Below, piece by piece: positions 1 to 39,446 of a stretch of 39,446 nt of DNA. Source of the stretch: a virus; IMG/VR virus record IMGVR_UViG_3300036832_000764, positions 1 through 39,446 of that record. One strand, written 5' to 3'. The notes beneath the pieces were generated by a model, which was not told where the DNA came from, searched no databases, and worked only from the letters and a program-made list of their open reading frames with translations. Positions within the stretch are counted from its first letter, which is position 1, and each line of letters opens with the position of its first letter. A program made the translations under genes and the position numbers.

Positions 1-1404
1 CGCAGCCAGCGTGCGTGCCGACCAGCCGGCCGCGCGCGGCTGCCCCACGCCATAGGAGCGCACTGGCGCGGATGGGTTCTCGATGATGACGAACACGGCC
101 TGTCGTTGCAGGTTCTCAAGGTAGTAAGGGTCGCCGGTCAGCAGCAGCGGAAGGTACGAACAGGCTGGCTGGTGCGCCGAATCCATGACGATCCCGCTGC
201 CCTTAGAATAGGTACCGTCGATGATCTCGGCGATCACGTCCGGCATCGTGTTGCTCCAGTTGTCGAGCACGCTAGCCGGCCCGTACGCCGGCTCGTTTGC
301 TCCCAGCAACTCGAATATGCTGGTCACCGTGCCATCCCCACCGATGGTCAGGTCCACGGGAACCCGGTACTGTTGGTTGTTCGCATCGAGCAGGTAGTTC
401 CACGTCGGCGGTGAGCCGTTCGGCGACAGCACGGTGCCTGGTGGGCCATGCACCGTTGCGTTCACGTATGACGTGCCGGAGGCATAGGTTATGAACGGAT
501 CGCCGGACTGCGCGTTGTACTGCGTCGCGTTCGGATACTGCACCACCGGGTCGATGACGGCGTTGGTATCGCGGTCGCAGTAGTCCCAGGTGAAGGTTCC
601 TGCCGCCTCGCCTTGTGCGATCACGTCCGCCAAACAGGCCGGGTCGTCTTCGTGGCACACGTAGCTTCCCTGCCACGCCGTCAGATGTCCGATGTCTCCG
701 CGGCCGCCGGTCTGCGGCATGTACGGACAGAGACCGGCCATGCCCATGATCTCGTAGCTGACGTGCCCGTAGCTGACCTCCTGACCGCGCGTGAGCCGAG
801 GATCAAAACGGGGCAGCAGCTTGTTGGCGTACAACGAGGCCATGCCCCGCATCGGGAACGGCCACTCGCAGGAAACCCAGCGCCATCGCTGGTACGCCGA
901 GTGTGAGGGGCAGTGCAGGGTGACTGGCGCCAAAAGCTCACTGCCCTCGATCGTCACGTCGTACTCGGGCAGATTGTAGTGCGCGGCGTCCTGCCAGAAT
1001 CCCTGACCGAACACCACACTGACACGCTGCTCCATGCGTCGGATGTCGATGCGGATCGGCGTGTCGGGATGGGTCACGCGGGTGCAACGCTCGGCAAACC
1101 GCATGTCCGGATCGTGGTAGGTGCCGAGATCGGCGCCATCTGATTCATCGAACACGAAGCTTGCACCGGTCATCGCCACCGTCACGCGCAGCGTCCCTGC
1201 GGCCGGCGGCTCGATCGGTGGCCGGTCTGGACGCGGTGGCCGATCTGGCCTGGGTGGCACGTCGATCGGCGGATCGGGCGGCACAGGCTCCGGTGGCGTC
1301 ACCTCGATCGAGCCGCTCGTAGTGCTCTCGAATGTGCCGGTGATTGTCGTGCCGTCCGCAGCGGTTGCCGTGATCGTGCCGGCGATGTGGATCGTGGCGC
1401 TCAT
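1..1404 (-). CDS. Partial unknown protein, paralogue of the PKD-bearing exported protein; no signal peptide
   Basis: Reading frame open from an ATG to the window edge (468 residues visible, 3' end missing). The start overlaps the stop of the holin-like gene by 4 nt (ATGA). The N-terminus (MSATIHIAGTITA) has no signal peptide; residues about 30-65 are a proline-rich hinge containing RPDRPPRPDRPP. From about residue 75 the protein aligns by eye with the core of the 903-aa protein two genes upstream. Shared blocks include FVFDES, YMPQTGGRGDIG, FTWDYCDRDTN, MDSAHQPACSYLPLLLTGD and YYLENLQRQ. The last block resembles helix hairpins of alpha/alpha-toroid polysaccharide lyases or glycosidases, but I do not recognise the family and no catalytic residue is proven. 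It may be a surface-polysaccharide enzyme or adhesin (inference). The tandem relationship is certain; the function is not. Confidence 0.85.
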   Translation of the reverse strand, partial: MSATIHIAGTITATAADGTTITGTFESTTSGSIEVTPPEPVPPDPPIDVPPRPDRPPRPDRPPIEPPAAGTLRVTVAMTGASFVFDESDGADLGTYHDPDMRFAERCTRVTHPDTPIRIDIRRMEQRVSVVFGQGFWQDAAHYNLPEYDVTIEGSELLAPVTLHCPSHSAYQRWRWVSCEWPFPMRGMASLYANKLLPRFDPRLTRGQEVSYGHVSYEIMGMAGLCPYMPQTGGRGDIGHLTAWQGSYVCHEDDPACLADVIAQGEAAGTFTWDYCDRDTNAVIDPVVQYPNATQYNAQSGDPFITYASGTSYVNATVHGPPGTVLSPNGSPPTWNYLLDANNQQYRVPVDLTIGGDGTVTSIFELLGANEPAYGPASVLDNWSNTMPDVIAEIIDGTYSKGSGIVMDSAHQPACSYLPLLLTGDPYYLENLQRQAVFVIIENPSAPVRSYGVGQPRAAGWSARTLAA

Positions 1405-1610
1405 GACTGACCTTTCAGACAGGCGGAGATGACGGGGGTGATCATCCGCTCGCGGGCACTGTCGCGGCGGTCGAGGAACCAGAACAGGCAGACGAGGAAG
1501 GCAGCGTTCAGCAGGATCACCAGTAGGAACTGCGCCGGTAGGGCGGTGAGCACCTTGCTGCTCGCCTCGATGGCGCCATGCGCGATGCCCTTGGCCTCTC
1601 CCTCGGTCAT
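1401..1610 (-). CDS. Small single-TM protein, holin-like
   Basis: A 69-residue protein with a short charged N-terminus, one strongly hydrophobic stretch at about residues 25-45 (AQFLLVILLNAAFLVCLFWF) and then a charged tail beginning LDRRDSARERM. Size and topology match putative holins seen near the end of late operons in proteobacterial phages; holins open the inner membrane at lysis. The gene is translationally coupled on both sides by ATGA overlaps, between the two paralogous large proteins. No endolysin lies beside it in this window, so the lysis role is an inference from topology and position. It could instead be a membrane anchor or chaperone for the neighbouring exported proteins. Confidence 0.6.
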   Translation of the reverse strand: MTEGEAKGIAHGAIEASSKVLTALPAQFLLVILLNAAFLVCLFWFLDRRDSARERMITPVISACLKGQS

Positions 1611-4318
1611 GTCACCGGCCCCTTGATCCCGTACTTGGCTGGGATCGGTATCTTGCCTTGCGACGGGTCAGTGTTTTGAGGGAGGGTCGCGTCCGTCAGC
1701 ATCCGGGTCCACAGCTTTGTCGAGGCCGCTGTCACCTCGGTGTGCCCGGCCTGCCATGCAAGATTCAGCGCCATCCCCAGCAATCCGTAATAGTCGTATT
1801 GGCCATAAGCCATGACCGGCATGACAGTCGGAGACGGCGGACCAGGCGGCCCATAAATATTCGCTTGTTGACCGTTGACGGGATTAGCCCAGAGCGTCAC
1901 GCTCTTTTGCCACATAATTTGGTAATTAGGGTACCATAGGCTCCCTTGGGTGTCCGATGTCTTGGCTCCGTAGATCGTTGGCCAGCCGCTTCCCCAACCA
2001 ACACCACCATCATCGGCCAGTCTTGCGATCTGTTGCTGCACAAACCACGACACGATGGCTGGCCATATCGCAATGGTCGGATGCAGAAAAACGATCATAG
2101 ATAGACCAGACAGACAGATGTCTTCCTGATACTGCTCGTACCATGTCACGGTATTGTCGGGAGAGTTAAGCTCGGTGGATGCCCAGACACCGCCGCTAGT
2201 GCCCGAAAGGCCAGCGGAGCCGGCGACGACATGGAATACGGTTCGTATCGTTGCCGTGCTGTCCAGCGTTTCCGTCTTGAAAAGAGGCGCCCATTGATTA
2301 AGCATCCCTATAAACAACGATTGCGGATGCAACCACGAGGGCGGTGATACTGGCGAGACCTTCGCCGCCGATGCCAGGGTGCGCGCTGTCCATCCCGTCG
2401 ACCTAGCCTGGAGGACCCCGTATGTTCGCACAGCCGCGCTGGGATTTTCCATCAGGTTAAACATAACCTGGCGTTGCAGGTTCTCCAGAAAATAGGAGTC
2501 TCCGGTCAGTAGGTAAGGCACATAGCTCATGGCTGGCTGATGCGACGAGTCCATAGAGACACCGGAACCCACACTGCCATTGCCGCCTGGCACGGTGCTC
2601 TGGGTGATCGTCACAGTACCGGCGAGCGAGCCGAGGTTGAATGGCAGAACCGGCCGCAACGTGGTCAGGCTCTCGACAAACTGCGTGGTAATCGTCCCCC
2701 CGGCGCCGATGGTATAGTTGAATCTGATCTTGGCGTTGGTGGCATCATACATGATACCGGTCTCGAATGTAACGTCCGTTCCGGTGGTGTCGCCGTTGAT
2801 CAGTTGCCCAGGCGGCCCGGTCACATCAACGAAGGTGTAGCCATTGCCGTATGGTACGACAATCAATGGGTCTGACTGATGGCGCGGATCAACGGTCGCG
2901 GCTGGGTAGGTCTGGAAGGCGTCGATAAGATTGTTGGTCGCCGGATCAACATAGTCCCAGTTGTAGCTACCGCCGGTCTCGGCCTCTCCCAGCATGGTTG
3001 CCTTGGCGGACGTATTGCTCTCGTTGCCAAGATACCAAGCCTGCGCCTCCGTCACGATGCCAATGTCCGAGCGTCCGCCGGTCTGCGGCATGTAAGGGGT
3101 CAGGCCATCAAACGTCAGCGGTGTGAAGGGGGTCTGGTTGACCGCCGCGCCAGGGAACGGATCACCGCCGCGCGTCATGCCGAACACGAACTCCGGCAGC
3201 GTCTTCGCGGCATAGATCGTCGCGGCTGACTTCAGTGCGAAGGGCCATGGCTGAGAGACCCAGCGCCAGCGAGCATAGCCGTTGTGATACGGCAGGTTGA
3301 TGGTGACGGGGCCGCCAGTCAGTTCACTCCCCGAGATGACCACGGTGTATGGATCAACCACAACACCGGAGGAGGGATTGTTGAAGTACCCGTAGCCGAC
3401 CACTACCGATACCCGGTTGCCGGTGCTGAGCCGGCGGAAGTCCACCCGGAACAGCGTGCCGGTGACCTTGGTGCGGAAACAGGTTTCGGTGAAGCGCCCG
3501 TCCGGATCGGAATAGGTGCCGAGATTGACTCCGGCAGACTCATCGAACACCAGATTGGCGCCGCCAGCCAGCGTGAACGTCGCGCGCAACGTGCCGGGAG
3601 TGACCGTGCTCGATGTGATCGAGGTGTTCGCCGTGGCGGTGATCGTGGGCGTCGCCGTGATCTTCATCGTCACGACAGCGGTTCTGGTCCCGTCCGTGGC
3701 GTAGGTGTGGCCGGTCGCACCGGCCACCGTGAAGCTGGTAGGACCGCCGCTGACAGTGCCGGCGACCACACCGCCGCCATCGCCCCAGTTTACCGTGCCG
3801 GTCATCTGAGCGGCCGTCTTGGTCGGATCGCTGCATGTGAACTGAGCCACCGCAGCGGTGTAGGGCGTGCCCGTTGTCGCGGTCAGGGTAAGACCGGTGC
3901 CGGTGATGGTGATGGATGATGCCGGGTTGACGGTCATCGAACTGTTCGCGGTGCCGATAACCGTGGGCGTCGCCGTGAGCTTCATCGTGGCGTTTACGGT
4001 GAACGGCCCTGCTGCCGAATAGGTATGCGACGGTCCCGCCACCTGAAAGTTCGTCGGGCCGCCGGTCACGGTTCCGGCCATGACACCGGTCCCGTCACCA
4101 AAGTCCACGGTACCGGTCATCTGCGCTGCGGTCTTCGTCGGGTCACTGCACGCGAAGTTGGCGACCGTTCCGGTGAACGGAGTGCCCGCTGTGGCGGTCA
4201 GTACCAGAGGATCGCCAGTGATCGTTGTGGTGGGACCGAGGCCACTGTTGCCAGCCCGCCAGGCGGTCCCGACGATCGCTGCGCCGCCGAGCAGAAACGC
4301 ACGCCTCTTGTTCATCAT
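1607..4318 (-). CDS. 903-aa exported protein: twin-arginine-like signal, two PKD-like repeats, unknown core
   Basis: The frame is open further upstream, but the start chosen is the tandem ATG ATG at 4318/4315, which overlaps the previous stop. It gives MMNKRRAFLLGGAA, a twin-arginine-type signal (RRxFL followed by a hydrophobic run). Residues about 30-125 and 126-235 are two homologous PKD-like modules (VDFGDG/HTYSAAG and VNWGDG/HTYATDG). From about residue 240 the core matches the signal-less paralogue at the window's left end: YMPQTGGRSDIG, YNWDYVDPATN, MDSSHQPAMSYVPYLLTGD (near residue 588), FLENLQRQ. The core's repeated hydrophobic helices suggest an alpha/alpha toroid, as in some polysaccharide lyases (weak inference). 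PKD modules usually mediate extracellular binding. The C-terminal half (about 1.8-2.5 kb) looks lower in G+C than its surroundings, suggesting separate acquisition. Confidence 0.8.
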   Translation of the reverse strand: MMNKRRAFLLGGAAIVGTAWRAGNSGLGPTTTITGDPLVLTATAGTPFTGTVANFACSDPTKTAAQMTGTVDFGDGTGVMAGTVTGGPTNFQVAGPSHTYSAAGPFTVNATMKLTATPTVIGTANSSMTVNPASSITITGTGLTLTATTGTPYTAAVAQFTCSDPTKTAAQMTGTVNWGDGGGVVAGTVSGGPTSFTVAGATGHTYATDGTRTAVVTMKITATPTITATANTSITSSTVTPGTLRATFTLAGGANLVFDESAGVNLGTYSDPDGRFTETCFRTKVTGTLFRVDFRRLSTGNRVSVVVGYGYFNNPSSGVVVDPYTVVISGSELTGGPVTINLPYHNGYARWRWVSQPWPFALKSAATIYAAKTLPEFVFGMTRGGDPFPGAAVNQTPFTPLTFDGLTPYMPQTGGRSDIGIVTEAQAWYLGNESNTSAKATMLGEAETGGSYNWDYVDPATNNLIDAFQTYPAATVDPRHQSDPLIVVPYGNGYTFVDVTGPPGQLINGDTTGTDVTFETGIMYDATNAKIRFNYTIGAGGTITTQFVESLTTLRPVLPFNLGSLAGTVTITQSTVPGGNGSVGSGVSMDSSHQPAMSYVPYLLTGDSYFLENLQRQVMFNLMENPSAAVRTYGVLQARSTGWTARTLASAAKVSPVSPPSWLHPQSLFIGMLNQWAPLFKTETLDSTATIRTVFHVVAGSAGLSGTSGGVWASTELNSPDNTVTWYEQYQEDICLSGLSMIVFLHPTIAIWPAIVSWFVQQQIARLADDGGVGWGSGWPTIYGAKTSDTQGSLWYPNYQIMWQKSVTLWANPVNGQQANIYGPPGPPSPTVMPVMAYGQYDYYGLLGMALNLAWQAGHTEVTAASTKLWTRMLTDATLPQNTDPSQGKIPIPAKYGIKGPVT
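3600..4240 (-). repeat. Tandem PKD-like module duplication (about 315-bp period)
   Basis: Two adjacent coding repeats of about 105 codons each. The shared core CSDPTKTAAQMTGTV is identical in both copies and is followed by DFGDGTG or NWGDGGG. The DNA has diverged at many third positions while the protein core is kept, so the duplication is not very recent and the module is under protein-level selection. Confidence 0.85.
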
Positions 4319-5304
4319 GGGATGCCTACGACGTTGCCGCCCCCGAAGAAGGTCGCGGTGTGACTGGTCGAGGTGTTGCCCTCTAGGAAGTAGATGACAC
4401 CGCCGAGCGTGTGGATGGCGGCGGCCGACTGAAGGTCCATCACGCAGTACCTCAGCGAGTTGCTGGTATTGAGACCCTGGTTCGTGCTCTCGGTGGCATA
4501 GTTGATGCAGTTGTTGCTGTCGGCGGTCGCGAGCTTCTGGATCGTGGTGTTGTGCCACTCGAAGTAACCGCCCTCCGGCATGTCGACGCACGCGCCATGC
4601 AAGGACTCGTAGAAGCCGCCATAGGAATAGAGGTTGGACGCCCTGCACTTGATGGCGTGCGCCTCCAGAGGATTGCGGCTGTCGACATTGATGAGCGTGA
4701 CCGAGGTCGCGGCGCCGAAATAGGCGTTGTGGGTCAAACTCCCGGTGTTGTTGGGCAGGCCATTGTGCAACAGCCGGGTGTTGGCCACAGTGATACGCAC
4801 CACCGCCGGGTTGGATGAGCCGATGCCGTTCTGATTGTCGTGGAGGAAGCCGCCGACGACGGTGTTGACGCTGCCGGCGCCGTCCGAGGAAATGCGGATG
4901 GCGCTGGTCAGATCACCGCCGGTCCAGAACGCATTGTCGGTGCCGACACCAGTGATTTCGCCTGGGTAGACGAGGATGTTCGGTGCGAATAATTCGATGG
5001 CGCCTTTGCCACCTCCTGCCAAAGACCCCGGCGGCACATGGTTGAAGTCCCAGACACAGCCTCTGAAATCCAGCAGGATGCTCTTGTTGATGGTTAGCGA
5101 TTCTGCGGGTTGGGCCGGGTCAACGACGATGCGGTCGAAGTCGGAGGCGGCAGCGAGCGCGGCGGCGATGGTGGCATAGGTCTGGCCGGGGCCGACGCGG
5201 CGGAGTGTTCCGGAGAAGGCAGCGCCCGGTTCTGCCGCCTGCCGCCAGCCGCCGAGCGAGAGGGCACCGAGGCCAGCCAGTACATGGCGCCGGCTCAGTT
5301 CCAC
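4315..5304 (-). CDS. Exported right-handed beta-helix protein with twin-arginine signal
   Basis: A 329-residue protein. The GTG start lies inside the end of the upstream gene (10-nt overlap). The N-terminus MELSRRHVLAGLGALSLGG is a textbook-like twin-arginine signal (SRRxxLAG then a hydrophobic run). GPGQTYATIAAALAAA at about residues 38-53 is the opening pattern of right-handed parallel beta-helix proteins of the pectate-lyase superfamily. It is followed by short repetitive beta rungs (INKSILLDFRG, NTRLLHN, VTLINVDSRN, NNCINYA). Such folds occur in phage tail-spike depolymerases and in bacterial polysaccharide lyases. A substrate cannot be read from sequence. The export signal is odd for a virion tail spike and suggests secretion by the host, or a retained host-derived domain. 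Confidence 0.75.
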   Translation of the reverse strand: MELSRRHVLAGLGALSLGGWRQAAEPGAAFSGTLRRVGPGQTYATIAAALAAASDFDRIVVDPAQPAESLTINKSILLDFRGCVWDFNHVPPGSLAGGGKGAIELFAPNILVYPGEITGVGTDNAFWTGGDLTSAIRISSDGAGSVNTVVGGFLHDNQNGIGSSNPAVVRITVANTRLLHNGLPNNTGSLTHNAYFGAATSVTLINVDSRNPLEAHAIKCRASNLYSYGGFYESLHGACVDMPEGGYFEWHNTTIQKLATADSNNCINYATESTNQGLNTSNSLRYCVMDLQSAAAIHTLGGVIYFLEGNTSTSHTATFFGGGNVVGIP

Positions 5305-6083
5305 GCAGCGAACCCGGAGGGTAGCGTGGTCAGGATGAACGGGGTGCCGCCTGTGCCGGTGGTATTGAGCGTGGCCCCGGCCGGCGCCTGCACGCCGAAC
5401 ATGATGAAGACGTTCGGGAACGAGCCATAATCAGTTAGGGGTATGCCCCCGGTGGTGGTTCCGGGGTTCTGTTGGGCGAGACTCTGGGCGTTCCATGTCG
5501 GCGGCGAGGTGCCCTGATATGTCAGGTTCGCGACCCACAGTAAGTTGTTTGAAAGATCGAGAGCGAAGCCCAACACGTCATCATTATTCTGGCACGCCGC
5601 CGCCGAGCCGTTGGTGTTGACCCCGTTGTGGGTCACGATCATGCCTTGGGCACTAATATTGTTCGACATGACGAAGCCATAGGTCGTCAGATCACCGGTC
5701 TGACCAAATCCTGCGGTCAGCGATGAAGAAGCCAAGCCGGTCGCGAGTTGCGCCACGTAATCCGTGCTGGTGTTGAGGCATTTGATCTCGAAATAGAACT
5801 TTCCGCCACCGGTCGTGCCACTCCGGCTCGTGGTGGTGCGAACGGACCTGCCTGTGCTGTCCGGTGCAATGGCTGTCAGGTTGCCGCCCGATAGCGTGAT
5901 GCCGGAATTGTGGGCCGGGTCCCAGGTCGTCGCCCCACCACCCGTCACAACGGTCGGCTGGACATTAGGACCATAGCGTTTGGCGCCAAATCCGAGCGGC
6001 TGGTTCGTGGCATTCGGCGAGACCGGCTGTGCCGTCGCAGCCACCGCCGACAGCGCGAACCACAGAGCCAGAAACCACCGCAT
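5295..6083 (-). CDS. Exported SPRY-like (concanavalin-type) domain protein
   Basis: The ATG at 6083 overlaps the upstream stop (ATGA) and gives MRWFLALWFALSAVAATAQ, a Sec-type signal with a likely cleavage after ATA. The 262-residue protein continues with a pattern I recognise as SPRY-like. The visible blocks are NSGITLSGGNLTA, VRTTTSRSG, GKFYFEIKCL, then YGFVMSNN, DDVLGFALDLSNNLLWVA and a closing TLPSGFAAWN. SPRY-like beta-sandwiches are known in phage proteins of unknown role and in eukaryotic binding proteins; they bind ligands rather than catalyse. It may be a receptor- or glycan-binding component of the exported set. Longer upstream extensions of the frame were rejected because they overlap the neighbour in a shadow frame. 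Confidence 0.72.
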   Translation of the reverse strand: MRWFLALWFALSAVAATAQPVSPNATNQPLGFGAKRYGPNVQPTVVTGGGATTWDPAHNSGITLSGGNLTAIAPDSTGRSVRTTTSRSGTTGGGKFYFEIKCLNTSTDYVAQLATGLASSSLTAGFGQTGDLTTYGFVMSNNISAQGMIVTHNGVNTNGSAAACQNNDDVLGFALDLSNNLLWVANLTYQGTSPPTWNAQSLAQQNPGTTTGGIPLTDYGSFPNVFIMFGVQAPAGATLNTTGTGGTPFILTTLPSGFAAWN

Positions 6084-6781
6084 CAGTTGTACCCGTAACC
6101 GGCGATGGCACGGGCATCCGATGCGATCACCGATACCGCATTGGCCGAGGGCGCGAGGTTGTAAGCGTCGCCCGGCTTGATGCAGATCGTGGAGCCGGAT
6201 GAGGACGTGCCAGCCGCAGTGCTGAGTTCGTTGATACACAAATTCGTGGTGGCCACCAACGGATTGACGATGAAGCCGCCCTTGAGACGATGATTGGCGG
6301 ACAACGCATTGACCGCCGTGCCGGCTGTAGTCGTGGCGACATCCAGCGCGGTGACGGTGACGGTGCCTGGCATGATGGCCACCGGCAGTGCACCGGTCCC
6401 CCCGCCTTGGACGCCGACAAGGCTGGTCGGCGGCGTGCCGGGAGCACTGACGCCGGCCTTCAAGTCGAGGTCGATCTGCTTCCAACACGCCATCGCGGTG
6501 ATCGAGCCGGTACAGGCAGCGGTATCGCCCTTGGTTCCGAGGGTCACGATGGACCCATCCGCCGCGTTCACCGGTCCCTCGCCTGCCGGATTGATGAGCC
6601 AGCTTTGCGTCAGCACGCCAGGATTGGTGATGACGTGCTTGAACATCGACGTGCCGCCGACAACCACTCCGGCCATCGGCGTCAGTGTTCCGGTCGTCGG
6701 CACCGTGATGCTGATGGTCGTGTCAGTCGCCCAAGCGGATGCCGGCAGCAGGGCGAGGCAGGCAAACAGTAGCTTCTTCAT
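6083..6781 (-). CDS. Exported protein with Sec signal and a tail-tip-like C-terminus
   Basis: A 232-residue protein preceded by a strong ribosome-binding site (GAGGGGG, 5 nt before ATG). MKKLLFACLALLPASAWA is a classical Sec signal with AWA cleavage. The rest is Thr/Ala/Gly/Val-rich beta-type sequence. The last about 65 residues (KGGFIVNPLVATTNLCIN, ICIKPGDAYNLAP, VSVIASDARAIAGYGYN) resemble small jelly-roll or capping modules at the ends of phage structural proteins (inference). Paired cysteines (TAACTGSITAMACW; LCIN/TICI) would be compatible with disulfides in an exported protein. Enzymatic function is not evident. Confidence 0.68.
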   Translation of the reverse strand: MKKLLFACLALLPASAWATDTTISITVPTTGTLTPMAGVVVGGTSMFKHVITNPGVLTQSWLINPAGEGPVNAADGSIVTLGTKGDTAACTGSITAMACWKQIDLDLKAGVSAPGTPPTSLVGVQGGGTGALPVAIMPGTVTVTALDVATTTAGTAVNALSANHRLKGGFIVNPLVATTNLCINELSTAAGTSSSGSTICIKPGDAYNLAPSANAVSVIASDARAIAGYGYN

Positions 6782-6797
6782 CAGGTCCCCCTCGCGG

Positions 6798-8414
6798 CTA
6801 CAGCGCCGCTGGCAAGTAGATCAGGTTGCAGGTTTGCGAGAAGTCGAGGCTGTTGGTGCAGCCGGTCACCGCCGTGGCGGTGATGGTAATCGGCGCCGAC
6901 GTGAACGGGCTGTTGGAGAACGAGGTGTCGGTCACACGCACCGTGATCGAGTAAGTGCCCGGTGGCTGTACCCCGTTGGTCAGCAGGTGGTTGCTTCCCG
7001 ACGGGGAGATGACGAACCGGCCAGAGTCGGTGCCACCGAGCGGACCATAGCCGCCAGTGAAGGTTCCGCTGGAGACGATGGTGGTGAAATCACCGACCGC
7101 TGTGCCGCTCGCTGAATTGCCGGGGAAGCTGCTGGGAGATAGCGACACCGCCGTTATCGTCGGTCCCGCAGTCGTGCCAGAGATGGTGATCGGGGCCGAG
7201 GTGAATGGCGAATTCGTAAAGGCCGCATCGGTGGCCCGCACCGTGACGCTGTAGGTGCCGGTGGCCGCCACACCATTCGTCGCAATCTGGTTGCCGTTCA
7301 CGATCTGGAATTGCGAAGGGTTGGTGCCGCCCAGAGGACCGTAGGTGCCACCGAACGATCCGGCGGAAACCGTCGTGCTCAGTGTGCCGACGATCGTGCC
7401 GCTGGCCGAACCGCCGATGAAGTTGGTCGGGGATAACGCGACCGCGTTGATGGTAGCCGGAGGAGCCGTGCCGGTAATCGGGATTGCCACCGAGGTGAAC
7501 GGCGAATTGCTGAAGCTCGCATCCGTGCCGGTGATGGTGATCGAGTAGCTGCCTGCCGGCTGGGTGCCGTTCAGCACGAGGTTGCTGCCGGCAATGCGGA
7601 ACTTCGATCCGTCAGTGCCACCCGGACCCGAGTAGGTGCCACTGAAGGTGCCGGACGAGACCGTGGTGCTGATGGTGCCCACGATGGTGCCGTCGCCGGA
7701 GCCGCCGGGGAAGTTGTTGTTGCTCAACTGGATGCTGGAGATGGTGGGCGGCCCTGCGGTGCCACAGACCGTCAGCGCACCACCGGTCAGGATCACGACA
7801 GTGCCGATGGGCTGGCCGACACAGGTGGTTGGCAGGCCGGAAACTGCGAGAGTTCCGGTCAGTGAGGTTCGGGCGGAGTTGTTGCCGATGCTGATCGTGC
7901 TCGCTGATCCGCCGAGTGCCATGCCGCTCGCCGTCGAATCATAGGTCGTGGCCTGGAGTGGACCCGCGACCGTGAACTGATTGGCCGTGCCGCCGGCATT
8001 CATCTGCACCGGGTTATTGAAAATGCCGCTGCTGCCGCAGGCGCCAGCCGCCAGCAGACGCCCGGTCGTATCGGCGTAGGTCGCGCATTGACCGGCGACC
8101 ACGGGAGGGGTCGGGCCTACAGTGAACGTTCCGGTCGCTATGGCCCAGTCAGTCAGGTCGTTATGATTGAGTATCACCGCGCCAGTTTTGCCGGCGACCG
8201 AGGTCACGCCGCCGACCGGCGCCGGCTGACAGTTGAGCACCGTGCCGTTCCAGGAAAGCGGGCCAGAGCAGGCTGGCAGATCGAGCTTCTTGGCCCACCA
8301 CATATTCACTTCGTCGGCGGTCGGCACGTAGCGGTCGGACCAGTTTGGCGATGACTGCGCAAGTACGGTTGCGGGCAGCAGGAACAGCAGCAGGGCGGCA
8401 AGAAGCTTACGCAT
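6798..8414 (-). CDS. Tail-fibre-like protein with Sec signal and three cadherin-like repeats
   Basis: The ATG at 8414 overlaps the zinc-ribbon gene by 8 nt and gives MRKLLAALLLFLLPATVLAQ, a clear Sec signal. The mature part starts with a phage-fibre-type opener (WSDRYVPTADEVNMWWAKK). It then has VTSVAGKTGAVILNHNDLTDW, a motif widespread in tail fibres. Residues about 225-525 hold three repeats of about 98 residues of cadherin/Ig-like character, each ending FTSxxIxITxT. Total length is 538 residues. The combination of tail-fibre motifs with an export signal is unusual, because virion proteins are normally assembled in the cytoplasm. Similar signal-bearing fibre-like proteins seem to recur in alphaproteobacterial prophages, from general memory and unverified. 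Confidence 0.75.
   Translation of the reverse strand: MRKLLAALLLFLLPATVLAQSSPNWSDRYVPTADEVNMWWAKKLDLPACSGPLSWNGTVLNCQPAPVGGVTSVAGKTGAVILNHNDLTDWAIATGTFTVGPTPPVVAGQCATYADTTGRLLAAGACGSSGIFNNPVQMNAGGTANQFTVAGPLQATTYDSTASGMALGGSASTISIGNNSARTSLTGTLAVSGLPTTCVGQPIGTVVILTGGALTVCGTAGPPTISSIQLSNNNFPGGSGDGTIVGTISTTVSSGTFSGTYSGPGGTDGSKFRIAGSNLVLNGTQPAGSYSITITGTDASFSNSPFTSVAIPITGTAPPATINAVALSPTNFIGGSASGTIVGTLSTTVSAGSFGGTYGPLGGTNPSQFQIVNGNQIATNGVAATGTYSVTVRATDAAFTNSPFTSAPITISGTTAGPTITAVSLSPSSFPGNSASGTAVGDFTTIVSSGTFTGGYGPLGGTDSGRFVISPSGSNHLLTNGVQPPGTYSITVRVTDTSFSNSPFTSAPITITATAVTGCTNSLDFSQTCNLIYLPAAL
6850..7745 (-). repeat. Three cadherin/Ig-like coding repeats (about 295-bp period)
   Basis: Three successive modules in the fibre-like protein share GTYSITVRxTDxxFxNSPFTSAPITI and YGPLGGT cores. 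The copies differ moderately from each other. A repeated beta-sandwich stalk of this kind typically spaces a binding tip from its anchor. Confidence 0.8.
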
Positions 8415-8748
8415 CCGGCACATCCTCCGGTACAGCCGACAGGTGTGGCTCGTGATCGCCCGGCAGCGGCACGCTGCCCGGCATCTGGATCGCGGCGAAA
8501 CCGGGACGGGGGTCGCGCGGGCCAATCGAGTCGGGGCCGATGATGATCGGCCGGCGGCCATTCGGCTGCGGTTCATCGAGACAGTTACGGCACACCAACA
8601 GCCCCAGGTTGGCGAGTTCCGAACCACGCCAGTCGGACTGCCAGGTCAGGTCGCGATGCAGATATTTGAAGCCGCAGCGGTCGCACCAACCCGGCGGTTC
8701 GGGGTGTCGCCAACTGGCCGGGGCACGGGGAGAGTGGGGAACAGGCAC
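8407..8748 (-). CDS. Small zinc-ribbon phage protein
   Basis: A 113-residue protein with a GTG start and a GGGAG box about 8 nt upstream. It contains CDRCGFKY at about residues 22-29 and CRNCLDEPQPNGRRPII at about 53-69, i.e. two CxxC pairs about 28 residues apart, expected to bind one zinc. The pattern WCDRCGFKY...LTWQSDWRGSELANLGLLVC...C resembles short zinc-ribbon proteins often found among phage tail genes, whose role is unknown to me. It follows the 2150-aa gene after a 53-nt gap containing a GC-rich inverted repeat (GGCCG-CGC-CGGCC) without a T run. It overlaps the first exported protein gene by 8 nt. Confidence 0.75.
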   Translation of the reverse strand: MPVPHSPRAPASWRHPEPPGWCDRCGFKYLHRDLTWQSDWRGSELANLGLLVCRNCLDEPQPNGRRPIIIGPDSIGPRDPRPGFAAIQMPGSVPLPGDHEPHLSAVPEDVPDA

Positions 8749-8801
8749 GCGCGCACTCCCGCAAGGGGGCGGCCGGCGCGGCCTGATGACAGTGGTTTAG
8801 C

Positions 8802-11800
8802 CTAGTCTGAGAACAGATGCACCATACCAGGCGGCTCGCGCTTGCGCAGCCCCTTCTTCTCCTCGCGCAACTGACGGCGCTCGCCAAGCTCCGGCTGGGT
8901 GATCGACTTGGGCGGCGCCTGGATACCGAAGAACGACAGCAGCCGGTCGGCTCGCGTGGTGCCCTCGGCCTCGCCCACCTTCATGTACGACCGGATCGAG
9001 AACGGCAGCAGTTGATTGACGGCGTAGTCGGCGTACTGGGCAGCGGTGCTGCTGTCGCGCAGGTCGGTGGCGATCGGGCGGCCGTAGTAGTCCTGGTTGT
9101 GGTAGAGTTCCTGAAGCGTCTGCACCAGCGGGTGAGTCTTGTTCAGCAGCGTCTGGACCGGCGCGTGGGTGTACTCGATCACGTCCTTCCAGTAGGACGG
9201 CAGCGACCAGCGGGTCGGCTCGCCCTTCTCGTCGGTGCCGCCGTTCAGCGGGAAGAAGGCATCCATGGGCTGTTGCGGCCCCTGTCCGGTCGCCGCATAG
9301 GTCAGCATCGAGCCCCACAGCGCGACCACCGCCGGCATCGCCATGGAGTAGGCCATGCGGGCAGTGAACTCGGGACGACGTAGATGGGCCATGTCGTTGA
9401 CCGCGCGCAGCCCGTCCAGTGTGCCGCCGGCCAGTTCGCGGATCGTGCCCAGGTTCCAGCCCACCGACCGCTGCATGATGAAAGCGATGTCCTTCATCGT
9501 CTTGTTCCAGAACACGTTGTCGTAGCGCATCTGGCCGAGCCGGTTGTCCACGCTGTCGGAGAACTTGATCATCGCCGCGCTACGCTCCTCGGGCGTCGCG
9601 TTCGGGTTCATCCGCTGCCAGTTCTCCGCCATGGCCGCGAACACGCCGGCCTTGATCCGGGGCACGAACGCCCCCATGAGCGGTTCGTTCATGGTATCTA
9701 CGGCGCGGAACGCAAGTTGGAGCGGCACCAACAGCGCCTTTTCCGGCAGCGTCTTGGCATCCCCCAGCATCTGCCACGCCGCGTAGAACGGCGAGGTGGG
9801 GTGCTGCATGTCGGTCCAGTTCTTGAAGAACGCGCCGCTGGCGTTGGAGCGGTAGAAGTCCGGCATGGTGAACTGGCCGCCGCCCTGATTCATCAGGTTG
9901 GCAACCCGAGCCCAGCGCGGATCGGCGTTCTGCGGATCGAGCCACGCGGTGCGGAACTGGCCGCCCTGGCGGGCTGCCTTCGCCATCGCGAGCGGCGTGG
10001 TGCCGAGCAGGATGTTGCCCAGGCCGCGCCCTAGCTGGCCTTCCAATGTCTGCTGCACCCCGAGCGCCACGGTCGAGATCATGCTGTCCATCGTCACGAA
10101 GGTCGCATGGAACATGGACAGGCCAAGCTGCATCATGTTGAGGAAATTGCCAGAGCGGCGGAACGCGTCGTAGACCGCCGACTCGCCGGCCAGACCACGG
10201 CTCATGTAGTTGTTGAAGATTCGTGCCGCTGGCTCAGCCGCCCAGTAGGACCCTGGCGACAGCCGGCCCCACCCGGCCGGATTGGCGGCGCCGATCAGTT
10301 GCGGTTTGAACATCCGGTCGTTCAGTTCCACCATGCCGGCGTCACGGGCGGCACTCTCGTTGCCGGCGGGCACGAAGCGGGCGATGCCCTTGGCCTTCAA
10401 CTCGTCGTACATATGGTTGCCGAAGTAGAACTTCTGCATCTCGCGCAGCTTGATAAGCTGCATGTCGATCGGGTTGTAGGTGACCGGTGTCAGTTTGCCG
10501 ACCTGAATGCCTTCACGCTGGGTCGCGTAGTAGCGTTGCTTCAGGAATGCCTTGCCGCCTTCCAGCGGCTGCTTGGACGCGGCGGCGCGGGCTGCCTCGG
10601 GGCTCCAGTCGGACCAGATGTGGCCCATGTAGTTCTGGATGGCATTGGTAAGGAGGCCCTTGCCCATGCCCTGGATGGCACGGGTCCAGCGGTCCAGTTC
10701 GCCGCGCAGCAGGTCCATCGCGTTCTGGAGTTCCGGGGTCTTCTGCCGCTGCCCGGTCTCGGCGCGGTAGGTGGCTTCCTCCTGTTCCGCCTGCGGCAGC
10801 TTGTCGACGTAGAAGCGTGCCGCCGAGACGGCATGGACCGACTGGTCGTAGGCACGCTGGGCGCGCGATGACCAGGGGCGGACAGTCTGTTCGGTCGAGG
10901 CGGCGCCGCGCATCGAGGTGGGCGCGAACGCGGCCCTGATCTCACCGATCCAGCGGTCGAGGCCCTTCTTGTCGCGCAGTACCTCGTACGGCGGCGGGCC
11001 TAGGCCGAGCCCTCTGGGGGCGCGGGCAAAGAGCGTTCCCTGAACAGGTGGGGGTTGGCCTTTTGGTATCTGATCGAAGCCTGGACCTTCCTGATCAGCC
11101 CCTGGTCTACCGCCTGCCGGCGCAGTGGCGGCGGCGCTTTGCGCATCCGCTCCAGGAAGGCGAGCAAGTCCTTCATCGGGGAGAACGGATTGGGTGTATC
11201 TATCATGTACCGACGCGGCATGGCCCGCAGTCTCCAAAACCTGTCGCAATGCCCGCTCTATAGGAGGCGGCATTTTCTGGGAGGACACATAGTCAATCTG
11301 TCCCTGCGCATGAAGGATGCGATTGAGCATATCGTCGTAGCCTAGCGTGGCTTCGTCCGGGGTCAGGTGTCCTGCGGCAACCAGTTTCCCCAGAACTCTT
11401 TGAACACCCCGCTCCAAGTTCGCCACAGCCTGCTCGAAAGCCTTCTGTATCATCCCGAGCGCCTTTGGACGCGCTCTCGCCAGGTCGGCAAATTGGCCGG
11501 TCGCCCTGGCGCTGAAAAATTCACCATCATGCCCGACGGCAACGACGTGGCTGAGTGCTGGATGAAGCGCCATCACCAGGTCGGCCATAGACAAAGATAC
11601 GGTACCGCTAAATTCCTCGAATGGCGGATGGTTGTGGTGCAGCGTAACCGAGTCGTCCGGCAGTTTGTCCAGCATCTCGATCGGCACTTCCACCGACTTC
11701 ACGTTGGCGATTTGCGTCTGAACCGCGTCGGTGGCCTCGTGGATGATCTGTCCGGTGGCGTTGTCGACGAACGCCATATGCTCGTTGCCCGACACGCGTC

Positions 11801-14800
11801 CTGCGGCGACCACCCGATCGGCGGCGAGCCGATGCCCTGTCGGCTGAGGAGCCTGCTCGACTGGCGCCGCCGGCTGCTCTAGCGGCAGCCCAGGGTATAT
11901 CGTCTCAGGCTCCTCAAACATGCCGCCCGGCGCTTGCTGCGGCACACGTGGCTGTAACGCGCCGCGACCGGCCTGATCGCGCGCCGCCTGCGCCTGTTGG
12001 GCGGATGGTCCCATACCGGGCATCTGCTCCTGGCGGGGATCGTTGCCGATGGTGAACTCAGGCGCTCGCGGCGCTCGCCCGGCTGCCGGACCACCGAAGA
12101 TGTCGCCCTGTCCTGGGGCGATCTCCCGGCGTCGCGCCTCTAGTTCGGTCGCCGGGCCTTCTCCTGCGCCCGCTTGTCCGCGTCCTGCATCCCCAGAAGG
12201 AACCTGGTCTTGTCGTATAGGCGTTTCGCCAGCGCCCTCTGCTCGTCCGACGACCCCGGGTTCGCCAGGACCTGCCGCGCGTTGCTCCACATCTGTAGCG
12301 TCCGGCGTCTGCTGATACTCACGTTCCAGGTCCTCCAAGGTCCGTGCCTGCGACTGTCCGTAAACTTCGGCTTCCTTGGCCTGTCCGCCAACCCCCTTCG
12401 ACAACGCTCGGTGTATTTCAATGGCGTCATGCTCCTGCTGCGCCATCTCATCGGCACGCTGTTCGGTCGTCATCTTCTCGCGCAGCATGTCGTGGAACGT
12501 CGCAGCGGTCACGCCGCTGATCGGCAGTCCGTGAACCAGCGCCGCCCGTTTGATTTCTTCGTTGTAGTCGAGCGCCTGGTGGTGGGCGTCGGCGCGTTCC
12601 GCGTCGTGCATCGAGTAGACCGGCGCACGGTTGTGGTCCTGGTCGATAGCGTTCAGCAGTTCGCGGTAGTCGTTGGTTCCTTCAGGCAGGTAGCCTGCCT
12701 CGACTGCCGCCTGAGTCGCAGCGTCCAGCGTGCGGCCCTTACTGTTGATCAGGCCGATGCGGTTCTTTTTGTCCCCGCCGATGATCTGGAGGATTTCGCC
12801 GCTGGAATCCTGCACCCCACCAGGGTCCGCCCGCTGGTGAATACCGGAACCGGTGACGATCTTCTGGATCAACCACTGGTTCAGCCGCATCGGTGCCGGC
12901 GGCACAGGCTGCAACGGCGTCCGCCTGCCACCCTCCGGCGTCGGCGCAATATCCGGGGCGCCGAAGGTGCCGGAGGGTGGAGGTGGCTCTGGCGGGAGGG
13001 TGCCAGGCACTTCGCCGGTCGGGGTTGGGAGTGGGGTCGGAGTTGGCTCGCGGGGCGGCGTGTTGAACAGGTCCGGCGCCCGCGTCGGCGGCGGCAGTGT
13101 GCCGGTCGACGGAGGACGGGTGGGGTCGAACAACGTGCCCGTCGCTGTGGGAGACGGCGTGCCCGGCGGCGCGGCGCCCTCTGGCGGCTGGCCCTGTGCG
13201 ATGTCCAGCAACGTCTTTTCCGGACCGGCTGGCGGTCGCGCAGGCGGCGGTGTTGGAGGTGTTGGCCCGGCAGGTGTGGTCGGGGCGGGTTCAGCGGCCG
13301 CCGCCTGCGCTTCGGCCTCCTCGTTCGCCGCCTGCTCCGGGGTGCGCGCTGGAGCGCCTGGAGGCCCGGCTGGCGGCGTCTCAGCGCCCGGTGGTGTCCC
13401 TGCCGGCCTGCCGGCTGCGATACGGTCCAGCGCCCGCTCAGCGCCAAAGTGAGCCAGTGCCGGGGCCGCCGTGCCGACCACCGCGCCTGGCACACCAGCC
13501 AACAGGTCCTGCCCGACCGGCTTGCCCTCGGCGACGTTGGTCGCTGCCTGTTCCCCGATCGCAACACCGGGCTGAATGCCCGCCGCCTGGAACATCATCT
13601 GCTTCAGCCGGCCGGTCAGGGCTTGTTGGACCGCCTCGGAATTGATGCCGAGCGTCCTCGCCAGGGCGGCCGGCGTGATACCGAAGGCCGCGAACCCGGC
13701 GCCCGTGAACGCCGCGCCGATCCCGGTCTTGACCATGGCACGATCGAAGGCACCGTCCGGATCGTTCGGTGTCGCCTGTAGCTCCGCGCCCCAGGTTTCG
13801 CCGAGTGAGGAGGCGGCATGACCCAGTGCGGCGCCCATGGCGCCAAACGCCAGACCGACCGGGTTGTCCGGTCCGCCGCCGAACAGCGACCCGCCGAAGA
13901 AACCCGCCATGGCCGGTGACGACGCCAGCAGGCCGTAGACGCCCTTCTGCGCCAGCACGCCGGGTCTGAGGAAATCGCCCCACTCGATCGGCTGCGCGGC
14001 GACGATGTTCGGCGTCACGGTGCCGGGACGCGCGCCGACCAGGGCGCCAGCCGTCGCCCCGATGCCACGGAAGGGCGCCTTGGCGCCCTCTACCGCTGCG
14101 TTCCAAAGTCCGGTGTCGTTCGGCGCCACCGGTCCGGTCCGCGACGCCTCGTCGGTTTGCGCCATTGGCAGTGTCGCCACCGCCTGCGCGCTGGTCAGTG
14201 GGCGGTCGCCGCCGGGGATGGCCGCCTGCTGACGCCCAAACGGATTGTCGGAGGGTGCGGCCTGCTGGCGCCCGAAAGGGTTGTCGTCAGGGGCGGCCGG
14301 CGCGGCTGCCGCTGCCTTGGGCCGCGGTGCCTGCGCCGTCATGGCGCCATAGCCGGCGGAGGGATGCACCGCGCCCGCGACCGCGCCGGTGAAGTAGGCG
14401 CCGTGCTGCTGCGCTGTCTGCTCCAGCATGGGGTTCAGTCGCGCCAGGTCAGGCCGGTTGCCGACGCCGACCAGCGATATGTCGGACACGCCAAGGCCAC
14501 GCAGCTTGGCGATCTGCTTGTCCACCAGGTCGATCTGGTGCGGATCGTTGCTGGCCCCGCTCGACAGGATCACCGGGCGGCCGCGCAACAGGTCGGGCTG
14601 GTTCTTTTCGATGTACTCGATCTTGTCCAGCACCTTGCGCGGGTTGTCGCCAACCGTGGTCATGCCCTGGTAGCGACCCTGATTGCGGATACCCTCGCCG
14701 AGACTGTCGCCGATCACGTAGGGCGTGGAGTCTGTCGGCGCTGGAGGTCGTGTCGGCTGTGTCGCTTGTGTCGACTGAGGTTGCGGCGGTGCGGGCTGCG

Positions 14801-15254
14801 ACGGCTGCGGCTGATACTTGCGGCGAAACGCATCGACCCGCGACATCACGTCGTTGACGTACTGCTCTTGGGTATCCGTCCAGGTGCTGGGGTCTGGCCC
14901 ACGGTTGTACGCCGCCAGCGCCATCGCGGGGTTCTGCCCGAACTTGTCGAGCATTTCGCGGAAGTACTTCGTGCCGGCGAAAACGTTCTGTCGCTTGTTG
15001 AACGGATCGGTGATGCCGAAATTCTGAAAGTTCCGGTCGTTGATCTGCATCAGCCCGTAGTCGGTGGTGCCGTTCTCATTGGTGTTCGTTGCATTCGGGT
15101 TGCCGCCGCTTTCGTGCCCGATCAGCGCGTGGATGTACGACGGGTCGACGCGGTACTGGGATGCAGCATCCTGGACGATCGCGTCGGTCAGGCTCCCCGC
15201 CGCAGGCGCCTGTGCCGGAGCCTGCTGCCCGAATGGGTTGTCATCAGGCGGCAT
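8802..15254 (-). CDS. Giant 2150-aa putative ejection/polyvalent protein: lytic transglycosylase, SGNH-like and JAB-like domains
   Basis: The ATG at 15254 overlaps the upstream stop (ATGA); a 126-codon longer frame was rejected as a shadow. Residues about 20-145 are a lytic transglycosylase (SLT) domain: HESGGNP holds the catalytic Glu near residue 49, followed by YGLMQIN and LAAYNRGP. Residues about 175-305 look like an SGNH hydrolase: GDSLGEG, SSGASND and a terminal AVHPS. The Asp usually three residues before the His appears to be Ala. Three NPFG repeats flank these domains. A hydrophobic Gly/Ala-rich stretch (about 380-560) and Pro-rich linkers follow. Near residue 1205, HHNHP...SMAD matches a JAB/JAMM metal site. 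The last about 730 residues are helical and resemble ends of giant phage internal proteins. The likely role is cell-wall opening and DNA ejection. Two internal segments show a coding signal in another frame, so the single 2150-aa product is not certain. Confidence 0.75.
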   Translation of the reverse strand: MPPDDNPFGQQAPAQAPAAGSLTDAIVQDAASQYRVDPSYIHALIGHESGGNPNATNTNENGTTDYGLMQINDRNFQNFGITDPFNKRQNVFAGTKYFREMLDKFGQNPAMALAAYNRGPDPSTWTDTQEQYVNDVMSRVDAFRRKYQPQPSQPAPPQPQSTQATQPTRPPAPTDSTPYVIGDSLGEGIRNQGRYQGMTTVGDNPRKVLDKIEYIEKNQPDLLRGRPVILSSGASNDPHQIDLVDKQIAKLRGLGVSDISLVGVGNRPDLARLNPMLEQTAQQHGAYFTGAVAGAVHPSAGYGAMTAQAPRPKAAAAAPAAPDDNPFGRQQAAPSDNPFGRQQAAIPGGDRPLTSAQAVATLPMAQTDEASRTGPVAPNDTGLWNAAVEGAKAPFRGIGATAGALVGARPGTVTPNIVAAQPIEWGDFLRPGVLAQKGVYGLLASSPAMAGFFGGSLFGGGPDNPVGLAFGAMGAALGHAASSLGETWGAELQATPNDPDGAFDRAMVKTGIGAAFTGAGFAAFGITPAALARTLGINSEAVQQALTGRLKQMMFQAAGIQPGVAIGEQAATNVAEGKPVGQDLLAGVPGAVVGTAAPALAHFGAERALDRIAAGRPAGTPPGAETPPAGPPGAPARTPEQAANEEAEAQAAAAEPAPTTPAGPTPPTPPPARPPAGPEKTLLDIAQGQPPEGAAPPGTPSPTATGTLFDPTRPPSTGTLPPPTRAPDLFNTPPREPTPTPLPTPTGEVPGTLPPEPPPPSGTFGAPDIAPTPEGGRRTPLQPVPPAPMRLNQWLIQKIVTGSGIHQRADPGGVQDSSGEILQIIGGDKKNRIGLINSKGRTLDAATQAAVEAGYLPEGTNDYRELLNAIDQDHNRAPVYSMHDAERADAHHQALDYNEEIKRAALVHGLPISGVTAATFHDMLREKMTTEQRADEMAQQEHDAIEIHRALSKGVGGQAKEAEVYGQSQARTLEDLEREYQQTPDATDVEQRAAGPGEPGVVGRAEGAGETPIRQDQVPSGDAGRGQAGAGEGPATELEARRREIAPGQGDIFGGPAAGRAPRAPEFTIGNDPRQEQMPGMGPSAQQAQAARDQAGRGALQPRVPQQAPGGMFEEPETIYPGLPLEQPAAPVEQAPQPTGHRLAADRVVAAGRVSGNEHMAFVDNATGQIIHEATDAVQTQIANVKSVEVPIEMLDKLPDDSVTLHHNHPPFEEFSGTVSLSMADLVMALHPALSHVVAVGHDGEFFSARATGQFADLARARPKALGMIQKAFEQAVANLERGVQRVLGKLVAAGHLTPDEATLGYDDMLNRILHAQGQIDYVSSQKMPPPIERALRQVLETAGHAASVHDRYTQSVLPDEGLARLPGADAQSAAATAPAGGRPGADQEGPGFDQIPKGQPPPVQGTLFARAPRGLGLGPPPYEVLRDKKGLDRWIGEIRAAFAPTSMRGAASTEQTVRPWSSRAQRAYDQSVHAVSAARFYVDKLPQAEQEEATYRAETGQRQKTPELQNAMDLLRGELDRWTRAIQGMGKGLLTNAIQNYMGHIWSDWSPEAARAAASKQPLEGGKAFLKQRYYATQREGIQVGKLTPVTYNPIDMQLIKLREMQKFYFGNHMYDELKAKGIARFVPAGNESAARDAGMVELNDRMFKPQLIGAANPAGWGRLSPGSYWAAEPAARIFNNYMSRGLAGESAVYDAFRRSGNFLNMMQLGLSMFHATFVTMDSMISTVALGVQQTLEGQLGRGLGNILLGTTPLAMAKAARQGGQFRTAWLDPQNADPRWARVANLMNQGGGQFTMPDFYRSNASGAFFKNWTDMQHPTSPFYAAWQMLGDAKTLPEKALLVPLQLAFRAVDTMNEPLMGAFVPRIKAGVFAAMAENWQRMNPNATPEERSAAMIKFSDSVDNRLGQMRYDNVFWNKTMKDIAFIMQRSVGWNLGTIRELAGGTLDGLRAVNDMAHLRRPEFTARMAYSMAMPAVVALWGSMLTYAATGQGPQQPMDAFFPLNGGTDEKGEPTRWSLPSYWKDVIEYTHAPVQTLLNKTHPLVQTLQELYHNQDYYGRPIATDLRDSSTAAQYADYAVNQLLPFSIRSYMKVGEAEGTTRADRLLSFFGIQAPPKSITQPELGERRQLREEKKGLRKREPPGMVHLFSD
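11000..11221 (-). CDS. Possible nested gene or frameshift exit in the +1 frame of the giant gene
   Basis: A 73-codon frame inside the giant gene, one base downstream of its frame, ending in TAG. Counting by eye over 11041-11220, third positions are G/C in 48 of 59 codons in this frame but 26 of 59 in the host frame; the rest of the giant gene shows the opposite preference. The product is helical and charged (MKDLLAFLERMRKAPPP, LIRKVQASIRYQKANPH), whereas the host frame here reads as a low-complexity linker (GRPGADQEGPGFDQ). A GGAG box lies 10 nt before ATG. Alternatives are a small overlapping gene, a +1 frameshift product ending the JAB-like part, or a sequencing indel. Confidence 0.45.
   Translation of the reverse strand: MPRRYMIDTPNPFSPMKDLLAFLERMRKAPPPLRRQAVDQGLIRKVQASIRYQKANPHLFRERSLPAPPEGSA
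12140..12292 (-). CDS. Second possible nested gene or frameshift exit in the same +1 frame
   Basis: In the same alternative frame as the 73-codon segment 1 kb downstream, a 50-codon stretch from ATG to TAG reads as a helical, charged protein (MWSNARQVLANPGSSDEQR, RLYDKTRFLLG, DKRAQEKARRPN). Over 12181-12300 third positions are G/C in 35 of 39 codons here against 17 of 40 in the giant frame. The giant frame at this place is a Gly/Pro/Glu-rich linker (AAGPGEPGVVGRAEGAGE). No good ribosome-binding site precedes the ATG, so a frameshift from the giant frame at about 12300-12330, or an indel, is at least as likely as a separate gene. Confidence 0.42.
   Translation of the reverse strand: MWSNARQVLANPGSSDEQRALAKRLYDKTRFLLGMQDADKRAQEKARRPN
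14224..14290 (-). repeat. Adjacent DNPFGRQQA coding repeats
   Basis: Two copies of DNPFGRQQA lie about 36 bp apart in the giant protein. A third, DDNPFGQQA, occupies the extreme N-terminus (about 15226-15251). The repeats bracket the transglycosylase and SGNH-like domains. Such short repeats may be docking or packaging motifs (inference). Confidence 0.7.
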
Positions 15255-18200
15255 CAGGGCGCCGCGAGGGCACGATCCGCTGCGCCCTGCCCATACACCT
15301 GATCGAACTGCGCCTTGCGTTGAGGTGAGTGATCCTGCTTGAGCAATGCCACGTCGTGATCCGGTGGCTGGCCGCCCTGTGGCGTTGCTTGAGCACCGGT
15401 CGGCCGCGCCAGAACCGGCGCGGTCTGCGTGGCGCGTCCCTGCGCTACTTTGGCGAGCGCCGCCGGCATGTCCTTTGGCGACGCGGCCAGATGGGATGCC
15501 GCCAGGATGTCGGTGTCGTTGGCGTGCTGGAGGGCTCGGTACTCGGCGGCGTCGGCCGTCGCCTCCATCCCCATCCGGCGAAGCTCGCGCGATTTCTCCG
15601 CGTTGTCGGCGCCTTGCATGAGCCGCACCCAACCCTGCTGGATACGCTCGTTGCCCTGGCGCTCGATGCGCGCCTGGGTGCCTTGCTTGATAGCGAGGTT
15701 GCCAATGCCGAGTTCCTCGCGAAGCTTCCGATCCGCATCCTTGCTGGCGCTCGTCATGTCCTGACCGCGCCGCACCGCCTCGTCACGTAGTTCAGTCCAC
15801 CGCGCGTAGGTGTCGGCCCGCTGTTGCCCGGTCGCGGCCTTTTGCTGGTTGACGTTGCCCATCGTCTGCCGCCAGGCCGCCGTGTCGGCAATCCGCGCCT
15901 TGGCCTCCTGGACCTGCACCATCAGCTTGTCGGCGGCCTGCTCGTGGCTCATGTAGGTTTCGAGCCCGTGCTTGGCGCCCGCACCGATATTGACCAACGG
16001 GAACGGCGACGTGCCGGCCGCCATCGAGAACCCGGCATCCGCCAGCGCCAGCCATGGATCGGCTCGCTTCGGCATCTGGATATCGGACGCGGTGAAGCGA
16101 TCCAGGCTGGGTTGCCCAAGACCGCCGCTGGTCGTGGTGGCGGCAAGACCTGGACCGGGCGCTGGGGTGGTCTCATCGCCGGTTTCCGTCGTGTCGGCAT
16201 AGCGCCGTGGCCGCCCGTCGGGCTGATCTGGGGCAGAAATCTGTGACGGCGTGACCTGCCCAGGAACATCGCTGCGAGCGCCCGCAGCCGGCGCGTCGAT
16301 GTTCGGATCGGGCGACGGCGCCGACCCGAGACCGGGACCTGGCAGGGTGGTCCCCACGCTTCGGTTCGGGTCTTCCGTGGCCGTGAACCCCGCCAGTCCT
16401 CGGTCCGACTTGCCTAGATTATTGAAGAAGTCATCCACCTGCTTCGACGGATCGGGGACCGACGGCTGTGTCGGTGCTGGCGCCGGCGCGGTCGAACTCG
16501 CCGGCTTCGGTGCGGCGGATGCGGTCGAACGACCGGCAAAAAGGTTGGTGTAGAAGTCGTGGAGACGTTCCCCTGGCGTCTTCTGCGCGGCCTGGCCACT
16601 GCCGGACATCGGTGGAGCGTTCTGGTCGACGCGATGCTGAAGGTCCATCAGTCGCGAGCCGATCGGACGGTTGGTGATAAGGCTGCCAGTGTCCGCATTC
16701 GGGTTGCCCAGCGAGGTGTAGGGATCGAGGTCGCCCATGTCGGTAATATCGCCGCCGGCCTGGTAGCCAGGGCGACCGCCGATGGCGAACCCGCGCAGCG
16801 CGCCGATCGAGCCGCCGCGAGCACCGAAACCCTCGCTGGAGCCGGCGCCAGTGGAATCCTGGTTGGCGCCTCCGCCAGCCGCCTCGGCCGCTGCACCCCC
16901 GAGTTCGCCGCCTGCCCCCACGCCCTCGGGTGCGCCGCCTTCCCCGCCCTGCGCCGCGTTGCTGAAGGGACCGTTCCACCAGTCCGCCGGTTGCATAATC
17001 GGTGGAGGCGGCGGCGCAGCCGGTGCAGGAGCCGGAGCAGGAGCCACTGCCGGCGGCGGCATGGGAGGCGGTTTATAAGCACCCGCCTGGGTCGTGGTCA
17101 GGTAATTATTCAGCGCGTCAATCGTCGGCGACGTGGTGCGACTGCCGACCTGCATCATCGGCACGGCAAACCCGGTCTTCGGCGAGGTGTCCGAGGTGAT
17201 GCTGATGGTCGGGTAGCTGGGGGCGGTGGTCGGTGGCGGCACGGGTGCCGTGGCACCACCACCGGCACGGCGCGGGATGCGCCCGCCGCGCTCCAGTGCA
17301 ATCAGAGTTGCTGCCAGCCCGGCGACCTTGCCGATCCCGCCGATAATGCTGGCCGCATCGCTGAGACCAGAGCCGCCACCGCTGCCACTCGGGATCATCG
17401 AGGTCGACGACGTATCCTGCCCCGCAGACGAGATGCCTGGGACCGGCGGCGGCGGCACGACGCTGATGCTCACATCGGGTGGCAGGTCCAGCGCGTCGCC
17501 TGCGCTGTCGTCCTTGCCGCTCAGAGTGCCGAAACCACCCCATGGCGGCGGTACAGTAGCCGGCTTCACCTGGGGTCCAGTAGACCCGCCGGAGGCGAGG
17601 TTCCGCACCGCGCCTCCGCGTGCGCCGCCCTCGAAAGGATTGCCGCCGCCGCCGGTAAAGTTAGAACCCAGCGCGTCGAACAGGCTGCCACTGCTGGCAT
17701 CGGGAAGCAGGCTGGCAGGCGTAGACTCTGGGAAGCTGAACCCTCCTGAGTTGCCGCCGCCGAACAGCCCAGCACTGTTGGCCGCGCCGGCAAGCCCGGC
17801 GGCGCCGGTCAGCACGCCGCCGATCTGCGAATAGGGTGACGGTCCCGGCTGCGTCAGGGTGCTGGTGCCCCCCGCCGCGTTCGCCAGTTGCCCGAGTACA
17901 CCGGACTCCCACCCGGTAGTCTGGAACGGATACGCCTGCGCGGCCAGGAACTGCTCAAACGGGATGTTCAAGCCCTGCTGGGCTTGCTGCTGCTGCTGGC
18001 CGCCAGCACCCATCAGAGCCTGGATGTCCTGGAGCGTGCTGGACTGCGCCAGTTGCCCGAGGTTGCCGTAGCCCGAGGCGGCCTGCGAATTCAGCCACGC
18101 ATTCGCTTCATTGGCACCGAGCCCCATCTGCCCCAATGCGGCGGTCCCCTGCCCGGCCTGCATCTGAAGCCCGGCCTGCCCTTGCGCGGCCCCAAGACCC

Positions 18201-19162
18201 AACTGCCCGAGACCAGCAAACCCCTGTCCCGCAGCCTGCTGCAACGCCGCCTGTTGCTGCGCAGCGGTGAGGTTCTGCTGGCCAACCCCAAGCAGTCCCT
18301 GCGCCGCTGCCTGCCGACGCGCCGCATCCGCCTGCTGCGCCGCCAGTTGGGTCTGCTGCTGGGTGTTGAATTCCTGCTGCGCTTGGCCGAAGCCTTGCGA
18401 ATACAGCCCGGCGAGGACCGGCGCCTGCGCCAGTTGCTGCTGGCCGGCCAGCACGCCTTGTGCGACGCCGGCCCGATCGCCACCCAGTGCGCCCTGCGAT
18501 GCCGCCTGTCCGCGTAGCTGGTTGGCCTGGATGGCGTTCTGATTGGCGAACTGCGCTTGCGTGGCGTTGACGACGTTCTGGACGTAGGGGTTGAAATACT
18601 GCGAGACCGCCTGACCGCTGTACGCCGTCGGGTCGATGTTGCCGGTGGTGCCACTATAGAGGCCGGCGGCCTGCTGGTTGGTCGGCGCGACCGCCCCCGG
18701 CAGGTTCGCACTGCCTGCCTGGTTGAAATAGCTACCTGCCTGGTTCGAGAACGGCTGGACAGCACCCGGCAGGTTCGCCCCGGCTGCCTGTCCGAAATAC
18801 CCCTGCGCAGTGTCCAGATAGGGCTGAAGCTGCGGCAACAGCGGCGTGGTGGCGGCGTCGAGGTGCTGCGACGCGGCGTTGAGGTACGGCGCCTCCAAAC
18901 CGGGCAACTGGCTGGTGAGGTCGAAGCCCTGAAGCTGTTGCGGGCTGAAAGGCGCCTGGAGCGAGCCGGGGTAGTTCTGATACGGGGCCGCGCCCGCCTG
19001 CTGGACCTGACCTAGCTGGCTGGAGAGCGCGTCGACGAATTGCGGTGGTGGCTGGTGCGACTGGGTTGTGGTGAGGGTAGAGCCGCCACCGCTGCTACCG
19101 CCGCCGCCCTTATAGACTAGGGCCGCGCGTCCCCAGTCCTCACTGTGATTGATCCCCCGCAT
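15254..19162 (-). CDS. 1302-aa Gln/Ala/Gly-rich putative internal virion (ejection) protein
   Basis: Start chosen at ATG 19162 (MRGINHSEDWG), inside the end of the acetyltransferase gene; an ATG 14 codons upstream is possible but lies deeper in the overlap. The N-terminal third is rich in Q, A and G, with repeats AGANLPGAV/GSANLPGAV and QLRGQAASQGALGGDRAGVAQ, a pattern I associate with phage internal or pilot proteins. The middle third is disordered, Pro-rich and carries many GG motifs (ARGGAV, ASGGST, RAGGGAT, ARGGSI). The last third contains WLALADAGFSMAAGTSP, a conserved-looking amphipathic block, followed by long coiled-coil helices (about residues 1030-1230). No catalytic motif is seen. 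Its position just before the transglycosylase giant supports a joint role in DNA ejection. Confidence 0.65.
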   Translation of the reverse strand: MRGINHSEDWGRAALVYKGGGGSSGGGSTLTTTQSHQPPPQFVDALSSQLGQVQQAGAAPYQNYPGSLQAPFSPQQLQGFDLTSQLPGLEAPYLNAASQHLDAATTPLLPQLQPYLDTAQGYFGQAAGANLPGAVQPFSNQAGSYFNQAGSANLPGAVAPTNQQAAGLYSGTTGNIDPTAYSGQAVSQYFNPYVQNVVNATQAQFANQNAIQANQLRGQAASQGALGGDRAGVAQGVLAGQQQLAQAPVLAGLYSQGFGQAQQEFNTQQQTQLAAQQADAARRQAAAQGLLGVGQQNLTAAQQQAALQQAAGQGFAGLGQLGLGAAQGQAGLQMQAGQGTAALGQMGLGANEANAWLNSQAASGYGNLGQLAQSSTLQDIQALMGAGGQQQQQAQQGLNIPFEQFLAAQAYPFQTTGWESGVLGQLANAAGGTSTLTQPGPSPYSQIGGVLTGAAGLAGAANSAGLFGGGNSGGFSFPESTPASLLPDASSGSLFDALGSNFTGGGGNPFEGGARGGAVRNLASGGSTGPQVKPATVPPPWGGFGTLSGKDDSAGDALDLPPDVSISVVPPPPVPGISSAGQDTSSTSMIPSGSGGGSGLSDAASIIGGIGKVAGLAATLIALERGGRIPRRAGGGATAPVPPPTTAPSYPTISITSDTSPKTGFAVPMMQVGSRTTSPTIDALNNYLTTTQAGAYKPPPMPPPAVAPAPAPAPAAPPPPPIMQPADWWNGPFSNAAQGGEGGAPEGVGAGGELGGAAAEAAGGGANQDSTGAGSSEGFGARGGSIGALRGFAIGGRPGYQAGGDITDMGDLDPYTSLGNPNADTGSLITNRPIGSRLMDLQHRVDQNAPPMSGSGQAAQKTPGERLHDFYTNLFAGRSTASAAPKPASSTAPAPAPTQPSVPDPSKQVDDFFNNLGKSDRGLAGFTATEDPNRSVGTTLPGPGLGSAPSPDPNIDAPAAGARSDVPGQVTPSQISAPDQPDGRPRRYADTTETGDETTPAPGPGLAATTTSGGLGQPSLDRFTASDIQMPKRADPWLALADAGFSMAAGTSPFPLVNIGAGAKHGLETYMSHEQAADKLMVQVQEAKARIADTAAWRQTMGNVNQQKAATGQQRADTYARWTELRDEAVRRGQDMTSASKDADRKLREELGIGNLAIKQGTQARIERQGNERIQQGWVRLMQGADNAEKSRELRRMGMEATADAAEYRALQHANDTDILAASHLAASPKDMPAALAKVAQGRATQTAPVLARPTGAQATPQGGQPPDHDVALLKQDHSPQRKAQFDQVYGQGAADRALAAP

Positions 19163-19652
19163 CGGCAGGCGCCCTGTCCATGTAGCGGAAAGTTCCGCTA
19201 CCAATCAGAAACGTCTGCGCAACAGGGCGCCCGTAACGCGCATACGCCTTAGCCTTGCGCTCCTGATCCTCCTTAGCCATGACGCCAAGCAGGACCGGAG
19301 TGCGAACGCCTTCCTCGAACCACCTGGCAAACCGCATCAGGGTTGCAAAGTGCCTCGACCGACGGTGCTCCGGGTGAACATAGACCAGAAGGTCGCTGTA
19401 CCACCAGCTTGCCGCATCGCCGTACCACATCCGGTTCGGCTGTAGTCCAAGAGCCGCCTCGATGCGCTGCGGCCCTCGCGTCAGGACGATCGGATAGCTC
19501 TCACGGCGTATCGCCTTGTCGATCACATCGCGGACGACATTGTGGTCGATGCCGCCCCAGCCGTTCTCCTCGTAGGCAAGCAGGAAGGTCTCGAATATCT
19601 CGTCGCGGTCCCGCTCCTCGATCCACCGCAACCCCTTAAACGGCAGCAGCAT
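19140..19652 (-). CDS. GNAT-family acetyltransferase-like protein (copy 2 of a tandem pair)
   Basis: A 170-residue protein. The start overlaps the upstream GNAT gene by 17 nt. The GNAT fold is suggested by the N-terminal helix-strand region, the central strand WWYSDLLVYVHPEHRRSRHFATLMRF (beta4 with the acetyl-CoA pyrophosphate-binding turn, normally R/QxxGxG/A and here degenerate as RRSRHF) and the C-terminal AKAYARYGRPVAQTFLIG. The following helix LMRFARWFEE matches LLEFSKWAAE of its neighbour, showing that the two genes are diverged duplicates. The substrate is unknown; it could modify host or virion proteins or surface sugars. Location among ejection-protein genes, not metabolic genes, suggests a virion-linked role. 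Confidence 0.7.
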   Translation of the reverse strand: MLLPFKGLRWIEERDRDEIFETFLLAYEENGWGGIDHNVVRDVIDKAIRRESYPIVLTRGPQRIEAALGLQPNRMWYGDAASWWYSDLLVYVHPEHRRSRHFATLMRFARWFEEGVRTPVLLGVMAKEDQERKAKAYARYGRPVAQTFLIGSGTFRYMDRAPADAGDQSQ

Positions 19653-20172
19653 GACGCCTGCGGCGCAGCTTGTAGGCCGGGTCCTCGCCGACGAACCGCT
19701 GTTGCCACACGCCGTCCGGCATCGGCCCCCAGGAGAACACTGCGCCGATCTGCGGAATGCGACGTAATATCGAATGAAACTTCCCGTCCAGATCGGCCGT
19801 TGTCGTCAGGGTAGCGAACAGCGGCAGTTGCACCGTCTCCGCTGCCCATTTGGAGAACTCAAGCAATCGCGTGTGGTGATCGCCCTTGCGGTAGTCCTCA
19901 TGCACCCCAAGCCACTGCACCCGCAGATGCTGGGCTTCCGAGTAGGGATAGCGTTCGATCGACAGCCCGACCGAAGCTTCGATGCCATCCGGTCCGGTGA
20001 TCAGACCGGCGATGGCGCCGTCCTGATTAACGCAGCGCACCACCAGGCCGGTCACCCGTGCCTCGCTGACCGGTTGGACAGCTTCCTCCAGCAGGATGAA
20101 AGTGGCAGAGACGATCAGCCGCGCTGCGTGTTCTGGACCAGCACGGGTCACCGATTGCGGATTTTCAGACAT
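19636..20172 (-). CDS. GNAT-family acetyltransferase-like protein (copy 1 of a tandem pair)
   Basis: A 178-residue protein with a purine-rich box (GGTGGGG) just before ATG. LRVQWLGVHEDYRKGDHHTRLLEFSKWAAE at about residues 80-110 corresponds to GNAT strand beta4 and helix alpha3; its turn RKGDHH lacks the usual RxxGxG glycines, so acetyl-CoA binding is uncertain. The C-terminus ends in a basic run (KLRRRRHAAAV). It aligns along most of its length with the next gene: H[ED]xxR+, L..F..W..E, then P...T/G...D...K and a closing F.WG/FLIG. Together they look like a tandem duplication followed by strong divergence. Either may have become a non-enzymatic structural protein. Confidence 0.66.
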   Translation of the reverse strand: MSENPQSVTRAGPEHAARLIVSATFILLEEAVQPVSEARVTGLVVRCVNQDGAIAGLITGPDGIEASVGLSIERYPYSEAQHLRVQWLGVHEDYRKGDHHTRLLEFSKWAAETVQLPLFATLTTTADLDGKFHSILRRIPQIGAVFSWGPMPDGVWQQRFVGEDPAYKLRRRRHAAAV

Positions 20173-20182
20173 TGCCCCACCG

Positions 20183-21088
20183 TTATCTTGCCTTGACTGG
20201 CCCCTTCAAGCCCTTCAGGTCCTTGATGTGACTCTTGCGCGCCTGAATGACGAACGCCTCCAGAATCTTATGCCCACGCCGGAGGTCGCCGCCGCCGATC
20301 TGTGCCACCTGCTCCGGCGTGATGATGAACTCGCCACCGGCCGCCATGATCGGCACACCCTCGGTCCTGCCGCCCTGGGTCTTGAACCGGGGCATCCCGA
20401 TGCCTCTGGTGCCACGCGGCATCGCCACACCACGCGGTCCGGTGGTGAGCGCCATATGCAGCGCGTGGGCACCGGCCAGCGAGTTACCCTCACCGAAGCC
20501 GCTCACTACGTCGGCAGGAATCACGAACGAGTCTGCGGCCGGGTTCGCGTTGATCTTGTCGGTGCGGCCAGGGATTTTGCTGTTTAGGAAGCCCGAGGTC
20601 GGGGCGCCGCCCACGCTGGGGTGACGCTCCCATGGCGGCACCGCCTGACTCATCGAGATGCCGGACATCGGACCACCGAACGCGAACCCCTGCGGCGGCT
20701 GCGCGACTGGCGACGCCGGTTGCTGCGTCGGCGCGGGTTGTGCGGACGGTGCCGGCTGCGAGCCTGCCGTCGCCCATTTCTGCGCCAGCACGCGCTGCGC
20801 CATCGGCGCCAGCGGCGAGCCCTGTAGCCGCACCGCCATCTCCTGCAACTGCTCGCGCGGCATCGCATTGAACCGCTGGAGATAGTTCTGCGACACCGGG
20901 TTCATGGTCGCCAGGCTCGGCGTCAGCGAACCGGCGTCCTGGACGAAGCCGCCATCCGCCCGGCGTGGATGCCGCCGCGCGTTGCTCAATGCCGCTGCGA
21001 CCGCCTGCTTCTGCGGATGGCCGCTGTGGACCATTTCGGAGATGTTCCGGGAGATCGTCTTCCGGTCCGATCCAGCGGCGAGTGGCAT
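20183..21088 (-). CDS. 301-aa phage protein with basic N-terminal motif and Pro/Gln linker
   Basis: The start overlaps the upstream stop (ATGA). Residues about 8-40 ([20 protein letters not shown] then [19 protein letters not shown]) form a motif common in phage structural-region proteins, where it is followed by a Lys/Arg-Gly-Gly element. A Pro/Gln/Ala linker (about 115-145) leads to a C-terminal half with [21 protein letters not shown] and [20 protein letters not shown]. These resemble the ends of tape-measure or internal proteins that carry a short beta-hairpin repeat (inference). The extreme C-terminus is basic. Its place directly before the acetyltransferase pair and the two giants suggests a third, smaller ejection protein. 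No enzymatic motif is seen. Confidence 0.62.
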
Positions 21089-21420
21089 CAGCGTTTACCT
21101 TTCTTCGGCGCGGCCTTCTTCAGCGCCCGCTTCTTGCGCGTCTTGGTGCGTTTGATGCGGTTGGCCGGCGGGACCTCGGGTGGTGGCTGATACAGTTCCC
21201 TCTCGCTCAATGCCTCCCACCGCTCCCCCAGCGGGCCTTCCCTGCGCCGGCACGCAATGACATCGCCCTTGCGGTAGGTGTGCTGCTTGGCAGGGTTGAG
21301 CGGATTGGCATCGAGGCAGACGAACACGGTGTTGCGGTTGATCACTCTGGACACCGGGGCGCGAACCATTTCCCCCGGTAGTGCGATTGTCAGGACGGTA
21401 TCCACGGCGGGCAAATACAT
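21088..21420 (-). CDS. Small basic-tailed protein of unknown function
   Basis: A 110-residue protein. The N-terminal 60 residues look like a compact beta fold ([43 protein letters not shown]). The last about 25 residues are an Arg/Lys-rich tail ([20 protein letters not shown]) that could bind DNA or an acidic partner. It starts 9 nt after the previous gene's stop and overlaps the next by ATGA, so it belongs to the same translational chain. I do not recognise the family; a small tail-associated or DNA-contacting protein is possible. Confidence 0.6.
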
Positions 21421-21429
21421 CTGTACCCC

Positions 21430-21717
21430 CTAAGCTGCGACCGGTGCTCCCGACAAGTACGAATACCACGACCCAGTGGTCGGGTTCCAGAATACCGGCA
21501 CGCCGGTCCCGGCCCCTGCGCCCTCGCCCGGCTTGCGGCCGTTCGACGCCCATGCCGGAGCGCCATTGCCGTTCCCGGTGGTCGGCAGCGAGGCGACTGT
21601 GTAGCTCGGCGGGGCCTGCACGATCGCGATGCCGCCGGCGAGCTTCTGCTCGATCGCCGACAGCATTCGCAGGATCAACTGCCACACATTGACCAGAGGA
21701 TCGAGTGAGCCGCTCAT
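21430..21717 (-). CDS. Small tail-associated protein
   Basis: A 95-residue protein starting at the ATG that overlaps the tail-hub stop by 4 nt; the longer upstream frame is a shadow of the hub gene. An amphipathic helix (VWQLILRMLSAIEQKLAGG) is followed by YTVASLPTTGNGNGAPAWASNGRKPGEG and VPVFWNPTTGSWYSY. The VASLP...G..A...NGRKPGE pattern is typical of small beta modules attached to phage tail proteins. A minor tail or fibre-connector protein is likely. No enzymatic features. Confidence 0.68.
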   Translation of the reverse strand: MSGSLDPLVNVWQLILRMLSAIEQKLAGGIAIVQAPPSYTVASLPTTGNGNGAPAWASNGRKPGEGAGAGTGVPVFWNPTTGSWYSYLSGAPVAA

Positions 21718-23741
21718 CGCCGGCCTGCCGGCGCCAGCCGGTAGCGAAATGCCCCAAGCCTCGCAAAACTCCCCAGATCGCGCGAGCCGACCTGGAAGGC
21801 GATCTGGCGGCCACGTACCCGGACATTCAGGTAGCGATCCGACGGCCAGTAGAACGGATAAGGCCCATACACGCGCGGGTCGTCGCCCGGCGCGTCGACC
21901 GCCAGGATGCTGATCTGCAACACGATCGGGTCCTCGGCATGAACGTCCGGCACGATCATGTCCACGAACGAGTAGCTGGTGCCGTCGGCAATGTCGGCAT
22001 AGCCGGTGGTAAACGACCACTCCAGCACTGCTCCGTTGGCGTCGCGGCCGACCTCGTGCTCCTGCAAAGTGCCATCGGTCATCGCCCTGATCGGGTTGCC
22101 GTAGGGCGAATGATCGGTCCAGGCGGTGCCGTCGAGGATGCCGAAGTCCCAGGGACGGGCCTGGTCCATGTAGTTCATCTTGATGTAGCCGATGTCTCCG
22201 GCATGAACGCCGTAGAGCGGCACGTCGCGGACGATCGGGAACACCCAGGAAGCCTCGTTGAACAGCGTGTTCAGCGCCGCAAAGATTTGCTCGCTCTGCT
22301 CGAAATCGGCGGTTTCGTAGAAGAAGTCCCACACCGGGCAATCCACCGCCCGGACGCTGCCGTCGAACACGAAGAACTGCCGCTTGCTGGGCCACATCGT
22401 CACATTGCCGAACACCACCACACTGCGCAGCGACAGCGCCTCGCAGTTGGTCGCCACCCGGTTGATGCCGAACACGAATGGCAGCCCCTGGTAGGTCATG
22501 GTCCACAGATCGAGGTCGGTCCAGATCAAGGCACCGAGACCGACCGCCAGGCCGGACACCGCCTTTGACCCGGTGGGTAGCTGGAAGCTACCAGCCTGGT
22601 TGGTGGCCGATGCCACGAAGTCGGTGCGATTGCCCGAGTCGCACCACCGCAGCAACGTCGGAAACTGGGTGCCGCCGAACTCGGAGCCGAACGCGATCAG
22701 AATCTGCACCTGAGGCATCATGAACACGCCCCGGTTCTTGGCCGGCGACGTACCGCCGAGCGGCTGTGCCCGCTGCGGCGACCCCGGCGGCCAGTAATAG
22801 ATCGCGCCATCGGACGGACTGGCGATCAGGTCCTGGCCCCAGTGATCCAGCGACCATTGCCGCAGGTACGCGATCGTCGCAGCACTGCCGGCAAGTCCCC
22901 AGTCGCCAGCACCCCAGTCGCCCATGCCCCAGCCGCCGAGCGGCGTGTTCACCGCAAGGCCGGATGGCAGAAAGTAGTCGATGCGGGCGTTGCCGCCGTT
23001 CTCGCTGACCGTCGCCAGCGAGGTCGCCGCAGTTGGTCCGGTGATGGTGAAGGTGTTGGCGTCGATCACCGTTTGAACCTGGAAGGCACCCTGTAGGATG
23101 ATCCCGCCAACCGTGGTCGACACCTCGACCGGGAACAGCGAGCCAATGAGAAGCCCATGGTTCGCCAGGCCGACGTTCACGTTCCCGGAGCCGATCGAGG
23201 TGGTGGTAAAGGCGGGCACCGCCCCACCAGCCGTCACCGTCGCTGTGGGCGCCATCGGAACGGTGATGCTGTAGTGGGTCGCGTCGGCCACGCCGTCGAT
23301 CGGGTAGTAGCCATACAGCACAACACCACCGACGCTGACCTGGGTCTCCAGGTACAGCCAGTCGCCGATGTTGACCGGCGGCGGCACCGGGTCGCGGATC
23401 GTCACGCTGGTCGACCCGGCCGTGGTGCTGAAGGCGACCGCCGGGTTGGTCGTCGAGACCAGCGGCGTGATGTCCTGGCTTGCGCCGCCGTTCAGCACCG
23501 ACAGCCGCTGTTCGGTCCCGATCGCCAGGTAGGCGCTGCCGGTGAAATCCGCCCAGCCCAGCAGCGCGCGGCAGGTGCCGATGAACTTCGGCACGCCGGG
23601 CAGTTGCTGCCAGCCACCCAGCTTCTGTGGCAGCGAGCCGAACCAGCGCAACAGTTGCGAGCGCGAGACGCCGCCCTCGTTCAGCGTCGCGGTTCGCTCC
23701 AGGTTGACGCCCGGCCGGAGTTGCAGCTTGCCGAGCGGCAT
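21714..23741 (-). CDS. Large tail hub/nozzle-type structural protein
   Basis: A 675-residue beta-rich protein. The opening MPLGKLQLRPGVNLERTAT, then GGWQQLPGVPKFIGTCRALLGW and LAIGTEQRLSVLNGG, is characteristic of tail hub or nozzle proteins of short-tailed phages (T7 gp12-like or P22 gp10-like propellers, by general resemblance). Repeated segments alternate with phrases such as GALIWTDLDLWTMTYQGLPFVFG and VDCPVWDFFYETADFEQSEQ. The gene follows the tail fibre and its small partner and precedes a small tail-associated gene in a 4-nt overlap. Its length is in the usual range for such hubs. The exact subfamily cannot be settled by eye. Confidence 0.72.
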   Translation of the reverse strand: MPLGKLQLRPGVNLERTATLNEGGVSRSQLLRWFGSLPQKLGGWQQLPGVPKFIGTCRALLGWADFTGSAYLAIGTEQRLSVLNGGASQDITPLVSTTNPAVAFSTTAGSTSVTIRDPVPPPVNIGDWLYLETQVSVGGVVLYGYYPIDGVADATHYSITVPMAPTATVTAGGAVPAFTTTSIGSGNVNVGLANHGLLIGSLFPVEVSTTVGGIILQGAFQVQTVIDANTFTITGPTAATSLATVSENGGNARIDYFLPSGLAVNTPLGGWGMGDWGAGDWGLAGSAATIAYLRQWSLDHWGQDLIASPSDGAIYYWPPGSPQRAQPLGGTSPAKNRGVFMMPQVQILIAFGSEFGGTQFPTLLRWCDSGNRTDFVASATNQAGSFQLPTGSKAVSGLAVGLGALIWTDLDLWTMTYQGLPFVFGINRVATNCEALSLRSVVVFGNVTMWPSKRQFFVFDGSVRAVDCPVWDFFYETADFEQSEQIFAALNTLFNEASWVFPIVRDVPLYGVHAGDIGYIKMNYMDQARPWDFGILDGTAWTDHSPYGNPIRAMTDGTLQEHEVGRDANGAVLEWSFTTGYADIADGTSYSFVDMIVPDVHAEDPIVLQISILAVDAPGDDPRVYGPYPFYWPSDRYLNVRVRGRQIAFQVGSRDLGSFARLGAFRYRLAPAGRR

Positions 23742-23744
23742 CGG

Positions 23745-23972
23745 TTACTTGTGCTTGTTGTCTCGCCCGTGCTCCGGGGCGTGATCGTCCTTGGTCGTTG
23801 CCCGAGGCTCCGGCTCCTTGCTCGGCCCCTGACGCATCGCCTTGCCGACATTCGCCAGCCTGGGGTCCTCGTCGGAAAGCGTCACAGCGCCCTCCGGGTG
23901 ATCCTCCATGGTGGCGTCCTTGAACACCTCGACGACGTTGCCTTCGCCGTCCAGCCTCGCGAATACCGTCAT
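23745..23972 (-). CDS. Small hydrophilic protein next to the tail fibre
   Basis: A 75-residue protein, ATGA-coupled to the end of the tail-fibre gene. It begins MTVFARLDGEGNVVEVFKD, a pattern common in very short proteins or domains linked to phage tail fibres, and ends in a charged, disordered tail (KEPEPRATTKDDHAPEHGRD). Possibly a fibre-assembly helper or minor tail protein; no fold can be assigned. Confidence 0.62.
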   Translation of the reverse strand: MTVFARLDGEGNVVEVFKDATMEDHPEGAVTLSDEDPRLANVGKAMRQGPSKEPEPRATTKDDHAPEHGRDNKHK

Positions 23973-26170
23973 GTGCGTGCCTCCAGTGCTGCTATGCGTG
24001 CCAGTGCGGCGGCCAGCTTGGCGGACTGGTCTTGCAGGGCCGCCGTCAGAAAGGCGATGTGGATGTTGTAGTCGATCGACGCCCGCTTGCCGGGTTCGAC
24101 AATGCCGTCGCCGTCGGCAAAGTCCGGGTGGGGATCGTCGACCTGCATCACCGCAAGAGCGCGTTCGTTCGCCAGGTCGTCCTGCGCGACGAAGCCGGCG
24201 GATGGTTTGCCGCCGAGGCCCTCCGCCATCATCTTCATGGTGTAGGTGTAAGGCTTCGCCTTTTCGACCCAGGCCGAGCCGGCTTCCGGTGTGATAGCAA
24301 CGAGATCGTCTTTCAGCCTTCGATCCGATCCGGTCGCCAGACCGCCGCCCGCGAACCAGTTACCGCCGGTATTGACGCCGATGCCGAAGGTCCACCCGGT
24401 GAAACCACTGCCGCCATTGCCATAGATGCTGCCGGTCCCGGACAGGACGGTTCCACCCGTGACATTGACCATGCAGTTGATGTCGCAGCCGCCATTGCCG
24501 ACAGCAAGTATTCGCACGCGTGCCGCGTTACCGGCGGACAGGTCGTTCTCGGCGCGCACGTCGCCGTTGCTATGGATGTAGTCGCCATACCAGCCGGCGC
24601 CAGGACGATTAGTGACGCCGTTGCCATCGCCTTGCAGCGTGAAGTTGATGGTGCCACCTTCAACGAACCGCCACGCGCCGTCATTACCCCGTTGCAGGTA
24701 GTAGAGTGGGTTGTTGGCGACAAAGAAGTTGCCGGTTTCCGACATGATGGAGTTGCCATAGACCCAGCCGGCGTCGGCATGGATGTCGTGGCGCGCGTAA
24801 ACGTCGCCGTTGGGCATCACCCTGAAGTTCTCGGTGTCGTTCTCGACAAATCGCCAGCCTCCATCACCCGGACTGCGCGCCAGGTAATAGTGAATGTTGC
24901 TCGCGACATAGAACGCGCCGCTGCGCGACATGAAGTGATCGGCGTCGCTGCTGCCGATGGAGTTGATGTAGCCACTGGTCAGGCTCGCGGCGGTGGTCAG
25001 ATTGCCGCTGCCATCCAGCGTCATCATGTAACCGTTCGGGGACGCCCAGCGGCGGGTGCCGGTGGCGTTCTCCCAGCGGTCATACCAACCGCCAGCACGG
25101 TACTGCGTGATCTTGTCGTTCGAGCCGGTCTCTAAGTAGCTGTGCCACTCGTAGCCGTTGAACGAGTTCCAATAGAGCCCATCATGGCCGCCTGCATTGT
25201 CGACGATGACGCCGGTTCCCGCGACCAGCCGACCGGACCCGGCGACCTGTCCGGTGATGGTCGCGCTGCTGTTGATCGTTACGGGGGCATTGACGACAAA
25301 GGAGAAGCCGCCGAGTTGCCACCCGTTCGTCCCGTCGGCGTTGATGTTGATCGTAGTGCCGGAGCCAAAGCCGATATACCCCATCCGCACGTTGGCTGGA
25401 CTGAAGAAGGCGATGTATCCGCTGTTGTTGGCGCCGCCGGAGTTCAGTTGTACGGTGCCCAGCCCTCCGGGACCGAACGTAGCCAGGGTCCCAACGACGG
25501 CCAGATTGCCGTTGGTCACGGTATTGCCGGCGTTGTCGACAGATAGGGTGACGATAGTCTGCGCCTGATTCCACAGTCTGATCCCGGCGCCGGGGCCGAA
25601 AATGTCCGTGGTATTGGCAGTGCTGATCCCGATCACCGGACGCACCGTGCCGGCATTATCCTTGCCGTACAGGAATCTGGCGTTGGTGGTCAGGATCAGG
25701 TTGCCACCGACATTGGCATCCCCTGTGACATTGAGGGTCGGCAGCGTGCTGACATGCGCGACAATCTCGGTGACATTCACGCCATCGCAGTCATAAAGCA
25801 CCGAAAAACCGGGAGACAGTGTAAGCACCGCGCCGGTCCCGCCAGTGGTCAGCTTGACGGGCTGCGCACCAGACGTGAGGTCGACCGCCAGGCCAATACG
25901 GCGGGCTGGCGGGATGGTCACCGTACAGCCACCCGCTGCCGGGATGCCGGTGAACCGCAGCATCGCCGGTCGCGCCTCGTCCGGCGCGTTGTTGGCGGTG
26001 GTCAGCGTGTGCGAACTCAGCCCCGTCAGGTCCACAACTGAACGACCGGACGCGCCCTGCTCGATCAGCGGGAACCATTGGTCGCACACCGCGCCCCAGG
26101 CGTTGCGCACCGACAGATCGCCCGGCGGCATGACCGGGCCTCTGTATATCTCTGTGTATGTTACGGCCAT
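23969..26170 (-). CDS. Tail fibre with C-terminal S74 intramolecular chaperone
   Basis: The ATG at 26170 gives a 733-residue protein whose start overlaps the upstream TAA by 1 nt; a 100-codon longer frame is a shadow. The N-terminus (MAVTYTEIYRGPVMPPGDLS) would attach to the tail. The central region is a beta-rich shaft with Asn/Gly-rich turns and repeated phrases (FYVASNIHYYLARSPGDGGWRFVE and FFVANNPLYYLQRGNDGAWRFVE), an internal duplication. From about residue 613, SDRRLKDDLVAI...AGFVAQD...IDYNIHIAFLTAALQ is a peptidase S74 chaperone. Such domains trimerise the fibre and then cut themselves off; the Ser and Lys of SDxRxK form the catalytic dyad in that family. The end is a coiled coil (AKLAAALARIAALEA). 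Host recognition is the expected role. Confidence 0.88.
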   Translation of the reverse strand: MAVTYTEIYRGPVMPPGDLSVRNAWGAVCDQWFPLIEQGASGRSVVDLTGLSSHTLTTANNAPDEARPAMLRFTGIPAAGGCTVTIPPARRIGLAVDLTSGAQPVKLTTGGTGAVLTLSPGFSVLYDCDGVNVTEIVAHVSTLPTLNVTGDANVGGNLILTTNARFLYGKDNAGTVRPVIGISTANTTDIFGPGAGIRLWNQAQTIVTLSVDNAGNTVTNGNLAVVGTLATFGPGGLGTVQLNSGGANNSGYIAFFSPANVRMGYIGFGSGTTININADGTNGWQLGGFSFVVNAPVTINSSATITGQVAGSGRLVAGTGVIVDNAGGHDGLYWNSFNGYEWHSYLETGSNDKITQYRAGGWYDRWENATGTRRWASPNGYMMTLDGSGNLTTAASLTSGYINSIGSSDADHFMSRSGAFYVASNIHYYLARSPGDGGWRFVENDTENFRVMPNGDVYARHDIHADAGWVYGNSIMSETGNFFVANNPLYYLQRGNDGAWRFVEGGTINFTLQGDGNGVTNRPGAGWYGDYIHSNGDVRAENDLSAGNAARVRILAVGNGGCDINCMVNVTGGTVLSGTGSIYGNGGSGFTGWTFGIGVNTGGNWFAGGGLATGSDRRLKDDLVAITPEAGSAWVEKAKPYTYTMKMMAEGLGGKPSAGFVAQDDLANERALAVMQVDDPHPDFADGDGIVEPGKRASIDYNIHIAFLTAALQDQSAKLAAALARIAALEART

Positions 26171-26946
26171 TACGGTGCATCCCCCTGACCGGCGGGCGGC
26201 GGACTGCCGGTGAGTTGCGGGGCCGCCGCTGCCATGGCGCGATACAGCGAGCCCTGTCCCTGCCGCATCGCTTCTTCCTGCATCGCGGTCTGCAACGCCT
26301 CCTGGTATTGCGCCACCCAGGACACCGCCATCCTGGGATCGTCGGACTGCGCGCCGTAATCGCGCATCCACCCCGTGGCCTCGACCATGCAGCCCTTGAA
26401 CAACAGGTCTGGGAACGTTCGCGACAGCCAGGTCTCGGTGATGACCGCACTCATGCCGGCCGGACGCCACACGCCGGTCACCCGCACCGGATACACGTCA
26501 GCCGGCGTCGGCGCGACCACCATCGTCTGGTCGTCAAGCATGTTGTAGTAGGCAAAGGGAAAGCCTGGCTCACCAACGACTGTCGGCGACGGCCAGATAC
26601 TGTCGATGAACTCGATGCTGGTCGGCATGAACTGTATCCACCCAGGCTGGCCGTTCAGCGCGTGAGGGTGAAGCATCGCCACCGCCTCGACGATCATCGG
26701 ATACTGGAACGCGACCGGCATTCCGTGGATCGACTGACCGAACATGCTGCCAAGGTCGATAGTGCGACGGCCGACGGTGGTGGTCAGCGACATGTTCTGT
26801 CCGCTCGCCGCCGAGGGGATGAGCTTGCGGTAAATCCGCTGCTCGGCATTGGTAATGAAGCTGGGCAGCGCCGCCGTGAACTCGGGCGCAGGCGTGCCTT
26901 GCGTCGTATAATTCGTGATGTCGGCAATGAGCGAATTGTAGTCCAT
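26170..26946 (-). CDS. Tail adaptor/connector-type protein
   Basis: A 258-residue protein. MDYNSLIADITNYTTQGTPA, then FITNAEQRIYRKLIPSA, resembles the opening of phage adaptor proteins that dock on the portal of short-tailed phages. Later blocks (PMIVEAVAMLHPHALNGQPGW, FAYYNMLDDQTMVVAPTPAD, YPVRVTGVWRPAGMS, TWLSRTFPDLLFKGCMVEATG) fit the common helical adaptor with a beta insertion. It is followed by a helical tail rich in A/Q/M. The gene lies between a second connector candidate and the tail fibre. Confident as a structural head-tail joining protein, less sure of the exact family. Confidence 0.72.
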   Translation of the reverse strand: MDYNSLIADITNYTTQGTPAPEFTAALPSFITNAEQRIYRKLIPSAASGQNMSLTTTVGRRTIDLGSMFGQSIHGMPVAFQYPMIVEAVAMLHPHALNGQPGWIQFMPTSIEFIDSIWPSPTVVGEPGFPFAYYNMLDDQTMVVAPTPADVYPVRVTGVWRPAGMSAVITETWLSRTFPDLLFKGCMVEATGWMRDYGAQSDDPRMAVSWVAQYQEALQTAMQEEAMRQGQGSLYRAMAAAAPQLTGSPPPAGQGDAP

Positions 26947-26949
26947 GGC

Positions 26950-27711
26950 TCAGTACTGGAAATACGGACTGAAGTCGGGACGGATATGCGTCGGAACCTT
27001 CTCACGGTCCTCCATGCTGGCTTCCTGCCACAGCGCCGCCGCGATCCCGGCCAGCACCTGGTAGCGCGCGAACGCCCATTTCAGCGAGATCGCCGCTGCC
27101 ACCGCAGCGGTGTAGGCCGGCAGAAACCGGTAATGCACGTCGACCACGCGCCCCATCGTCGGGTCGGCATCGTCCTGGCGATACATCGCGTTGATCACCA
27201 GCGTGTAGTGGTCGTCCTGCTCCGGCACCTGCCACAGATGGATTTGCGGCGAGTGCGCGCGCTCGAACCAGAAGCTGGTCGGCGGACCCTGCGTCAGCTT
27301 GTTGGGTATCTGCGCATAGTTGGTGCGCGACAGCGGATACAGCATGAAATCCTGCTGGATACCGCCCAGGTTGATGCGGCGGTAGACATCCAGCACGTCG
27401 ATGGTTCCCGGGTCGAGCGGGTGCTGCGCTTCACCCTTAAACAGCGGGAACGCCAGTTGTTCGACTTTCCACAGGTTAATGCCGCGATTGGCCCATGCTA
27501 CAATGACGAAATTCATGCTGCGGCGACCCGAGATGAACTGCTCGGACGTGATCGAATTCGGGTGGATGTCGCACATCTCGAAGGCTTCGAGCAGGATGTC
27601 GCTGCCGGCCGGGGTGTAGCCGGAGTGCCCGCCGATCGGGCTGACGCCGATCTCGAAATCGCCAAGCGCACCGGAGCCGGTGTCAGGATCGGACGGGCCG
27701 CTGGAGGACAT
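26950..27711 (-). CDS. Head-tail connector / packaged-DNA-stabilising-type protein
   Basis: A 253-residue protein with an AAGGGG box before ATG. ILLEAFEMCDIHPNSITSEQ, then SGRRSMNFVIVAWANRGINLWKVE, is a helical start typical of P22-gp4-like connector proteins. It continues with IDVLDVYRRI, YPLSRTNYAQIPNKLTQGPP and FERAHSPQIHLWQVPEQDDHYTL, and closes with AAVAAAISLKWAFARYQV. This family joins the portal to the tail and seals the packaged DNA (family knowledge; membership inferred by eye). It is separated by 3 nt from the following adaptor gene. Confidence 0.7.
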   Translation of the reverse strand: MSSSGPSDPDTGSGALGDFEIGVSPIGGHSGYTPAGSDILLEAFEMCDIHPNSITSEQFISGRRSMNFVIVAWANRGINLWKVEQLAFPLFKGEAQHPLDPGTIDVLDVYRRINLGGIQQDFMLYPLSRTNYAQIPNKLTQGPPTSFWFERAHSPQIHLWQVPEQDDHYTLVINAMYRQDDADPTMGRVVDVHYRFLPAYTAAVAAAISLKWAFARYQVLAGIAAALWQEASMEDREKVPTHIRPDFSPYFQY

Positions 27712-27714
27712 GGC

Positions 27715-27939
27715 CTACCCCTTCCCGATGCCGGGATAACGCCTGTGAACCGCCGCCCTGATCTGCTTCTGCTTTGCCGGTCCGGCATGGCCGATCATCT
27801 GCAAGGCTTTGCGCGCGTGTTCCGGATCATTGATCGGATAGCTTCCCGCACCCTTGCCACCCGGTCCCTTGCCCTGACCAGGTGCGGCGAACTCGCTAGA
27901 CTTCAGATGCCTGCGATCCCCTGCGGTCAGCCGTGCCAC
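27715..27939 (-). CDS. Small conserved phage protein (AVHRRYP motif)
   Basis: A 74-residue protein with a GTG start 3 nt after the previous stop. LKSSEFAAPGQGKGPG...SYPINDPEHARKALQMIGH and QKQIRAAVHRRYPGIGKG match a small domain that recurs in phage and prophage proteins, where S-F-A-x-P, Y-P-I-x-D, H-A-x-x-A and R-A-A-V-H-R-x-Y-P are the constant points (from general recognition of DUF6582-like proteins). Its function is unknown. The Gly/Lys-rich insertion (GQGKGPGGKGAG) looks specific to this phage. Confidence 0.7.
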   Translation of the reverse strand: MARLTAGDRRHLKSSEFAAPGQGKGPGGKGAGSYPINDPEHARKALQMIGHAGPAKQKQIRAAVHRRYPGIGKG

Positions 27940-27942
27940 GGC

Positions 27943-28296
27943 TCACACACATTCTGCGACGGACTCGCCCTCGTGGCCGCCTTCGCTCTTGCCCTTGGCG
28001 CTGTCGGACGAATGCGCCGAGGACATCGGGCTGCCGCCCTTCGACTTCATGCCGTGAACCGACCCGCCATGGGCGCGCTTCTGGATCGACCCACCGCGCT
28101 GCTTCTGGTCCAGTCGGGGCGCCGGGGGCGCTCCACCGACCGAGCCGCCCTCACGCCGCTTGGGCACCGTGGCGCCCCCTTTGGCGAAGCCGTCGCCGCT
28201 GGTCTTCTTCGCCGCAGCCATCGCTGGCGAGCCCACCGCATTGTACTCGTGCATCGTGGCCCCACCGCGTGCCCGGCGCTTCAGCACTCTTGCCAT
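27943..28296 (-). CDS. Basic, disordered protein with repeated GG motifs
   Basis: A 117-residue protein with a very strong ribosome-binding site (AGGAGG, 6 nt before ATG). It has almost no hydrophobic core and is built of short basic segments with glycine pairs: RRARGGATM, FAKGGATV, REGGSVGG, QRGGSIQ, RAHGGSVH, SKGGSPM. A Ser/Lys/Glu-rich tail ends in Cys-Val. The same short motif occurs in several other proteins of this window. It may be a DNA-neutralising or capsid-lining peptide carrier; this is inference. No family is recognised. Confidence 0.62.
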   Translation of the reverse strand: MARVLKRRARGGATMHEYNAVGSPAMAAAKKTSGDGFAKGGATVPKRREGGSVGGAPPAPRLDQKQRGGSIQKRAHGGSVHGMKSKGGSPMSSAHSSDSAKGKSEGGHEGESVAECV

Positions 28297-28305
28297 TGCC
28301 GCCTC

Positions 28306-28623
28306 CTAGTTCCTGTTGGTGATGCCGGCCTGGACGGCATCAAGGGTGAGCGTGCCGGTGCCAGCCGTGACGTTGGCCCGCCAGTAACGCACTGGGTAAG
28401 GGAAGGTGAACGTCGCCGAGATGGTCGCCGCCGCGACCGTGGTCGGCCGCACGATCGCCACCGTGCCGGGCGTCGCCATGTCCTCCTGGGTGTACTCGAT
28501 GCTCCAGGTCACGGTCCCGGTCACCCCGCCGTCGATCTGCAACGAGAACGGGTCCAAGTGGATGTTGGCGTTCTTCCACGGGGTGACGCCGACGCCAGTC
28601 TGGGTGATCTGGACCGGGACCAT
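28306..28623 (-). CDS. Small beta-rich head or completion protein
   Basis: A 105-residue protein, ATGA-coupled to the gene upstream. Alternating Val/Thr strands with VTWSIEYTQEDMATP, ATFTFPYPVRYWRANVTAGTGT and LTLDAVQAGI suggest a beta-sandwich such as a decoration, tail-terminator or stopper-type protein. Many phages have a gene like this after the major capsid. No specific family is recognised. Confidence 0.62.
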   Translation of the reverse strand: MVPVQITQTGVGVTPWKNANIHLDPFSLQIDGGVTGTVTWSIEYTQEDMATPGTVAIVRPTTVAAATISATFTFPYPVRYWRANVTAGTGTLTLDAVQAGITNRN

Positions 28624-29066
28624 CAGAAGTTGCTGTCGTTCTGGAACGCCTGGGGGACGTACTTGATGGTCACCAAGGTATTCCCGGCCGAAGTCGCCCC
28701 AGTTGGCGTCACGGTGGCGACGATGTTACCCCCGGCGACCGCCGACATCGCGGTCAACTGCGCCGCCGTGTAGGTCGGCAATGTCCGTGCCGCCGCCGCC
28801 TTCACGTCGATCGCCGAGGAGAATTGCGTGCCGGCCGCCACAGTTCCCACCGTCAGCACCGCTGAGGTGGCGGAGTTCCACGCGGTCAGCGGGTCGACGA
28901 TGATGTCGGTCAGTTGCGAGCCTTGCGGCACCGCGAACGTCGCCGACACCGCCGTGGCGCCGGCCTGTCCGATCGGCAGCGACTGGCTGCACACCACCTC
29001 GCCCATGTTGGCCGGCGTGGTGCCGCACAGCAGCGGACTGCCGAAGGAGGTTCCTGGTCCTGCCAT
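28623..29066 (-). CDS. Small Ala/Thr/Val-rich structural protein after the capsid
   Basis: A 147-residue protein with a strong AGGAG box 6 nt before ATG. The sequence is beta-type and low in charge (GATAVSATFAVPQGSQLTDI, SAVLTVGTVAAGTQFSSA, ATVTPTGATSAGNTLVTIKY), compatible with a capsid decoration or head-fibre protein. The N-terminal half contains LLCGTTPANMGEVVCSQ with two cysteines. It follows the major capsid gene by 9 nt, implying high expression together with it. Family not recognised. Confidence 0.62.
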   Translation of the reverse strand: MAGPGTSFGSPLLCGTTPANMGEVVCSQSLPIGQAGATAVSATFAVPQGSQLTDIIVDPLTAWNSATSAVLTVGTVAAGTQFSSAIDVKAAAARTLPTYTAAQLTAMSAVAGGNIVATVTPTGATSAGNTLVTIKYVPQAFQNDSNF

Positions 29067-29075
29067 GTCACGCTC

Positions 29076-29984
29076 CTATGCGGTCGGTGCCGTCCACCAG
29101 ATGCCACGTGGATTGCGGATACCAGACCCGTACCGCTCATAGCCAATGACAAGCAGGTTGCCAGTCGTCGGATCGACTTGCAGGTCCATCTCGAACGGCA
29201 CGCGATCGTAGTACACAAGCCCCTTCACATTGGTCAGGATGCCCCATGCGAAGTTGCTGGTGAGGAACTCGCTGATCGCATACCCGTCCGGCAGCGCGCC
29301 GGACGACAGGATCGCGGAGACATCGTTGTTCGCCGTCCCAACCCGCAACTCGGTCTTGAACAGCCGCTCCATGCTCCACTGCAACGCCAGCGGACCGATC
29401 ACCTTCATGCCGCGCGACATCACCAGCAACCCGGCCTGGTCGGGGAACTGGCGGATTTGGTTCAACGCGCTTTCGACCGCTGACTCGTTGAAGTCGAGAT
29501 CGACCGCCGGGCGGTTGGCGTAAGTGCCGTTGTCGATCGGATGCGCCGTCGACGCCAGAGGCTGCTGATCACCACCGAACAACGGATTAGCCACCGTAGC
29601 ATTGTTCAGTAACTGGTGATTCAGTATTTCCTTGGTTTGAGCAAAACTTTCAACAAGGCCCATAGCCTGCGGATTAAATTGATCTTTATACAAATTATCG
29701 TCAAGGCTTTCCCGGCTCATTGCGAATCCCAAACCGATGCCCCGGTGTTCTATATTCCACACGAAACGTTCGCCTGGCGCATTATCGAACGTTGTAGCGC
29801 CACCCTCGGACTTTAGTTCGGCAAGTCCGGTGTACCGCATCTCGCCGATGCGCTCCAGCGCCATCTTCGACGTGCCTTCGGCGAGGAACTCTCGCCACCG
29901 CGTCGGTAGCTCGGGATATTTCCCGGTGAGATCGGCAAGCCCCGGCAGCAGCAGGTCGGGGATAGAACTTCTGTTGATAGGCAT
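29076..29984 (-). CDS. Major capsid protein
   Basis: A 302-residue protein with an AAGGGG box before ATG. It begins MPINRSSIPDLLLPGLADLT with an N-terminal arm. TRWREFLAEGTSKMALERIGEMR, FVWNIEHRGIGLGFAMSRES, then LLNNATVANPLFGGDQQPLASTAHPIDNG and a GLLVMSRGMKVIGPLALQWSME segment follow. This style, including the hydrophobic helix and the P-domain-like strands (VKGLVYYDRVPFEMDLQVDP), is typical of HK97-fold head proteins (family assignment by eye). It lies downstream of a putative decoration protein. An A+T-rich patch of about 120 bp within the coding sequence (29581-29700, about 39% G+C by count) is atypical of its surroundings. Confidence 0.8.
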   Translation of the reverse strand: MPINRSSIPDLLLPGLADLTGKYPELPTRWREFLAEGTSKMALERIGEMRYTGLAELKSEGGATTFDNAPGERFVWNIEHRGIGLGFAMSRESLDDNLYKDQFNPQAMGLVESFAQTKEILNHQLLNNATVANPLFGGDQQPLASTAHPIDNGTYANRPAVDLDFNESAVESALNQIRQFPDQAGLLVMSRGMKVIGPLALQWSMERLFKTELRVGTANNDVSAILSSGALPDGYAISEFLTSNFAWGILTNVKGLVYYDRVPFEMDLQVDPTTGNLLVIGYERYGSGIRNPRGIWWTAPTA

Positions 29985-30007
29985 ACCGAACTACCCCTTT
30001 CTCGCTA

Positions 30008-30628
30008 TTACGTCCTGCCGGTTGGGCTGCCCGCAGAAAGCTGCGGCGTGTTCTGGATCACCTCTAGCCACTGGTTGTCGTTGACCTCGGTGTAGAGGGC
30101 ATTGATCGCGGGTGCGGGCAGGATGCGGATGATGCGGAACGGCAATGTCGCCGTGACAGCCGGCGTGCCGGTCACTCCCGCCGTCGAGAAGCCAAGACCG
30201 ACCGGCACGCCGGGCACACCTGGCGTGGTGGTATCCACGTCGAGGTTCTGTCCCACGACAGCCTGCGTCAGCGCGGTGCCGTGATACTGCACCTGGAATG
30301 TCAGATTCGGGTCGCTGTCGACATCGGCAGTGACGATCAGCGCCGAGTTGACCAGCGATACGCCAGGCCATTTCGGTGACCACCGCGTGCGACCGAGACC
30401 AGGGTCATAGAACCGGCAACCACGGAATATCCCACAGGTCCCGACCGTTCCACCCGCAACCACCAACTCGACAAACCCCGTGGTGCCGATCTTTACCGGG
30501 TCGCCATAGCCAATGACGGTCGCGTAATTATACGCAACCCGCATCTCCTGGCTCATGTAGTTGGGGGTGCCGCCAGCCCTCATGCGGCTGGTCTGGAAGC
30601 CGGACGGGGCGTACGTGTTCGCTGCCAT
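30008..30628 (-). CDS. Putative head decoration/structural protein before the capsid
   Basis: A 206-residue protein with a GGAG box 8 nt before ATG. MAANTYAPSGFQTSRMRAGG, NYMSQEMRVAYNYATVIGYGDPV, VGTCGIFRGCRFYDPG and SALIVTADVDSDPNLTFQVQ form a beta-rich pattern common to proteins encoded next to the capsid gene of podovirus-like phages. Two cysteines (CGIF-RGC) lie in the first third. The role is inferred from position and style: decoration or capsid-stabilising. It is preceded by a 165-bp gap with possible promoter elements. Confidence 0.66.
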   Translation of the reverse strand: MAANTYAPSGFQTSRMRAGGTPNYMSQEMRVAYNYATVIGYGDPVKIGTTGFVELVVAGGTVGTCGIFRGCRFYDPGLGRTRWSPKWPGVSLVNSALIVTADVDSDPNLTFQVQYHGTALTQAVVGQNLDVDTTTPGVPGVPVGLGFSTAGVTGTPAVTATLPFRIIRILPAPAINALYTEVNDNQWLEVIQNTPQLSAGSPTGRT

Positions 30629-30793
30629 GGAACATGCTCCACGAATGGAGGCGTCCCACGGCGCGCAGGTAGCCTGTGTTTATCTCAGGGGAGGGCAGCG
30701 TGCCCGGTCATGCCGTCAACCCGGCGCGGGAACGGCAGAGGCCGGTAACATGCCCGTAATGCCGGCAGACCGTCAAGCGTCACCGCGCTGGCA
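30629..30793 (-). promoter_or_regulatory. 165-bp intergenic gap before the capsid genes, possible promoter
   Basis: On the minus strand TTGACGG occurs twice (at 30776-30770 and 30719-30713), a good match to a -35 box. The best -10-like hexamer after the first copy is CATGTT at 18-bp spacing, which is poor, and no good -10 follows the second. A GATAAA lies too far downstream. A separate promoter for the abundant capsid proteins would make biological sense, but the sequence support is weak. No coding signal is seen here. Confidence 0.28.
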
Positions 30794-30967
30794 TCAGATG
30801 CGCCCCATCAGCAACAAGACCAGCACCACGATCAGGATGATCCCGACCACACCGATCCCTGGTCCGTAGTACGGGTAGTTGGCGTTCCAGCCAGCGTGGT
30901 AGCCGTAGCCGCCACCCAGCAGCATCACCACCAGCAGCACCACCACGATCAGCAGCACAGGACTCAT
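30794..30967 (-). CDS. 57-aa two-helix membrane protein (DUF3309-like)
   Basis: Found by reading the strand directly. The ATG overlaps the upstream stop (ATGA). The protein has two hydrophobic helices, VLLIVVVLLVVMLLGGG at the start and GIILIVVLVLLLMG at the end, joined by a Gly/Tyr-rich loop (YGYHAGWNANYPYYGPGIG). This mirror-like helix-loop-helix layout resembles the small DUF3309-type membrane proteins common in proteobacteria. The role is unknown; in a phage it might act in membrane perturbation or as a holin-like or superinfection factor (speculative). High leucine and valine content with G/C-ending codons supports real coding. Confidence 0.8.
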   Translation of the reverse strand: MSPVLLIVVVLLVVMLLGGGYGYHAGWNANYPYYGPGIGVVGIILIVVLVLLLMGRI

Positions 30968-31203
30968 CGCGCGGGCGCCTTGCCGTACTGCGCTTCCTTC
31001 AGCAGCGCCTCATACTCCAGATCACGGTGCGCGAACCGCGTCGGTTCGACCAACTTCCAGCCATCCTGGTACCAACCCGGCACCCGGCCACGAACCGGAG
31101 CCACCTCATACCACTTCACGTCCAACAGCCAGTGCGGCGAGACGAACACCAGGATCGGTGTGTCGTCATGTGGCGCTTCCTCGATCGGATGAATCTCGAC
31201 CAT
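30964..31203 (-). CDS. Small protein of the AP-DGTPILV type
   Basis: A 79-residue protein with a GAGGT box immediately before ATG. IEEAPHDDTPILVFVSPHWL followed by tryptophans (WYEVAP, GWYQDGWKLVEP) matches the pattern of small phage and prophage proteins that read (I)xxAPxDGTxILV and are often annotated as DUF551-like. Function unknown. It is ATGA-coupled to the tiny membrane protein gene. Confidence 0.68.
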   Translation of the reverse strand: MVEIHPIEEAPHDDTPILVFVSPHWLLDVKWYEVAPVRGRVPGWYQDGWKLVEPTRFAHRDLEYEALLKEAQYGKAPAR

Positions 31204-31206
31204 ACC

Positions 31207-31674
31207 TCACTCCGTAACAAAATCGTCCTCGGGCGGGGCGTAGCTGCGCTTCAGCCCGCGTCCCGCCGCCCGATGCCCAGCCAACCCCAGACGCTGCAAC
31301 TGATCCGACACTTGCGTGCGCGCCGCCTTGCCGTCCAGATCACGCGCCTCGGTGCTGATCTCCTCCGGACGCTCCATCAGAATCTGTCCGCCACGGACGA
31401 TCTCGGCGTCCTTGCCCAACCGCTTGCCGGACAGTTCCTCGTGACGGCCCGCCGGGACCGCCACCCAGCCGTTCGCCTCGTAGTTGACCATGCCTTCGAT
31501 GTTCTCGGCCCCCAACACGTACTTGGCCTTCCACTCGTAGGCCATGCCGGGCGGCTTCTTCGACAGGTCAACCTCGAACCGCGTCGATGGCGTCCTGATC
31601 CGCACTCGTTGCCCAGCCCGCTGCTCGCTGCGATTGCCCAACCCAGCCCGCTGTTCCGTCAAGGTGATCGCCAT
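31207..31674 (-). CDS. Head-region protein of unknown function
   Basis: A 155-residue protein, ATGA-coupled to the putative scaffold. It includes RVRIRTPSTRFEVDLSKKPPG, YEWKAKYVLGAENIEG and YEANGWVAVPAGRHEELSGK, with a mostly charged, helical remainder ending in acidic residues (PPEDDFVTE). I have seen the phrase YEWK...VLG in head-region proteins but cannot name the family. Probably a minor capsid-associated protein. Confidence 0.62.
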   Translation of the reverse strand: MAITLTEQRAGLGNRSEQRAGQRVRIRTPSTRFEVDLSKKPPGMAYEWKAKYVLGAENIEGMVNYEANGWVAVPAGRHEELSGKRLGKDAEIVRGGQILMERPEEISTEARDLDGKAARTQVSDQLQRLGLAGHRAAGRGLKRSYAPPEDDFVTE

Positions 31675-32645
31675 CAGTTCAGTCTCCCCGCCTTGCGCAA
31701 CGCCACCAGGTTCTCGGCGTAGACCCGGTAGCGGCTTTTCACCAGTTCGCCGTTCACCATCTTGTCCTGTTCCGGCCGCAGCGGCATCGAGATGTCCGCC
31801 GCCTCGATCTGCTCCGGCGTCAACCTCGGCAGCCGCCCCGCCTGATCGCGCTGCGCACCGCCGGCCTGCGGCGTCCGCCTGGTCACCGGCATTGCCGCGT
31901 TCTCCCGCCGCGCCGGCTGATAGGTTTCATCCAGGTCTTCCTCCTGACCATACTGCTCCGCCGACGCACGTTGGCGAGGCTCCGCGCCATTCCCGGCCCG
32001 GCCTTCCTCCTCGCTCGACCCCAGGAACGCGTCGATGGCACGGAAATACGCGCGGCTGCCGCGCTGGATGCCTTCGGCCAGCGCCGCGTTATGCGCCGAT
32101 GCCACCTGATACTGGTACCGGGTGTCGGTGAAATACTGCGGATGCTCCTCCAGCCACTCCCGCTCCGCCGGCAGAAATCGCGACATATCCACGCCGTTGC
32201 GCATCTCCGGCTGCGGTTGCTGGCGGGCCTGCTGCGCCGCCTGCTGCTCCTGCATCGCCTTGGCATCGGCGAGCCACCGCTTCTTCTGCTCGACCATCGC
32301 CACGACGCCGCCGACCCGCGCGAGCTTCACCTGCGCCGCTCCCAGCGCCTTGAAGTCGCCCGCCTCCTGCGCGGCGGCAATCTGCGCCGCCAGCGATTCC
32401 TCCTCGGCTTCCGCCTGCGCCATCTCGGCGTCCAGCTTCGCCTCCTCGGCGACCCACCGGTTCGCCGCTGCATCCGCTGCCGACCCGCGCGCCTCGTCGC
32501 GTTGTCGCTCCGCTGCCGCCCGCGCCTGATCCGCCGCCGTTGCCCGATCCGCCAGCCGGCGGACCTTGGCCTGTTCGTCGGACAGTAACTGCCGCAGGTC
32601 CTCCTCGGTTATCGCTTCGCCGTCAGGCCGGTCAGTCCCGCTCAT
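31674..32645 (-). CDS. Coiled-coil protein, candidate capsid scaffold
   Basis: ATG at 32645 preceded by AGGGGAAAG; a 50-codon longer frame overlaps the neighbour and was rejected. The 323-residue protein has a long N-terminal coiled coil (about 10-150, rich in A, E, K, Q and R, e.g. EEDLRQLLSDEQAKVRRLAD), a hinge at MRNGVDMSRFLPAERE and a helical globular part (EEHPQYFTDTRYQYQVASAH). A charged linker and a C-terminal helix (KSRYRVYAENLVALRKAG) follow. Scaffolding proteins between portal and capsid genes have this size, composition and position. No protease or other enzymatic motif is seen. Confidence 0.65.
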   Translation of the reverse strand: MSGTDRPDGEAITEEDLRQLLSDEQAKVRRLADRATAADQARAAAERQRDEARGSAADAAANRWVAEEAKLDAEMAQAEAEEESLAAQIAAAQEAGDFKALGAAQVKLARVGGVVAMVEQKKRWLADAKAMQEQQAAQQARQQPQPEMRNGVDMSRFLPAEREWLEEHPQYFTDTRYQYQVASAHNAALAEGIQRGSRAYFRAIDAFLGSSEEEGRAGNGAEPRQRASAEQYGQEEDLDETYQPARRENAAMPVTRRTPQAGGAQRDQAGRLPRLTPEQIEAADISMPLRPEQDKMVNGELVKSRYRVYAENLVALRKAGRLN

Positions 32646-32916
32646 CTTTCCCCTCCCCACGCAGGATGCCATGCTCCGCATCCGGCACGGCGTTCGCCTC
32701 CGCCAGCGCGCGCTCCAGACATGCCTTTGCCCACCGCGTGATGTGATCCCGCTCCAGCACCCCAGGATCAATGGTCGACAGCCGCATCTCGACATCCGCC
32801 TTCAGCAGCGGGTCAGAACGCATCGCCGACACCAACTCGCGATACTTCTCGCCACCAGCCCCGACCGTCAGATTGGTTTCAGCCGCAACGGCATTGAGGT
32901 GCTCGGTGATGTTCAT
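32632..32916 (-). CDS. Small helical protein of unknown function
   Basis: A 94-residue protein coupled by ATGA to the GroES-like gene and overlapping the scaffold candidate by 14 nt. MNITEHLNAVAAETNLTVGA and KYRELVSAMRSDPLLKADVE suggest short amphipathic helices; RWAKACLERALAEANAV closes the fold. The tail (AEHGILRGEGKDERD) is charged. No family is recognised. It lies within the capsid-assembly cluster. Confidence 0.6.
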   Translation of the reverse strand: MNITEHLNAVAAETNLTVGAGGEKYRELVSAMRSDPLLKADVEMRLSTIDPGVLERDHITRWAKACLERALAEANAVPDAEHGILRGEGKDERD

Positions 32917-33359
32917 CGCACCAGGTCCGGATCATCGAGGATCGCCCGCACATTCACGTCCTCGACGAACCGGAACCGATCCTTGCCATACGACTTCGGC
33001 CCGATGTCCAAAGGCCATCCCTCCGATACATTGGCAATCACCCAGTCGCCGACCTTGGGGGCCAGACCGCCCCAACGATGCCGCTCGTCTTCCTCGAATG
33101 CCGCCGGACCAAGTGCCACGACCATGCCGACCTTGCCCTGGTACTTAGCCTCCGCCATCGACACGTCCGTCCGCACCAACTGCCGCCCGTCAAGTCCCTT
33201 GATCCCCAAATCCTGCTGCTCTTTGTAGACGCACACCAGGACCTCGGTACCAAGCGGATGCACGGCACCGACCCAATCCTTGATCTCGCGCCACAAGACA
33301 GCCTTGGGTCCGTCCTTCAGCTTCAGCGGAACCACCGCCTGCTGCGTCGCCTCGCTCAT
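32913..33359 (-). CDS. GroES-like co-chaperonin-type protein
   Basis: A 148-residue protein whose ATG overlaps the upstream stop by 1 nt; a TTG one codon upstream is an alternative start. HPLGTEVLVCVYKEQQ, then AKYQGKVGMVVALGPAAFEED and PKVGDWVIANVSEGWPLDIG, and a final RFVEDVNVRAILDDPD follow the GroES order: N-terminal strand, a mobile-loop region, the GxVVAxGPG-like turn, VxxGDxV and a final strand with xxDxxAI. The usual mobile-loop consensus is not clear. Phages sometimes encode GroES-type proteins to help fold capsid protein (T4 gp31 is the known precedent). Its location in the head module fits that role; membership is inferred from pattern only. Confidence 0.5.
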   Translation of the reverse strand: MSEATQQAVVPLKLKDGPKAVLWREIKDWVGAVHPLGTEVLVCVYKEQQDLGIKGLDGRQLVRTDVSMAEAKYQGKVGMVVALGPAAFEEDERHRWGGLAPKVGDWVIANVSEGWPLDIGPKSYGKDRFRFVEDVNVRAILDDPDLVR

Positions 33360-33574
33360 CAATGATCCTCCACCCGCGTCAACTCGTCCGCCAACTCCAG
33401 CACCTCACGCAGCGTCCGCACCCGCGTGAATGCCACCAGGTACTGGTCCGGTGGCAACGCACGGACGAAGAAGTCCTCCTGCGCTATCGCCAGCATCTCC
33501 CGCAGCCTCGGCTCCAGGCGCATCCATAGCTGCGGGTCGAAGTAGCTCGGCCGACTATCGGGGCTTCGCGCCAT
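33359..33574 (-). CDS. Small helical protein of unknown function
   Basis: ATG at 33574 (MARSPDSRPSYFDPQLWMRL) chosen over an upstream start that lies in the neighbour's frame; it overlaps the repeat-protein gene by 20 nt. The 71-residue product is helical (LWMRLEPRLREMLAIAQEDF, TRVRTLREVLELADELTR) without recognisable motifs. Likely an assembly-related protein in the head cluster. Confidence 0.55.
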   Translation of the reverse strand: MARSPDSRPSYFDPQLWMRLEPRLREMLAIAQEDFFVRALPPDQYLVAFTRVRTLREVLELADELTRVEDH

Positions 33575-34247
33575 ACGCCTTGATCTTCTCCAGCCTGCCC
33601 GCTGCGCCCCCAGCACCATCATCCAGCGGATACTTCACGCCACCGCCCCGCTTCATCCCTGGCGGGCGCGGTGGCGGCATCCCTGGCGGCCCCATGCCTG
33701 GCGGCCCCATGCCAGGACGCGGCATCCCCAGCCCAGGCGGTCCCATGCCAGGGGGCGGCGGACCACCCGGACCGCCTGGTCCCGCACCCATCCCCGGAGG
33801 TGGCATTCCACCAGGCGGTGGCATCCCACCCGGCGGAGGTCCCATCCCCGGCGGCAACCCGCCCGGCGGACGCGGAGGCGGCAACGGCCCGGCCCCACCA
33901 CCCAATGGCGGGCGCGGCGCACCACCCCCGCCCTGTGGTGCCACAATCACGTTCACATGCGTCGAGTGGCCCTTCTTCGACCGGCCGCCGCGCGTGGTCC
34001 CGCCTCGGGCAAACCCCTCACCGGAAGGCACCGCCCCGCCCTCGGCATAGCCGCCAGGGTAACGGCGCCCCACCACCTGCTTCGCCGACTTCTTCGCCAG
34101 GGCGGCGGGCTTCACCATCCCTTTGACGAGCGCCCGGTCCTCGCGCTCGTCGTCGTGTAGATCATGCGCTTTCGAGGTCGCGCCGCCACGCGCATACCCC
34201 GCCCGCGACAGCATCCCCAGCGCCTTCGACTGATGATTGTCCGCCAT
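33555..34247 (-). CDS. Pro/Gly/Met-repeat (collagen-like) protein with GG motifs
   Basis: A 230-residue protein. The first third carries the motif seen elsewhere in this window (GYARGGATSK, GYAEGGAVPSG, GFARGGTTRGG). Residues about 105-205 are an imperfect repeat of GMGPP, GMPPPG and GPGG units with proline at almost every third residue, collagen-like but with unusual methionine. It ends with VKYPLDDGAG and a basic helix. Such chains may form extended head or tail connectors. It follows the portal by 3 nt and is likely a minor virion protein. No known family. Confidence 0.6.
   Translation of the reverse strand: MADNHQSKALGMLSRAGYARGGATSKAHDLHDDEREDRALVKGMVKPAALAKKSAKQVVGRRYPGGYAEGGAVPSGEGFARGGTTRGGRSKKGHSTHVNVIVAPQGGGGAPRPPLGGGAGPLPPPRPPGGLPPGMGPPPGGMPPPGGMPPPGMGAGPGGPGGPPPPGMGPPGLGMPRPGMGPPGMGPPGMPPPRPPGMKRGGGVKYPLDDGAGGAAGRLEKIKAYGAKPR
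33640..33900 (-). repeat. Pro/Gly/Met tandem coding repeat
   Basis: Short imperfect repeats encode GMGPPGM- and GGMPPPGGMPPPG-type units. Proline is mostly encoded by CCG, CCA and CCT in irregular order, suggesting growth by unequal exchange followed by drift. Confidence 0.75.
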
Positions 34248-34250
34248 GCT

Positions 34251-36737
34251 CTACCCCTTCCTCGGCGCAGGTCGCTTCCTCGCCGCCATTTTCTTCACCC
34301 CGAGCTCACCCTTCGACTGCACCGCCGCCTGCTTGCGCTGCTCCGCGCCTTCGGTCGCCTGATGTGCCCGCTGCTGCGCACCCTCAACCGCAGTCGACTG
34401 GCGTTCCGCCTCACCCTGCTGCGCTTCGTGCGCCAGCCCCTCCTGGTGCTGCTGATGCTGGAGCGCCTGCCCTTGCTGCTCGACCGCCAGACCCTGCTGG
34501 TCGCGCTGATGCTCCATCGCCATCCCCTGCGTCTCGCGCTCGTGCTGCATCTGCTGGCCCTGGTGCTGGATCGACGCCTGCTCGCGTGCCCGCTCGTTCT
34601 CCATCTGCGCCCGCACCTGCTCGGTACCGACCCGCTGCTTCTCCACCTCCAGCCGCATCCGCTCGATCGCCAACTGCTGCGCCCGGTCCGCCGCCTGGTT
34701 CTGTGCGTCGGACTGCATCTCCTGCTGCTGGGTGTTGGCCTGCATCAACTCGTTGGCCGCGCGCCGCTGATCTGTCACCACGTCCTGCTGCGCCTTCTGC
34801 GCCTTGGTCTTCGCCTCCAGCATCCGCGCCTGACCGATCAGCGGATCAGGCGGCGCCGGCCCAGGCGCACCACCGGGCTGCGGTGCCGGATCGTGGATGA
34901 ACTCCGCGGCGTCATTGACGCCGACCTGCTTCCACGCCCTGATATGCACCTTCGCCCGATCGTAAATGTCCGGGTTCTGCCCCGCCACCGTCACCATCGC
35001 GGTTGCCAGCATCACCCGGTGCAACTGGCTCGGCACGTTGGGATCGGCCTGCGGCACCAACTCCTGGTCCATCACCTCCTCGCGGGTGCGCGCCTGGTAC
35101 GCCGGATTGCGGTTGAGCGCCTTCAGACTCTCCGGGTCCTCGGCGAACAAATCCCGAAACAGCGTCAACTCGCGGGTCAGCGAACGATACGCCCGGCCTT
35201 GCACCGACGTTGCAATTTTCGTTGCCTGTTCGACCAGCGCCATCATGGTGCCGACCGGAACGTCCGCGCGTCCCTCGCCGGTCGGCAGCTTCACCGCGCT
35301 CGTGACTCTTTCACTCTCCTTGGCGATCAACTCGTTCAAGGCGATGAAAACCTGGCTCGGGTCCTTGGTCGGCAGCGCCTTGATCGCCTTCTCGATGTCG
35401 TCGAACGGCCCCAGGTCCAACTCCACCACATCACCCGGCTTCGGCCTGATCTCGTTGGTACCGCGAACGCCTTTTGCCTTGATCCAGGCTTGAATGTTGC
35501 CGTACATTCCCGCATCGAACAGAATGTTCCAGCCGGCCCGCAGCGCCTTGGTCTGATTGCCTAAAAGATGTACGAACCCCAGGTGCATGAACCCGAGGTC
35601 GGACGGGATCATACCGTAATGGACATATTCCGGCTTGCGCTCGAAATACTCGTCGCCGAACCGCCACTTGCGGCGGATGTCCAGCACCTGGTGGGTGGTT
35701 TCATCCCAGGTCACCATGTAGGAGATCGGCACGTCGCCCGGCGCGTCGCGCTCCTCGTAGTCATAATCGTCCATACAGAGATCAGTCGTGGTCTGCAACA
35801 TCGTGCGCGGAATGTCCGACGGCCGGGTCAAAAACGGCGAGGTCCCCAAGGTCTCGTCCTGACGCCGCTGCACCGCATCGCGGTTCAGCATCGGCTGCGC
35901 CATGTCGACATCACGCCAGCCGCCCCAGCGCATCATCCGACGCACCTGACCGTGCGTCATCTCGCTCCGCTGCGTCACCCGGATCGCGGTGTCCAAATCC
36001 GACGCGTCCTCGCTGACAATCAAATCCTCAACCGAAATACAGTCCCCGGCCGGACGCCGCTTCAACGGATGCTTGTAGATACGTTTGAATAGATTGCCGC
36101 GAAAGTTCAGCCCCCAGATTCCGCGATCGAAGTCGGGGTAATACTCCGGCGCGGTCTTGGTCAGGAACCGGTTCATGTCGTGCGCGAAGCTCCGCGCCAG
36201 GTCGTCCTCGGCCTCGCCCCCGTCCGCCGGCTCCTCCACCTTGCACGGACCGCGCGCCGGCATCAGTTCCCCAGCCATCGCCGCCTGGCCCTCGACCACC
36301 GCCGTCAACAACAACGGATGGCCCAGCCGCGACACATTGCCGCCACCCGACCCGTGCCCGTCCTTCTCGATCTTCAGCCCCAGCAAGCCAATCCCGTCAG
36401 CCTGCATCTCCAGCGCCTCGGCACGCGACCGCTGGTCCGCCGCCACCTGCTCCGCCAGGTCATGCCCCAACCCGAACAGGTCCACCCGATCGTCCAGCGC
36501 CAGGTTCTGGTCGAAGTCAGCGCGCGTGCCACGCCGACGGGTGTGGATAGCTGGGGCCGCCAGGCCATCCGGGCCGTCCCCGCCCCCGATGGTCATCGTG
36601 CCGTCTTCGCCGATGGTGATGCTGGCGACCCGGTTGCCAAGCCCCAGAGGGTCAGAATCAGGGGCTTCCGACGGGTCCGCCCTGCGGTCCCGCACCGTGT
36701 AGCCTAAATCCCGACTTCTGGTAATGTCCTCAGACAC
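34251..36737 (-). CDS. Portal protein with long Gln-rich coiled-coil tail
   Basis: An 828-residue protein with a GTG start. The middle part has portal style: WGLNFRGNLFKRIYKHPLK, ISVEDLIVSEDASDLDTA, YMVTWDETTHQVLDIRRKW and FMHLGFVHLLGNQTKALRAGWN, plus a wing/stem helix (SQVFIALNELIAKES). The last about 220 residues are an extreme Gln/Glu/Ala coiled coil (QHQGQQMQHERETQG and similar) ending in a Lys/Arg tail, KKMAARKRPAPRKG. A long C-terminal barrel occurs in P22-type portals, but this one is unusually rich in glutamine. The portal is the dodecameric gate for DNA packaging. A possible promoter precedes it. Confidence 0.82.
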   Translation of the reverse strand: MSEDITRSRDLGYTVRDRRADPSEAPDSDPLGLGNRVASITIGEDGTMTIGGGDGPDGLAAPAIHTRRRGTRADFDQNLALDDRVDLFGLGHDLAEQVAADQRSRAEALEMQADGIGLLGLKIEKDGHGSGGGNVSRLGHPLLLTAVVEGQAAMAGELMPARGPCKVEEPADGGEAEDDLARSFAHDMNRFLTKTAPEYYPDFDRGIWGLNFRGNLFKRIYKHPLKRRPAGDCISVEDLIVSEDASDLDTAIRVTQRSEMTHGQVRRMMRWGGWRDVDMAQPMLNRDAVQRRQDETLGTSPFLTRPSDIPRTMLQTTTDLCMDDYDYEERDAPGDVPISYMVTWDETTHQVLDIRRKWRFGDEYFERKPEYVHYGMIPSDLGFMHLGFVHLLGNQTKALRAGWNILFDAGMYGNIQAWIKAKGVRGTNEIRPKPGDVVELDLGPFDDIEKAIKALPTKDPSQVFIALNELIAKESERVTSAVKLPTGEGRADVPVGTMMALVEQATKIATSVQGRAYRSLTRELTLFRDLFAEDPESLKALNRNPAYQARTREEVMDQELVPQADPNVPSQLHRVMLATAMVTVAGQNPDIYDRAKVHIRAWKQVGVNDAAEFIHDPAPQPGGAPGPAPPDPLIGQARMLEAKTKAQKAQQDVVTDQRRAANELMQANTQQQEMQSDAQNQAADRAQQLAIERMRLEVEKQRVGTEQVRAQMENERAREQASIQHQGQQMQHERETQGMAMEHQRDQQGLAVEQQGQALQHQQHQEGLAHEAQQGEAERQSTAVEGAQQRAHQATEGAEQRKQAAVQSKGELGVKKMAARKRPAPRKG

Positions 36738-36855
36738 TTAGGCCATGCCCGTTGCCACCCCGTTACGGACGCACCGTACCTTATAGTACTGTGCATCACA
36801 GAGTGCCGGTGCGGGCGCCGCATCCTCGGCGCCACAACCCTACGCCGCCGCTGCC
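36738..36855 (-). promoter_or_regulatory. 118-bp gap before the portal with -10-like box and inverted repeat
   Basis: On the minus strand CTGTG-ATG-CACAG (36801-36789) is a perfect 5-bp inverted repeat with a 3-nt centre, followed 3 nt later by TATAAG (36785-36780), a good -10-like hexamer. A clear -35 was not found. The palindrome touching a -10 box is the layout of an operator. This may be an internal promoter for the head genes. Confidence 0.35.
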
Positions 36856-37200
36856 CTATTCGTCCACCGCTTCGCCACGGGTTGCCTTGACCCGATCCTC
36901 CTCGGCAGCCCACGCCAGGGCATCGAGCCCGCGACGGCTCAGCCGCGCCGCTACCCCAGGAACCCCGGTCTCGCCGCGCTGCTCCTCCGCCCCGCCCCAC
37001 TCAATCCGCCACAACTCGAATTTCACCCCGATCTCGACCCAACCCAACTGCCGCAATCGCACAGGACCCGTCCCAGGCACCTGACGCCAAATACGGTCGT
37101 ACTCGCAGCCAGGAAACCAACCCAGCCAACTCGCGAACTCCCGCAACGCAGCAATGTCCGCCGCAGTCCCGTCCCGACCCGCCGCATCGAACCCGGTCAT
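36856..37200 (-). CDS. Small protein between terminase and portal
   Basis: Start ATG at 37200 chosen because an excellent AGGAGG box lies 6 nt upstream; a start 5 codons earlier was rejected. The 114-residue product has ALREFASWLGWFPGCEYDRIW and VRLRQLGWVEIGVKFELWRIE, then ARLSRRGLDALAWAAEEDRV. It could be a small DNA-interacting or assembly protein; no family is recognised. It starts 11 nt after the terminase stop. Confidence 0.6.
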   Translation of the reverse strand: MTGFDAAGRDGTAADIAALREFASWLGWFPGCEYDRIWRQVPGTGPVRLRQLGWVEIGVKFELWRIEWGGAEEQRGETGVPGVAARLSRRGLDALAWAAEEDRVKATRGEAVDE

Positions 37201-37211
37201 GCCCGTCCTCC

Positions 37212-38969
37212 TCACGCCACCCCATACGCCTCAGCCACCCCAACCTCACGCGACCGCCCACCAGGAAACACCAGCCCGACATCCCGCTCCGCCTCGCTGC
37301 GCTCGAACTCCACCGAGGTCTGCAACCACCCGGTCTTCCTCAGCCGCTCCAACCCATGCGCCCCAGCGTCCGTCAAATCATCATGCGGCGCCCTCGGAAA
37401 CAGCGCCATCTCGTCGATCACCATCGACGCATACTTGCGGTTCGGCGCAAACACCATCCGATCCGAAAACAACCCCTGCACCCGCAACAGCCGAGCCCGC
37501 TTGTCCCCCTCCGCCTTCACCACCTTGGTCGTCCACTCCCCGTCCCGCGCCCGCCGACCAACCTCCTGCGCCGCCGATATCCCCGACGCCTTGCCCTCGA
37601 TAATCAACTCATTCGCCTCGCGACCCTTGGTCCGACACGTATCCAATATCCGGTTCACCAGCCCATTGATCTCCAACCGGTCCCGCCAAGCATTCACCAA
37701 CATCACCCGATTCCGCTTCGCCCGGTCCTGAAACACCCCCCACACCACACACCCACTCGGATCGTTCTCCTCCTTCGTCGTGTACGCCCCGTCCACACAG
37801 ACCAGCACATATTCGAACCTCGGGAACCGCAGCCGACCAATCACCTCCCCATTCTCCAACGTCACCGGCCGAACCCACTGATCCTCCTCCCCCGGCGGCG
37901 GCCATATCTGCCACCAGCTTCGCTGAATGATCCCGCCACCGCGCGGCTCCGGCGCCTGCTGAATCTGGCTCGCGAACGCATACGGCCCCAACGCCTCGTC
38001 CACCGCCCTCGCCCCGGCGCCATACCGCTCCGGCCAAAAGCTCTCCCCCTCCTCCGTCCTCGGATCGGTCCAGAATTCGTGCCCCTGCACATACGTCGTG
38101 CAATGACGCTCCGGCTCGTACCACGACGGAATCATCAGGTGGACGACATCTTTGCCGGCAGTTTCAAGCCAATAGCCCGACAGGTCCCGATCGCCCTGCC
38201 GCTGCATGATCATCACCTCACCGGCCGTCTTCGGATCGTTCGCCCTGGTGCTCCAAATCTCCTGATACCCCCGAATCACACTCTCCGCCTGCACCTCACT
38301 GTCCACCTGATTCGGCTTGGAAGGGTCATCAAGCAGCAGAAAGTCACCTCCACGACCCAGCGACTCGTCAACGCCAGTCGACACCCGGCTCCCACCAGCC
38401 ACCGTGTCATACTGCTGCTGATTGTCCCGATCCTCGCGAATGACAACCCTGTTCCCCCACCGCTCCTGATACCACGCTCCGCCAATCAGCCGACGCGCCG
38501 TCACCGCATCTATCTGCGCCTTGTTCGCCCCATACGACCCACACAGAAAACGCACCGTCGCTCCGCTTCGACCCCGCACGTCCGGCAACGTCCATACCCA
38601 ACTCGGCCACGCAATCGCCACCGCACTCGTCTTGCACGACCTCGGTCGAATGTTGATCAACAGCTTCCGAATGTCCCCTCGCGTCACTGCCTCCAGGTGC
38701 GCGCAGATCGCCTCCAAATGCCACCCACCCACGAACGGCGCCGGATCAAAGTGCGGCCACGCCGTCTGGAGGTAGGTATAGAGACTCGCTTCGCACCGCG
38801 CCGCCTCCTCCTCCCGCTCCATCGAACGCAACTCGTCGAGCAGAAATCGACCCCGCTCCGCCTCAGTTCCCGCCGGCAAAAATCGTGCCAATATCTCCTC
38901 CAGCGCAGAGGCGGAAAGATCAGGAGCCGCATCGAACGAGAAGGGCGGTGAGACAGGTGCATCTGGCAT
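37212..38969 (-). CDS. terL: Terminase large subunit
   Basis: A 585-residue protein with ATG at 38969 preceded by a GGGGC box; a 50-codon longer frame is Pro/Gly-rich and looks non-coding. The packaging ATPase shows RPRSCKTS at 108-115, a deviant Walker A as in many TerL proteins, and DFLLLDDP at 209-216 as Walker B. The nuclease half has VCVDGAYT (Asp 393), LIIEGKASG near 460 and HDDLTD at 529-534, matching the acidic RNase-H-like sites. Terminase cuts and pumps DNA through the portal. The gene lies after the small-terminase candidate and a structured non-coding gap. Confidence 0.9.
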   Translation of the reverse strand: MPDAPVSPPFSFDAAPDLSASALEEILARFLPAGTEAERGRFLLDELRSMEREEEAARCEASLYTYLQTAWPHFDPAPFVGGWHLEAICAHLEAVTRGDIRKLLINIRPRSCKTSAVAIAWPSWVWTLPDVRGRSGATVRFLCGSYGANKAQIDAVTARRLIGGAWYQERWGNRVVIREDRDNQQQYDTVAGGSRVSTGVDESLGRGGDFLLLDDPSKPNQVDSEVQAESVIRGYQEIWSTRANDPKTAGEVMIMQRQGDRDLSGYWLETAGKDVVHLMIPSWYEPERHCTTYVQGHEFWTDPRTEEGESFWPERYGAGARAVDEALGPYAFASQIQQAPEPRGGGIIQRSWWQIWPPPGEEDQWVRPVTLENGEVIGRLRFPRFEYVLVCVDGAYTTKEENDPSGCVVWGVFQDRAKRNRVMLVNAWRDRLEINGLVNRILDTCRTKGREANELIIEGKASGISAAQEVGRRARDGEWTTKVVKAEGDKRARLLRVQGLFSDRMVFAPNRKYASMVIDEMALFPRAPHDDLTDAGAHGLERLRKTGWLQTSVEFERSEAERDVGLVFPGGRSREVGVAEAYGVA

Positions 38970-39224
38970 GAGAAACGCCCCATGGGATGAAGTGGCGATT
39001 CCTGATGGTGGAATTTTTTTCGGAGACGGTCGAGACCCCCCAAGTCGATTATGCGGGTCCCCTCTCCCACCACGGGGGGTGGGGGTGCGCCCGCGTGAGG
39101 GATGGCCAGGGGACGGCATCGTCCCTCACGAGCGCGAGCGCGCACACGCGACGCGCGCACACACACGATCGAGCGGCGGCGATTGCAACTGTGGGTTACG
39201 TCCGATAATCGGCATTTGAGGACG
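38970..39224. other. 255-bp structured non-coding gap between terminase genes
   Basis: Several structures are visible. There is a perfect 9-bp inverted repeat (39094-39102 with 39122-39130) around a 19-nt loop, and a 6-bp hairpin in the C/G tract at 39066-39083. There is also a palindrome CCGAT-A-ATCGG (39202-39212), a run of seven T (39014-39020), and an alternating purine-pyrimidine CG/CA tract at about 39133-39168. No T run follows the 9-bp stem on the minus strand, so an intrinsic terminator is unlikely. Position next to the terminase genes makes a packaging start site (pac/cos) plausible. No reading frame here looks coding. Confidence 0.55.
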
Positions 39225-39440
39225 CTATCGCGTGGGCTGCGCCTCGCCGACCGCAACCGCGAGTAGCTGCGCCAGCGCGCGACGCTGCTCCGGCGAGAGC
39301 GCCGACAGGTCCGCGCGCACGCGCTGCTCATCGGCCGCATGATCGCGGACCTTTCCCGCACCGCGCAAGATGACCGCTTCACAGGCGATTAGCGCCACGC
39401 GTTCATCCTCGGACTCAACAAGCTCGATCAGCCGCGCCAT
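39225..39440 (-). CDS. Likely C-terminal part of the small terminase or a related protein (5' end may be outside)
   Basis: At least 71 residues; the frame is still open at the window edge, so the true start may lie outside. MARLIELVESEDERVALIAC and RVRADLSALSPEQRRALAQL are helical and look like the C-terminal region of small terminase proteins, which often contain L(V/A)ESxDERVALxAC and a following A-I-L-D-R-G type helix (here AVILRGAGKVRD). Small terminases recognise the packaging site and recruit the large subunit. The large-terminase gene follows after 255 bp. Assignment rests on the motif and position only. Confidence 0.5.
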   Translation of the reverse strand: MARLIELVESEDERVALIACEAVILRGAGKVRDHAADEQRVRADLSALSPEQRRALAQLLAVAVGEAQPTR

Positions 39441-39446
39441 CGCGCG

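Follow-up and report, generated by a model that had tools for sequence, protein, structure and literature searches.

Tail-fibre-type proteins with predicted export signals in an uncultured bacterial virus and in unrelated viruses

The combination of an export signal with a tail-fibre-type protein recurs in many unrelated viruses, and it is probable from their sequences that, before the host cell bursts, the carriers move part of their set of cell-gripping proteins through its inner membrane. The window analysed here is IMG/VR virus record IMGVR_UViG_3300036832_000764 (39,446 bases), from an uncultured bacterial virus, in which five consecutive minus-strand genes between 8414 and 1607 all bear signal-like N-termini, located where a preliminary description of the sequence had placed them. 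Tail fibres and tailspikes are held to be cytoplasmic virion parts. These data are read economically as likely export of proteins of tail-fibre type, given the architecture and rarity of the signals, their conservation over divergent sequences, the occurrence of both signal types at one position, the modular joins to fibre domains and the conservation of a cysteine pair. All of this support is sequence-based, and the carriers are mostly metagenomic fragments.

Gene context and predicted export signals

The late genes of the window lie on the minus strand and encode a terminase, a portal, a P22-type stabilisation protein and two very large ejection-type proteins, in an order similar to that of Roseobacter phage CRP-902, phage DSL-LC04 and Manatee Spring phage ct7L0027. 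The five genes (g5 to g1, going downstream) occupy the downstream end of this late virion module. Host contamination was rejected as the source of the sequence, given the presence of the terminase, portal and P22-type stabilisation protein in the order seen in CRP-902 and DSL-LC04. The main features are the following:

1-1404, minus strand: g0, a paralogue of g1 without signal (start MSATIHIAGTITATAADG), cut by the contig end
1401-1610, minus strand: 69-aa single-span membrane protein, coupled between g1 and g0
1607-4318, minus strand: g1, 903 aa, Tat-like start MMNKRRAFLLGGAAIVG / KRRAFLLGGAAIVG
4315-5304, minus strand: g2, 329 aa, GTG start, Tat-like start MELSRRHVLAGLGALSLGG / SRRHVLAGLGALSLGG
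5295-6083, minus strand: g3, 262 aa, predicted Sec signal MRWFLALWFALSAVAATA followed by QP (nt 6083-6030, site between ATA and QP)
6083-6781, minus strand: g4, 232 aa, predicted Sec signal MKKLLFACLALLPASAWA followed by TD (nt 6781-6728, site between AWA and TD)
6798-8414, minus strand: g5, 538 aa, predicted Sec signal MRKLLAALLLFLLPATVLA followed by QS (nt 8414-8358, site between VLA and QS)
8802-15632, minus strand: large SLT-containing protein, 2276-aa ORF, ejection-type
15254-19204, minus strand: 1316-aa ORF, ejection-type
21714-23741, minus strand: P22-type stabilisation protein
23969-26470, minus strand: conventional tail fibre without signal (phrog_1980), used as internal control

Other features of the module include an acetyltransferase-like gene (19140-19652, minus strand), found at the same place in CRP-902, ct7L0027 and vB_OspP_OH, and, just before g5, a gene for a 113-aa protein with a CDRC...CRNC zinc-ribbon-like pattern (8407-8748, minus strand), the end of which overlaps the g5 start. 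Cysteine is absent altogether from the 1316-aa ORF and from the 8802-15200 part of the SLT-containing ORF. In a comparison of the large SLT protein, L041 comes closest to the window; there, a signal-bearing protein (~284 aa mature) follows a signal-less fibre and precedes an endolysin-like gene; a short lipoprotein-like gene of L041 (~4470-4763; MTRKIIVGVLVLALAGC) lies directly after its large SLT protein.

N-termini were evaluated with a home-made rule requiring a charged n-region, an uncharged hydrophobic h-region and an AxA-like site, which passes seven of the eight established E. coli signals given to it, the exception being the Tat-type TorA. In its strict form, the rule passes g5, g4 and g3, with their positive n-regions, hydrophobic h-regions and small residues at -3/-1, and 0/22 other window genes. 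The background is low, with passes for 5/263 annotated genes in six related phages, none of them among the 106 of these genes that encode at least 200 aa, and for 1/49 genes of BPP-1 (a lipoprotein-type start), and at the background rate at least three strict passes in five genes would be expected with a chance of ~7e-5. By this rule, the three genes encode textbook Sec/signal peptidase I starts, with cleavage and translocation predicted, in agreement with their initial description as Sec-like. The twin-arginine-like character ascribed to the last two starts is likewise borne out, as g2 and g1 present an RR motif followed by a moderately hydrophobic stretch, a Tat-like pattern found in 1/458 background ORFs; both fail the strict rule at the cleavage site, where they offer only weak signal-peptidase sites.

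Mis-called starts were discarded for g5 and g4, which have GGAGG ~8 nt upstream and GAGGGGG upstream, respectively, and for the signal-bearing fibres of viral contigs L014 and L015, which have strong SD-GTG starts, with no alternative start in L015. For g2, the next in-frame start comes only at codon 90. The starts of g3, g2 and g1 each overlap the stop codon of the preceding gene, and this coupling runs on into the 69-aa membrane protein and then into the ORF from 1404 (g0), forming a co-translated block at the end of the virion module.

Genes that close the late module, with a small membrane protein nearby, might also encode superinfection-exclusion or lysogenic-conversion proteins derived from fibre modules and acting in the envelope of the producer before lysis, for which phage envelope proteins that carry signals, such as Lom, provide a precedent (PMC12309495). 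We consider this quite improbable, since the genes are coupled to one another in a late operon, which points to late expression and away from an early or lysogenic programme, and the five starts lack a lipobox and no outer-membrane barrel is seen in g1-g5. The phage proteins known to use host export during infection (SAR endolysins, spanins, Lom and T5 Llp) are not of tail-fibre type, and their lysis or receptor-blocking domains are not seen in g1-g5, which show neither a muralytic domain nor a holin-family match.

The domain content of the five proteins was only partly corroborated. Mature g5 is composed of an NWxxxYVPT fibre N-domain followed by three weak Ig-like repeats, with eight cysteines, and the mature part of g3 matches phrog_10080, a family of unknown function (2.4e-10). 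The other labels of the preliminary description come from reading the sequence by eye: SPRY/lectin-like for g3, beta-helix-like for g2, and two PKD-like repeats (FGDG/WGDG...HTY) for g1, ahead of a ~660-aa domain also found in g0. The C-terminal small beta domain of g4 (residues 143-232, carrying Cys182 and Cys200) resembles small uncharacterised phage proteins. A Pfam search returned nothing for g1-g4, enzymatic or catalytic domains included, and the same four proteins matched no tail family. Comparison with solved structures gave nothing significant for g1/g0, g4, g3 or g2, and the AF2 model of the g1 domain had a pLDDT of 36. Among 50,697 phage records there were no direct homologues of g1, g3, g4, g5 or g0, and scans of bacterial genomes yielded no confirmed relatives.

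Signals as optional modules in other viruses

The phenomenon is not limited to the window or to one phage type. Search patterns drawn from the g4 C-terminal domain only identified 11 other viral loci, encoding about nine distinct proteins, and in all 11 a predicted Sec signal with an AxA-type site lies directly before the domain. The signal sequences of these loci diverge widely while their architecture stays, and Cys182 and Cys200 are invariant across the alignment. Furthermore, the gene immediately upstream of the g4 homologue bears a signal in 10/10 loci scanned, of RR type in six (for instance MNRRALLAGLPLWVGAAAAQ and MRRRALLASLPWWVGAAAAQ) and of Sec type in four; in L004, which lies outside the ten-locus scan, the neighbour start MKRRDLITQG fails the rules owing to an Asp. 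The RR-type upstream proteins match tail family phrog_5939 strongly (2e-49 and 4e-64), and the L004 copy matches, from residue 53 onward, tail proteins of T5-like, Synechococcus and Rhizobium phages.

The NWxxxYVPT domain of g5 is shared with fibres of several viral contigs, standing behind a signal in L014, L015 and L018/L019, and at the start methionine with no signal in two genes of L016 and in L017; the signal meets the fibre domain at the domain edge. The fibre that follows the baseplate genes of L014 and L015 has a signal in front of the N-terminal domain of the Bcep1 gp33, AB1 and Xanthomonas phage tail fibres (from residue 29 of L014 4775-5926). In contrast, these cultured members and L016-L018 start directly with that domain and have no signal. 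In L014 (a 73-kb record) and L015, the sole copy of the baseplate-adjacent fibre is the signal-bearing one. The L018 protein encoded at 7709-10081 is homologous to the tail spike of Pseudanabaena phage Pam5, which itself lacks a signal; the gene right after the Pam5 spike, Pam5_19, encodes a 155-aa signal-bearing protein. Within the window, g0 and g1 (residues 242-650) are 43% identical over 413 aligned residues, and the Tat-like start is found only on g1. Their shared domain is rare in databases, being found in L033 (5842-7557) and in EBPR siphovirus 1 gp39, both without signal. The paralogous domains of the window (1-1404 and 1607-3595, minus strand) are arranged in tandem, with the 69-aa membrane protein between them.

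Two cultured phages present comparable genes. In Burkholderia phage BcepC6B (NC_005887), gp19, annotated as a tail fiber protein, has a Sec-type start (MKKLIAILLAVPALALGA) like those of g5-g3, and its C-terminal part matches tail-fibre family phrog_11393. Its gene comes between that of a conventional fibre, a relative of BPP-1 bbp9, which precedes it, and the lysis genes, which follow. BPP-1 has its receptor-binding protein Mtd, a protein without signal, at this place. BcepC6B differs from the window in having one signal-bearing gene rather than five, and gp19 has no sequence homology to g1-g5; no remark on its signal was found in the literature. In Acetobacter phage phiAO1 (LC644971; host Acetobacter orleanensis), gene 380 (30552-33014, 820 aa) combines a signal with pectate-lyase-type and tail-spike matches, but it is a single gene with a different fold and no homology to the g1-g5 cassette. 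The phiAO1 genome also carries an annotated catalase gene (23390-25513, corresponding to L020 1391-3514) on the strand opposite to the tail genes.

Taken together, these comparisons indicate that the predicted signals keep their function while their sequence diverges, and that they behave as optional modules ahead of tail-fibre domains. The alternative is that the N-termini are not used for export, and that late virion proteins retain a hydrophobic tip, which might serve as an anchor. This alternative would fit the usual assembly of tail fibres in the cytoplasm, and also a report that phage DGR tail proteins lack signal peptides, an absence taken there as support for phage origin (PMC6199706). 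We judge it highly improbable, because n/h/c architecture and AxA sites are kept over diverged sequences, RR-type and Sec-type signals occur at the same position, the cysteine pair is conserved, and homologous fibres manage without such N-termini.

Cysteine content is also higher in mature parts of signal-bearing proteins (1.33% in 19 proteins) than in 27 signal-less fibre or tail proteins (0.71%; p = 0.002), in a comparison set that is small, hand-picked and composed of non-independent members. This enrichment was dropped as proof of export, and we take it as only suggestive, because of the nature of the set and because the signal-less g0 is likewise cysteine-rich.

Possible fates of the exported proteins

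The initial proposal of an exported set is well supported by comparison, through the diverged yet functional-type signals, their optional presence and the conserved cysteine pairs, and the roles proposed for it are supported only in part. The set does not amount to a whole tail, since the window keeps the signal-less fibre at 23969-26470 and the signal-less g1 paralogue at 1404-1. Of the two options that had been offered, the data slightly favour surface-acting enzymes or decoys freed around lysis over a part of the tail that matures beyond the cytoplasm.

Our main reading, which we hold tentatively and at close to an even chance, is that these are tail-fibre- or tailspike-type adhesins or depolymerases that are exported to the periplasm and released free at lysis. 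The set would comprise adhesins and probable glycan-active proteins, of which g5, g4 and g3 would cross the inner membrane late in infection via Sec and signal peptidase I, and g2 and g1 probably via Tat. The proteins would then fold in the oxidising periplasm, where the conserved cysteine pairs can form disulphides, build up there, and escape in soluble form together with the progeny when the cell lyses. Once outside, they may bind or cut surface glycans recognised by the virion, which would remove polysaccharide or cover the receptors of debris and neighbouring cells.

A competing explanation, which we regard as somewhat unlikely, is that they belong to the virion as genuine fibres: after export, they would be oxidised and trimerised in the periplasm, and would dock on otherwise complete particles once lysis breaches the inner membrane. 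In vitro, P22 tailspikes and T4 fibres supplied in free form are able to join finished particles, and BcepC6B gp19 occupies the position of Mtd. Docking is further favoured by the N-terminal fibre domain kept right behind the signal in g5 and in L014/L015, which is suited to virion attachment and counts against a free protein, and by the L014 and L015 records, each of which contains the baseplate-adjacent fibre just once. Crossing the inner membrane, moreover, would take a free protein only as far as the periplasm, and the weak cleavage sites of g2 and g1 and the absence of an enzymatic match for g1-g4 also count against the main reading. On the other side, L024, L027 and gp19 match only the C-terminal part of longer tail-protein profiles, which indicates that the usual attachment end is missing, and conventional fibres without signal are present in the same genomes as signal-bearing proteins, as in the window. 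Because of this coexistence and this loss of the attachment end, we weakly place release as free proteins ahead of docking. A broader proposal, that export of fibres by Sec or Tat, maturation in the periplasm through disulphides and trimers, and arming of finished particles at lysis form a widespread assembly route of Gram-negative tailed phages, appears unlikely.

The open-access literature searched contained no description of exported tail fibres as a class; one signal peptide among 52 genes has been reported for a Paracoccus phage (PMC4641407). Cultured carriers, such as Acetobacter phage phiAO1 and BcepC6B, exist for testing. If the signals are functional, phages of this kind either release soluble adhesins or depolymerases by host secretion or complete their tails outside the cytoplasm, and either outcome would alter both the annotation of such genes and their use as host-range predictors.
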